The notes beneath the pieces were generated by a model that was not told the origin of the DNA, did no database searches, and saw only the letters and a program-made list of their open reading frames with translations. A stretch of 64,000 nt of DNA from Chiridota heheva (lineage: Eukaryota > Echinodermata > Holothuroidea > Apodida > Chiridotidae), in NCBI GenBank assembly GCA_020152595.1, contig JAIGNY010001689.1, positions 186,001 to 250,000 on the forward strand. Reading direction: 5' to 3'. Below are positions 1-64,000 of the stretch, piece by piece. The position numbers and the translations under genes were made by a program. Position 1 is the first letter of the stretch. Every line of letters begins with the position of its first letter.

Positions 1-552
1 TGTAATACATCATACACATTTGCATATTGTTATGTGATATCAGCAGATTCTGAATGGAACTGGTATATCTTTTAAAAAACTTATTTTCTACAGCTGAAGA
101 AAGTTTTAACATTAAGAAAGATTTTTGAACAGTTAGAGGTAACATAATTTGCATTTTGCTACTTGAACATCCAGCAAAAATCATGAAAATAGCAAAGCTT
201 GCATAGAAAGAAACTGGTAAATACTCAAAACCTTTTGATCAAATTTTGCTGCACAGCTTCACATAATTATGATGATCATTTAAATAAACACAAAGGATTT
301 ACAAAAGGAAATAACCATTATCACAAATTTGCATATCAATTTGCATATTGATGCCTGAAATTTAAAAATGCTGTAGAATGGTCAATTTTTAACTAATTTT
401 GATTAAAGTGTTTGTTACTTTCATGGTTTTGCAATAGATTTTAAAGTAACTAATGCATGTGCATAGTCATATACTGTACACTTAAGTATTTAAGATTGTG
501 TCCGTAATTTAGATATTTTAGTACCTGATTTGTTTAATTCTACAAATTTTAG
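1..552. other. Intron (or 5' part) of gene 1, no exon seen
   Basis: AT-rich sequence ending in a splice acceptor at 551-552. No coding segment is visible. The stretch around 360-410 resembles, in inverted orientation, sequence inside the 6596-7111 element (a shared AATTGACC/GGTCAATTTT core), so it may be an old, decayed copy of the same repeat. Confidence 0.4.
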
Positions 553-702
553 AGTATGAAATAGAGTCGGTACAAAGACGGTCACGGTCATTGGAGGATG
601 TCTTTGGAAGGGCTCTTCTGACGTATGAAGAACTAGAGACAACAGAGCCTAGGAAACGCAAACTGGCCGTAGTCATGCCCCAGGTGAACAGTGTTATTCA
701 GG
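553..702 (+). CDS. Gene 1, exon a (first exon seen)
   Basis: Internal exon of 150 nt with a TTTTAG acceptor and a GG|GTAAGG donor, phase 1 at both ends. The reading frame is open throughout and codes for a charged peptide with RRSRS near its start and a PRKRK nuclear-localisation-like patch near codon 35. No domain is recognised. No start codon or promoter is visible upstream, so the gene begins before the window. The exon is joined to the next by frame compatibility only. Confidence 0.6.
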
Positions 703-1789
703 GTAAGGTCATTACATACAAATTTTCCTTTTCAGTCCTTTGCCCCTCCGCTCCCCACCCTCTCTTTCCCTACAAGAACCACCTTTTCTGTAGGTGTGAC
801 TTCTGCTAAAAGCAATTAAGAACCCACCACATAAAACTCAGTGATATGCATCATTAAACCACTACTTACCATCTGTAAAAATAAACAAGGGAGCTTATTA
901 TGAAGAGCCAGGTATTGCAGTTAGGGTCTTAACACAGTCAGATCATGTAATTTCAGGACAGGATTCATTTGGACTTGACAGGATGAATGGATAATCATTC
1001 ATCAACAAAATAGTTTTTGTGCCGTATCTTCCTGTGAATTTTTGCTATATCCAACTTTTTTTAACCCTATTAATATGTATAAGCCTTTTACTATATATCA
1101 TGTGTGTTATCTCAGGACACAGAATTCATTTGGATTTGAAAAGATGTGTAGATTTGCCTTAACCTTAATTCTCTCCAGCCCGGCCTGTTCTGCGCTGCTG
1201 CCTTGGCCACATCTCAGCTTTATCCACCTGCCTTGTTCCACTCCTTCTGTCCATGTAGTTTTCTGCCTCCCTCTCACTCTTCAACCCCCTGGCATCCACC
1301 CCAGTGCTGTTGTGCAGTTGTTCTCACCCTCACTCCTCTCTCACCCTTTCTCCCCCTGTTTACTCTCCCTCTACCTCTGGAATGATCTAACCTCTCAGGC
1401 ACAATTTGACCCTTGCTGTTGTGGTGCCGTTACACTCTCATCAAACAAACCCTCCTAAGTCTGTGACCCACCCAGTTTCTCCTTTTTCATTGTACCTCAC
1501 AACTGATGTCGTTTATCTCTGCAATTCCCCCACTTTTTGTCCTTTGCTGCCATCTGATCCTCAGAATCCATCTTAAACACTGGTTTGGAAAATGTTCAGC
1601 TTTTCTTTCATCAGTCCTAGTAATCGTTCACATTTCGCAGCCATAAGGTAGAATGTGTAGGTAATCATTCATTAATAAAAATAATATTAGAAGGTTAGAG
1701 TTTTGATGCATTTTTGCTCTTTTCAACTCTTTTAACTCTTTAAATGTGTATTAGCCTCTCACAGTTAACCCTTATTCAATTTTGTGCAG
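703..1789. other. Intron of gene 1
   Basis: Non-coding. It contains the 3' tail of a LINE at about 1165-1455. A short motif around TAATCATTCAT is found both at about 992 and at about 1656, flanking that tail at a distance. Confidence 0.5.
1165..1455 (+). mobile_element. LINE 3'-end fragment (RNase H-type LINE family)
   Basis: A pyrimidine-rich stretch ends in the same terminal block as the larger LINE copies B and C: an AATGATCTAACCTCTCAGG segment, then GGTGCCGTTA, then ATCAAACAAAC. It is heavily 5'-truncated. Open frames here (1042-1458, 1203-1385) are a by-product of the pyrimidine-rich composition. Confidence 0.75.
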
Positions 1790-1864
1790 ATAAAACGAGA
1801 CGTGAAGAGGAGGATATTATGGAGTTTATCATCGCATCAACAGGAAATGATGATAATGAGAGAG
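1790..1864 (+). CDS. Gene 1, exon b
   Basis: A 75-nt exon between a TTTTGTGCAG acceptor and a GAG|GTAACC donor, phase 1-1, coding for 25 residues including a REEED acidic run and a STGNDDNE tail. It is too short for domain assignment. Support comes from the matched splice sites, the open frame and the same phase as its neighbours. Confidence 0.55.
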
Positions 1865-2452
1865 GTAACCACAGCAGACATTTTGTTTAACAACTATGCC
1901 CAAAGATATCCTTCTATCTGTATTGTTAATTTTAATTGATAAGTAATTATTTTTGTGCTAATCTAGTTTAAGTTTTGTTTTTATCAAACAACTGTGTTAA
2001 TCGTGGTTTGGTTTGTTGTTGCTTTTGTATCTTTTAATAACATATTGATTGATTGTTAACTTTACATTTATATAATATACTTATTTTGTGTTTGAACTCT
2101 TTCTTAAAAAATCCCCCTCAACTTCCTCTCGTTTAGTTGTCATATCAACTAGAACTTATCACACAATCTTAAAGAATAATTATAAAAAGAAATGTATAAA
2201 GAATTATGATAACTGCGCTTCCCTGTAATAAGCTACTTTTTCATCACTTCTATACTCTTTCTCCTACAAGCTGGAGTAATTTTACAACCTGGAATAATTT
2301 ATACCTTATAGTTTACCTTCTTTTAGAAAACTCCATTTGTTATTTTAAGTAATTTTGCTATAATTTAACCTATCTGCCCATGTGCCGACAAGTATTAGTA
2401 ATAAATCAATCAATCAATGCATTCATCAGATAATCAATATTTTCATCTCTAG
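1865..2452. other. Intron of gene 1
   Basis: AT-rich sequence with no repeat or gene that I recognise; a short CAAT repeat lies at about 2406-2418. Confidence 0.5.
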
Positions 2453-2557
2453 ATGAAATAGCACCTGAACCCACCACCATGCCCAGAAAGAGACCTCGAA
2501 TACCAAAGAGGTTTAAGAGTAGAGGAAGGGGCTTCATTCCAACGTCTCATCCCCGAG
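2453..2557 (+). CDS. Gene 1, exon c (basic linker)
   Basis: A 105-nt exon, acceptor ATCTCTAG, donor CGAG|GTAATG, phase 1-1. It codes for 35 residues rich in Arg, Lys and Pro (MPRKRPRIPKRFK, then RGRGF), a strong nuclear-localisation-type or nucleic-acid-binding linker. No catalytic motif. Confidence 0.6.
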
Positions 2558-2835
2558 GTAATGTCATGCATTCTTGGTTGTCATAAGCTATATTTATGAT
2601 GCATTTAGAAAAAGAAAAACAAATCTACTATATCAAAAAGAAAGTTATTTTTGCCAAGATAAATAAATAAATACATTTTCCTAGCTTCCACATGAATCAA
2701 GATAGTCAAGTTGTCTTCTTCTTCTTCTTCTAATGATGAAAAAAGCTCTGGGCTTGGGCATTGTTCAGGGCAAGGTCTTTAGTAGAGAATGAATCCTGCA
2801 GCAGTAAGAATTGTAACATATTTTACATCATCTGG

Positions 2836-3045
2836 AGCTCAGAACTGCAGTCACAGAGGGTGATGCTATGTCATAGCCCTGTTTTGTCATCACAGCTTAA
2901 AACCATCCACTCATTCAACACAACTGGTTGAGGCACTTCTAGAGTTTAGAACCGCAGTCACAGAGGGTTAATGCTATGTCATAATCCGTTTTATCGCAGC
3001 CTAAGACCATCCAACCCTTGAATGCAACTGGTTGAGGCACTTCCC
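2836..3045. repeat. Two-copy tandem duplication (about 105 bp unit)
   Basis: Two adjacent diverged copies, each running from a CAGAACTGCAGTCACAGAGG-like start through GCTATGTCATA to AACTGGTTGAGGCACTTC. It lies in the 2.56-7.50 kb intron. Confidence 0.75.
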
Positions 3046-3499
3046 GTATTGCCAAGACTCTTTAGCACCAGGTGGAAAGCATTCTGCAACTGGCAGGTTT
3101 ATTAGTCAACCTCTTCAGATGTATAAGACAAAAAGTGTATATCCCTTATAAATTGGATTAGATTTTTTTACGAGATGAAAGATTTAGTTCACTGGTCAAG
3201 CAAGTCCATTTTTGTGAAAGATGATGAAAAAGAAACATAATGGTGACAGAAACATTCAAAAATCTTATTCTTATAAGAAGGTATTCAAGTTTAAAGCTGT
3301 GTCTCAATTGTGTACAAACAATTGACATCAGACTAGTTGCGACATCACATCCTCACATTCCTCAATGGCTTTATGTATTCTATTCTATTTTTACCAAAGA
3401 TTTGCTGCTTTAAAACCATTCGATATGTCAGGAAAGTAGTAAAACAGAATTTAGTAAGGTAATTGTGGTTTAAGCACAAGCTAAATCCATTCAACCAAT

Positions 3500-3745
3500 T
3501 GGGCTCATAATGCCGGTGCTTATCCCCGGGTTTCATAGCGCAAGTGGATGAGAGTACATGACTCCTCCTGGATGGGACACCAGTCCATCACAGATTAACT
3601 TCCCAGCAGTGCTGGTACTAATTTTACAGCTGCGTGGACTGAAGCAAGTAGAGTATAAAGTCTCTTGCTCAAGGGCACAATGCAGGGCTCATGATGGGAA
3701 TCAAACCCGGTACCTTTCGAATTGTGGTTTACTACCAAAGAAAGT
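3500..3745 (-). mobile_element. tRNA-derived SINE, minus strand
   Basis: Read on the minus strand, it has a box-B-like GGTTTGATTCCC near 3695-3710, then the conserved body (TTGAGCAAGAGACTTTA, then GCACTGCTGGGAAGTTAA, then GATGGACTGGTGTCCCATCC). The same body recurs at 13266, 32600, 57640 and 58050. The body resembles the CORE/Deu/V-type SINEs known from deuterostomes; the exact family is not assigned. Confidence 0.7.
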
Positions 3746-3812
3746 TTGACCAAAAATAATATAATAAGTTAGAAATAATTATTTTTATAATTAATTTTCT
3801 TTAAAGTACATT

Positions 3813-4257
3813 TTGATAAAAACTCACACACTCACTCCCTCCTCCTTACTGGTTCCCCCCATTCCCTCTGCAACAATTGTCATCGCACCTTCACAGTCCA
3901 TCACGTTCTCCTTGCTTGCCTCCTGTACAACTTTCCCAAAGCTTCCCATGCTCCCCACAACTCAATTGCCTAGTTCTTCCAGAAAAATCCTCCGAAAATA
4001 ATTATCTCCTTCCTTCATCATGCTTCCCTCTACAACCATATTTAGTCTTCCTCTCCAAACCCCCTCTCTCTACTTTGTTTTTTCATGCATGCACCTCCTC
4101 TCTCGATCCCAGCTTTCTGACTTTTAGTTCTTATATTTCTCTCAATCTCCCTTGTTTTCTTTCCTTCTTACCTCTAGAATGATCTAACCTCTCAGGCACA
4201 ATTTGACCCTCGATTGTCGTGGTGCCGTTAAGCCCTCATCAATTAAGCATAAGAAAG
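3813..4257 (+). mobile_element. LINE 3'-end fragment
   Basis: Closely similar to the last part of LINE copy B (47760-48198): CTCACTCCC, CACGTTCTCCTTGCTTGCC, CCACAACTCAATTGC, and the shared end GTCGTGGTGCCGTTAAG then CCTCATCAA. Open frames at 3813-4001 and 3877-4182 are remnants of its coding and 3' region, not host genes. Confidence 0.8.
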
Positions 4258-4426
4258 TGAAGATGAGGGGGCCAACCCAGTCATTTCTATACAAATGAGA
4301 TTAAGCTTGAAACTTGAATATCACCTTAATGGAATAAAATATGGAAGTAGTTTTAACATTTCCTGGCAGTTTAAAGACCTCTTTCCAATAAGATGAACTT
4401 GCTTGACCACTGAGCTAATTCTTTAA

Positions 4427-5496
4427 GCAGTAATAGGCGCTTGCCATGACCAATTGTATCCTGCATGTTTATGATACATAAATATTTAAGATTTTGGACA
4501 GAAGTGCATAGAGTTTTAGATATGGGGTAGACCATTTCATGATGTTCATAAAAAAGCCCTTTTAGTTTCTGAGTTATGGTACCTGAGGAATATTTAATAC
4601 TTGCTCAATTTGTGATGTATTATACTGGGCTGACAACACTAAATTTGGTAATAATTCTTTAAATTTCTTTCCTAAATCAGAATTTCTTTCCTAAATCTCA
4701 AACAATGAAAATGATGTGAATTTTATTATTATTTGTATTCATTTGAGTAAAACCTGTTCAGCTAGAATTTGCTGCACTCCAACAACAAATGATGAAAGAC
4801 AATTAAAAAAGAAAAGAGTTATATATAAGGAAATTCCAAGGTCATCCATTAATTGACCCAAATTTGTATATTTGATGACCTTTTAGATAGCTTTTAAAGC
4901 AATGTATTTATTGTTGCATCTACATGTTCAGATACCTTTAACACATGTCATTGGACATAATATTTTATCATGTGGTGAACATCGTCAGATTTGTTTGGCA
5001 GAAATATTTCTTTAAATCGAGTAGAATAATTAATTGCGTTGAAGAAGATTAATGTGTGAAATATCGAAACAAAATCATGGGAAGAAGACAAGTTTAAGAA
5101 AATCTCGGTTCCACAATTTCTGGTGTGATGACAGTTGATTTAGTGAGTACAAACTGCTTCTTTTTTTCTTTTTTTTTTTTGGGTTAAAAAGGAAATATTT
5201 TGTTATTTATTGGCTAAAACTGGCCTGGCCTAGGTAAAATTCTAACAAAATCTCAAGTTTCTTTGACAAGAACTATTCAATGAAATCATCAGAAGTGTAA
5301 TGGTATGAAATGATGTGGTAGATATGCATTGTGCAATGAAAGGAAGCCTTGAGTAAAACCCTCAATAACAACTCTCCTTATGCCCCTATTGATAAACTTA
5401 AAAGACTATATTGTGCTGTTTAATCCCTTTTAGCCTAACATTCACTACACAGTCACTCTCAGACTCAGTGGAACATCTAGGGTATGAATATGTGTG
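4427..5496. other. Intron of gene 1, nothing assigned
   Basis: AT-rich sequence with homopolymer T near 5160. I see no exon, RNA gene or repeat family here. Confidence 0.45.
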
Positions 5497-5504
5497 GCCT
5501 AAAT

Positions 5505-6547
5505 TAGAGCTGTGAACGTTTAGGGATTTTAGTAAACGTGTACACGCCAAAAAAAGCGAGCGTGTATCGTGTACACGAGTTTAGTACCGTAATTTTCGGA
5601 AATACACCAAAATTGTTCCAAAACTACGAGGCGAAGTAAAAAAATCGCGCAACTAGTATGGCAAAAGTACTGACTGCATTGCCCAAATAGACGCTGAGTT
5701 TTATTTTCCAAATCGTAAAAACTTTACTTCTACAGCATAAATCATCATTTTTATAGAAAATATGCATGGAAATTCAGTTTAGAAAGAACAGATAACTTCC
5801 TTTTAATGTCATTTAAACTCAACGTCGCGTAACTTTTTTGTCCTATTCGCTACGGCTTTCGAAGTTCTTCCGTGAAAATCTTGCATACTATGCCTATGAT
5901 ATACCTCGCCGTAAAACATTTCAAAACTACGCCACCACCACCAGGAAGTTCTGAAATATCAGTCCTTTGGAAAAGATGGCCGCCATCTTTGCGAAGCATG
6001 CAGAATTTCAGCCCTGTTAAAACCTTTTTCTGTTTGTTTATTAGGCAATATTTTTTCTTTCTTGCAAAATTTATTTGACTCATCAGGTAATATTTACATG
6101 TAAATGTACTGATTGTCACGATTCAAATTTTTTTTGGTCGATAAAACGGGCCTTGATTGCGTGGGATTTAAAGCCTTATGGCCTAACGTTAGGCCTATTG
6201 TTACTGTTTACTGCTGCACATTCGCGGTGCATTTTACAAGTTAAATTACTCAGATTTCGGCGAAATCAAAGTGCATAATATCCCCATTCATTGGTGATTA
6301 CTGCGCATTTGTGATTCGCACATTTAAAAAGGATTAAGCTAATCGGATTTACAGTTTGTAAAAAGTCATTGAATGGAATTTTGTCAGCCGAATGTGTGTG
6401 TGATTTTAATCATGAATATTGATTTTCAACGGCAAGACACTAGGCCCTATGATGTATGAAAAACGATTACTCGCAATGAAGTATTTAGTAAACGTTTACA
6501 AGATTTGCGAGCGTGTATCGTGTACACGCTAAACGGTCACAGCTCTA
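5505..6547. mobile_element. hAT-like non-autonomous DNA transposon
   Basis: The element begins TAGAGCTGTGAACGTTTAG and ends with the inverted form (CTAAACGGTCACAGCTCTA). It is flanked by a perfect 8-bp direct repeat GCCTAAAT at 5497-5504 and 6548-6555. An 8-bp target duplication and TAGRG-type ends are typical of hAT. A second inner inverted block (AGCGTGTATCGTGTACACG) strengthens the ends. About 1.04 kb long; the internal open frames (5850-6119, 5872-6078, 6075-6278) show no transposase. An AAGATGGCCGCCATCTT palindrome, like paired YY1 sites, lies near 5972-5990. Confidence 0.85.
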
Positions 6548-6595
6548 GCCTAAATTAAACTGAACTACAAGCATTTAATGTATGTGCTAGTAGTA

Positions 6596-7111
6596 TTAAA
6601 GGTATATGGACAGTTAGAAGCAACATTAGCTAAATTGATTTAAAGTCCATTACAATACATGAAGATAGCAAAACATTCATCAAATTCAGTTAAAAATTGG
6701 CCATTTTACAGCTTTTAGAAGAATTTTGTGCAAATATGGGCAAATGTTTGTGTTACTCTTGTGATGTATGAATGGGACATAGTCTCTATTTTTTTATGTT
6801 AATCCATTGTTTTTTAATCCTCTGCCATTTCTCTCTAAAAAATCCTCTTTATTCTAATGAAGGGGATTTGATCTTTACCATACCCCCAACCAATCTCAAG
6901 CTGGAGAAGGCATTTTTAACATTTTCAAGGTCTGAAATTAAAGGAAGAAATATAAAGAAAAACAAAAGCATTTTGAGGTGTTTTCCTGTCAATACATCAC
7001 ATTTTTTTCAATATATTTAAAATGTTTCAAACTTTGATTCCTCATGACATGAAAACTACACATGCTATTTTCAATGTTCAAAAACTATTGTACCTGTCCA
7101 TTTACCTTTAA
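6596..7111. mobile_element. Short terminal-inverted-repeat element, family E
   Basis: Left end TTAAAGGTATATGGACAG and right end CTGTCCATTTACCTTTAA are near-perfect inverted complements about 515 bp apart. The interior is AT-rich and non-coding; the 82-codon frame at 6772-7020 has no recognisable feature. Similar interior blocks (AAAATTGACAATTTTACAG type) occur near 350-410 and 54780. Confidence 0.65.
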
Positions 7112-7496
7112 GAATGTGAAAGTGATTGTAACAGTACTAGGTTTAGTGCAGAATATTAAACTATGCTGATTTTTTACATGTTAGAACTATTTGAGACATT
7201 CAACAAACCAAACGTTATTGAGTAGAATTTCACTTACTATCTATTTGAAGGATAATCATAGTATTATTATGACCTGTTCTGAAATAACAAGCAGTAATGA
7301 CAAGTACAATAGCCAAAGCTTTTCTGATGTCACAACAAATGGTCATGGCAAGTTATGTAATGGTTAGTACCTTACTTCATAATTAACTTCAATGCAACAA
7401 AAATCATATAATTGAGATGTATCTGGCATAAATCTGCATATAATTACTCATTGAGTTACATTATACTTTAAAGACCAACTTTTTCTTTGTGTACAG

Positions 7497-7637
7497 TGGG
7501 CAAGACCAGGTCAGCTAGAGATGAATCTTCATCGGAAGGTGACAGTGATGAGGATACAGAGCAGGTGGGAGGTAACGAGAAGGAGCTAGAAATGGGAGAT
7601 GAGGAAGAGGCTGCAGAGACAAGGAAACAGTCTTCAG
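7497..7637 (+). CDS. Gene 1, exon d (acidic)
   Basis: A 141-nt exon, acceptor GTGTACAG, donor TTCAG|GTAAAA, phase 1-1. The 47 residues are strongly acidic and serine-rich (SSSEGDSDEDTE, EEAAE), with CK2-type phosphorylation contexts. Likely a disordered linker. Sequence after the donor (CCCCTTTTC runs) is intronic although the frame stays open to 7783. Confidence 0.65.
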
Positions 7638-8491
7638 GTAAAACACCACCCCTTTTCTTTCATTCCTATTCCCCCTTTCTCCCACACCTTTACCCCCTAT
7701 CCCCCACACCTGTGTTCCCTTTTACTAGCTGCTTGAAGGTTACCCCCACACATGTGTTCCCCTTTACTACAGTAGCTGCTTGAAGGTTACCAACAACCAG
7801 TGGTGATGTGAGGGGTTGTTCACAGGGGGGCAAGCCACTGGAAAGGCCCCTTCCTAGCAGTGACATAGGAATATGGTGGTGGTTGGGGGGCAGTTAGGGA
7901 AAATTCAGAAAATGGGCATATTGCTAAAATAAGTTTCTGTCAATGTTGAAGCTGTTCCTAATAGGAAAATCTCAAGATTGCGGGAAAATATCCTTAAATT
8001 TTTGACAAAATTTTCTTCATCATCTTCACTTTTTGTGAAATTTTCAGTCAATTTTCTGTGATTTTTGGAAAATTTTCTTCTATTTTTACGAATTTGTATT
8101 TCATTTTTGGGTAGTTTTTTTATTTTGGAAAATTTCCCATTTTCGGGAATTTTTGGCCAATGTTTAGAAAATTTCCTTTATTTCAGAACATGATCTTTTC
8201 CTCAAATTAAGTTTCTATCAACATTCAAGTGGCTCGTAATTGGAAAATCTCCAATTTTGGGAGGATCTCCTAAATTTTTGGAAAATATTCCTCATTGTTC
8301 TGATACTTTCATAACTTTTCGGGAAATTCCCTTCATTTACGGGCAATTTTTTTCAACTTTAAGCTGATGTACATTTGGTTTGTGACTTCACACTATCTTT
8401 GATAAGCCATTTGCAGAATGCATATAATGTTATGTGCAAAAGGACCATCTTGAGATGTGATTGATCTTGCACTGATTTTGGTTTTTTGCAG
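7638..8491. other. Intron with low-complexity GGAAAATTT-type sequence
   Basis: From about 7880 to 8350 the DNA is made of loose variants of TTTTCGGGAAATTTCCTT. Similar text appears at about 18670-18960, 31260-31400, 45000-45140 and 56960-57010, so it is a dispersed degenerate repeat. A short duplication (ACACCTGTGTTCCC / ACACATGTGTTCCC, then CTGCTTGAAGGTTAC twice) lies at about 7705-7790. Confidence 0.5.
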
Positions 8492-8581
8492 ATAACGATT
8501 GGATGGATAGTGATGGTTATGAACCTGAGCAGACATATGATAGTGATGACAGTCGATCACAGCCTCATCACTCAAAGAGAA
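8492..8581 (+). CDS. Gene 1, exon e (acidic, precedes module 1)
   Basis: A 90-nt exon, acceptor TTTTTTGCAG, donor GAGAA|GTAAGT, phase 1-1. Codes for 30 residues with alternating Asp/Ser (DSDGYEPEQ, DSDDSRSQ) and a basic end (HSKR). A similar acidic exon (20549-20749) precedes module 3, which suggests that the acidic exon and module were duplicated together. Confidence 0.65.
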
Positions 8582-8737
8582 GTAAGTCAGACAAAAAGTT
8601 ATTCCTTCATCATAATTCCATATTTCCTCTTCTTGCATCATGTTTTATTTGGATGTTTTTCATTTTGAACATTTTTTTGTTTAATTGAGCTGTCTGTATC
8701 TTCTTTAACACTTTTCATCTATTCTGCTTTTTGGCAT

Positions 8738-9342
8738 TTAAAGGATTAGTTCAGTGGCTAAGCAAGTCCATGTTATATGAAAGAGGTGAAGGAAGCATTC
8801 AAAAAATATCTTATTTCATTAGGGAATTATTAAAGTTTAAAGCTCTGTCTTATCTGTGTAGAAATGACTGGTGTACTAAGTCTACTATGGAAGGTTGGTG
8901 TTGTCATCCTCACATTCCTAAAAAGTGTTATAATGTATACTGAAGAAAATTAATTTTACTTTTTGTACTATTTGAATTATTTTACCTTATGACTCTGACT
9001 GTCACGGTGCCATTAAACATCAACAAATTAAAACATATTTTTTTCCTTAAAACTTTCTTCAGGTGGTGAATTATTATTAACCTGACTAGATTCTGTTTTA
9101 CTACTTTCCTGACATCCAATGGTTCTTAAGCCACACAAAATCGCAGGACAAAATATAATAGAATACATAAAGACTTTGAGGATTCTGAGGCTATGACATC
9201 ATGCAACTAGTCTGATTTCAGTCGTTTTTACACAAAGGATACCAAACTTTAGGATTTTGAATGCTTTCTTCACCATTATGTTTCTTCTGCAGCCCTCTTT
9301 TATATGAGATCGACTTGCCGGACCCCTGAACTAATTCTTTAA
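8738..9342. mobile_element. Inverted-repeat element, family A, with LINE tail inside
   Basis: Starts TTAAAGGATTAGTTCAGTGG and ends CTGAACTAATTCTTTAA. The arms are complementary for a long distance (AAGCAAGTCCAT, TATATGAAAGAGG and TGTGTAGAAA blocks recur inverted). A short LINE 3' end (TGACTGTCACGGTGCCATTA, about 8985-9030) sits at the centre. No coding capacity. The frame at 8731-8943 is a shadow. Confidence 0.75.
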
Positions 9343-9401
9343 GTGACTGATCATTAAAATGGCATGGTTGATATTTTCACAGCTTTTTTTCAAAATCTGT
9401 G

Positions 9402-9807
9402 ATACACATGTTCACAGTTCCTTCCGCCATTATAAGGTGCGAGTAAACAAACAATATTCCCCATTGACTGTAACGATAACAAATTTCTTAAGTCACTTTT
9501 TTTTTAATTCTCTGGCTTTGATTTTTTTCTTTTCTTAATATGTTATGTAACTTTTAGTATTAAAGGTAAAATTAAGTTATCAGGAAAAAACTTATGTCGT
9601 CCTAACACAGAAAGTGAAAATTAAGATCGATTTTATAACCTTAGGCCATGTACAATGTGCATATTTATATTAACGATGTGCGATAAATACTACGCAAACC
9701 AAGAGTGTATTTTGGTGTGCGCTCAAGCTGGTTGGTTTGTTCACTTGCAACTTGAAGGCGATACGTCCTTGTGCGCATGAGCAGACTGGATCTGTGAACT
9801 GGTGTAT
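9402..9807. mobile_element. Short inverted-repeat element, family D
   Basis: Ends ATACACATGTTCACAG and CTGTGAACTGGTGTAT are inverted complements. The interior is the reverse complement of the copy at 17058-17477 (shared GTCCTAACACAG, GTACAATGTGCAT, GCGCATGAGCAGACTGGA blocks). Non-autonomous. Confidence 0.75.
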
Positions 9808-10209
9808 TGTCCCGAGTGTGTTGGAACTCAGGAGGATTGGATAGATATATTCATGATTGCTTATCGATGTGAAAGTTATCTGGCTATCTTAACAAACCAA
9901 AGGTCATACCTGGGCAGATTCAAGTTTTGCAGGTTCTTCCAGTCAGGCAACCTCATACTAATGAATTTGTTCTGCATCTTAATCTTAAAAATTCTCAGGA
10001 CATTCAAATTTTCCTTCAAAATAATCTACCGATTCAACATTTCAAGAAGTCACAATTTTAGAACAATTTCTGTACAATGATCATCAAATTACAAACAGGT
10101 GAATGTTATTCATCTAGATATATTTGTACTAATTTTGTCCCAGTTTTGAACTAATTTCAGTAAAAGTATTACCAATTTGCTAAGAAGTGTATGTTTTTTA
10201 TCTTCACAG

Positions 10210-10881
10210 ATATTCTAAATGGTGGGATGCATTTGAACAAAGATCTTCCTGCACAGAGGAATGCATGTTGCACGTCTTGCTGTGCATCTTTCTCTGTGTC
10301 CTCCTGTGCATGTTCCTATCGTAAGAAAGATGACCTGTTCTACTTCCTGAACAGCGATTGTCTTGTTTCTTACACGGATGATCCTGTATTTCAGCAAACT
10401 ATTCTTGACTTTTTTCATGAGAATGCCACTGGAAGTTTATGCACAGAAGATCAAACCATGAAACGAATCGGGTGGGTACTTTGGAACCGCAGGAAATCAA
10501 ATGCTGGTAATTTCGAACAAGTTGGAATGGATATTCAGAATCTAGCGGATTTGTATCAGTTATACCAGAGTGTGGACAGTACATCCACTGACGTATCAGA
10601 CATGTTTAGAAAATCTACCTTCAAAAAAGTGCTGAATTGTATTGAAAAGATAAGAAGCAAAGGTCAGGGATCAAGTGCGGAGGAAGATAATGCTCTGCGA
10701 ACTCTGATAAGGAATGCTGCTGAGATCGTTCTAGGGCGATGGATCGTGTCAGAGGAGGCAGAGAAAGCAAAAGATGTCAAGGAGTTTATCAAAGAGTTTC
10801 TTAACAGAGAGAATGAGATATTTAGCACCAAAAAGAATGTCACAAATTCCTTGAAGAAAAGCAAATCTACACCTGCATCAG
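10210..10881 (+). CDS. Gene 1, module 1 exon (degenerate knuckle + helical region)
   Basis: A 672-nt exon (224 codons), acceptor CTTCACAG, donor CATCAG|GTATGT, phase 1-1. It corresponds to the second knuckle and helical region of modules 2 and 3, with no first knuckle. The knuckle (codons 20-36) keeps C-x2-C, but the expected His is gone and extra cysteines appear (CCTSCCASFSVSSCACS). After it, DDPVFQQTIL and GSLCTEDQTMKRIGWVLW align with DDPEYSDTIL and GTICSSDRYLVLIGRAMW in module 3. The rest (LADLYQLYQS, DVSDMFRKSTF) is predicted helical and also matches module 3 (ISDMFRSSTL). Probably a paralogous copy that no longer binds zinc in the same way. Function unknown. Confidence 0.8.
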
Positions 10882-12313
10882 GTATGTCATATCAGCTCTT
10901 ATCACCATAGTGTTTTTAATTTTCAACATTGTGTAAGAATGTGAGATTAAAAAAAGAGATCAGTATGATATGTTGTTGTCCAGTACCTACGTCAAAGATT
11001 TCAGGGTTGAAATTGTTCAGTACAAGTTACAACTTGGCAAGGTTTCTCGCGAAACGCTATAAGAATTTGAGCTCATAAACCTCTCCTTGCTCGCCATGAA
11101 ACAGCTCATCCCATTCTTAGTCTTTGTCATGGTCAATGAAGTCCTTCATGAACATGTTCCCTGCTACATGTCAGATTTACTTATTGTTGAAATTGATTTT
11201 AGGTTAGATAGTGCCTTTGCAGAAGACCACATTCCAGCCAGATGTATATTTCATTCTGTGTCCCTCTTTCCTCAAATTTTTGGCCCTAAAATTAATGCAA
11301 ATGTCATTTCCACTGACATTAATGATCAGTTTGGAGAAGATTTTAAATATTCTTCATTAGAGTCAGCTCTTTCAGGGAATTCTAGCATGAAAGGTGCATA
11401 AATTGTTTTCTTAGGGCAATTCCAGTTTATTGTATTTGTCGGGGAAAAATATGGTATTGAAGAGAAATGGAAGGAAAATAAACACGTGGTTAAAGCTTTT
11501 TAATGTTTTTTTGAGTGAGCACATTCTTTTAAAAATTGTTTTAGAAAATGACCTCAAGCCGAGTTTAACTGAACGTGATTTCTTCAGTATTTCGACCAAT
11601 CAAATGTTGGGGAACTTTTTCTTTGTTTCCCAACCAATCAGGTGTAGTTTTGAGGGGAAAATGATAAACAGCAATACTCATGCTTATTTCCTTGATGTAT
11701 AACGCACGTATGACACGTGCGCTTGAAAACATTTTTTCATATGCTTGGTCTCATACTGTGCATGAATTGTGCAGACGGCTTAGATTCCCCCAATATTTGA
11801 TTGGTCAATAAGATTCCCCTAGTTTACGATAGGTCTATTATGGACATGTGAATCTCGGCCATGTGACATTATTTATATTATTTTCCGGAGATTGCCGATT
11901 CAGATTTGAAAAGGTCTATAGCTATTTTTATTATTTTGTATATGTATGTCTAGCACACATATTGTGGCAGCAAAAGCAATAGGATAAATGTCCTTTCAGA
12001 TGCCACATATTTCCATACAACGTGAGCATACTGCCTAAGGACGAAGTGTGAGAACTTTGGGACATACTGGAACAAGGGAAGGGTGTAAATGGAGGGGTGG
12101 GGACATCCTAATAATGAACATCAAATCATGAACATTCAATTTTAATTTAACTACTAATTTTGATGAAGTTGTTTCCTATGTTGATAGTATTTTGATTTAT
12201 TTACATTTTAAAACATTCATGTTATTACACATTGTAGATTTGGAAATGCAAATTCTTGAAAGGATTCTTCAATTTCTTTTTTATTTTAAATTTAAAACAT
12301 GATGTATTTTCAG
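10882..12313. other. Intron between modules 1 and 2
   Basis: AT-rich. Open frames at 11087-11401 and 11430-11702 have no recognisable domain, no good splice borders and no paralogue in the window, so I leave them uncalled. Confidence 0.45.
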
Positions 12314-13231
12314 GTGGAAAGAAAAAAGCCACTACAAAGGATAATCAAGGGAAGTCTGTGGCCAGTTCTTCCAAGAAAAAACCTTGCAGGTGCTGTCCAT
12401 TTTGTTTTGGAGTTCAAGTGTTTGCAAACATTTCCAGACACATCATGCAGGGACATAAGGATCAGAAAGTAGTCAGGGATGCTATTAATCTACCATATGA
12501 TCAACGGTTAATCAGATTTGCTGAAATCAGAAAACTTGGAATATTAAAGTGGTACAAGAGACTTCTACAAAACGATCCCTCAAAGTTTCTGACACAAAGA
12601 GCTAGAAAAGGGGGAAAGATCAGTATTATATGTTCCTGGTGTAAAGGCTGCCTGACGGAGAACTCTGGCCGTGCACATAAGAAAAAGTGTTTGTCGAGGA
12701 AGTCAGAGGAACAACCATTTTTCATTCCTTTCGATTTGCTAAGTGGTGGAGAAGAGGATCCCACATTTACAGAAAATATCTTGAACCCCCTCTTGGAGGA
12801 TGATATTGGGGAACTCTGTGTCTCGGACTACATCTTAAAGAGCGTAGGGAAGGTCTTATGGAAGAGGAAGAAGGGTTTTGGGAGATGTAGCGGCAGTGTA
12901 GCCAATAAAGTCATCCAGGGCATGAAAGGTCTCGCTATTCTTCTTAAAAATTACAAAGAGAAGTTTCCGAAAGAAGAAGTCAGGGATTTTGCTGACTTGC
13001 TCAAAAGATCGTCCGTGGATAAGATAATCACAGTCATTTCTGTTGTCATGAAAACTAAGAAATATGTGAAGCATGCATTGAAGAATCTTCTCCCGTTGGC
13101 AGCGAAAATTGAAGCGGAACGACACTTGACCATTAGAGGGGAAGAACAGGTTCGCGAAATTGGAAGATTTTTATCGGAATTGTCTCTGAAGGTGCCCACA
13201 ATACTCGGAAAGCCAAGTGTTATGGGCTTAG
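12314..13231 (+). CDS. Gene 1, module 2 exon (complete twin-knuckle module)
   Basis: A 918-nt exon (306 codons), acceptor TATTTTCAG, donor TTAG|GTAAGT, phase 1-1. Best copy of the module. After a Lys/Ser-rich linker comes knuckle 1 at about codons 28-48 (C-P-F-C-x11-H-x4-H), a helical spacer with LIRFAEIRKLG, and knuckle 2 at about codons 107-126 (C-S-W-C-x11-H-x3-C). The helical region follows: DPTFTENIL, DDIGELCVSDYILKSVGKVLW, then predicted helices to the end. From general knowledge, twin knuckles plus this D-E/D-I-x motif and a C-terminal W-S-x-x-E-K domain recall large uncharacterised families in fish, cnidarians and lancelets. I infer zinc and nucleic-acid binding; the helical part has no identified activity. 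Confidence 0.85.
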
Positions 13232-13265
13232 GTAAGTGGAAGAAAACACTTATAAAGAATATATT

Positions 13266-13545
13266 AAAAAGGGGAGAGGTGCAGTAGTTAAGGAGTCATG
13301 CTCGTATGCATAAGGTACCGAGCTGGACTCACATCCTGAGTGATGCATTGTGTCCTTGATCAAGACTTTTTACTTGCTCCAGTCCACTCAGCTGTAAAAT
13401 AAGTACCAGCACTGCTGGGAAGTTAACCCATGATGGACTGGAATCCCATCCAGGGGAGCCATGTGCTCTCATCCACTCACGCCAAGAAAACCAGGTGTTA
13501 GCACCCGCCTGGTGCCTTCCTGGCCCAAGTAAGGATTTTGTTAGA
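13266..13545 (+). mobile_element. tRNA-derived SINE, plus strand
   Basis: An A-box-like GTGCAGTAGTTAAGGAG and a degenerate box B (GCTGGACTCACATCC) head the element. The shared body follows: TTGTGTCCTTGATCAAGAC, then CCACTCAGCTGTAAAAT, then GATGGACTGG. It begins only about 35 nt after the module 2 exon, in the intron. Confidence 0.75.
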
Positions 13546-13709
13546 TATATTAAATCGGGAATATTTTGAGATTTATTGTCAGTTTCATGTATTTTAGCCT
13601 TTTTTCTCTTCATTCAAAATAGCTTGTTCAATCATCCTTTAAGTTATTCTTCATTGCTAACCTGGCAATATAAAGTCCAGAAAGTTATGTTTTATTTTCT
13701 CTCCTTTAA

Positions 13710-14778
13710 CCCTTACTCTACCACGCGGCGATACTATCGCCGATTTCAAACCACCTTTTTCTAAAAATAAAATCGGAACTTTACCACAGTCCTATACGAG
13801 TGATCTTGGTATCATTTAAAAGTACTCAGATAGTTCTTTCATAAAATGAAACTTTTGTGTAGAGGTTATATTACATAATTTTTAGAAAAATTACATCGAA
13901 AAATGGTAAAAATCAATAATTGCTAAAAAAATTGCATTTTTTTTTTTTTTTTCTTTTAAATCTTACAATAATTGCAAGATTACATTTTTGCTTCAAAATC
14001 AAACACGAAAGTCCTAAGAAATTATAGTATTGGTTTCTGGTATAATTCTTATAATCCCTACGTCCAATCTTTTGTTCTAGTGAAATTTCTGCAAAATTTC
14101 ATGAATTTCTGCCATTTTTGGCCGGTTTTGTTCAAAAAATCGTGAAACCCAAACCTCACAACACGCATGCTTGGTTGAACCGCCGTTCGAAAGCGCTTGA
14201 AATTTCCTTTCATTTGACATATAAATAAAGGCATACCCCCCTCTATTTAGAACCTATCCTGTAAGAACAAAATTACAGCTACTCAATTTCAACGATCACG
14301 TAGCGCAGGGGAAATGTACGCGACTAGCGTGCGAGCGCTCCGGGTTCGAGTCCCGCCGTGGCCACTGCGTAATTATTTTTCTGCTGCAGCTTTCATGGGA
14401 CGTTTGACTTTTATCATTTTTGATGATAAAAGCTTACCCTTTCTTTCTAAAAAATGTAGGTTAGTATCATTAGAAAGGAAAGTTCAAAATAAATCTAAAT
14501 ATGTAACACAAATCTCTGTTTTCAATACTGACAAGAAGTTATACTTCTGCAAAGATTGACCATTTGTTGACCAAATTTAGCCAAAAATTGCTTAATTTGC
14601 ATAATTCTGTCTAATATTTCCTAAATTGGTTTTAATTACTCAAAAGCTAAATAACTTAGCATCTATTCCAACCAAACTTGTAACGAAAGAAAATGAAAGG
14701 AAAGTTGTCAAAAAAGCATAGAAAAAAAAAGTTACGAAAATTGGGGTCGCTATTTCTAAAGCCCTGGTAGAGTAAGGG
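13710..14778. mobile_element. piggyBac-like TTAA element (non-autonomous)
   Basis: TTAA at 13706-13709, then CCCTTACTCTACCA; TGGTAGAGTAAGGG, then TTAA at 14779-14782. CCY-type ends on a TTAA target duplication are typical of piggyBac. The left sub-end has a GGCGATACTATCGCC palindrome shared with two 100-bp copies at 25.3-25.6 kb. About 1.07 kb, no transposase, and it carries a tRNA-like sequence inside. Confidence 0.8.
14294..14366 (+). tRNA. tRNA-like sequence (pseudo-tRNA or SINE head)
   Basis: An internal box B GGTTCGAGTCC (14343-14353) closes a T-arm-like stem, and TAGCGCAGGGGAAA resembles box A. The 5' GATCACG pairs with 3' CGTGGCC except for one mismatch and one wobble. The D and anticodon arms do not fold cleanly and I cannot assign an anticodon. 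Because it lies inside a transposon it is more likely a tRNA-derived passenger than a working tRNA gene. Confidence 0.4.
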
Positions 14779-15210
14779 TTAAACTAAGCAGAGAAAAAAA
14801 TTGTACATCAAATGTATTACATCCAACCAAATTTGAATAAACCCTGGAATAATTAGGCCCAAAATGGAATATTTATGGAGTTATGGTCAGATTTTATGAT
14901 ATTACTATATTCAATCACACCTGAAATCCAGACGCCATTCCACCACATGACACACAGGCCATCACACTTGACATCCAGAAGACATCCCACCACATTTTTA
15001 TGTACATTTTAGTATTCTAGCTTGGGTTACCTCTAAAGGAGTTTCACTTTGGTTCCTTTTGCTTTATCATGAAATTCATGGCTAGTAGTGAAGGGTCATT
15101 GAGAAGTAACATTTTAGGAGGAATGTTTATAGGCAAATTGCTTGATATCACATTTTATTTCTCTGATATGTTAAAATATGCTTGTTTAATTCTTATTTTA
15201 TATTTTTCAG

Positions 15211-15906
15211 GTGTTGTCGACCTTAGTAAAAGTGATGACATCTCCCATGGAAACCAGGTGCCACAAGAAGGACATGTTATTGATACATCAGCCGAGGGGA
15301 ATACACAAGAGGAACAACTGGCAACTGGACTATCATCACAGGTACCCACAATGACACCAACAAATCCACCTCAAGTTGCACCACAGATCATCGCCGCATC
15401 AGCAAGCGATGCATCACCAACTGCAGAACCATCAACACCATCGGCTGACCCACCACCATCAGACCTGCTTCTGTCAACCTCAGTTGGAAAAACTGCACCC
15501 AGTTCATCATCAGCACCACATTCAGATGGAACACCACCATCCTGCAAGTCACTGACTGATCCATTTTCAACCAATCCAGCTTCTTTAAGGGGGATACCCT
15601 TAGTAGAATCACCATCTGGTGTGGCTCTTAATCGTGGATCATCTTCAAGTGAACCTTTAGAAGATTCACCAATATCAGTCAGACCTTCGCCAGCTAAATC
15701 ACTGTCTTTTAATTTTCAAGAAGGTGGTTCAGACTTGACTCAACCATCACACAAGAAGCTGCATGTGGCTCATCCAACATTACTGGCTCAGTCTGTTTCA
15801 CCATCTAAACAGTTACCATCAGCTGAACCATCAACTCCACCATCATTAAGTGAAGTACCATCAACTCTACCATCGTCATCAGCTCTGCCCGCATCTTCCA
15901 ATCAAA
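15211..15906 (+). CDS. Gene 1, Pro/Ser/Thr-rich exon
   Basis: A 696-nt exon (232 codons), acceptor TATTTTTCAG, donor TCAAA|GTGAGT, phase 1-1. The frame is open further upstream (to 15069), but the strong pyrimidine tract and phase favour the acceptor at 15209-15210. The exon starts with VVDLSKSDD, a hydrophobic core followed by acid/serine as in SUMO-interaction motifs. The remainder is Pro, Ser and Thr-rich (TPTNPPQVAP, STPSADPPPSD), surely disordered. No enzymatic motif. Confidence 0.7.
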
Positions 15907-15969
15907 GTGAGTTTTTTTGCTTTTTGATTTAAAATGTGCAAGAAGTATCTTATAAAAGACACACAAGTT

Positions 15970-16626
15970 ATAATGCAAATATACTGTATATATGAGACTT
16001 GCATGATTACAATGCAAATAGGGAGCACATTGCACTGTGTATATGAGACTTGCATGATTGCAGTGCAAATAGGGAACACATTGCACTGTATGTATGAGAC
16101 TTGTATGATTGCAATGCAAATAGGGAGCACATTGCACTGTGTATATGAGACTTGCATGATTGCAGTGCAAATAGGGAGCACATTGCACTGTGTATATGAG
16201 ACTTGCATGATTGCAATGCAAATAAGGAGCACATTGCATTGTATATATGAGACTTGCATGATTGCAATGCAAATAGGGAGCACATTGCACTGTGTATATG
16301 AGACTTGCATGATTGCAATGCAAATAGGGAGCACATTGCACTGTGTATATGAGACTTGCATGATTGCAATGCAAATAGGGAGCACATTGCACTGTATATA
16401 TGAGACTTGCATGGTTGCAATGCAAATAGGGAGCACATTGCACTGTGTATATGAGACTTGCATGATTGCAATGCAAATAGGGAGCGCATTGCACTGTGTA
16501 TATGAGACTTGCATGATTGCAATGCAAATAGGAAGCAGGTTGCACTGTATATATGAAACTAGCATGATTGCAATGCAAATAGGGAGCACATTGCACTGTG
16601 TATATGAGACTTGCATGATTGCAATA
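15970..16626. repeat. 51-bp minisatellite, about 13 copies
   Basis: Unit TATATGAGACTTGCATGATT / GCAATGCAAATAGGGAGCAC / ATTGCACTGTG. Because 51 is a multiple of three and the unit lacks stops in several frames, frames of up to 284 codons arise on both strands (15934-16788, 15805-16596, 15879-16616). These are not genes. Copies are very similar, so the array is recent or homogenised. It begins about 65 nt after a gene 1 donor. Confidence 0.9.
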
Positions 16627-16652
16627 AAAAGTAAAAAATACTTATTTACATG

Positions 16653-16737
16653 TTTAAAGGAATATTCCTGTGAATTCTCATTTTCATATATAGGATATCT
16701 TTTAGGAGTTATTGCATTTCAAAGATTTCACTGGTGT
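16653..16737. mobile_element. Single arm of inverted-repeat family B
   Basis: TTTAAAGGAATATTCCTGTG followed by GGAGTTATTGCATTTCAAAG matches the left arms at 28041 and 59621. The right arm is missing. Confidence 0.6.
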
Positions 16738-16740
16738 TAT

Positions 16741-17036
16741 AATAATAATAATTCATTTTTAGGGGACCATCTATCTATGCAAACGTAATCCAAGGTGTAG
16801 AGAAATAAAAAAAAAAAAAAGGAAATTGCCCAGAACATGAAAAATACATATGACAAACACCAGGAATATAAAGAGTCAATCATAAGCAATGGTGAACAAG
16901 TATGTTTAAGATTGTTCTTAAAGGTATCCAAAGAAGTGCTACAGTGAATGTTCAATGGAATAGAGTTCCATAGTTTAGGTGCATCTACAGAAAAGGCTTT
17001 TGTACTAGAAGCTGAAGTTTGCAGTTCCAATGTCAA
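16741..17036 (-). mobile_element. CR1/L2-like LINE 3' coding end, minus strand
   Basis: The minus-strand frame has AFSVDAPKLWNSIPLNI and SLDTFKNNLK, the usual C-terminus of CR1/L2-type reverse transcriptase ORFs, and ends next to an ATT microsatellite (16739-16752 on +), the typical 3' tail. A fragment only. Confidence 0.75.
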
Positions 17037-17057
17037 TGTTTATGTATTTCTTTGAAA

Positions 17058-17477
17058 ATACACCAGTTCACAGTTCCAGTCTGCTCATGCACACAAGTAC
17101 ATTTTACCTTGACTTGCGAGTAAGCAAACCAGACAAGTGCACAGCAAATAAACATACAATGAGCGCACAGCAAAATACGCTCTTGGTGCATGCATTGTAT
17201 CATTGCACGTTGTTTAGAAAAATGCACATTGTACATGGCCTACGGTTATAAATTCAGCCATAATTACACTGTCTGTGTTAGGACGACATGGGGTTTTTCC
17301 CGATGACTTAATGTTACCTAAAATACTTAAAGTTACATAATACATTAAGAAAATTGAAAAATAGAAGCGACAGAATTTTAAATAAAGTGACTAAAAATGT
17401 GTTATCGTTGCATTTAATAGGAAAATTGTTTGTTTACTTTCAACTCAAAATGGTGGATGAACTGTAAACTGGTGTAT
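17058..17477. mobile_element. Short inverted-repeat element, family D
   Basis: Begins ATACACCAGTTCACAG and ends GAACTGTAAACTGGTGTAT. Reverse-complement relative of 9402-9807. It sits directly beside the LINE fragment at 16741-17036. Confidence 0.75.
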
Positions 17478-17499
17478 AGGGTATAGCATACACTCAGCA

Positions 17500-17595
17500 A
17501 GAATATTCTTGCCCATCTTCTCATGTACCTTACATTCTAAATGTTGGCACCTTTGACCCTTGACTGTCACAGTGCCATTAAGCCCTATCAAACAA
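17500..17595 (+). mobile_element. LINE 3'-end fragment
   Basis: Only the last part is kept: TTTGACCCTTGACTGTCACA then GTGCCATTAAGCCC and ATCAAACAAAG, the shared LINE terminus. Confidence 0.6.
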
Positions 17596-17720
17596 AGATT
17601 CTAAGAAAAGAAAAATCCTTTTTCGTTTCTAGAAATAGATAAAGAATTATCTAAGAGTTATCTTATGACATAACACTTTACATGGCAAGGTCACTTTGCA
17701 ACACACTTTACAAATCTTTA

Positions 17721-18241
17721 AAATGTAATATCTCCTGAGCGGAATAAAATGTAATAACTCCTAAGCGGAATAAAATGTAATAACTCCTAAGCGGAATAAA
17801 ATGTAATAACTCCTGAGCGGAATAAAATGTAATAACTCCTAAGCGGAATAAAATGTAATAACTCCTAAGCGGAATAAAATGTAATAACTCCTAAGCGGAA
17901 TAAAATGTAATAACTCCTGAGCGGAATAAAATGTAATAACTCCTAAGCGGAATAAAATGTAATAACTCCTAAGCGGAATAAAATGTAATAACTCCTGAGC
18001 GGAATAAAATGTAATAACTCCTGAGCGGAATAAAATGTAATAACTCCTGAGCGGAATAAAATGTAATAACTCCTAAGCGGAATAAAATGTAATAACTCCT
18101 AAGCGGAATAAAATGTAATAACTCCTAAGCGGAATAAAATGTAATAACTCCTAAGCGGAATAAAATGTAATAACTCCTAAGCGGAATAAAATGTAATAAC
18201 TCCTAAGTGGAATAAAATGTAATAAATCCTAAGCGGAATAA
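17721..18241. repeat. 26-bp minisatellite, about 20 copies
   Basis: Unit GGAATAAAATGTAATAACTC plus CTAAGC. Copies differ mainly at one A/G position (CCTAAGC or CCTGAGC). Each unit contains AATAAA, so the + strand carries about 20 poly(A)-signal hexamers inside an intron of gene 1. Confidence 0.9.
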
Positions 18242-19119
18242 GATATTGTCATGGTTTTTCTCACCAGTTTGCTTATATAACTGTCCTCTACCATATAAAT
18301 GAAAATACACTGGAATATTAAAGTTAAAATTGCTCCTTTGTATTGAAACAGCCATTGTTGCATAGCGTGAAATAACACAATGTGCACTCTGAGGACATAT
18401 CATTTCTATGGTGATAGAGCATCTATGGGGGCAAGAAGTGCCCTCCACCTCTGGGGGGACAGAGGGGCGGGAATGCCTTTCCTGGATTCTGAATTACCTC
18501 TTTATGCATTAACATGTCCTTTTTATAGTAATTATGCAGAATTGTTCCTGTTTTTGGTCAATTTTGCATAATAATCAGCCAAATTGGGTCCAAATTGACA
18601 ATTACATTTTTGGTTCACATGCAAGGCATAATGCGAACTTATGTAATGGCAATTTCGTTTAGCCAGCTGGCCGTCCACAGTTTTCCCTGAGATTTTCTCA
18701 GAAATGTTAAAGTTTTTTGAGAATTTCTCAGAAAGTGTTAAAGTTTCTTTAGATATCCTTATGGAAGGTTAGAATTTCCTTACAAAATGTTAATTTTTTT
18801 TAGAGACACTTAAGACAGATTGAAGACTAGTTTCCTTAGAAAGTCTACAAAACATTCGATATTTCCTTTGAAGATAACTGTAAAATGATATAATTTTCCA
18901 TTATTCTTCAGAGATCCTCAAGCATTTCTCTCGAACCACTGGAGATTTAAAATCCTTAAAATTCTTTAAAGTATTTGGGCACCAACGGTTGTATCAGGCA
19001 TGATTATTAAACTCTGCCATTATTATTGTGGTAATTTGCATAAAGTTGCTACAGTATATGAACTGACCAGACTTTTTATTTATGTATGCTCAGTCAGGGA
19101 ATGTTACTGCATATGGACA

Positions 19120-20199
19120 TGGGGAGGGATGCCATGTGGGTCATGCGGGACATATGATATAATATATACCATGTGGTATACACCAAGGGCTATATCAGGA
19201 ATAATTATTTGACTCAATTTTTTCTTCTTCTTATTCAACAGTTCATTTGCATATAAGTTATTTTAAGAACTGACACTTTCATACATAGTTTGCTCAATCA
19301 GGGACTGTAATAGCTAGAATGAGACATTTTATGGAGCCTATGGAATGTCATGTGGGACATGGAGTGGGATGCCATGTGGGACATGGGGTGGTATGCCATA
19401 TGAAACGGGATGGAATGCCATGTAGGATATATGGTGGAATGCCATGCGGGACATAGGGTGGAATGCCATGCGGGACATAGGGTGGGATGTCATGTGGGAC
19501 ATGGGATGTCATTTGGGACATGAGGTGGGATGCCATCTGAGACATGGGGTGGGATGCTATAAGGAACATGGGGTGGGATGCTATAAGGAACATGGGGTGG
19601 GATGCCACGAGTAACACAGAGCATGACATAGGTTGGGATGCCATGTGTGACATAGGGTAGGAGGCTTTGTGGGACATAGTGTAGGAGGCCATGGGGATGT
19701 GGGACATGGGATGTGATGCCATGTGGGACACAAAGTAGGATGTCATTGGGACATTGGGAGGAATACCATGTGGAACATATTGTGGGATCTAATGTGAGAC
19801 AAGATGGTATGCCATGTGGGATATCAGGTGGGAAGCCACTGATGTGGGTCATACGATGGGATGCCAGGGGGGACATAGGGAGAGATGCCATGTGGGACAC
19901 AGGGAGGGATGCCATGTGGGACATAGGGAGGAATGTCATGTGATACATATGGTTGGATTAATGTAGGACATACATGTAGGATGGGATCCATGTGGGATAT
20001 AGGGTGTGGGTCATAGGGTGTGATGCCATGTGGGACATATGGTGGAATGCCATGTAGGACATGGTAGAATGCCATGTGAGACATACTGTATGGTGGAATG
20101 CCATGTGGGAGATATGGTAGAATGCCATGTGGGAGATATGGTAGAATGCCATGTGGGACAAGGGTTGGATGCCATGTGGGACATGGGATGCCATGTGGG
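19120..20199. repeat. Degenerate GATGCCATGTGGGACAT minisatellite
   Basis: Over 1 kb of imperfect repeats with the core GGGATGCCATGTGGGACATG and spacing of roughly 20-40 bp. The open frames on both strands (such as 19348-19746 and 19824-20225) are repeat by-products. Confidence 0.85.
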
Positions 20200-20548
20200 A
20201 CTTTTTTTATAATTGGTAGGGTCATATGATATGGGTGTCAATTTGCATGGGCATGACAGTATTTACCATGGCTTTTCAGATTTTTGTGCAAATAAAACAG
20301 GAAAATTAATGAATATTGGATGTGTAATTTCAACCAGCGTTGCCCTTTCACATAAGAAGTGCCCCTTTCATGAGCCTTGCCCACCTGCCCTTTTGACATG
20401 CAGTCGTTCCTGATGAAAGCTCAACAACTTACTTAAAAACTTTTATTTCAAAGCTTTTCATAGCTCATTATAAAGCACTTTGACCTATTGGAGGCTGTAT
20501 AAATGATCGTCATGAAGCATTTCCTGATATATTACTTTATTCTTTCAG

Positions 20549-20749
20549 TTCATACAAGATCTTATGATGCAGTGCCTAAATACGAAACACGTAGGAAAAC
20601 ATCACAAAGAAGCAGACCAAGGAAAGAAATGGCTAAAGATCCAGACTTCAGCACTGATGATCTAGACTTCAGCGCTGAAAATGACAATGATTCTGATTCA
20701 GATTCTGGAAGTGATCGAGACTATGCTGAGTTTTACAGCGATATAAAGT
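20549..20749 (+). CDS. Gene 1, acidic exon preceding module 3
   Basis: A 201-nt exon (67 codons), acceptor TTCTTTCAG, donor AAAGT|GTAAGT, phase 1-1. First half basic (RRKTSQRSRPRKE), second half very acidic (DPDFSTDDLDFSAEN, DSDSDSGSD). Parallel in position and composition to the exon at 8492-8581. Confidence 0.7.
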
Positions 20750-21319
20750 GTAAGTGCTCAATGACACTTAATTCAGAACAATTAGGAGAATATTCTCTAT
20801 TTCAGTCTTTTTTTCAAAAAAATTGAAATAATTTTCGGTAAATAAATTGTAAATTGTTAAAGGAAAGGTATCGTCCCATAAATACATTCAGAAATAAATG
20901 CCACAGTGCTGGTAACGTCACTAATAGTGTTCATTTTTTCCTATTGATTGCGAAAAATCTGCGAAAATTCCACATTATGATGGCCCCAAAGATATATTGT
21001 TGAATAAACGCTCTGAACTAGTATCCAGCTGCCGACACAAACCCAAGTACAAGCTCATTGAATATGGCATCACTTAAACGGATTAGCCACCCACTGGTGC
21101 TTATCATTCATTCCTTGCTTATTGTTTAGAAACCAGGATGTTTTAATGTAGTCTGAAAATTGCCTCTAACAAGAGCTGAGGTATGAAACTGACAGTTACT
21201 ACAAATGGAGTATTAAAGTAAACTGAAACTGCGTTTTTACATTTTCTCATTAAATAGTTCTTCAAGAATGATAGAGCGTATTTTTAACACACAGTATTTT
21301 AACTATATGCTTATATAAC

Positions 21320-21321
21320 CT

Positions 21322-21413
<92 letters not shown>

Positions 21414-21658
21414 TATAATGTATATATATATATATAAATGGAAATTAACTGGAGTATTCCTTTACACCTTTGTCTCTCTTTCTTAATTTTCACAGGTATT
21501 CGCACAGAGAATTGGAAGAGACGTCCAAGTCCTCATAGATTTTGTCCATTTTGTGAAAAAGGCATTTCGGGTGGTATGTTGCGGAAGCACATCTGCCTTG
21601 AACACGATGATGTAGAGGAGGTGATGGAAGCCATGAAACTACCTTTAAATATAACTTT

Positions 21659-21737
<79 letters not shown>
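21320..21737. repeat. Two long (TA)n microsatellites
   Basis: (TA)n runs occupy about 21320-21440 and 21655-21735. The second lies inside what should be a continuous coding exon and forms the junction of a local duplication. Confidence 0.9.
21496..21649 (+). CDS. Gene 1, module 3 exon, 5' part (knuckle 1)
   Basis: Acceptor TTTTCACAG, phase 1. Encodes knuckle 1 of module 3: C-P-F-C-x11-H-x4-H at about codons 17-37, then VEEVMEAMKLPL, matching VVRDAINLPY in module 2. The coding sequence stops matching at 21650, where TA-rich DNA and a duplicate of the exon start intervene. Removing 21650-21944 would restore the reading frame to the 3' part, so the two parts were one exon. Confidence 0.75.
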
Positions 21738-21739
<2 letters not shown>

Positions 21740-21944
21740 ACATATATATAATGTATATATATATATATAAATGGAAATTAACTGGAGTATTCCTTTACAC
21801 CTTTGTCTCTCTTTCTTAATTTTCTCAGAGAATTGGAAGAGACGCCCAAGAGATTTTGTCCATTTTGTGAAAAAGGCATTTCGGGTGGTATGAGGAGCAC
21901 ATATGATTAGAGGAGGTGATGGAAGCCATGAAACTACCTTTAAA
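21650..21944. repeat. Tandem-duplication block interrupting module 3
   Basis: About 295 bp made of a (TA)n tract plus a second, damaged copy of the intron end, acceptor and knuckle 1 start (21739-21944 repeats 21406-21649). The second copy has deletions that remove the GTATTCGCAC after the acceptor and part of the His-containing half, and an in-frame stop. It may be a real mutation in this allele or an assembly error at the TA repeat. Confidence 0.7.
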
Positions 21945-23388
21945 GGAGAGAAACAGGAAGTTCTCTGAATTCAGAAACAGAGGAATATTTATGTACAATC
22001 TGAAATACTCCAAAACAGATCCATCACGCTTACAAAGACATCGCAGGCAGGCAGGGAATGATTCAGGTGAAATGGTTGTTTGCGGAAATTGCCTTGGGTA
22101 CTTGTCAAAGTCCTTTTCCTTTAAGCACAAATTCACATGTCCTTCAACAAGGAAGGGTGAGGATACGTATTTTATTCCAATGACCATGCTTAGAAAAGTG
22201 GCAGATGATCCAGAGTATTCAGATACAATATTGAAAAAATTTAATAAGGATGAAATTGGTACCATCTGTTCATCAGATCGCTATTTGGTGTTGATAGGGA
22301 GGGCGATGTGGGACCAGAAGAAAACGGAAGGAACCAGGAAGTATGACATCAGGAGGCGGGTCATGCAGTGCATGAGAAGAATAGCGACACTTTACAAAGC
22401 TTACCGAGAGACGCTTACGGAAGAAACGTCTCAGAATATCTCAGATATGTTTCGGAGTTCAACACTGGATACTCTGGAAAAGAGCATTGATTCGGTGACA
22501 AGAAAGAAAGGCGTGGTCATTTGTGGGTTGAGGATGGACATGAAGTACCTCATTACTATGAGCGCCAAAGCAGTCCAAGGAAGCTATCTGGTCAACGAGC
22601 AGGATGAGAAAGCGAAGGATATTGGAAAGTTTTATCAGGATTTTATGCTGCGAAGAGAGAGGATGTTTGGTGATAATAGTGCCAAAAATGTAACCGGTGA
22701 AGATTCTTCTGTCAAAATTCCGTCAAAGAATAATAGTGCCAAAAATGTAGTTGACCAAGATTCTTCTGCTAAAATTCTCTCAAAGAAATTTACTTCTTGT
22801 TTCATTTCTCTGCGGAGAGGGCGTTTTATTGAAGACACCAGAAAGGATGACTCTGGCCACTGGGAAACTAAGAAAGATGCGGTCAGAGATCTTACTATGG
22901 AAACAACTGCTACTGTGGAGAGACTTGCAGAAGAACATTCTTCTGAAAAGATAACTTTGACAGCTGAGCCCTGCCATACATCTGAAGAAACAATAGGCCC
23001 AAGAACTGTTAATGCACAAAATTTGACTGAATTTGTAGATAAAGTTTTTTGTGTTGAACATATATCTGATGCATCATTACACAAAGAGACCTTGATCCAC
23101 AGTGTTCCTGAGAGGGCGGCAGACAGTGCGATTGTCGGTGAGAATGTCTCAGAGCAGCAAAAAAATGAAGAGACAGTCTGTGAAGAATACGCAGACCAAT
23201 TGTCTCAGACTCGGAAGTCAATTGAAAAAGAGTCGATGGATGATTTTACCAACGAAACAGCTTGTTCACAGACCAGTCAGTCAAACGATGATTCCCCCAA
23301 AAATGATGGAATGAGTGAAGATGAGGAGTTTAAGGGGTGTGGTGACAGCAATCCTTTAAGAGGTCCCTGAGTAGTGAGGGTGGTGAAG
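21945..23388 (+). CDS. Gene 1, module 3 exon, 3' part (knuckle 2, helical region, tail)
   Basis: Open from 21916 to a stop at 23368-23370. Contains FSEFRNRG (spacer), knuckle 2 C-G-N-C-x11-H-x3-C (about 22081-22140), DDPEYSDTIL, DEIGTICSSDRYLVLIGRAMW, VMQCMRRIATLYKAYRE and ISDMFRSSTL, all matching modules 1 and 2. After about 22660 comes a tail unique to this copy: two NNSAKNV-D-SS-KI-SK repeats and a Glu/Ser-rich region. The end is uncertain. In the main frame a weak phase-1 donor exists at 23362|GTCCCT. One frame lower, coding-like sequence runs to a good phase-1 donor at 23388|GTAATT, which would need a one-base change near 23350. Confidence 0.75.
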
Positions 23389-23760
23389 GTAATTCAAAGC
23401 AGATCCAAGCTCGAACCCCAAAAAGGAAGACCAGAAGTATTCAGAAACCTGTCAAATACCAGTAACAAGATGGAAGTTGCGCTAGTAATTTTCTTGCTGA
23501 GATTTGATTTTTGTTTACAGGTCAGGCAGTCAAACAACAATTTCCAAATAGACAGTAATTATCTGGATTTTTAGAGACTTGGTGGCAAAGATCCATTCCT
23601 GAGAAGTAAGGGTGCTAAAGTTTTGGAGCAGATGGAGCCTCGAATCCAGAACAGAGGACCAGAAGAAGTATTCAGAAACCTATCAAATACCATTGAACAA
23701 GATGGAAGCTGTGCTAGTAACTCGCTGGCTGAGATCTGTTGGGTTCACTGTCTGTGCATT
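23348..23760. repeat. Degenerate tandem duplication after module 3
   Basis: Sequence from about 23348 to 23510 (AAGACCAGAAGTATTCAGAA then CCTGTCAAATACCA and AAGATGGAAG) is repeated, diverged, at about 23590-23745 (GGACCAGAAGAAGTATTCAG then ACCTATCAAATACCA and AAGATGGAAG). The second copy also has a long open stretch, but I could not find matching phase-1 splice sites. Confidence 0.65.
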
Positions 23761-24117
23761 AGGCCATTTTTAAGGTGCTGCAACTAATGTGGTATAAACC
23801 ATGAATTACTTTATGATATCAAAGCTTTGCTGCTCATCACAGTAGCTTCAACACATGATTTTGTGGAGGCTAATTTTATTTTTATTTTGGATCATATTGG
23901 AGGGAGATAGATGGGGTAAGGGCATTTTGTGTCATAACAATTAAGAATTGTTTAGGGCAGTCATTTACCTGTTTTATATTTGAGGTCAACAATCTCCTTG
24001 TATTTTAATGATGATTATTTCATGAAATGCATCTTTCTATTGTTTTCCTAAGACTGACGATACATTTTGCACTTGCAAATTGCAATCTCCCCCTCCAAAT
24101 TACCAGGTCTGGCTAAT

Positions 24118-24697
24118 TTTGAGTAAATTCCCAATGGTGGTCTTGACTAGTTAGCATTTCCCTACGGTGGTCTTGACTATTTAAAAATTCCTTACGGTGG
24201 TCTTGACTATTTAGCAATTCCCACGGTGGTCTTGACTATTTAGCAATTCCCTACTGTGGTCTTGATTATTTAGCAATTCCCTATGGTGGTCTTGACTATT
24301 TAGCAATTCCCTATGGTGGTCTTGACTATTTAGCCATTTCCTATGGTGGTCTTGACTATTTAGCAATTCCCTATGGTGGTCTTGACTATTTAGCCATTTC
24401 CTACGGTGGTCTTGACTATTTAGCATTTCCCTACGGTGGTTTTGACTATTTAGCAATTCCCTACGGTAGCCTGACTATTTAGCAATTTCCTACGGTGGTC
24501 TTGACTATTTAGCCATTTCCTACGGTGGTCTTGACTATCTAGCAATTCCCTACGGTGGTTTTGACTATTTAGCAATTTCCTACGATGGTCTTGACTATTT
24601 AGCAATTCCCTACGGTGGTCTTGACTATTTAGCAATTCCCTACGGTGGTCTTGACTATTTAGCAATTCCCTACGGTGGTCTTGACTATTTAGCACCG
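24118..24697. repeat. 30-bp minisatellite, about 19 copies
   Basis: Unit CTTGACTATTTAGCAATTCC plus CTACGGTGGT. A 30-bp unit gives open minus-strand frames with a ten-residue period (24211-24456, 24450-24695). No variable spacers, so it is not CRISPR-like. Confidence 0.9.
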
Positions 24698-25289
24698 TTT
24701 CCTTTCTAATTATCAGTCCCTCACCCTACCCCCTCATGCCATACAAAATACTGTACTTCACATATACATATTGTTAAATGTATACCCTCTATCAGTAGAG
24801 TTCACCACCTTTTGTCCTTCAGTTAGTTTATGCTTGCCTGGTTATTGCTGGAAGAAAATGACAACAAAATTGTTTAACATCTTTAAATATCACGACGATG
24901 ACAAGTGAACACACAATTACAATGACGGGTTTGTCCCTGCGTATTTGGTTATTATAGTAACAATGCTATCACCAAACGCTTAATACGACCTGGACAAGAA
25001 CACAAGTACGACGTACGGACAGACATAACATTGACAACCAAGTCAATGTCCAGGGCCTTTGATAACCAGTTGTGGTGCACTGGCGATTATGAGTGTTTTT
25101 ATAGGCAGGGACATAATTCAAGAACTTTTCCCCCTCCCACTTTCAAATGTTTGGGTTTTTTTAAACAATGATCTTCATGAAGAGGTGATTTGGGGTTAGT
25201 GCTCCACCCAACTCCCTTTGCCAACTTTATGGGGAAAATTATGGCCATGCTTTGTTGGCAGGTTTAAATGAAACATTTCATCATCTTAA

Positions 25290-25388
25290 CTCTTACTCTA
25301 CCAAGCGGCAATATTATTGCCGTTTTGGTTTCCCGTCTTTGACTCCGCCTCCGGAGTGCATTTTCAAAAAGTGCTGGTAGAGCAAGGT
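25290..25388. mobile_element. 100-bp piggyBac-like MITE
   Basis: TTAA (25286-25289), CTCTTACTCTACCA ... TGGTAGAGCAAGGT, TTAA (25389-25392). Shares the GGCAATATTATTGCC palindrome and CGTTTTGGTTTCCCG with the next copy. Confidence 0.8.
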
Positions 25389-25521
25389 TTAATGAACCGT
25401 GACAAGTGCGGCAAATCAAAATATATGCAGCATGATTCCTGTGGCGGGTCACTGAAGCGGAACGAGCCCGACTCTGCTGCTTGGAAGACAGAGGACCCTT
25501 TAATAATCAGCCCTTGATTAA

Positions 25522-25622
25522 ACCTTACTCTACCATGCGGCGATATTATCGCCGTTTTGGGTTTCCCGTTTTTGACTTGGCCTCCCGAGCACATTTAAAG
25601 AAAAGCGCTGGTAGAGTAAGGG
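25522..25622. mobile_element. 100-bp piggyBac-like MITE, second copy
   Basis: TTAA (25518-25521), ACCTTACTCTACCA ... TGGTAGAGTAAGGG, TTAA (25623-25626). Contains GGCGATATTATCGCC. About 130 bp downstream of the first copy. Confidence 0.8.
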
Positions 25623-25639
25623 TTAACGAACCCGGTAAA

Positions 25640-26940
25640 GTTTTGGTTAAAGTTCGTATAACTTAAGTTATGAATGGTGTACATTCTTGTGACTTGGCTT
25701 AGGGGTAGAGGACATGGGTACTGATCAAATGAGCATGATTGGAGGGTTGTGTGTGCATACTAATTAGATTATTTGCATAACATTGAAAATATTTGTCAGG
25801 TTAAAGTTTTCATAACTTAAGTTATGAATGATGTACATTCATGTAACTTGGCATAGGGGTACTGTTCTATTGAGCATGATTAGGGGTTGTGTGTGCACAC
25901 TAATTAGCTTATTTGCATAACAATTAAAATATTTGTATTTATGATATCTCATAAATTAAAGTAGATGTGGGGCTTTTCTTTGCACAAATGGTCATATGTG
26001 AAGAGCATTGTCTACACTTAATGTTGAGGTGTAGTGTGCACATTAATTAAGTTATTTGCATAACAATAGACTTTCGTACAAAATGTTTAAAATTCATGAG
26101 TGCATAGCTTAAGTTATGAATGATGTACATTCATGTACTTTGGCAGGGGTAGAGGACATGGGTACTGTTCAAATAAGCATGATTGAGGGTTGTGTGTGGA
26201 TACTAATTGACTTATTTTCATAAAAATTAAAATATTTGTGTCTATGATATGTCTTAAATTAAAGTGGGAGTAGGGATTTTGTTTATACAAATGATCATAT
26301 ATGTGAAGAGCATTGTCTACACTTAATGGTAAGGTGTAATGTTCATACTAATTAGGTTGCATAAAAATAGACTTTCTCATAAAATATTTAAACTTATGTA
26401 ATAACTTGGTACTTGTTACAGGGGTAGAGGACATGGGTACTGTTTAAATGAGCATGATTTCGTGTTGTGTGTGCATACTAATTAGTTTACTTGCATAACA
26501 ATGAAAATATTTGTATCTATGATACAGTATCTCTTAAATTAAAGTGGGAGTGGGGATTTTGTTTTACACAAATGATCATATATGTTAAGAGCATTGTCTA
26601 CACTCAATGGTGTGCATAATTAAGTAGGTTATTTGCATAACAATAGACTTGCATACAAAATATTAAACCTGAGATAAATTGCTATTTGGGTTAGTGGTAG
26701 AGGGCATTGGTACTGTTCAGTTGAGCATGATTGGGGGATTGTGTGTGCATAATGATTAGCCTATTTGCATAGCAATGAAAATGTTTGTATATGTGGTGGT
26801 ATCTCTTGGATTCAAATGGGTATAATGATTTTGCTTAAACAAATGATCATACAGTATAATATGTGAAGAGCATTGTACACACTTAATGGTGAGGTATAGT
26901 GTGCATTTGCTGCAATATGTTTGACCTGAGATCAAAAATA
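25640..26940. repeat. About 290-bp tandem repeat, four to five copies
   Basis: Repeated order of blocks: CTTAAGTTATGAATGATGTA, GAGGACATGGGTACTG, GAGCATGATT, GTGTGCATACTAATTAG, TTATTTGCATAACAAT, GATCATATGTGAAGAGCATT, GTCTACACTTAATGG. Copies start near 25646 (shortened), 25802, 26096, 26386 and 26656. Confidence 0.85.
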
Positions 26941-27159
26941 TATGGCTTATGACTTACTAACTTCACATTTCGAGGTTGTTATTGACATTCCTGACATTAA
27001 TCAATCAAAATATTTGTCTTGCCATGAATAAAGAAGCAAATAAAAGTTTTCTTACTTCTTAAGAATATTAGATTAGGGGTTTGAGAAATCTAAACAACAA
27101 GCAGATTGTGGGGTAGAAGATGACATGATGATAAAGTAGCTGAAGGAATTAGGATGAGG

Positions 27160-27490
27160 TTATGTAAGACAGGGTGCGGTGGGATGTTGGTCAGGATGTG
27201 TTGGCATGTTAGACAGGGTGGATTGGCATGTAGAACAGGATGGGTTGGCATGTGGAACAGGATGGGTTGGCATGTGAAACAGGGTGTGTATGTGGAATAG
27301 GGTGGGTTGACATGTGGGACAGGGCGGAATGGCATGTGGTGGGAAGTCATCTGGATTTCAGTTGTGATGGCATGTGGTTCATGCAAGTACTGGGATGATA
27401 TACAGTATCTGGTTTTCAGGTGTAATTGCATGGAGTATGGACATGGGATGACAGGTTGGGATGGAATGTGGGACAGTCTGGAATATAGCT
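27160..27490. repeat. GGATGGGTTGGCATGTGGAACA minisatellite
   Basis: About 23-25 bp units, well preserved at 27215-27320 and decaying afterwards. Its core (GGCATGTGG, GGGACAGG) resembles, but is not the same as, the 19.1-20.2 kb array. Confidence 0.8.
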
Positions 27491-28040
27491 TTTAGCGATG
27501 AGGGGTTTTATATCATTTCCAAAGTCTAGTTTGTCATACGTTAAGCAATATTATTTCGCACAATTTTGCTTTAATGTTGTTGTACATTTTTCGTGCTGCT
27601 TGACTTTGCTTGACACAAGTATTTTCTTAAATTGGAAGTTCTATTACAATCCAGGATGTAGTTCTGGGAATGTGTAGGGGCTGGAGGAATACAGGTTGGA
27701 AAGGGGGTTGAATGGCATTCTTTCATTAACATTGACAAATAAGGGCCTCTCCTTTCTTTGTTATTCAGTTGATAGAACTTAAAGAGGTGTTGTACTTAAA
27801 AAGATTGCCAGGTTTTACATGTTTTCTGAGTTACTGGGTAAAGTAGCCTTAAGCTTTTCTTTGTCTTAAAGCTTGTAGTGTAAATGAAAATGTAAGTGCA
27901 TCTTTCAAAGCTCAAGTAATTTGAAATCATCTACCCTGCTACCCTATTTCTGTATATACTTTCCTCTATAAGCCAATTCTCTATACTAGCTTTGAATAGT
28001 CGAGCATACTGTTCTTCTGACAGTTTTAGTCATATATATG

Positions 28041-28540
28041 ATAAAGTACTATTAAGAAACATTTGGTGTAAAAATCACGTTGATATCTTTTTTCAATTTA
28101 GGAGTTATTGCAATTCAAAGATTGCATGAGTATGCTGAAAAGAGACCTCACCGTGTACAGTGTGATGTCATGAAGGCAAATCCAAGACAATTTGTGTGTA
28201 TTTTCTTTGAAAATTGCCTTTTCCTAAATTACTAGAAGCATTTTTTTTTTCCCTTTTTATTGAAGGGGAGTATAACATACTTTATAAGAGCATGTTTTGC
28301 CCATCTTCACGTGTAACTTACACTCAAAAAAATATAAATAGTTTTTCAATTTGTATATTTACATTACAATTGCCTTGGTTCTACCTTTATGACATCACAC
28401 ATACACTGTGAGGTCACTTTTTCACATACTCGCAATTTTTTAAATGAAACTCACTAAACAGGAAAAAAATCAACATGATTTTGACACCAAATTGTTTCTT
28501 CTATCATATATATAAAAATTCAAGGAAAATTCTTTATAAA
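28041..28540. mobile_element. Palindromic element, family B
   Basis: Left arm: GTGATGTCATGAAGGCAAA and GGAGTTATTGCAATTCAAAG. Right arm carries the complements (TTTATGACATCACAC, TGAGGTCACTTTTTC, AACATGATTTTGACACCAAA). Arms of about 170 bp face each other across about 140 bp. The same structure is seen at 59621-60214. The acceptor-like TTTAG at 28100 belongs to the repeat, so I do not call an exon. Confidence 0.75.
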
Positions 28541-28612
28541 GGTTTTTAGCATGAGTAAAATTGTGCCAGGATGGAAAGTGGATGAACACTGGTTTAACAC
28601 CCTGCTCTTTTT

Positions 28613-28876
28613 TAGAGTGTGCAGAGAACCAGGCAGGGGGTGAAACTTCTACCATCAGGACCGACGGCTTTATGTCCCCTTCGAAAGATGGTGAGCGCCA
28701 CCCAGCCAGCCATTGGCCACTTTCTCAGGTGTGATGTAGAAGACAAATCTCTGCGCTTGATGTCAGCGTATTGTTCTGCATATCTGTGGAAAATTGCCTT
28801 TGGACATGAACCTGGGACCTCCAGCATCTTAGTCGCATGTTCAGCCGACTTCCTCCTTAACCTCCCTGTCAAGTAA
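28613..28876 (-). mobile_element. tRNA-type SINE, second kind, minus strand
   Basis: On the minus strand: AGGTTAAGGAGGAAGTCGGC (box A region) and CCCAGGTTCATGTCC (box-B-like) lead to the body; on the plus strand ACGGCTTTATGTCCCCTTCG near 28663 is a tail motif I associate with deuterostome SINEs. GC-richer than its surroundings. Open frames on both strands (28612-28872, 28619-28876) are consequences. Confidence 0.55.
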
Positions 28877-29102
28877 TATTCTTGTAGTCAGAATTTGGCA
28901 AACTCCTCGGGTCCACACTAAAAACAAGTCAATTGTGACTCAGAAAACAAGTCACTGAATTGTGACTTACATGTGCCTAAAAGTGCAAAGCTGAATTAGC
29001 AATCATATTCCTTCACAGCAACACTTAGTTGTAATGTGAGTGCATATCCTGGAGCTGCTACAATATTTGAATACACCTTTCTTGCACATAATGGTGATGC
29101 AT

Positions 29103-29368
29103 GCCTGTAGCCTGGGAAGGAGGAGGGGGGAGGTCGTCAAGCGAATGTACCCTTTTTATTAAGAAAGTGCCCTTTTCAAATCTAAAAGAATGTAAGCACC
29201 TAGAATTTCATAGTTTGTTGCCCTTTTGTACGAAAAATGAACCCTTTTTTGTTGAAAAAGTGCCCTTTTCAAATCTTATAGAAAAATTAGCACCTGGAAT
29301 TTCAAAGTTTGTTGCCCTTTTACACAAAAAATGAACCCCCCTTTCAAATTCCTGGCTACGGGCCTGTA
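29103..29368. mobile_element. Short inverted-repeat element, family F
   Basis: Begins GCCTGTAGCCTGGGAAGG and ends AATTCCTGGCTACGGGCCTG, inverted complements with changes. Inside, GTGCCCTTTTCAAATCT occurs twice in tandem units of about 105 bp. A relative lies at 61423-61646. Confidence 0.65.
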
Positions 29369-29399
29369 ATGGTAATCTCTGGTCAAATCAAATTAAGTT

Positions 29400-31816
29400 A
29401 ATTATGACTATTAACTTGCACTATTTGCACTTTGTACTATCACCGTGGCTTTGCTATTTGAGTCATGCCTCGTCACACATTCAAAGTAGATTGAGGCTCC
29501 ATTTTGTATATTCTTATGCAATGCGCTATAGGACTACTTGCTCTCAGAGGGGGCGAGGGGTTATGTCCAGTAGTTCATTAGCTTTGCAGCTATCCCCTTC
29601 CAAGTGAGTTTGTGGCCCTCTAAAATTGCTAAATTCTCTCCAATTGAAGAAAGCAAGCTGGACACCCATTATGAAATGATCTTACTTCGCCTATCATAGC
29701 CATTCTGAATTTCCATTCTGAATTTCTATCAGGTAATTAAGATTTTAAAGTTTACATGTACCTGTGTCATCGAGATCCTTAACACCATGCATGATATATA
29801 TACTAATAGGATAATTATGAAGCAAATCCCAGATTATATGAAGTAATTTCTTGGTGCATAACATCAATTTTCATACCTTACTCGAGGTAAAGTACCCATT
29901 CTTACGATTTTATTTCTCCTAAAAATGAAAGACAAAGAAAACGGATAAAACGTTTTGATTATTTTACTCATCTAAAGCAAGGTCTGTGAAAGATTGCTCT
30001 AGAGATTTTGTGCAGTAGTTCGTTAAATCAGGTAGAAAATGAATTATGACTGGTTACGTTTTTTAGTGTTGTGAAAATTGCAATCAGCCCATGAATTAAA
30101 ACAAATCTTATTTGTATATTTTAAAGAAGGGGGATTTTTCTATTTGTTGATTAAAAAGAGGTTTGAAGGAAAGTGTCAAATCAATAAACCCTGTGTATGC
30201 CGCTTCAAACTCCTGTTTAAAAAAAAATTGAAATTTGAAAATGTTTGAAATTTTTTTAATGGTGGTGCAAGATTTTCTTTACTGAAATTAAGTGAAACAG
30301 GTCATTTCTTTATGAAAAAGTATATAACTGACTATGATGGATTACAATTCTGTTTTTTACAGGACAGAGTACTATTCAAATTAGGGGTGTCTCTCATCCA
30401 ATCAAATTACATAATGCAAACCAAGTGTGACGAATTATTGTTCTTGATTCAAGTTGCCAATCTCTTAGTTCATTTATAAACAAGTTTTTGGATTTTCACA
30501 GTGGGCATTAAGAAATACAATGATAACATTGTTTGTATGTTAAGAGTTTTATTGTGCATAAAGGACATGTAAATCGAAGAAAATTTGTTTTCGTGTTTTT
30601 TTTAATGAATTTCCTCTTTAAAGTATTTTTTTCACTTCCTTTGAAGGTGCGCTTAACAGATAGTTTTGGGCATATTATTGAAGGATTTCTAGAATCCATT
30701 ATTTCTCTTACATGCAACAGTAATATCATCAATGCTACTGAATCCCCACCTGACTATGCAAAATTCATGCCCAAAATTTTCTCTTTAAGCCTACTCCCAC
30801 CTGGCACCTGAGTTAATCTTGAAAACTCAGGTATGGCAATTACCAACCCAACTCCTGTTCAGTGTATTGTGTTTTAAATCCAAACAATGATTGTTTATCT
30901 GCCAACCACAGTCAAGTAACCCATGGCTATTTGTGTGTATAAGATTACAGAAGTCAGTGAAGAGTAATTAGGGCACTTTTGTGATTAAAATTACTCATCT
31001 GTGTTAGGTGTCTTAGTGGGAGAAATTTGTTTTCAAACTGGTGGGAAAAATAGTTGTGCCTGAAGTGATGGGATAACTGTGAATGATTGACGGACCATTT
31101 CTCCTCAGGAAAGATATTGCTTCATGTTGCACGTTTCTCACACTACTTCTACTCTATGGGGTCACCCAGAAGGGTTTTCTCTTTGGAGGGCAAGAACCCT
31201 CAAAATATTGTAAGTGGAAAAATTGCAATGGTAAATTTTGTTTCCATCAAAAGTTGCTAATAATCGAAATATCTTCATTATGCAATTTTTGAAAAATCTT
31301 CATCTTTATTTTCATTCAATTTTATACGATTTTTTTTAATTTAGGGTAATATCTTTATTTTCTTCTATTTTAGGTAAAGGTTATGTCAGCTTGTGTGAAA
31401 TTTTACTATATTTCTTTTTATTGTACTAATTTTTTATTTTGATGTCAAGGACCAAATTTTACCTCCCAATCGTAAGGTGAAATCGTCTGCGGAGGGAGGT
31501 GGGAGGGCGGATCGTCTGATCTGGGCATGTGAAAAGACATCTGCAGTCTAGGGCATACCTCTTTGGAAAAAACAGTTCAATGATTTCCAGTGACTGGAAT
31601 TTAGGACCGAAATGAAAAGAATTATTTGAAAGATTTTGAGCTATACATCTTCTCTTTAATACTTCACAACTGAAATCAGACTAAATGACATCACATCCTC
31701 ACAATCCTTATCCTTATGTCCATTGGACAAGCAATTCCATCATCAGAGAATTTTAAAACAAACAAAATGGTAAATAATGCATATTCGTTTCTTATTGGTT
31801 CTGTCTCATTGTGTAG
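29400..31816. other. Intron of gene 1, mostly unassigned
   Basis: AT-rich, with A/T homopolymers near 30215-30260. A partial family A arm may lie at about 31650-31745 (GACATCACATCCTCACAATC, GACAAGCAATTCCATC). No exon with matching splice borders was found before 31817. Confidence 0.45.
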
Positions 31817-31903
31817 ACACAACTGAAGATGGGAACCACAGTGAGGTAGAGATTGTGAGCCAGGGACAGGTTGAAATTGTGGACCTTACAGCAGATAAAC
31901 AAC
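31817..31903 (+). CDS. Gene 1, short exon with SUMO-interaction-like motif
   Basis: An 87-nt exon (29 codons), acceptor TTGTGTAG, donor CAAC|GTAAGT, phase 1-1. It encodes EVEIVSQG and then VEIVDLTAD. The V-x-I-V-D-L-T pattern followed by acid is very close to the classical SUMO-interaction motifs of RNF4-type proteins. Too short to stand alone; it fits between module 3 and the first Myb-like exon. Confidence 0.6.
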
Positions 31904-32246
31904 GTAAGTTGTGATTTTGTTTTGAAAATAATCTCATTTGGTAATCACTACCCAAACTTAATATTTGAGGCTCTATACCTCCTGTAAGGGAGAGGGGGGG
32001 GGGGGGGGAGCGGCAGGAGAGAGGTCAAAATGTGACCTTTACTGTCAAATATTACCTCATATGAGGAGTTCTTGTTTCCTGTCTAAATTGCTGAGAAGAG
32101 TAATGACCTCTGAATGTACACATGTTGCTCAGTAGAATCTTTCTTAATCATTATCAGTTAGTAGAGGCATTGGTGATTTAATGGCAATGCAGTAGAAATC
32201 TGTAGCATCATCAAATTCTTCGCCATGCCGTTCGCATATAGTCACA

Positions 32247-32601
32247 TTTTACTCTTCAGCTTGGTATTCTTTCTTACTCTTTAGTTTGGTACTCTTTCTT
32301 ACTCTTCAGTTTGGTACTCTTTCTTACTCTTCAGCTTGGTACTCTTTCATACTCTTCAGTTTGGTACTCTTTCTTACTCTTCAGTTTGGTACTCTTTCTT
32401 ACTCTTCAGTTTGGTACTCTTTCTTACTCTTCAGTTTGGTACTCTTTCTTACTCCTCAGTTTGGTACTCTTTCTTACTCCTCAGTTTGGTACTCTTTCTT
32501 ACTCTTCAGTTTGGTACTCTTTCTTACTCTTCAGTTTGGTACTCTTTCTTACTCTTCAGTTTGGTACTCTTTCTTACTCTTCAGTTTGGTACTCTTTCTT
32601 A
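32247..32601. repeat. 25-bp minisatellite, about 14 copies
   Basis: Unit CTTACTCTTCAGTTTGGTAC plus TCTTT. Near-perfect copies. Open + frames with an eight-residue rhythm (32286-32698) are artefacts of the repeat. Confidence 0.9.
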
Positions 32602-32770
32602 TGGGAAAGGCACCGGGTTTGACTCCGTCATGAGCCTTGCGTCCTTGAGCAAGACACCTTACTCTTCTTTCCCTATAGTCTACTTCACTGTAGAATGAGC
32701 AATTTTAACCTGTGATGGACTGGTATCCTATCTTGGAGGACATGTGCTCTCATACACTTAAACAAGAATA
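32602..32770 (+). mobile_element. tRNA-derived SINE, 5' part truncated
   Basis: Box-B-like GGGTTTGACTCCGTC, then CCTTGAGCAAGACACCTTA, TGATGGACTGGTATCC and GTGCTCTCATACACT: the same body as at 13266. It starts exactly where the 25-bp array ends. Confidence 0.7.
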
Positions 32771-32779
32771 CAAATCATG

Positions 32780-33560
32780 GCTGAAGTATGAATTCAACTT
32801 TAACTTTATGCCAGTGATTAAATGCAAAAGCAGTGCAGGGGATTATGTCAACTTTTTCAAATTCAAATTGGACAAACTAAGATTACGCCTTCTTAATGTG
32901 TCAAAACCTTGGGAGTTACATTGGATTCGCATCTTGATATGAAACAACATGTCAATGCCGTTTGTAAATCATCTTTTTATGCTCTACGCAACATATGCTG
33001 ACTAAGGAAATTTTTAATGAATGAAATAACTAGGCAGGTAGGTTGGTGTGTTCCTGCATTATGCCCAGAATTGACTGTTGTAACTCTCTTCCATTTGGAC
33101 TCCCTAACTCTACACTTAAAAAAACTACAGACTTAAGAACTCTGCTGCCCAGCTCATAACCTGCTCATCCCGATATGATTACATATCACCAGTTCTTCAA
33201 TCACTTCATTGGCTTCCAGTAAAACAGCGATCATTGTACAAGCTGCTCCTCCTTACTTACAAATCTCAACACTCTCTTGCTCCTGGATACATTAATTCCC
33301 CAATACCATCCTCAACGTCAGCTTTGCTCCTCTACAAAATATCTTCTGGCTGCCATTCATCAGCCGAACTTCAAAAATTGTATGGTGAAGGGCCTTTATC
33401 TTTAATGCACCTTCTCTCTGGAACAATCTGCAATCTTCAATTCGCAATGCACCATCTGCTATAATTCTTTCAAACTTCTTTTAAAAATTCATTGATTCAT
33501 CAATTAATCTAAGTTTTTTTAATTATGCATTATTGTTGTGATCTTGGTCAATTGCTTTGC
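32780..33560 (+). mobile_element. CR1/L2-like LINE C-terminal fragment
   Basis: Broken frames encode TLGVTLD, HVNAVCKSSFYALRNI, SPVLQSLHWLPVKQR and YKLLLLTYKSQHSLAPGYI, the standard end of CR1/L2-type reverse transcriptase ORFs. Stops and frameshifts make it a dead fragment. Confidence 0.8.
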
Positions 33561-33643
33561 AAATAGCGCTATATAAATCTATGCTTAATATCATTGACTT
33601 ACTTAAACATGGTCTTTAATTGTTTCCTTTACTTGCATTGTAG

Positions 33644-33997
33644 CTGTAAAGAAGCCACACTTAAAGAAAAAGAAACAATGGAGACTGAAAGGGCTGCAAC
33701 AAAGAACAAAGTGGTCAGATGCTGAAAAGAAAGCGGTGTATTCTTCCCTAGGACATTACATTGAAGCAGGAATTTTACCAGGCAAGAAAGCTCTAGATGC
33801 GGCCATAGCCAGCAACCCTTCCCTCGCAAGACGGAATTGGTTGAAAATCAAATATTTTGTCAAGAATGTCCTTTACGAGGAACGACGCAGAGAACGATAT
33901 TTACGGATGCAGAGGGAGAAGCTTCAAATGAGTATAGCAGCTCTCCAAAAGGAACAGAACGTCAGAAAGCAGGACGAGGATATTTTTGAAATAGCTA
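33644..33997 (+). CDS. Gene 1, Myb/SANT-like exon 1
   Basis: A 354-nt exon (118 codons), acceptor GCATTGTAG, donor GCTA|GTAAGT, phase 1-1. A Lys/Arg-rich stretch (KKPHLKKKKQWR) is followed by KWSDAEKKAVYSSLGHYI, ILPGKKALDAAI and SLARRNWLKIKYFVKNVL. The W-S-x-A-E-K opening and the W-K-I-K end are the two helix-anchoring parts of a Myb/SANT-like fold. A charged coiled-coil-like tail follows (ERRRERYLRMQREKLQ). It is a clear paralogue of the last exon. Probable role: DNA or chromatin binding (inference). If the donor is not used, translation would stop at 34084-34086. Confidence 0.8.
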
Positions 33998-34350
33998 GTA
34001 AGTTGATTTTAAGGATTGTTGCAGTGATCAAAATTTGTATCTATATCAGGAAAGTAATATATTGCCAACATAAAGGGAGGTTTTAAGATGTTAGGCTACG
34101 ATTAGGCTTCAAAACCTAATTGTATCTTGGGCAGTATATCACTTTCAGTATGATAGAGAGTAAAAAAGACAAACAATTGTGAATAAACTACAGTTCATAT
34201 GTTTTTTTTGTTTAGGAGATAATGCGTGTTAAAGTTACAATAAGTTTGTATGGAAATGGCTGGATTACAAATTCTACGGTAGAAGGGTGGCATCACTCCT
34301 TCACTTCCTCATTGTTTATTTTATTGGAAATTAATTGCATCACTTTTTAA

Positions 34351-34400
34351 CCCTTACTGTACCAGAGCATTTGAGATTACAAGTGTCATTTTAGGGAACT
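34351..34400. mobile_element. Single end of a piggyBac-like element
   Basis: TTAA then CCCTTACTGTACCA matches the left end of the TTAA family; no partner end is found nearby. Confidence 0.4.
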
Positions 34401-35683
34401 TTTTTGGAAAGGGGGCTTTTTCATAGATTTATTTCTATTTTCTACTGTAACAAGTTTATATTATATAAAAACTAAGACTTTGGACTTTACATTGGTTGCA
34501 TAATTTTGTTTGTCAAATATGCAAATGAGGTCATTAATTCAGATTATTAGATGTGCTTAAACTGCTAAATGTGTGATTTTCTGCTCTCTTGTGGCTAATT
34601 ACAAAAAAATCATTGATAAAATTGATGAATTGTTGAAAAAAGGACCATTCATTTGATACTACTCTTTGATTTTTTTTGGAGCAAGGAAATAATTCATACA
34701 TCAATTTTAAATTTTTTGACCTAAAAATTGACCTCTGATTTTGCCAATAATGATAGAATTTGGCTCTATACATGTTCTTTCCCATAAACATGCATTGTTT
34801 CTTTCTATAATGCACAAAACTAATGTAATATAAAAAGGAAATGTTTACACCATTATTTCAATTAGAATGTAATGCAAATTAGCTAATTTACCTCATTTAA
34901 TATGCACAGACTTGAAATTTTTAGTTTATAACCCAATTTAAACCATTGGAAGCTTTGAAAATACTTTATTTTATTCAGGTTATGCTAAATGTCTTTTAAA
35001 AACTTACTTTTGTTGGTTCCTATAGGAATTCTCGGTGAAAAGGTACTCAAAAAAGGTTCAGAGCATCAGTAATCATGTTGACATTGCCAAACTTAGTATC
35101 ATTCACTGAGAGTTGGTACCGCATATCAAATATGTCAATAAATTTGTCCAAATCAAGAAAATACTTATGAAAAATACTGTTTCCAAGGAAGTACAGGTGG
35201 GGGAGGGGTGTTGGGGTGGGTTGTCTGGCTTTTTTGATATTGGGAGGGGGGACCAGGGGTAATGCTGGCCCAAAAAATATGGTCCCTTCCAGGATTCAAA
35301 TTGCTTCAAAATCAAGGATTTCTCTCTTTCCCCTAACATGGATCTCTTTCCCCCAACATGAGACCCTTTCCCCTTAATCTTACACTATGCCACAACCTGA
35401 CAACATGAAATTGGGATTTCGCGAAATAGGTATATGGGCTATAACTGTATACTGTGGCAGTACGAATTAGGGGTTGGTCTTAATAGTTTTATCCAAAATT
35501 GTTATAAAAAGGACAATTTATGTTCATTATGTCGGATTTTATTGACCCATTTACTTGTTTGTAATCCTTATATTATAATGCCAGCTAAATTATATTGTTT
35601 CATTTGTCCAGATATATGCACAAGGCTATGCATATTACTTTTAATTCTGTAAGCTATTATGAAATTTGAAAAATTGTACTCAC

Positions 35684-35817
35684 CATTTCAAAAAGCACAC
35701 TATTAATTTCAGCAGGTTCTGATATTCCCTGGGCCTCTTCAGGGTTGGGTCTAGGTAGTAGAAGACCTCCATCACTGTCTTCTCTCTTCCCACTCTCAGT
35801 GAGTTGTAAGGCACTTT
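35684..35817 (-). CDS. Probable minus-strand exon inside a gene 1 intron
   Basis: On the minus strand, acceptor GTGATGCGCAG, 134 nt without a stop, donor GAAATG|GTGAGT. The frame (entered at phase 1, left at phase 0) encodes ESALQLTESGKREDSDGG, LLLPRPNPEEAQ and ISEPAEINSVLFEM: acidic, low-hydrophobic, coding-like. No neighbouring minus-strand exon was identified. It may be part of a nested gene, a retained gene fragment or a chance match. Confidence 0.4.
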
Positions 35818-36389
35818 CTGCGCATCACAAGAATATAATTTTTGTCTGGTCGGAAATGTGAATAATCTCTGAGTCATGATGCAATAACAATGTTTTTGTG
35901 GCTTAGAGATGGGGTATGTCTTTTATTGTATATCCATGTGAAAAACAAATTTATTTGCTACGTACTAATTTTTGAAACATTTCATTATGATATAGGGGTG
36001 GATCGTACAATTATTTTACAAAAAAGGTCAAGAAGTCTCCAAAAATTACAAAATTTGACATTTTTTACAAAAGAGCAAACTTCAATTAGATTTAGACAAT
36101 TTCACTTGTCTACATATTATATATTTTTCTTTTAAATGTATCAATCTATTACCAAGCAATTTCTGGAGAAATATGAAACAAAAAGTGAAATTTCTGATTG
36201 TTTACACAAAATTCATTAAAAAATAAAATAGTATAGACCCCCAAACACAATATTATAAAAGATGTTTTGGAGATCTTAGCAGTTAAACCATTCGCACCCC
36301 TTCAAATTTTTGGAGGTCCCGATTTTATTGGTTCCAATCGGATAGCACCAGGAAATGCGGTCATGATGGCATGTGTGTGTATGTATGTG

Positions 36390-37620
36390 ACCGCCAGCTC
36401 GTAAACGCGATAAACATCAAGAACGGTATTGTGTATTCATGTCATGTGTGGTATACATACAGCCCATGGTCTGTAGATGTGCCCTATTGTTTTTGGTGGT
36501 GATGTCATGCATATTAATGAGTAGCCGGGGCTTAATCTGAAAATCTTGAAATGCTCTTATTTAAACAACCATATATCTGTTTTGTTTCATATTTGGTACA
36601 GTTATGATGTTATATAGTGTGTACATGTTCATGGCATGAAAACGTTGAATTTCATTAATATGCATAGTGGGTGGAGTTTAATATGATTTTGCTGAAAAGA
36701 GCTTGTAAACAAGATATCTAAAGAACGATAAACTGGATTTAGGTCATTTGTGGTACACAAATAGCTCATCGTCCGTAGATGTGCCCTATTAATTTTGGTG
36801 GCGATGTCATGCATATTAATTAGTAGGCGGGGTTTAATGTAAAAAAAACTTGAAATGCCTATATTTTAACAATCGTGTATATGTTTTGTTTCATATTTGG
36901 TACAGTGATGATGTTTGCTAGTGTGTAAATGTCACAGTATAAAAACGTTAAATTTTATTAATATGCATAGTCGGCGGGGCATAATATGATTTTGCTGAAA
37001 AGAGCTTGTAAACATGATATTAAAAGAACGTTAAACTGGATTCAAGTCATATGTCATACACATATTGCCCATGGTCCATAGATGTGCCCAATTGTTTTTG
37101 GTGGTGATGTCATGCATATTAATGTTTAGGCAAGGCTTAATTTAAAAAAAATGAAATGCTCATAATATAACAACCACATATGTTGTGTTTCATATTTGGT
37201 ACAGTTATGATGTTTGCTAATGTGTACATATTCATGGTTTAAAAACATTGAATATCATTAGTATGCATAGTGGGCGGGGCTTAATATGATTTTGCTGAAA
37301 AAAGCTTGTAATCATGGTATCTAAAGAATGATAAACTGGATTCAAGTCATATGTGATACACAGATAGCCCATGGTTTGTAAATGTGCCTTATTGGTTTTA
37401 GTGGTGATACCATGCATATTTATGAGTAGGCGGGGCTTAACCTAAAATTCTTCAAATATGATACATGAGCAACCGTATGTCTGTTTTGCATCATACTTGC
37501 TATGATAATGTTGTTAATTATTGTGCACATGCTAGTGTTGTCAATAGGTACAGTATGTCTATTTTATTGATCTGCATCATGCATGGTGGTCATGGCTTAT
37601 GAATAAATATCCTGGAGCAA
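36390..37620. repeat. About 301-bp tandem repeat, four copies
   Basis: Blocks GCTTGTAAACATGATAT, AACTGGATTCAAGTCATATG, CCCATGGTC, GATGTGCCC, GGTGGTGATGTCATGCATAT, GGCGGGGCTTAA, TCATATTTGGTACAGTTATG recur with starts near 36400, 36702, 37003 and 37304. The last copy decays. Open frames on the minus strand are repeat shadows. Confidence 0.85.
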
Positions 37621-38455
37621 ATATTTCATGATATGCAATGACATGACAGTTAATACGAAACTTGCAAATCAACTAGCATATGAAAAAAGCATCGGAACCA
37701 CAAAACCTTTTCGTTCTGGTTTTTAGAGAAAGGTAGTTTGAAAACAGTGAGTAAAGGGCTAACAAGTAAGAAATATATTTCAAAATGCCATTAGGTGGTA
37801 AATTACAGTTAAATCCAACAACCACCAATATCCTCCGCAGATGAGGTCATTTATACCTTGCACTCCTGCCCTCTCATCCACCTCTATGCCATAGCCGGAA
37901 TGAGTCAAAAGTTGAGAGGGGAGACTGGTGACAGAAAAAGTTTGGCTGGACCACTATACATGCTCCCCCTTCCCTTCCGGCCTCACACAAATCAACATTT
38001 AATCAAGAAGTACATGCCTAATCCAAGAATGTCCCTGAATCTATGTACTTTTATTTTTTATCCCACAAAAAAGGGGATGTGTCCCCTTTCCTATCGCCTC
38101 CCCTCCCCCTCTCAGCAGTTACGACCCTGGTCTGTTCAACCTCCCCCTCTCGGCAGGTACGACCCTAGTCTGTTCAACCTCTTCCCATTTCCTCTAAATA
38201 AATGGCAGAATTCTTCCATAATAAGTTGGTAAACCTTCTGTCCTTTATTTATCATATCAACTACACCAATATCCTCTGATACTCTTTCTTCCCCACCCCT
38301 TTCACGGAACTCTCTCTACCTCTATTACCAACCCTTCCTGCAAGTTCTGTTTATACTTCTACTACCCTTGGTGTATTTTTGTCCCAAATGCACCATTTTT
38401 AAAAAGTTGCCATTGATTTGTAAATTGAATTCCTGCATTCTTCTGATTTTTTTAG

Positions 38456-38644
38456 GTGTATCAGTCTCTGAGAAAAATCAACCTGTCATGCAGAACCATG
38501 CTCTTCGAGAAAAAGGTGGTTTGGACGCTGCCCATTCCCAGAGATTCTCCAGGACAACAGTTTCAAGGTTGCTTAATTTGGGTTATGATGTGATGGACGA
38601 AAGCATCAAAAACCCACAGACACAATGTCGTAATGCTGATACAG
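38456..38644 (+). CDS. Gene 1, exon after Myb-like exon 1
   Basis: A 189-nt exon (63 codons), acceptor ATTTTTTTAG, donor ACAG|GTAGAC, phase 1-1. Encodes KGGLDAAHSQRFSRTT then VSRLLNLGYDVMDESI: a short amphipathic segment in otherwise polar sequence. No domain recognised. Confidence 0.6.
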
Positions 38645-39309
38645 GTAGACAACTAACTTCAATAGCATTCTACTTTCTTAAAGGAGACAAAGTCTGGCAT
38701 TTTCTTCATTTAATATGATAGAATAATAAAGTCATCTGAAGAAACTTCACATTGTACAAAACAATTGAACATATATTTTCTAATTTATTAAACATTAATT
38801 CTGTGAATATAAACTTACATGGGAGTGGTTCTTTTGTTCATACATCCAGTACAGATTAGAATATTAATGTATTTATAATCTATTTCAAATTGTCTTAGAT
38901 ATCATTTTTGCTTTGCATGGGGAGTCTATGAATTCTTATTTGTATATGATGTGATTCTACCCCTTAGATCTTCATGTCAAAGAATTTTGGAAAGTAATTT
39001 AAAAATAGAAATCTAAAGAAATACATTTTTTTGAGACCTCAACAAGACAAGACGTGACTCTCCACGAAGCACAGTTTTTTCAATTTATTTTCTCAATTTT
39101 TTAACCACTCTCAACATTTAAATTTCATACTTCTTCGTTCTTATCTTTGTATCTGAGGACTTCTCCTGTTTTTGTTTTTGGATTGTTTGACTTTTTCCTT
39201 CAGGATTTTGGTAAAACCTTTCCAATATTTTTGTCTCAACGCCTACACACAACTTTCTTGCTGCCTCCTTTTCACCCCCTTCATCTATTTATTTATTTTT
39301 CTTTCCTAT

Positions 39310-42300
39310 CATCATGGACTCACCACAACATGAAACCTTACCTTAACCCTCCAAACACACCCAGAACACCTCAAAAGGACATCCTTTCCCCCGCAGTCTC
39401 ACTTTTCCTCCCATTACTCCCCTCCCTCTCTCCTTACAATTTCCCACCCCTCCCCACTATGGCCAAAATTGATCATTGTCTCTTCCCCCTGGTGATCCAG
39501 GCCTCAAAAACCTCTCCCCATTTGCCCTCACCAAGGCCCTGCTGGGTATCATTGGTACCCCAACCATAACAAACGCCCAAAATACGGAGACCTCCAGGTC
39601 AAATGTTCCACCTCTACCCAATCCAACTCCTCCTTGCCTCTACAACCCTTGCCAATATAAATGTCAAAATCATCCGCTCCCCCCATAGCTACCTCAATTC
39701 CTCCAGGGGGTAATCAAACACCATGATCTTCAGGAAACCCCCTTGAGGAAATAAAAACAGCTGAAATCACAAGGTGTCACCGATGTTCACCAACTCACTC
39801 TCTCTCGCAACAATACCACTATCCAAACCAGCACCTACTTCCTCACATTCAAGTCCTCTAGCCCCTACCTCCCTATCTACATTGGTTACTTCAACATCCC
39901 TGTCTCCCCTTAAATACCCAACCCTCTCAGATGCCACAACTGCCAAAAATTCGGCCGCAGGAAAAACAACTGCCACTCCTAAGCCTGATGTGCTGCTTGT
40001 GGCTTCCCCTCCCATGATCATACAAAGTGTTAAAACACCCCTCCTCGACAGTCAGGGGTAAACACATTGGAAACTTTCTGAACCACCACAACCTGTCTCC
40101 TCAACGGCTCTTACTTGCACACACTCAGGAACAGGCACCTTTACCAGCATCAATCTCTCCATCTGCGACCTCTCCCTTTTTGTAGAGTTCTCTGACTGGA
40201 GAGTACACCCTTCGCTCTGTGGAAGTGACCATTTCCCCATCCTCATATCCACCCTCCCCTACCCGCCACATCCTTTCCCTACAAACTGGAAATTCCAGCA
40301 TGCAGACTGAAATCTTTACTCCACAGTTTATGCAACATCTCTATCACCAATGATATCCTCCTCTCCAACAACCCCATCTCTCTCTTCACTTCTAAGGTTT
40401 AGGAAATTGCCAGTTTTCTTTCCCCACTTCCTCCTTCACTCAGAAGAACTTTAAACCTTGGGTTACCACTGAAAAAAAAAAAAATCTCTCTTAAGAACAA
40501 AGCCCTCCGTCTCTTCAAAACCCACTCATCTTTCCAAAACCTGGATAACTTCCGCATTCTCAGAGCCAAAGCCAGAAAGACCATCAAACTCAGCAAAAAG
40601 ATCTCTTGGGAAACCTATATCTCCTTTTTGGATCTCCAGACCGCCCTTTCCAAAGTCTGGAACATGATCCAAAACTTCAAAGGGAAAAGCACCTCCATCA
40701 ATATCTCTCACCTCATTCATAACAAACCAAAATCACCAACCTCAACGACATCTCCGACTGCTTAGCCTCCACTTTTGCAAAACCTCCTCCAATGAGAGTC
40801 TTTCCTACTCCTTTCGTAATTTGAAAATCGAGGCTGAGAAAAACTTTATTAACTTCCAGTCCAACAATCAGGAAAACTACAACCTTCTGTTCACCTACTT
40901 TGAGCTCCCCTCCGCCCTCAAAAATTCTGGGTCCTCTTCCCAAGGCCCCAACAGCATCCACTATAATCTCCTCAAAAACCTTCCCAGGACTTCTCTCGAA
41001 ATTTTACTTAAGATCTACAACCACCTGTGGTCTTTTAGAACTTTCCCCAACATTTGGAGAGAGGCCATCATTATCCTTATCCCCAAGCCCAACAAAGAGA
41101 GATCCATTCCCACCAATATTACCCCATCGCTCTCATGTCCTGCCTCTGCAAGATCATGGAACGTATGTTCAATTATAGACTTTGTTGGTACCTTGAGAAC
41201 TTCATTCTCTCCTCATCTCAAAATGGTTTCAGGAGAAACCAGAATTGCCTGGACCATGTCCTCAAACTAGACACCTATGTCTGTGAAGCCTTCATAAGAA
41301 ATCACCACATCATCTTTATCTTCTGTGGCCTTGAAAAGGCCTTTGACACCACCTGGCAGTATGGTATTCTGAAGGACCTACACTCCTCTGGCCTCAAAGG
41401 TTTCCTTCCAATCTTAATCCAGAACTATCTTCATTCTTACCATTTCAGGGTGCGCATAGCTAACACAGGAAGGTATGCCCAACACCTGGGTGTCTCCCAA
41501 GGCAGCATTCTCTCCCCGTCTCTTTTTATCCTCAAAATCAACAGCATCACCAAAGCCCTCTCTCCCCAACATCAAGTGCACTCTGTATGTGGACAATTTT
41601 GCCATTTTCTCGTCCTCCCCATGCTTCCATTCCCTCCAAAATAATCTTCAAAAATGCCTGGACAACTTACATGTAACTCAATGAAGTGACACCAATGGTT
41701 TAAATTTCTTCAAAGACAAAACTGTTCTCATTCATTTTAACAACAGCAATTCTTTCGTCCTTCGTTCCAATCTCTGTCTCAAAGATTCCATCATTTCCAG
41801 TGAAGATAGTTCCCTCAAAATCACTCTCAATTCTAAGCTCTATTATCTCCACTACATTAACATCCTCAAAACCAAGTGTTACAAAACCCTCATTCTTTTC
41901 AAGGTTTTTTCCAGCACTGACTGGGGAGCCAATCGTCTCACCTTGCTCACCTTATATCGCTCCCTTCTCAGATCTAAGCTGGACTACGGCAACTTCATCT
42001 ATAGCTCTGCCTGCAAACTTTACTTGAGGCACATCGAGGTCATCGAAAACACTGCCCTAACAATCTACCTTGGCGCCACCCAAACCACCCCTATCTCGTT
42101 TTAATGTAGAAGCTAATTAACTCCCCTTGACCCTGGGTGCACCAGGGCTTGTCTCTCCTTCACTCTTTGCATCCTCACTGATCCACTGAACCTATGTGTC
42201 CATTCCACTCGCTCTCCTTCCTTCACCAACCTCTTTAATCTCAACAAATGCATCCCTCCACCTTTCAGTATCCGGAAGCATGCTTACTTTCCCAAATCCA

Positions 42301-43445
42301 ACATCAACATTTTCTTAATAGCCAGGCACACTCTCCCTCCCATTCCCACCTGGGTTATCCCTCACCCCCTCTCCCCTAAGTTTTCCCTGGCCTTACCTCC
42401 TACACAAAAGCACTTCACAACCTAGCCTTCTTTCGCTCCAAATACTGTCAACTCAGTAGACACTTCCATGACTACTCCTTCCTCTTCACCGACGGCTCTA
42501 CATGGGAAGGCTTCTCTGCAGCCGCCTGTCCCGGCCTCGCCCTTTCTTTAAGGTTACCAGATGGGAGCCTCCATCTACTCTGCTGAAGCAAGGGCTATCC
42601 TCCTAGCTTTAAACTTCCCAAAACTCTTCTTCCGCCCCTGCTTCTCATCTTCTCTGACTCTAAATCCGTTCTCACAGGCATCCATAACATGCTCTGGTCT
42701 AATCCACTAATCTTACAAATCTTCCTCAGGAAAGAAAATCATCTTCTTCTAGATCCCTAGTCACATCGGTATCTCCAGGAATAAAAGAGCCAACAATGTT
42801 CTGTCAAACCACATCTCACCTATCCTTATTCTGCACTTTGACTTCCGCTTCAACATTTCCAGCTACCTCAGGAAGACTCCTGGAATCTTGAGACCAGTAA
42901 CAAACTTCACTTGTATCAATCCCAAAGTCAGGACCAACCCTCCCTTGCACAGTCACAATCACAGAGAGGACGTTGTTGTCACCGCATCCGCCTTGGTCAC
43001 TCCTTTCTCACCTACTCCTACCTTCTTTCAGACTCTCCCAAACCTCTCTGCCCCCATTGCAACACTGATCTCTCGATCAAGCACATCCTCCTAACCTGTC
43101 CCTTATACCTGAACTCCAGATCACTTCTCTACTACTCCACCTTTATTTCTGACCTTGTCAAGAACAATCCTTCCTCCAACATCATCACCTCCCTCAGCAA
43201 TAGCAACTTATTCCACTTGATCTAATCCTTACCCACACTTCCCCCATTTTTTATCCTACCATCCTGTCCTTCCTTCCTTCTTATTACCTTGTTTTTGCAC
43301 CTTTATTATTTATACTATTTTTCTCTCCTTCCTATCTCCCTCTCCCATTAATCTCCGTCCTAAGTGTTGCACCTTAAACTTTTAACACCCTCTTGGCACA
43401 TTATACTCTTGTCTGTCGCGGTGCCGTTAAACATCAATAAACCAA
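39310..43445 (+). mobile_element. LINE copy A (RNase H-encoding, defective)
   Basis: Order of remnants: ORF1 with gag-like text (LTKALLGIIGTP) and C-terminal zinc knuckles (RCHNCQKFG and CAACGFPSHDHTKC, about 39930-40025, His lost in the first); endonuclease C-terminus with SDHFPILIS (about 40220-40250); reverse transcriptase (about 40800-41690) with EKAFDTTW and SQGSILSP but YVDN instead of YVDD; RNase H start (FTDGST, about 42487); and a CCHC end (CPHCNTDL...H...C, about 43050). Many frameshifts, and the first part of the endonuclease is missing. 3' end GTCGCGGTGCCGTTAAA then CATCAATAAA. RNase H after RT points to the I-type group. Confidence 0.85.
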
Positions 43446-43804
43446 ACCAGTACATTTTGTACTAGCACATTAGTGCAAATTATATCATCATTGACATGAT
43501 TTCAGCATAGAATTAGACAAAATGGGAGCGTCCATGTTACAAATTTAAACTTGTTTTTTAAACAATCTAACTTAGAAATTGTATAAAAAGATAAATAATT
43601 TGGCATCGTGTTTATATGTGTAAGTAATGCACTGTTCAAGGGACTTTTCACTCGCAAATGACCCTCCTTAAGTGGGGTCATTCCACTCGGGACAAAGACC
43701 CTTTCCCCCTGCATTAAATGAATTCATGATTTTATGATGTGTTTTTGGTAGTTGGTTTATTTTTTAATTCTCTATCATATAGCAAGCTAGACTATTTGAC
43801 TTTA

Positions 43805-43920
43805 TGTCCTTTAAAAGTGTAATTCAGAGATCAAGCAAGTCCATCTTATATGAGAGAGGACTTCAAAAGAGACAAAATGGTGAAAGAAAGAAAAAAAATT
43901 CAGCATCTTAGTCCATTATG
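43805..43920 (+). mobile_element. One arm of inverted-repeat family A
   Basis: TTTAAAAGTGTAATTCAGAG, TCAAGCAAGTCCAT, TTATATGAGAGAGGA and ACAAAATGGTGAAAG match the left arm at 3176 and 8738. Confidence 0.6.
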
Positions 43921-44147
43921 TGTAGTTGACCTGTTATTTGGCCCAAATGTTACCCAAAAATATCATGACAAACACTATAAAAGGTCAAACTATGAAAGGT
44001 CATGATAGGTCACCAGATTTGGGAGCTAATCCTTGAGGGAATGCCCCCAGGCTCACTCAATGGCTATTTTGGGTATTGCCAAATTTTTGCATCCTTAAAA
44101 ATATGTATGGACATACAAGTTTATGTTATATTTTGATAAGATTTTGA

Positions 44148-44697
44148 TGAATCAAGTGGTTACATTGAATCAAGTGGTTACTTTGAATAAAGTGGTTACA
44201 TCTAATAAAGTGGTGGCATGGAATAAAGTGGGAACCATTGATTGAAGAGGTTACATCACATAATGTGATTACATTAAACCAAGTGGTTACATTGAATCAA
44301 GTGGTTACATTGAACCAAGTGGTTACATTGAACCAAGTGGTTACATCGAATAATGTGGTTACATCAAATAATGTGATTACATTGAATCAAATGGTTACAT
44401 TGAATCAAATGGTTACATCAATCAATGTGATTACATTGCATAAAGTACTTTCAGATATGTTGAATAAAGTGGGTTACATTGAATAAAGTGGGTTACATCT
44501 AATAAAGTGGTTGCATGGAATTATATGGCAGAAAGTGCTTCCATATATGTTGAATAAAGTGGTTACATTTAATAAAGTGGTTATTTTTAATAAAGTGGTT
44601 CCATTGATTCAAGTGGTTACATTGAATCAAGTGGTTACAATGAATCAAGTGGTTACTTTGAATCAAGTGGTTTAATCCAAATGAAGTGGTTACATTA
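44148..44697. repeat. 18-bp minisatellite, about 30 copies
   Basis: Unit TTGAATCAAGTGGTTACA with variants (AATAAAGTGG, AACCAAGTGG, AATAATGTGA). It ends less than 50 nt before a gene 1 acceptor. Confidence 0.85.
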
Positions 44698-44745
44698 ATG
44701 ATTGAAAAATTACTTCATTCTTTTGTCATTTTTTCATTGTTTCAG

Positions 44746-44907
44746 CCGCAGACAGAAGACGAAAAGCAAAGAAGAAAGCTTATGCTGATTCATTTTCACC
44801 AATATTCTCCCAGTCTGCAATCTCGAAGATGCTAAAGAAAAGTACGGAAGTGATAAATAAAGGTGACAGCATCCTTCAGAAGGACGATTTGAGTGCAGAG
44901 GAACAAT
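44746..44907 (+). CDS. Gene 1, basic exon before the last exon
   Basis: A 162-nt exon (54 codons), acceptor TTGTTTCAG, donor CAAT|GTAAGC, phase 1-1. Starts with a basic run (DRRRKAKKKAY), then FSPIFSQSAISKMLKKS and an acidic end (QKDDLSAEEQ). It lacks an ATG-started frame of useful size and was found from splice sites and frame only. Confidence 0.6.
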
Positions 44908-45425
44908 GTAAGCAAGTTTATAGGAGGAGGAGGGGGGGGGGACCCCCCACAATTTCAGTTTTATTTATTTAAGTTTCCATCAATTGTTGCTGCTTATCAG
45001 GAAATCTCCTCAAATAGATTCATCAATTTTTCATTTTTGAGAAATTTTCTTCTACATTCGGAACACTTCCTTTCTTTTAAGTAAATATTCTTCCGTTTTT
45101 AGGAAATATGTTTTAATTTTATGTCAAGAATTTTCCAATTTTACCGACTAATGGGGAAAAAAGCATGCAATCCGGAAGGTAATAATCTCTCATGGGGTGT
45201 TTTTCCCCTGTCCCCTGCTTACTAATCCTCTGATGGATGATCAGCTTAAAGGTCACAGGGAGTCAAGGGGAAGAGAAGCCAATGAAGATCAATATTTTAA
45301 CAGCAAATTTATCTTTATTTTCTCTTTCCATTAATCATTCCAAATTTACCTCGCTAAGCGTAGAGGGGGTATTTACGTGAGTTATACTTACCTTCCATGC
45401 TATAAATATGCAATCTGGTCACATA

Positions 45426-48198
45426 TCATCCATCTCCCATCTCTCTTGGAATGGAGACCTTCTCACCGCAAAAAAAGACATCGTTGACCACCTCGCCGCC
45501 TCTTTCAGCAACATCTCGGCCTCGACCAACTACTCCAATGCTTTCAAAATCAAAAAGCTTGGATGAAGCCCGGAGAATCACTTTTCCTCTGACAACCCGA
45601 AAGCTACAACACCCCTCTCACCCTTTCTGAATTAAACCAAGCCATCAGCGACGCTGGCTGCACCTCCAAGGGCCCAGATAACATCCCCTATCAGTTTCTG
45701 AAACACCTCCCCATCAAAGCCACCACTACCCTACTCACCATCTTCAACCACATTTGGTCCTCACACTCCTTTCCCCTATCTGGAGGACAGCTATTGTCAT
45801 CCCCGTCCTTAAACCGGGAAGGATAGCACTGACCCACCAGCTACCGACCCATCGCCCTTACTTGCTGTCTCTGTAAAATTATGGAAAAGATCATTAATCA
45901 GAGACTAAACTGGTTCCTCGAGACCAACAGAATCCTCTCTCCTCACCAAAGCGGCTTCCAAAAACGTCGCAATACCTAGACCAGTTAATTACGCCGACAC
46001 CGCTATCCGGGAATCCTTTGCAAAAAGGAACACCTCATTGCCATATTTTTGACCTCGAGAAAGCTTTCGACACTACTTGGAAATACGGCATTACCCGAAA
46101 CTTCACACCATTGGCCTCAGAGGCCACCTCCCCATCTTTATTCAAAACTTCCTCTCACCCAGGCAGTTCCAAGTTCAGATGGCCACACCCTCTCCAAGTC
46201 ACCCCCAAGAAGAGGGCGTCCCCCAAGGCAGCATCCTCTCCCCACTCTCTTCAACCTGAGCATTAATGACATCGGGAATGACCTTGGCCCCAGCATCAAA
46301 CGTACCCTCACGTGGATGACTTCACCATCTTCTACTCCTCCCCTAGCTTTCCTATTGTTGAAAATAGGCTTCAAACCAGCCTCAATCAGCTGCAAGTCTG
46401 GAGCAACAATAACGGTTTTAGATTCTCCAAAGACAAGACAGTCTGCATGCACTTTTGTCATTTCAACAACCTCCACCCCAACCCGAACTTTGTGCTCAAT
46501 GGGAATCGCATCCCTAAAGTTGAAAACACAAAGTTCCTTGGTCTAACTCTAGACCCCAAGCTCACCTACAAGCCACACATCACCAACCTGAAACTAAAAT
46601 GCAATAGCTCCTCAACCTCCTCCGACTGCTCTCCAACACTACTTGGGGAGCGAACCGCTATGCTCTCCTCAAAATTTTCAGGCTCACCATTCGTGCCAAG
46701 CTTGACTATGGCAATATTGTTTACTGTGTCGCTCACAACTCATACCTCAACCACATTAACACCATCCAAAATGAAGCCCTCAGGCTTTGTCTAGGAGCCT
46801 ACAGGACCTCCCCAATCACTAGCCTTCATGTTGAAGCCAACTAACCCCTTTCTACTTAGATGTAAAAAGCTTAGCCTCTCCTATGCTTTTAGAGTCCTCA
46901 CCAACACTCAGAACCCTGTTTACAACCTCATTAGGTACCCCAATTTCTCCTCCCTCTTTGATAGGACTAAAACCCTATCGCCCCCTTCAGCTTACGCATT
47001 AAATCAGACCTCTTTCAACTTGGCATCAACCCCGCCACTCTCGGCACCTATTCCTGGCCCACTTTTCCGCCTTGGGCCACCCCCTTCCTTCTGTCCACCT
47101 AGACTCTCCACTTATAACAAAACTCAAACTCACCTAATCTCTTCATCAATCTCCACAACCAAATCAAAGACCAACTCTCAAATTACACACTCTATCTATA
47201 CTGATGGCTCCAAGGAAGGCAACAAGACAGCTGCTGCTGCCGTCATCCAAGACATCACCCTCAGTAGCAGACTTCCTGACCACTCATCCATCTTTTCAGC
47301 CGAGGCTAAGGCCATTCTCCTCGCCCTCAACTTTATTGAGTACTCTCCTCTTAGTCACTTTGCCATTTTCTCTGACTCAAAGGCTGTTCTTACTTCATTA
47401 CTCAATCTTAAATGGGATAACCTCACCTGCCACCTCCTCCTCCGGAAACTCTTTTCTCCCACCCTCTGCAGGAAAAGTGTTCTTTTCTTCTGGATACCCA
47501 GCCATGTTGGCATCCCTGGCAATGACAGGGCTGATACAGCCGCTAAGCTTGCCCTTAACCTCCTCCCTTCCCCTTTTCCCAAAACCCTCTCTGACATCAA
47601 ACCGCTTATCGCTTCTCTTGTTCGTGACCGCTGGCAAACCTTATGGAACTTCCAAATTGATAACAAACTCCATGTTATCCAGCCCACAATCCCGATCAAA
47701 TCCACCATCAACAACCTTTCTCGTGATCGACAACGTTCATATTACCCGCCTTAGAATTGGTCACACCCACCTCACTCACTCCCACCTCCTTATTGGTTCC
47801 CCCAACCCCTCTGTAACAATTGCCACTGCATCCTTACAATCCAACACGTTCTCCTTGCTTGCCCCTGTACAACCTTCCCAGAGCTTCTCTCGCTCCCCAC
47901 AACTCAATTGCTGAGTTCTTCCAAAAAAATCCTCCAGATAAAATAGTCTCCTTCCTTCAGCATGCATCCCTCTACAACCATATTTAATCCTCCTCTTCCA
48001 CCCCCTCTCTACTCTGTTTTTAGTTTTACCCATGCACCTCTCTCGATCACAGCTTTCTGGCTTTTGTTCTTGAATTTCTCTCATTCTTCCCCTGGTCTCT
48101 TTCCTTACTACCTCTAAAATGATCTGACCTCTCAGGCACAATTTGACCTTCGTTGTCGTGGTGCCGTTAAGACCTCATCAAACAAACAAACAAACAAA
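45426..48198 (+). mobile_element. LINE copy B, 5'-truncated, with target-site duplication
   Basis: Flanked by CTGGTCACATA at 45415-45425 and 48199-48209. It begins inside the reverse transcriptase, with EKAFDTTW (about 46053-46080), PQGSILSPL (about 46219-46245) and VDDF (about 46312). RNase H follows at 46828-47754 and the 3' end is GTCGTGGTGCCGTTAAG then ATCAAACAAACAAAC. Several frameshifts in the RT part. Confidence 0.9.
46828..47754 (+). pseudogene. RNase H part of LINE copy B
   Basis: An open 308-codon frame, not a host gene. It holds the four expected RNase H acidic positions in context: YTDGSKEGNK, SAEAKAILLAL, SDSKAVLTSLL and WIPSHVGIPGNDRADTAAK. The upstream RT frames are broken, so the element as a whole is dead. 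The following CCHC segment continues in another frame (47760-47880). Confidence 0.85.
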
Positions 48199-48400
48199 CT
48201 GGTCACATAACCTGATTCTAACGCACTTCAAACCGACCTTAAAAATATAGTAACCAGCTCAGCCCTGACCTCCATGATACCTCTACTAACCCTCACTTAA
48301 CATTCCAAAGGGGAGGGGAGGCGGGCCGGGATGCATGGAGGGTAAGTATAATTCTCGAGGGTAAGTATAATTCTCGTAAATATCCCTGTTACGCTTAGCG

Positions 48401-51400
48401 GGATCAATTTACTTCAAGTTATACCTTACCTTCCATGCTATAAATATGCAATCAGATTGCAACTGAGGATCGGAAGGAAAAAAGTTCAGGTCAAAGCTCA
48501 ATTTTCTAAAGGCTGGTACCTAAAACTGGTACTAGATTTATCCTACTTAAGGGACTAGATTCCTTCTCCTCTTAAAGACGAAAGCCCTCTGAGTGGGAAG
48601 TACCAAAAAATAGTACACCACTTCTAGTCATAGTCAAACAGAACAAGGCACTATTCGTTAACAGTAACTGATGCAAACGTCGCATGAACCTGATTTAGAA
48701 ACTCGGAAAACATGCCAATCGGAAGAGCATTTGGACAAGATATGAACATCATAGTAGTGTCTACAATAGCGCCACAAAACTCACCGAGCTGGTCCACGGG
48801 ACCGAATCGGGTAGTAAAACACGATTGGAAATGAAGCGTTTACTAGCTAAAACGAATTGAAGAATTCCCGGACTGAGGGAGAAAAAATCTGTTAGCGCGT
48901 AACTTCATAAGAGCAAAAGTTAGCGGAGTAACACAAACTTTGTAAAGTAAGTCAAGCAAAAACACGGGGAAAATACCGTGGTGTGCGTTTTCCCGAACGG
49001 AGGCACGAAAAATCCAGTGAAAGGGGTCATGCCTTGAACCCGAGTGCATACCCTGGCTGTTCCATAAACAGTGTCAACTACTTTCCGGACGATCCATCGG
49101 AGGAAAATGTCTTGCGACACAGTACGATGAGATTTCCATGTATCTTTCCAGTGGTCACGAATCAATGCCCGTTGACCCAACTGGAAACTTTGGTGGATGG
49201 CTGCAAGCTATCCTAGAGCCCATGGCTGAACCAAGTCTGAGAGAGGGTCCCCCAAAACAGGAAAGGGGGCGGGGGCAGTGAAAAACTCCTCAGAAAAGCC
49301 TTGCTAAGCCAAGGATCGGTGGACAAAGGCCACACAGTCAAATGAAGTGCTCTGGGACTGGTGCAGTTTGCCGGAGCCCGGGAAAGAGACAAAAGTCGTC
49401 CACAAGCCTCTGGTCAAGTGGGCGCTATCGGTTGTATGTCGCCTTGCTTAGCATTCGCAGTACCAGGGTGAAAGACGAGAAACGTAACTTACACAGTGAG
49501 TCTCTTTGAAAAGTAAATGCGTCGACCCCGAAACCCGGGGTCAGGAGATAGGACACAAAGAATCGATAGCTTGCGATCTTCCATGGACGCGAACAGACCT
49601 ACGTTTGGGGGGACCCGTCCGATGGACCCGCCACGGACCCGTCTGATGGACCCGCCACGGACCTGTCCGATGGACCCGCCACGGACCCATCCGATGGACC
49701 AGAGCGATGGACCCGCCACGGACCCTTGTGATGGACCCGCCACGGACACGTCTGATGGACCCACCAGGGACCCGCCACGGACCCGTTCGATGGACCACCA
49801 CAGACCCTTTCGATGGACCCGCCACAGAGCCGTGAACACGGGCCATGGAGCCGTCTGATGGATCTGTACGGAACTCTCACGGACCCGTGAACACAGGCAG
49901 TGGAGCCATCCGATGGACCTGTACGGGGGCCGTCACAGACCCGTGAACAATGACCGTGGAGCCGTATGGAGCCGTGCCCGTATGGACCCGTAAAAGTATT
50001 GTAATGGCTCAACAGCAAGCTATAAAATTACTTATGACTCACTTATTACCTCTTTGGGCAACGCCTTTTAGTGGCCCTACCGGTCCCTACACGGAACCGT
50101 GGTCCACAGCGGTGTACAAAGGAGTTACCCACTAACAATATGCGACTCAGTGCATCGAGAAGGGGGCGCTAGTGGTTTATTTTAAGTGACGTTTAGGACG
50201 CCACTTAGCTGATCAAAATAGACTCGGTTAACTTATGTCCGATAGACCGCACCCGTGGCCCTGCCAACTCAGTAGCGTCGAGTCAGAGGCCTCCAGGGGG
50301 TGAATCAGGTAAAAGTTAACAAAGTAAATTACTAACACAGACCTCCACAGCTCAGTAGCGTTGAGTCAGTGGTCATGGCGTTAGCAGAAACCCTGAGACT
50401 TTAATGATTTCTATCGCCTCTTGGCGTTTTGAAAAAATATAAATATATATATACAAATTATATATATGCTTACACCAAGGCTCCCCTATGGGGATGTACT
50501 TACGACCCTTACGCGGGTGAGACGGGTCTGCTGGAGACATCAAACATAGTGAGGCAAGCCACATCAATCTAGTAAATTGACAAATTTTATCAGAATTTTT
50601 TTTTTTTTTTTTTTTTAACCCGAGAAAATGCACAAAGGGTAAATTTTTAAAATCGCAGGGGTAGCGTGGAAAACACGAACCACTTTGTAACCTGGTGTGT
50701 GTGGAGATAAAAGAAAAGATTAGACCTCCTGAAAAGAAAAAGGAAATCAGGGAGACCCCTCAAGGTCTCTCCAACACCCCAAAATTCAAGCTTGAAAATT
50801 AAAAACTATGTCTTGATTATACGCAAGAAAGACGAACACACGACGTGTACTGGTAATGTTAAATAAAATATAGGCTCTCTTGTAACAACTGTAGCTCCTT
50901 GGAGCTGTAAGAAGCCAACTCCTCGAACACCCTGTGGTGACGTCGACTCAATACGCATGCTTCAGCATCGATAGAAGAAGTCGGCCTTATGCATACAAGA
51001 ACCTGTACTGAAGATATCCTAAGATGTTAATATAACGCTGAGGCTCTTCTCATGGAAGGGCGCGCCGAGGGTTAAAAAGACTTAAACCCAGGGGCAAAAG
51101 GTCCACTAAACAGGCACACTGGGTGCTCTAGGGAATTAAAACAGCCGCCACGAGAGTGGGACTATCTTGAACTAGCCACCCGTTTTGTATGGATGGAAGC
51201 AAAAACACTCTTATCCTAAGTGTAGGCTTTATAGGAAAGTCCTGCGAGTCGGACCGAAGAATTCCCGGTCCCATGGCTACCTTGTCTTACCTCAGAAGAC
51301 TTAAAAGGATAGCAAAAAAGGCCGAACAGCATACAAACCTGCCTGGTAGAAGCTGTAAAGGAGAAAATTGTTAGAAAAGGTTAAAAAAATTATAAAGAAA

Positions 51401-51592
51401 AATTTAGACCAGTTCCAGCGATGTTGTGGAAACAATGCGCTGAAAAGAAGTGAGGATTAGTAGAGGTATTATGGAGGTTAGGGCTTGGTTGGTAACTACG
51501 TTTTTAAGGTCGTTTAGAAGTGCGTTAAAATCAGGTCATGTGACCAGATTGCATATTTATAGCATGAAAGGTAAGGTATTACTTAAAGTAGA
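48401..51592. mobile_element. Inverted-repeat element 2 (about 3.2 kb, non-coding)
   Basis: Left arm TTACTTCAAGTTATACCTTA / CCTTCCATGCTATAAATATG / CAATC; right arm (51447-51592) carries GATTGCATATTTATAGCATG / AAAGGTAAGGTATTACTTAA, the inverted form. The right arm extends inward to match the interior of element 1 for over 140 bp. The interior is less AT-rich than the surroundings, has the 24-bp minisatellite and a repeated CTCAGTAGCGTCGAGTCAG motif (about 50268 and 50349), and shows no transposase frame. Confidence 0.65.
49612..49990. repeat. 24-bp minisatellite (GATGGACCCGCCACGGACCC)
   Basis: The period is 24 bp in the clean part (49621-49800), then it degrades into GATGGACCTGTACGG and CACGGACCCGTGAAC variants. 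Very GC-rich for this window. Open frames on both strands follow from the eight-codon period. Confidence 0.85.
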
Positions 51593-51954
51593 TATAGTTC
51601 TTATTCAGGGGTGCCTACGAAAGTAGAAATGCACCACTTTTTAAGCCCAAAGTTTCTTCCTACTAAGCACCCATGCTCTGGGGTCGTGTATAGTGTGTTA
51701 TTCAAATTCCATAGTGTCAACTGGTTCTTTACTAGCCCCACAATAACCACCACAAGAACATTGTGAGCATCAGATGCACAATAAGCAAATGGTGTAACAA
51801 AAAGTCTTCAAATTATTCAAATGAATTATGTCATCAGTCAAAAAATGTTGGATGGGTGTTTGTTAGAGCAGGGGCAGGCACTTATTACTTGGAATACAGT
51901 ATTCTATCAATCTAAAATAATACGCCCTTAACTTCCTGTTTCTTTTTTTTCTAG

Positions 51955-52883
51955 CATTCAGGTACAAACCCCCCAAACCACAACCAAAGCGAAGAAAACA
52001 GAGGAGGTGGCGAAACAGCAGAAAGCCCTGGTCAGACGCTGAGAAAAATGCAGTGTTTTCATCCCTTGGAAAATACATCAAAGAAGGGATCTATCCAGGC
52101 AAAAAGATTCTTGAAAAAGCACTTGCTGAAAATTCTGCCTTATCCAGAAGAACTTGGAAAACTCTGAAATCATTTATTAAAAATATTTTTTATACAAGGC
52201 CTGGGGAAAGGTTAAATTTACCGCTTCAGGGAGAAACCTCACTGCTGAAAGGTAGTGATTGGATTAACAACATGAGTAACTCTAAGTCATTTCAGGGTCA
52301 GGAGGGACAAGATCATGTAGGTGAGGCTCAGGGTGATTTAGGTCAATGTCAAGATGATGTAGGTCAGGGTCAAGATGACACAGACCTGGTTCATGATAAT
52401 GTAAGTGAGGGTCAAGAGGATGTAGGTGTTAGTCAGGATAATGTAGGTCAAGATGATGCAGGCCTGAGTCATGATAATGTAGGTCTGTGTCATTTCGACC
52501 CTGACGTACATCATGATGTAGGTTGGCATCAGGATGATGTAGGCGAGGGCCAGGATGATGTCGGTGATGGTCAAGATGTTATTGGTATGGGTCAAGATGA
52601 TACAGATCAGGTTCAAGATGATGTAGGTCAGGGTCAAGATGATGTAGCTCAGGTTCAAGATGATGTAGCTCAGGTTCAAGATGATGTAGGTCAGGGTCAA
52701 GATGTAACTCAGGGTCAAGATGTAACTCAGGGTCAAGATGTAACTCAGGGTCAGGATGATGCCCAGGATGAAAAAGGTGAGGGTCAAGGTTATATAGGTA
52801 TGGATCAGGATAATGTAGGTCACAATCAAGATGATGTAGGTCAAGGTCTGGATGATGCAGATCAAAATTTAGACAACACTTGA
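51955..52883 (+). CDS. Gene 1, last exon: Myb/SANT-like domain 2 and acidic repeat tail
   Basis: Acceptor TTTTTTTTCTAG, phase 1, stop TGA at 52881-52883 (309 complete codons including the stop). A basic start (PKPQPKRRKQRRWR) leads to PWSDAEKNAVFSSLGKYI, IYPGKKILEKAL and LSRRTWKTLKSFIKNIF, aligned residue for residue with the exon at 33644. From about 52330 the rest is built of variants of the seven-residue unit GQDDVGQ (also GQDVTQ, VQDDVAQ), giving a highly acidic tail. The tail is coded by a 21-bp repeat that keeps its frame. Because a stop ends the frame, I take this as the terminal exon. Confidence 0.85.
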
Positions 52884-53450
52884 AAAGAAAAAGTCAAGTA
52901 AACTTGATGAAATGTTTTGCAGGCCGAGTTTAAAAAATCTTCAGGTTAGAAGAAAAGTTTTACAGGCTTAAAGAAAGAATTGGTAGTCCAGGGCGAGGGT
53001 GTAAGATGCCAGACTAACGGTATGTGGGCCAAGGTAAAGTTCAGATACAAGTTTGGAAGGCAGAAAGAAAGGCCAATATGAAGGCCAAAGTAAAGATGCA
53101 TGAGGCCAGACTTGGAGTAGAAATTTTGCAGACTAATTAAAGTGTTTCTGGTAAACTTGGTAATGGTTCTACAGGTTAGATGAACAGTTTTTTCAGGCCC
53201 CAAAAAAACATTTGTAAGTGAAGGTATAAGAGTTCAGCTTGAATGTATTTGCAGATTGGAGTGAAAGGTTTTTCTGGTCGTTATAAGGTTTCTGAAAGTT
53301 GGGGTAATAATTTTGCAGGCCGTAGAGAAAGGATAATCAGCTGGTAAAGGCCATAATAAGGATGATAAAATGATTGTCAGATTGGAATAGAAGGTTTGTC
53401 TCATAAAGTTCATGTTATTAAAGATCAGTGGAGGAGGTTTGCAATGACAG
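52884..53450. other. 3' region of gene 1, degenerate TTTTGCAGGCC repeats
   Basis: Loose repeats containing TTTTGCAGGCC, TTCTACAGGTTAGA and similar, resuming at 54609-54690 on the other side of LINE copy C. Probably 3' UTR or downstream sequence. Confidence 0.45.
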
Positions 53451-53465
53451 AAAAGTATTAGGTTT

Positions 53466-54593
53466 GTTTGTTTGATGAGGGCTTAACGGCACCACGACAA
53501 CGAGGGTCAAAATGTGCCTGAGAGGTAAGATCATTCTGGAGGTAGGAAGGAAATAAAACAGGGAGATTGAGAGAAATATGAGAACTAAAAGTCAGAAACC
53601 TGGGATCGAGAGAGGAGGTACATGGGTGAAAAAACAAAGTAGAGAGAGTGGGGTGGGAGAGGAAAACTAAATATGCTTGTAGAGGGAAGCATGATGAGGG
53701 AAGGAGATAATTTTATCTGTGGGATTTTTTTAGAAAAACTCGGCAATTGAGTTGTGGGGAGCGAGGGAACCTCTGGGAAGGTTGTAAGGGGGCAAGCAAG
53801 GAGAACGTGGTGGACTGTGAGGGTGCAAGCAAAGAGAACGTGATGGACTGTAAGGGTGCAATGGCAATTGTTGCAGAGGGGTTGGGGAGCCAATAAGGAG
53901 GTGGGAGTGAGTGAGGTGGGTGTGACCTATTCTAAGACGGGTAATATGAATGTTGTCGACACGAGAGAAGTGGATGATGGGTTTGATCGAAATGGTGGAC
54001 TGGATGACGTGGAGTTTATCAATTTGAGTCCCATGAGATTTGTCAGCGGTCATGAACAAGGGAAGCGATAAGGGGTTTGATGTCAGAAAGGGTTTTGGGT
54101 AAGGGGGAAGTTGAGGGCAAGCTTAGCGGCTGCATCAGCCCTGTCACTGCCAGGGATGCCAACATGGCTGGGTATCCAGAAGAAAATGATACTTTTCCTG
54201 CAGAGGGTGGGCGAAAGGAGTTTTCGTTGGAGATGGGATGTGGAGTTATCTCATTTAAGATTAAGTAAAGAAGTAAGGACAGGCTTGGAGTCGGAGAAGA
54301 TGGCAAAGTGGCTGAGCGGAGGGTACTCCATAAAGTTGAGGGCAAGGAGGATGGCCTTTGCCTCGGCTGAAAAGATGGACGAGTAATCGGGAAGCCTGCT
54401 ACTAAGGGTAATGTCTTGGATGACATCAGCAGCAGCTTTCTTGTCGCCTTCCTTGTAGCCATCAGTATAGATGGAGGTGTAGTTTGAGAGTTGGTCTTTG
54501 ATTAGGTTGTGGAGATTGATGAAGAGGTTAGGTTAGGTTTGGGTTTTGTGATGAGTGGAGTGGCCTAGGTGGATAGAAGGGAGGGGGTGGCCC
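53466..54593 (-). mobile_element. LINE copy C, minus strand, with target-site duplication
   Basis: Flanked by AAAAGTATTAGGTTT at 53451-53465 and 54594-54608. On the minus strand it encodes the end of RNase H (FSDSK, WIPSHVGIPGSDRADAAAK) and a CCHC knuckle (CNNCHCTLTVHHVLFAC), then the shared 3' end. The LTVHHVLFAC segment is duplicated within it. Strongly 5'-truncated. Confidence 0.9.
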
Positions 54594-54994
54594 AAAAGTA
54601 TTAGGTTTTGCAAACAAGAGTAAACATTCCATAGGCCAGAGTAAAAGTTTTGTAGGCTACAGGTTTTGCAGCCCAGAGTAAAGGTTAAAAGACATTTATA
54701 GACAATATTAGCAAAAATACTCTAAAATACATTAAATACCATGAAAGTAGCAAAAATTGCAATCAAAATCTCTTAAAAATTGACAATTTTACAGTGAGTT
54801 CTGATGAAGTTTCCAACACATGCTAAGTTTGTGGTGTATGATCAGACGAAAAACAATATTTATGTGATTCTTTTACATTCTTTCCTTTTATTTCCATCAC
54901 TTAAAATTATGACAAAGTCTAAACTTGCTTCAAGTTGTTTAATCTTGATCTTCATTTGGTATGGCGAGTATGTTCTGACCAAATTCTGGTACCA

Positions 54995-55000
54995 AATAAA
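54995..55000 (+). terminator. Candidate poly(A) signal of gene 1
   Basis: AATAAA in ACCAAATAAATTTG, first good hexamer on the + strand after the last exon outside LINE copy C, about 320 nt before the next candidate gene. Confidence 0.3.
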
Positions 55001-55324
55001 TTTGTCATGAACAGCCAAGGCTTGTTCTGGTTGCATGACTTTTTGTTGAAATGATTAGGACTTGTTGAGATGGGGCAAGATATCTTAGTACTATCATTTT
55101 GGATCAGTTGATTGATCTTTTGGGGAAGCAATGCAATAATTATAGATTCAATACAAACTTGTATTTGACGTTCATAGATGCACTGTAGGAGGACACTGGA
55201 AAGTAATTCTATAAGGACATTTCTCTCTACTTTCGAGGTTTTTTAAGGAAAGAATCATGCACTTGAAACATGAATACATTGAACAGTAAATACATTTTTC
55301 AAAAGCAATGTTTTTGTTTTTCAC

Positions 55325-55403
55325 ATGGTTGGTGCCACGTCACTTCCGGGATCAGACTTTATTTACTGGATTGAAAACAAAGCTTTGCGCATTGCGGCGA
55401 ACG
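55325..55403 (+). CDS. Gene 2, exon 1 (unrecognised small gene)
   Basis: ATG at 55325 opens MVGATSLPGSDFIYW, IENKALRIAAN up to donor AACG|GTAAGT, phase 1. The donor is close to consensus and the phase fits the exon at 58938. Joined, the product is about 109 residues with an N-terminal part that looks globular and a Cys-containing C-terminal part. I do not recognise the family. Other exons may lie between. It could also be an alternative 3' end of gene 1, as the phase is the same. Confidence 0.45.
55335..55350. promoter_or_regulatory. CRE-like plus ETS-like motif
   Basis: CACGTCA (55336-55342, complement TGACGTG) touches ACTTCCGG (55342-55349). This pair is frequent at housekeeping promoters. 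It overlaps the putative first codons of gene 2, so either it works from downstream of the start site or the true start is further 3'. Confidence 0.3.
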
Positions 55404-57630
55404 GTAAGTCCGTATGTGTTTGCATGTGGTATGCAAAGTCGGACAAAATACTTACGATTGCAAATTGTAAATTATTCTCCATTTTCACTTATAAGATGCT
55501 TCATTAGTTGATTGTGCAGTTAAGAATAACAATTAATTGGAAGTTTATATGGGGTTTTACAGATGATCAGACATTGTACGTTTTACTGGTACACCTGCTG
55601 GGTAGGTATGTTTATTCACACCATGGTTAAAATTCGGGTCAGTCGCAAAATTTTTGAATTTACCAAAAACAGTGGTATACTTTTATCGAAAACTCAACAA
55701 AGTGACGCCACATATCCCGCACCAATCATCGTACGTTGTCTGAAAGGCAAATTTGGGCCTGTTGAAATTTGGGCCATAAGATATGTAAACAAACACAGCT
55801 GATGGCTTTGTTTTCACTCCAGCGGCGCACGGTCACTATGCAGTCTGATAACCTCCGGTCATGAATCCGACCAAGTGAATAGTTAATTATTTTATGTGAA
55901 ACTTCTAATTCTAAATGTTTAATGCACTTATTTCTTTTACCTAACCTTATGGTTGTTCTATAAAAACATGGGTTTAAATGAAAGAACACAATTTTGTAGG
56001 ACAAGAGTCCTGTTTATTCTGGGCTTGATTTTTGGCAACGGACTTGGATGGGGCGGAAGGGACTACAAGGACTTAAGGAATCACATTTTACTGTTTGGAT
56101 AGGATGGACTAAACTACAACACTAGTAGATGAGTATAATGTCATAACAGGTTGTACACCCCATCCCCTACCCCCCGGCTACACACACCCATTAGGTCCAC
56201 AGGTCCAACAAATATGCTAAAAGGTCCGTATTTTGAGGCAATGAAGGGAGCTAGGGGCCCTTTAATTCTATTTAGCCTTCAAACAGTGTACTTGCGCCAT
56301 TGGGATGTTTCACTTTGAAGCCGCACCCACCCGACCCAATCCAACACCCTGAATCTCAACCTGCAGGAAGCTGAAAGTTAAATCCTCAACTTTAAAATCT
56401 TTATGGAATATGAAATCTGCTGTCCTGCCTTTAAAACAAAAGTAAGTGTGAATTTCATAATGATTTAGCCGCTGCATTGAAAAGTTGTCCAAAATGGGAG
56501 TATACCTGTCTAATGATGCATGCAACATCTTACCTCCACTTATTTGAACAACCCACAAATGTAATATCAACTTTAAACATACATGAGAATTTCCAGACAC
56601 GATTGCATGCCTTACAATCATACAAATTAGTTTAATCACTTATGCATGAATCGCCTTGCAGAGCTTGGAAAATGTATTCTATAATTTAATGTGTGAGTGA
56701 GCAAGTAATGCAAATTGGAAGTGGGGGTATGTAATATGATCACCCGACCAGTTTTGTTAATGATCGGGTGTTTAGGACACATTTTTAATGTGGCCCTAGG
56801 ATGTTGCAGGATCCAAGAAACTGAAAATCACAATTTTTTGACCCTGGCTATCATATAAAATGTTTTTATTTATGTGCACTCAGGGTCGTAGGAAGGGTCA
56901 CCTCTCAGGGGAAAAGAGCCACCAAATTTTCTGGTTACAAAGATTGATAAAAAATTGCAATAGTAAATTAAACTTCCATGAAACATTCTTCAATTTTCGG
57001 GAAATTTCCTTCACTTAAATACGCCTGTGTGCACCTTGGTAAAAATATTGAGCTTGGAGGTTTTCCCCTGGGGGTTTGGGGCCTCATGCCCTGTCCTCTC
57101 TTCATTGATGGTGAAGTGCCAATATGTTCAAACCACACAAGTTATATATCTATATAAAATAAACGTAATATGACTTGATATTTACATTTAGTTTAATAGA
57201 CAACAAATAGTTGAATTGATCGATTAGTTGAATTACAAAATTTGTATTTTATTCAAATCGGTAAAAGTATACGTACTACCAATTATTCCTAAGTGTTGAA
57301 TGAGTGTACTGTTATTGTGAGGTATGCCATTTTTAAGGTACATGATAACAAATAATACTATACAGTGTAGAGATATTTCAAGAGAACCAACTCTTTTGGG
57401 TATTAGCAAGAAGTAGATTTTGATCAAAATTGAATTCCCATAATGTTGAAAGATAAGAAGAAGAAAAAATAATAGTTTGACAATAAACTTCTAATGTACA
57501 AGTGAAAAGACTTTTAAAGTATTTTGTACATGTTTAAGAATATATGAACACGTATAGGCCCTTTTCAAAATAAAGTAAAAACAGTCATAAGTTGCCAGGC
57601 ATGTTTATCTTATACAACAAAAAAATGTTA
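55404..57630. other. Putative intron of gene 2
   Basis: No exon recognised. The frame 55563-55802 is open for 79 codons but lacks splice borders that fit and has no domain. GGGAAATTTCCTTCA-type degenerate text occurs near 57000. Confidence 0.4.
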
Positions 57631-57639
57631 AATCCATAA

Positions 57640-57800
57640 AGGCTCAAAGACTCAGTGCTTATACCCAGTTTCCAAAGTGTTAATGGATGAGAGTACTAGA
57701 CTCCCCTGGATGGGACACCAGCCCATCACAGGTTAACTCACCAGCTGAAACTGGTACTAATTTCATAGCCGAGTGAACTGGAGCAAACGGATAGTCATAA
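57640..57800 (-). mobile_element. tRNA-derived SINE fragment, minus strand
   Basis: CCTGGATGGGACACCAGCCC, ATCACAGGTTAACTCACCAG and GAACTGGAGCAAACG match the body of the SINE at 13266 in reverse. The tRNA-like head is missing. Confidence 0.65.
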
Positions 57801-58049
57801 AAAACCATACAATTTTAAATCATGTCTAAATTGGGATATATATATACCCAAAGAAAGTTACAAGTTTGTCACTTAAATGAATAATAAGTGTTTTTGATAT
57901 AGAAAGTGTCACTACGACTATTCAGTTTTGCTCCAGCCATTTCTATGTTTATGTACTTCATTTTTCTCACCATAGTGATGCCATGTTGTAAGTGCTCTCT
58001 CTTTAAAATCCAAGTTTTCCCCTTTGCCCTTCTTGCATACACTTAAATC

Positions 58050-58300
58050 CCATCAAGCCTCGATGGCCAGTGCTAGTTTCCATGGTGCTAAGCGAATGAG
58101 AGCACATGACTCCCCTGGATGGGCCACCAGTCCATCGCAGCTTAATTTCCCAGACAAAACTGGTACTCATTTCACAGCTGAGTGGAATGGAGCAAATGGG
58201 ATCAAGTGTCTTGCTCAAGGACACAGTACAGAGGCTTGGCTGAGATTTAAAACCAATACCTTTCGAGTACAATACCAACACCCTCAACAATGGGCTTCTG
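58050..58300 (-). mobile_element. tRNA-derived SINE, minus strand
   Basis: CCTGGATGGGCCACCAGTCC, then TGAGTGGAATGGAGCAAATG, CTTGCTCAAGGACACAGTAC and a head-side ACCAATACCTTTCGAGTACA. Same family as the previous entry and in the same direction. Confidence 0.7.
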
Positions 58301-58937
58301 CAACCCCCTTTTTTTCTATGTAAGTGCCTATTTTCACATCATGAGATATCAAAATATTTTTAAGGCCTCTTCAGTACTTAAGGAAGTAGCATGGCATACT
58401 TATTCCAATTTGAAAGAGAACTTTACTTGCATCAAGGTATGGACAGGTAGCAACACTAAGTGCTCAAATGTTTTCAAGTTACTCAAAACTCACCAAATGA
58501 ATACAAAAATTAAAAATGTTTATTAACAGAAACATTGACAAAATATACACAATATGTGTTAACACAAATTATTAGGTTTCACCAGCGTGAATGAAAAGCA
58601 GAGTCAAAAAGTAAAGTGTAATTGGCCAAATTTTTTCCGTCAAATGTTGGGGTTAGGTTGAAAATTATTTGTCTAAAAGTCAATATCAATATGTTTCTAC
58701 ATTTTAGATTTTATGTTCATTTGGTTAAAATTTTCAGTAATTTTCAGTGAGGTACTACTTCTAAAAACGTCCTCTATAAGTTTTAACTTTGTAGCACACC
58801 CTTTCGTCTTATATTTTGAAGGTCTATATAAATATGAAATCCCCATAACATCTCAGAAAGATATCGAAAAGAACTATTCACAAAATTGTAATTCAGATTG
58901 AAACAATAAAAACTAATACCCCTTGACATCTTTTCAG

Positions 58938-59188
58938 TGCAGGATCAACAAATCATCCCAAATTGTCCACAGGGCAGTTGCCTCTGTATAAATGGTTGCC
59001 CACGAGAACAATTTGGAATTTCTTACATAGAAAGGTTCTTACATAGAATTATACTGCAGAACAAGCAAAAGTTGTATGACTTCTGTCAGAAGTCACATGA
59101 CTTCTGGTTCTACCAGGCAGCCGGACAAGGGATTTGTCGAACGCCTTTAAAGTGCAATGTGAAAAAGGTCACCAAGAAGTATACATAA
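58938..59188 (+). CDS. Gene 2, last exon (Cys-containing C-terminus)
   Basis: Acceptor CATCTTTTCAG, entry phase 1, open for 83 codons to TAA at 59186-59188. Encodes NCPQGSCLCINGCP (a compact cysteine cluster), REQFGISYIERFLHR, KQKLYDFCQKSHDFWFYQ and GICRTPLKCNVKKVTKKYT. The mix of aromatic, charged and Cys residues is coding-like and no repeat family matches. A poly(A) signal follows 43 nt later. Product unknown; zinc or disulphide binding by the cysteine cluster is only a guess. Confidence 0.5.
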
Positions 59189-59230
59189 GAATATAAAAGT
59201 ATGTACAAATCCAGAAATATGTCAAATGTT

Positions 59231-59236
59231 AATAAA
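59231..59236 (+). terminator. Poly(A) signal of gene 2
   Basis: AATAAA 43 nt after the stop codon of the exon at 58938, with T/GT-rich sequence following within about 40 nt. Confidence 0.45.
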
Positions 59237-59620
59237 AATGAATCCTAAACATGATACTATTATGTACTTCTTTGCTTTGTAAGCAAATACATGAAAATGA
59301 TTTGAAAACAAGAAATCTTATGGAGTGCAAAAATGTTTTAAAATATCAGCACCTTATCTTTTAACCATTCTTTTCCAACTTTCTCTATTCTTTTTTACCA
59401 ACAGTGACTGGTTAGCTGAATTGGTCTTGGGTTTCAAATCTTGATCAAGTCATACTAAATACTTAAATATGCATAAGAGATCGGAGCAGGCTTGTGCACT
59501 GCTTGTTGGCTGCCGCTAAGTTTCAGCCTCAAAGTTGCAATTGTAAAAGCACTCCAAGTATGCATTAAGGAAAAGAATGTAAAAACTTAATATAAAACCA
59601 GCTGAATAAAAACACTTCTC

Positions 59621-60214
59621 AAAGGAATATTCCCATCAATTTTGATGATCATTTATTCGATAGGAACAAATTTGGTGACAAAATATATATTGATATCTTA
59701 TTCCGTTTATGAGTTATTGCACATCAAATATTTAACTGTGTGTTGAAAATTGTTGCAGTGTAAAGTGTGATGTCATAAATGCAGATCATTCTTTATTAAT
59801 TTCTATAAAATAAAAATAAAAATTTCTTTCACTTAAAGCGGCAATTCTTAATAGGCCTGCAGGCCAAATCTGGCCCGCCAGACAATCCACTCTGGCCCAC
59901 GAACAATAGTCATGGCAGGGGGAAAAAATCTGAATGAGATCGGTAAAAATCCCAAAATACTTGTTTATTTTGAGGTTTTCCATCTCAATATGTGAACAAA
60001 AACTGCTTCCACCGATTTAGAAAGAAGCAAGACATTTTTAAAGAAATATATACACATTGTCTTTAATCTGCATTTATGACATCACACTGTACACTGTGAG
60101 GTCTTTTTGCACCAGTGAAATCTTTGAAATGAAATAACTCCCAGAAGAAATAAGATATCAACATGATCTTTTCACCAATATCTCGATTATGAAATTACAG
60201 GAATATTTCTTTAA
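59621..60214. mobile_element. Palindromic element, family B
   Basis: Begins AAAGGAATATTCCC and ends ACAGGAATATTTCTTTAA. Inner inverted pair AGTGTGATGTCATAAATGCA / TGCATTTATGACATCACACT. A short unrelated insertion (GGCCTGCAGGCCAAATCTGG, about 59838-59930) separates the arms. Confidence 0.75.
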
Positions 60215-61422
60215 TGTCTTTTCCTAGAGAAACTAAACTAAATACATGACAATCCAAGAAGCCTATTACTTTCCAACCCCAAGTCCCGATTTGCAAATGG
60301 AACAAGTCAGGGATTATATTTGAAACCCCTGTCTCCACTAAGTCTCACTCTCCTAGACTCTTTCATTAACACCAAATGCTTGATTATTAAACCACAGTGA
60401 ATGTGAGCAAACTAAATTGCTAGCTAGCTACCAGCCCTTTTAGTTGATTGTGGTTTGGAGATCTTATTTTCTGGGCCACGCCAACCATTCGATTCACTAA
60501 TAGTTTTCTCCAATAGTGCCTGGAGAACTTCAAGAAATGAAATACAAAGTACTCTGGTAGGATGATAATTGGTAGTTATCGGTTTCTGTGCTGAGGGGTT
60601 TCTGGACAAGTTACTAATAGGCCTCTCGGAATCATCATGTAGGATCCACTTTAACATGGAAAAATACTACTAAGTACCAATACTACATGAAACATAGTCA
60701 CAGTTTCTCTTCAGCTGATGTAAAATAAATCCAGCTGCATTTCTTTTTCTTCTGTCGTGGCCCTCAGGGGATGACAGGACTAGTATTGTAATCTACATGC
60801 CCAAAAAAATACCCTCGCTTGAAATTCTCAGAATAATTACAAACGTTCATAAATCAAACTATATATTTTGAAAAGTATCAAACTTAATACTACATGATTA
60901 ATTTTACAAAGTAGGAATTGAGAAGTAGTAAAAAAGATACAAATATACAAAAAATCCATTCAAAGTCCTAATTACAAATTCTTGTTGGGCACTACCATTA
61001 TCAGGTGAGCAAAATGTGGCAGAGTAAAAATTATTTCTAGTCAGTGAGCTGAATCAAAGAACCCTATTGTAGGTGCTGTGGAAGTAGGCTATTATTTTGC
61101 GCTGTACAAGAACTGCCAACATTCAGGACTGACGTGGTTGAATGCATCAAAACATTACATTCTTTGTGAATGTATTCATGGCTACAGTATGTGGACAAAT
61201 CATTGATGCATAAACCAGAATGAAACTTTCTGATCCAACTTGACTGACTGGAAACTAGGTGGATTAAAGCTTTGAAGGACAAGTAAAATTGTATTTACTG
61301 CTCTAGTGCCGAAACACCTAGTAATGAAACCCAAATCGTATCATTGTAAAATGGCAATGGAATTGAAAAAAATGTGTTTGCAATTGAGCCTTTTAGGAAG
61401 TTCAACAATTTCCTTGCTAATC
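60215..61422. other. Intergenic, nothing assigned
   Basis: A 77-codon minus-strand frame (60424-60657) has an even composition but no domain and no convincing acceptor; not called. Otherwise AT-rich unique sequence. Confidence 0.4.
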
Positions 61423-61646
61423 AGGCCCATGGCCAGGAATACAACTGCAAAAGATCTTGAAATTCCAGATCCTTTTAATTTTTTCAGATTTCAAAAGGGC
61501 ACTTTCTCAACAAAAGGATGTTCAGGAATTTGAGAAGGAGGTTTCGTTTTTTGTCTGAAAGGGCAAAAAATCTTGAAATTGTGGGTGCTTATTATATTTT
61601 TAGATTATAAAATGGAAATGAACCCCCTTCCCGGTTTATGGGCCTG
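61423..61646. mobile_element. Short inverted-repeat element, family F
   Basis: Begins AGGCCCATGGCCAGGAAT and ends CCGGTTTATGGGCCTG. Interior AAAAGGGCACTTTCT matches, inverted, the GTGCCCTTTT units of 29103-29368. Confidence 0.65.
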
Positions 61647-62773
61647 CTAATCCACTATCTTTGAATTGAAAGGTAAAGGCCAATTTTGAAATTGTATTTC
61701 TTTAAAATATATTGTCGCAATGCCCTGATATTATAAGAACTTCACCATATTAGGTTGTAGATTGTGGTCCAAACTTGACGAAAGTTTTTGTAAAAGATTT
61801 CCGTAAAGTTCATGAAAATTTTGCAGAAGTTGAAGACCTATTTTAAAATTGTATTGTCATATTTCTTTGAAAATTATTGTGGGGTGGTGACCATGTGTGC
61901 GTGCATGACCCTGATATTGTAAATTCACCTCCCATTCCAAAGCTTTTTTGTTCTATATTGTAGATTGTGATCCAGATTTGAAAGTTTTTTATCCAAAAAT
62001 GCAGATTCTTAGGTCAAAATGTAGGAATTGGTGAAAAAATTATGATGTTTGGTGAAAACTAAAAGTTTTTTGGTCCAAAATTAATAACTTAGTCGATACG
62101 ATGACAAAAAAAGCCATCTTCTATTTTCTACACAATAATGCAGTTTATTAAATGTAGTTAATTATGTTTATGACTTTGACAAAATTTGAGGGGGCAATGA
62201 TATTTTTAGGGAAATTAAGTGCCAAATAGCCCCCTAGACATGCCACTGCTATCCATGCAAAACAATTAATTGCCACGACAGCCCTTTTTTAATCTTAGAT
62301 ATTGTAAGATCTATGAACAAGTAACTGATTTTCATCTGAGCTTCAGTGCTGGTAATGTTAGAGGCATACACACACTGGACTGCAATGCAAGTTGGGATAT
62401 GTCTTTTTGTGAGTATTTTCTATCAATCTTTTGCATAAAAACTGACAAATAGAAATCAAATCAAATCACAAATCAATAATTCTTTATCAAAAGCCCTCTT
62501 GCATTGCATGATGACGGACAGGTAGGGATTTTATATTCACAAAGAAGAGCTTTAAGTTCTGAACAGAGTAATCATTAAATTCTAAAGCACCCATTTTATG
62601 GCTAATCAAATAGGGAGAATATTTAATATATAAAAAGTTGTGATGTGTGAAAGACAGCTCAAAATGTTTGATGTTTTCTTTATATTTCTGTCCTAAATTT
62701 TAGTCACTGAAAATCAGACTGTTTTCTCCTGCTTAACTTTAAATGAAGGTATGATGGAGATTCCAAAGATGCT

Positions 62774-63061
62774 TATAGGGCTAACCCAAAACTCAATTTA
62801 TAAGGGCACTTTATCATTACGGTCAGTAGAAAAAAACACCATTTTCCCAAAAAACACCTCTTTTTCAGCCGTTCTGGTGCGCAGGATTCTTTTTCTAATG
62901 CTGATATATCATGACAAAACCGACAATAATAAGATTTCTGCAAGTTTTTAGTTGAGGTGCACAATTTGTTTTCAAAATCACCAGAAAAATCGTGTTTTGC
63001 TCACATTGACCCCTTATAAATTAAGTGCCCCTATTAATAGAGTTTTGGGTGAGCCCTATAT
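62774..63061. mobile_element. Palindromic MITE, family G (TA target)
   Basis: Left TATAGGGCTAACCCAAAACT / CAATTTATAAGGGCACTT is mirrored on the right by AAGTGCCCCTATTAATAGAG / TTTTGGGTGAGCCCTATA, giving nearly 40 bp of terminal inverted repeat in 290 bp. TA on both sides fits a Tc1/mariner-type target duplication. Confidence 0.75.
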
Positions 63062-63409
63062 ACAGCGGCTCCCATTCAACTAATAGTGGTGGAGGATTGA
63101 AAAACAATAAGTTAACATAATGAAATTCATTGGTTTTCTTGTTGTGATCTTATAAATACTAAATACATTTGCTTAATTTATTTAAAGCAGTGCTTGAAAA
63201 TTCAAATTACAGTAAAATTGTAAATTTCTAACTGATTTTGATTTTTCCATTAGTTTAAATTGTTGCTACCCACCCATAGATCTTTAAGATATACTATTTG
63301 AAATCTAGTCAGTTTCTCTTCACCTGATGTTTAAATAAAACCAGCTGCAGGAATACATTTTTTAAATATACAACAGAAAAGCTTTTTCCTCTGATACATA
63401 TATGTATCC

Positions 63410-63480
63410 GATCAGGTGACTACTAACTGATCTGATCAGGTGACTTTTAACTGATCCAATCATGTGACTTTTAACTGGCA
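63410..63480. repeat. Three-copy GATCAGGTGACTTTTAACT repeat
   Basis: ATCAGGTGACTACTAACTG, ATCAGGTGACTTTTAACTG and ATCATGTGACTTTTAACTG in tandem, just past the stop codon of the zinc-finger gene on its 3' side. Confidence 0.7.
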
Positions 63481-63525
63481 GGAATTCAAGAATTCGGAAG
63501 TAACATTTCAAATGTACAATGCCGC

Positions 63526-64000
63526 TCACTTATCCGGGATCTTATGTGGCAAAACACGCATCCTGTTCTTACAGTTTTCCTTGTGTATCGTAGACATGCG
63601 TTGATCTGGAAAGGCTGCTCCACAGAAGCAGCAGCTGTACTGTTGGTTGTTATGGATATATTGGTGAATGTCACGTGACAGGTCCGATGTAAATGGCATG
63701 CTGCAGTACTTGCAGTCGAATGTTGTTACGGAGGCATGGCTTAGCATGTGTTCTTCAAAGAGGGTGGGGTTAACGAAAGGCTGGCTGCAAATCATGCATG
63801 TGATGAGATCGATATGATCTCCTTTTGACACTTTCTTGCCCACATTCGAGGTCAAAGGTTCCAAATGAACTCTTTTCATGGTAATGTTCGGAGCACTGCT
63901 CGCCTGTGATTGGCTATCTTCCACTTGACCTGACCCGTCTCTGTGTATTTGTTCGTGTTCTTTTAACTCACCCATATCAGCAAACTCTTTGGTGCAATGT
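63526..64000 (-). CDS. C2H2 zinc-finger protein, C-terminal part
   Basis: Minus-strand frame open to the window edge; the ATG at 63973-63975 is internal, because upstream codons continue a finger (C-x12-H-x3-H, EFADMGELKEHEQIH) whose first Cys lies beyond the window. After a Ser/Gln-rich linker come three more fingers: C-M-I-C-x12-H-x3-H, C-K-Y-C-x12-H-x3-H and C-C-F-C-x12-H-x4-C (last ligand Cys). The protein ends LPHKIPDK. Linkers are not TGEKP-type, so this is not a classical KRAB-like array; likely a nuclear DNA-binding factor. Opposite strand to gene 1. A possible minus-strand AATAAA lies near 63179-63184. Confidence 0.85.
   Translation of the reverse strand, partial: HCTKEFADMGELKEHEQIHRDGSGQVEDSQSQASSAPNITMKRVHLEPLTSNVGKKVSKGDHIDLITCMICSQPFVNPTLFEEHMLSHASVTTFDCKYCSMPFTSDLSRDIHQYIHNNQQYSCCFCGAAFPDQRMSTIHKENCKNRMRVLPHKIPDK

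Follow-up and report, generated by a model that had tools for sequence, protein, structure and literature searches.

What is the repeated unit in a 64,000-nucleotide stretch of the sea cucumber Chiridota heheva genome (the window), and what kind of gene carries it? A preliminary description had read three tandem copies of a module with two zinc knuckles and a helical region, possibly within one large nuclear protein, and had hinted at a link to recombinases. Similar uncharacterised proteins occur in fish and other animals. Here we follow the module through the window, the rest of the genome, and structure and domain databases.

Three homologous modules

Modules M1 (10210–10881), M2 (12314–13231) and M3 (21496–23370) are homologous exons, all on the + strand. 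Smith-Waterman scores are 154 for M1–M2, 221 for M1–M3b and 316 for M2–M3b, compared with maxima of 57, 57 and 61, respectively, over 500 shuffles, where M3b is the copy of module 3 that continues into knuckle 2 and the helical region. BLASTP identity among M1, M2 and M3b is 26–28%. Both methods find homology among the three exons, and with pairwise scores so far above the shuffles the reading of three copies of one module holds.

M2 has both knuckles and the helical region; knuckle 1 is C-x2-C-x11-H-x4-H and knuckle 2 is C-x2-C-x11-H-x3-C, followed by DDIGELCVSD and then GKVLW. The acceptor of this exon was read from the sequence, and its donor is in phase 1. M3 has a knuckle 2 pattern identical to that of M2, followed by DEIGTICSSD and GRAMW. 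M1, with phase-1 borders, has the helical region and lacks knuckle 1. The description had M1 keeping only the later part of the module; of knuckle 2, M1 retains no more than the C-x2-C. Third bases are identical in 16 of 62 four-fold codons, so silent sites are saturated, and module frames of 223 to 487 codons have nonetheless stayed open.

The start of M3 is doubled. An intact start with knuckle 1 (CPFC-x11-H-x4-H, found in this partial exon copy only) lies at 21496–21657, runs into a (TA)n tract (21658–21769) and ends at TAG. From 21829 the end of the intron and the beginning of the exon are repeated, now with several deletions that remove knuckle 1 and shift the frame. This second piece (21829–23370), identified by its open frame and homology, consists of the damaged start (21829–21906) and a 487-aa open frame (21907–23370) with knuckle 2, the helical region, an acidic tail and a stop. 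No good splice donor was found for M3b. The doubling may be a true duplication or an assembly fault. The claim that M2 and M3 are spaced identically therefore stands for knuckle 2, but for knuckle 1 of M3 only by joining the two pieces. Knuckle 1 is readable in five relatives elsewhere in the genome (L029, L031, L050, L055 and L056), where the spacing is x9, two residues shorter; L031 has another residue in place of the first His. Because these relatives have x9, the x11 spacing is a feature common to M2 and M3.

A recombinase-like family in the same genome

The preliminary description had pointed to related single-module proteins in other animals; we found such proteins within this genome, several with a tyrosine-recombinase-like (YR) domain after the module. 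A genome search with M3b gave module rows at C3628, C2056, C3695, C1389, C3367 and C2268 (E 6e-13 to 2e-5). Module rows outside the window occur one at a time, with the exception of a tandem pair on C2268, and the similarity of the window modules to the YR-bearing relatives extends through the helical part. In its full form, the family layout runs from two zinc knuckles through a helical region and a YR domain to a C-terminal SANT-like domain (zf-zf-helical-YR-SANT). In L142, one 581-aa open frame holds knuckle 2, the helical part, the YR boxes and the SANT-like end; L041, L050, L055 and L056 also have YR boxes after the module.

The order of these parts recurs across the genome, where YR and SANT rows are dispersed. 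There are at least 67 YR rows (E up to 10, partly repeats). Of 40 SANT-like rows, ten have a same-strand YR row no more than 10 kb upstream, against 0.013 expected, and the reverse order occurs at 0 of the 67 YR rows listed. Five YR–SANT-like pairs repeat a spacing of 1.63–1.67 kb. A module lies upstream of 8 of the 67 YR rows listed, and a YR row lies upstream of 1 of 17 module rows. In a tree of ten module rows, M1, M2 and M3 fall in no resolved order outside a group of L029, L031, L036, L041 and L050, whose support (81/99) is under the program's mark; the tree carried a long-branch warning.

The YR identity of the family is supported by a profile–profile score of 35.6 (P 2.5e-4), with 60 column-shuffled controls at or below 19.0. 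Searched against PDB sequences, the YR profile matched only XerA (E 0.055). Domain databases gave fainter signals. PHROGs returned one match for five YR pieces (E 0.08, a family of unknown function). In NCBIfam, L056 matched a tyrosine-recombinase model at E 0.098, second to an unrelated ATPase at E 0.089, and a second copy of L056, 95% identical, did not match the recombinase model. Pfam gave no match above its cut-offs in nine pieces and one long frame of the YR-like family, and DUF3504 was not named in the pieces scanned.

The locus itself has the homologous N-terminal module and a downstream SANT-like domain. The YR domain that follows the module in the same-genome family was not found in the window, nor were the R, H/K, R, H/W and Y catalytic boxes of the XerC/D-like superfamily. 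None of the 67 YR rows listed falls in the window, and eight catalytic queries found nothing there below E 0.17. An R-box-like scrap at 51103–51053 is on the opposite strand (E 1.6).

Structure and domain searches

The AlphaFold model of M2 has a pLDDT of 70.9, with about 80–90 across most of the helical part and 34–72 for residues 1–130, the weak region that places the zinc ligands before the main helical bundle. Foldseek and VIA searches with this model gave no recombinase among the PDB matches listed. The position of the helical part before the YR domain in relatives suggests that it may correspond to a recombinase core-binding region. The hint of a recombinase is upheld by sequence and gene layout, but not by the M2 model, which matched no solved recombinase.

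Searches of Pfam, NCBIfam and PDB sequences with the modules returned nothing trusted; M2 had no Pfam match, and the Pfam C2H2 zinc finger gave no match above its curated cut-off. A match of M3b to TIGR03123 (E 0.00045, 19.5 bits; cut-off 244.1) was discounted as chance similarity of helical sequence. Among viral contigs, the module profile gave 20 pattern matches and 0 confirmed.

Further candidate exons

Two SANT-like exons, 46% identical, follow the modules at 33.6 and 52.0 kb, again on the + strand. Exon 1 (33644–33997) has a three-helix model and phase-1 borders; exon 2 (51955–52886) has a phase-1 acceptor and a tail coded by 21-base repeats. The best Foldseek match of the SANT-like model, a homeobox at E 1.2, was not significant.

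Other possible exons, all on the + strand, have open frames with a phase-1 acceptor and a phase-1 donor: two acidic exons at 7497–7637 and 8492–8581, and a Ser/Pro/Thr-rich exon between M2 and M3 (15211–15906) with no family match in Pfam. Another possible acidic exon, with an open frame and phase-1 borders, lies upstream of M3 at 20549–20749. A short, basic stretch at 2453–2557 is a tentative upstream exon; its acceptor at 2453 is in phase 1, and its donor is weak and under the threshold of our script. The phase-1 splice borders, as read from the sequence, are consistent with one gene and with the large nuclear protein first proposed.

Interpretation

We consider it fairly likely that the locus is a catalysis-free, probably domesticated derivative of a YR-like (Crypton-like) family, with the non-catalytic N-terminal unit present three times. 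The repeated unit would be the part that precedes the catalytic domain in this family; at the locus the catalytic domain would be gone, the unit tripled, with one of the three lacking working knuckles, and two SANT-like exons would follow. Spliced into one protein, the exons would encode a nuclear regulator that holds on to DNA at two or three sites but does not cut it. The modules probably bind DNA, and the knuckles, helical unit and SANT-like domain would each contribute.

Nearly as plausible, at slightly under an even chance, is that the window holds two or three separate tandem genes of the family, or a gene with remnants, with one or two modules in each. Tandem genes do occur in the family, as seen in the near-identical pair on C2268 and in another family gene immediately upstream of the window. 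M2 and M3 are separated by 8 kb, M3 has an acidic exon of its own, and M3b, for which no good donor was found, may end a gene. Against this, phase-1 borders throughout would allow M1, M2, the exon at 15.2 kb and the acidic exon to be joined, and a good donor stands right before the stop of the 15.2-kb frame.

It is unlikely that the modules are decaying remnants of YR-family transposable elements without host function. In-frame stops in several relatives (L031, L036, L041 and L050), the recurrent YR–SANT-like spacing, as expected of dispersed element copies, and the damaged M3 start would fit such decay. However, the frames are long and open at saturated silent divergence, no catalytic trace was found nearby in the window, and random decay would not be expected to remove the YR domain behind all three modules. 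Very improbable is an unrelated C2H2-type zinc-finger gene that looks recombinase-like through its knuckles only. Pfam zf-Di19 does match knuckle 1 of M3 (E 0.0037, 17.9 bits), under its cut-off of 27.5, but the resemblance to YR-bearing relatives covers the helical part too, and SANT-like exons of the family lie downstream of the modules.

Relation to known domesticated recombinases

The closest relatives are those of the same genome (L142, L056, L055, L041 and L050), which share with the locus the knuckles, the helical D..IG/D..L..G motif and the SANT-like domain. They have a YR domain and one module each, whereas at the locus we find three modules and two SANT-like exons but no YR domain.

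According to the available part of PMC3212892, the Crypton-derived DUF3504 genes of animals (KCTD1, KIAA1958, ZMYM2/3/4, QRICH1 and WOC) come from tyrosine-recombinase elements, have lost catalytic residues and often carry extra DNA-binding domains. They keep a degenerate YR domain, whereas at the locus it is absent and the preceding part is multiplied. As described in the available part of PMC3537659, the ALOG domain of plant proteins comes from DIRS-like retroposons; it corresponds to the N-terminal portion of a tyrosine recombinase, which binds DNA but is not catalytic, and serves as a regulator without the catalytic domain. The locus resembles ALOG in having an N-terminal recombinase part without the catalytic domain. 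ALOG differs in being a plant domain whose helical part is interrupted by a zinc ribbon; at the locus both knuckles come before the main bundle (in a weak model), the unit has three copies, and there are SANT-like exons. The available part of PMC10027918 mentions neither Crypton nor recombinase, and that of PMC4495291 concerns TMPO and ZNF451. Our search found Crypton, DIRS and ALOG papers and no described zf-zf-helical-YR-SANT family; many journals lie outside it, and we do not claim absence from print.

The C. heheva genome appears to hold a sizeable family with tyrosine-recombinase boxes. As a speculative and rather improbable extension, the locus could encode one host protein with SANT-like domains and three DNA-binding units of recombinase origin. 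Such a protein would recognise the ends of the transposons from which it descends, a family that persists in the genome, and repress or bridge them without cutting, as a multi-contact silencer. The domesticated recombinases described in the sources above retain a single recombinase domain, either a degenerate catalytic one (DUF3504) or an N-terminal DNA-binding one (ALOG). If our favoured reading is true, a tripled N-terminal unit without a catalytic core would be an instructive example of how an enzyme of a mobile element can become a scaffold.

Three related modules in one stretch

The window carries three plus-strand copies of a module made of two zinc knuckles and a helical region. M2 (12314–13231, +) is complete, with knuckle 1 as C-x2-C-x11-H-x4-H, knuckle 2 as C-x2-C-x11-H-x3-C and then a helical region of ~150 residues. 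In the M3 open frame (21907–23370, +), knuckle 2 and the helical region are followed by a long, acidic tail. M1 (10210–10881, +) keeps the helical region plus a stump of knuckle 2, consistent with the preliminary description, which gave it the later part only. The proposed three copies are also confirmed: pairwise scores were 154 (M1–M2), 221 (M1–M3b) and 316 (M2–M3b), where M3b is the M3 copy that continues into the module; 500 shuffles of each pair reached no more than 57, 57 and 61, respectively. Homology of all three pairs is beyond chance, and the triplication is real. The equal spacing described for M2 and M3 holds at knuckle 2; knuckle 1 of M3 sits in a separate piece, joined by eye.

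That intact M3 knuckle 1 occurs only in a piece from 21496 that enters (TA)n, then stops. The end of the intron and the beginning of the exon recur about 335 bases downstream, followed by the rest of the module; several deletions in this second start have destroyed knuckle 1 and shifted the frame. The doubling is either a true partial duplication around the microsatellite or an assembly fault placing two versions side by side. Because a protein search of the assembly with M3b matched a single copy at 100%, no second haplotype contig was seen for M3.

On a simple model of base composition, frames as long as 223, 305 and 487 codons would arise by chance with probabilities of 6e-8, 1e-10 and 2e-16. 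Where residues are identical and their codons four-fold, third bases match in 2/14, 5/20 and 9/28 cases (16/62 in total), about the level expected at saturation. Since the frames are open at near-saturated silent sites, we infer that selection has acted on the module protein, at any rate until recently. Long frames arise from tandem repeats in the window as well, but the modules do not belong to that class of repeat. A unit of 51 bases, present 12.6 times (15983–16625), directly after a Ser/Pro/Thr-rich frame, is open in frames of both strands and gives long false ORFs. Other arrays have units of 26 bases (17719–18241), 30 bases (24126–24694), 25 bases (32249–32601) and ~303 bases (36435–37447).

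Relatives in the same genome

Searching the 1.1 Gb genome with M3b gave 17 matches (E up to 10), three of them in the window. Another, weak by itself (E 0.19), led to L055 (C1681:178001–186000), directly upstream on the same contig and strand: a family gene with both knuckles and the helical part, a long acidic insert before the latter, and degenerate tyrosine-recombinase-like (YR) boxes (R-box FNKPSG). At L055 and three further loci read out (L041, L050 and L056), the helical region is followed by a stretch with tyrosine recombinase boxes. L056 (C2268:435001–443500) contains two tandem family genes ~4.3 kb apart, 94–95% identical in the YR pieces compared, from either a recent duplication or an assembly effect; canonical splice sites link two of its coding pieces in phase. 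By eye, the window also shows broken frames resembling non-LTR retrotransposons, parts of which look like reverse transcriptase and RNase H, at ~40400–48000 (+) and 53500–54500 (-), and similar sequence occurs in the L055 stretch.

The clearest case is L142, where knuckle 2, the helical region, YR boxes and a SANT-like end share one open frame (581 aa as read, reaching the end of the stretch read). Its R-box is FFNRRRPREI and its later boxes are TKLRKHIAT, ASHMGH and HREYYR; in L142 as in the other relatives, the boxes are named by our reading of them against the superfamily. In direct comparison with L142 (300 shuffles, maxima in parentheses), M3b scored 81 (65), L041 80 (62) and the second SANT-like exon 54 (53). 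M1 at 41 (57), M2 at 60 (62) and the first SANT-like exon at 51 (57) were not above shuffles, so M1 and M2 tie to the YR family via M3 and via intermediates such as L041 and L050.

Order counts used all matches at E up to 10, many of them weak. Ten of 40 SANT-like matches follow a YR match on the same strand at no more than 10 kb downstream, against 0.013 expected, and none of the 67 YR matches shows the opposite order. A module is upstream of 8/67 YR matches (seven loci), and a YR match is upstream of 1/17 module matches, the tandem pair on C2268. Half of the ten YR–SANT pairs share a spacing of 1.63–1.67 kb and may be copies of a single element. Among the 40 SANT-like matches, L012, L013, L014, L016 and L023 are near-identical copies of a repeat, with stops, each including a SANT-like stretch of the family in broken form. 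The YR and SANT-like matches are therefore not independent.

Identity of the YR domain

Neither Pfam nor PHROGs names the YR domain of the relatives; the nearest Pfam match, DUF3294, falls just below cut-off (20.5 versus 20.6 bits). Among 177,635 PDB sequences, XerA (E 0.055) was the only match of the YR profile up to E 10, and a search with L056 alone found XerA at E 0.34 plus a designed protein at E 0.47. With NCBIfam, L056 had two weak matches, an ATPase (E 0.089) ahead of a tyrosine-recombinase model (E 0.098), the latter unmatched by its second copy. Compared profile to profile with a set of 86 Xer, Fim, Int and Cre sequences, the domain scored 35.6 (P 2.5e-4) over 64 mid-domain columns, and none of the 60 column-shuffled controls scored above 19.0; omitting L142 gave 29.3 (P 0.0023) versus 21.2 in 40 controls. 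Single sequences in place of the family profile were weak (L142, P 0.066; L056, P 0.019). Taking the boxes into account as well, the domain is likely a tyrosine recombinase.

One gene or several

On the plus strand, phase-1 acceptors from a splice-site script are at 2453, 7497, 8492, 10210, 15211, 20549, 21496, 33644 and 51955, and phase-1 donors at 7637, 8581, 10881, 13231, 15906, 20749 and 33997; the M2 acceptor, below the script's pyrimidine filter, was taken from reading the sequence. Shared phase is no proof of one transcript, since these sites were selected among other candidates and the module exons of L055 and L056 likewise begin in phase 1. No good splice donor was found for M3b, which may be the last exon; the SANT-like exons (33644–33997 and 51955–52886, +) would then belong elsewhere. 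In the second SANT-like frame, the tail consists of GQDDVGQ-like units coded by imperfect 18–21-base repeats (52308–52868).

Proposed origin and working

We have fair confidence that the module derives from the YR-like family of the same genome. Structure searches with the M2 model brought up no solved fold for its helical part among the matches listed, and no YR catalytic part was found at the window locus. Tyrosine recombinases clasp DNA between two domains, an N-terminal helical one and the catalytic one, which lie on opposite sides, as set out in PMC3537659. A protein with the N-terminal unit only, several times over, could grip DNA at several places with no cutting; M1, lacking knuckles, may make a protein contact instead of a DNA contact. 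The locus would be a variant of domesticated recombinase parts, a kind already known, the closest precedents found being ALOG genes and DUF3504 genes.
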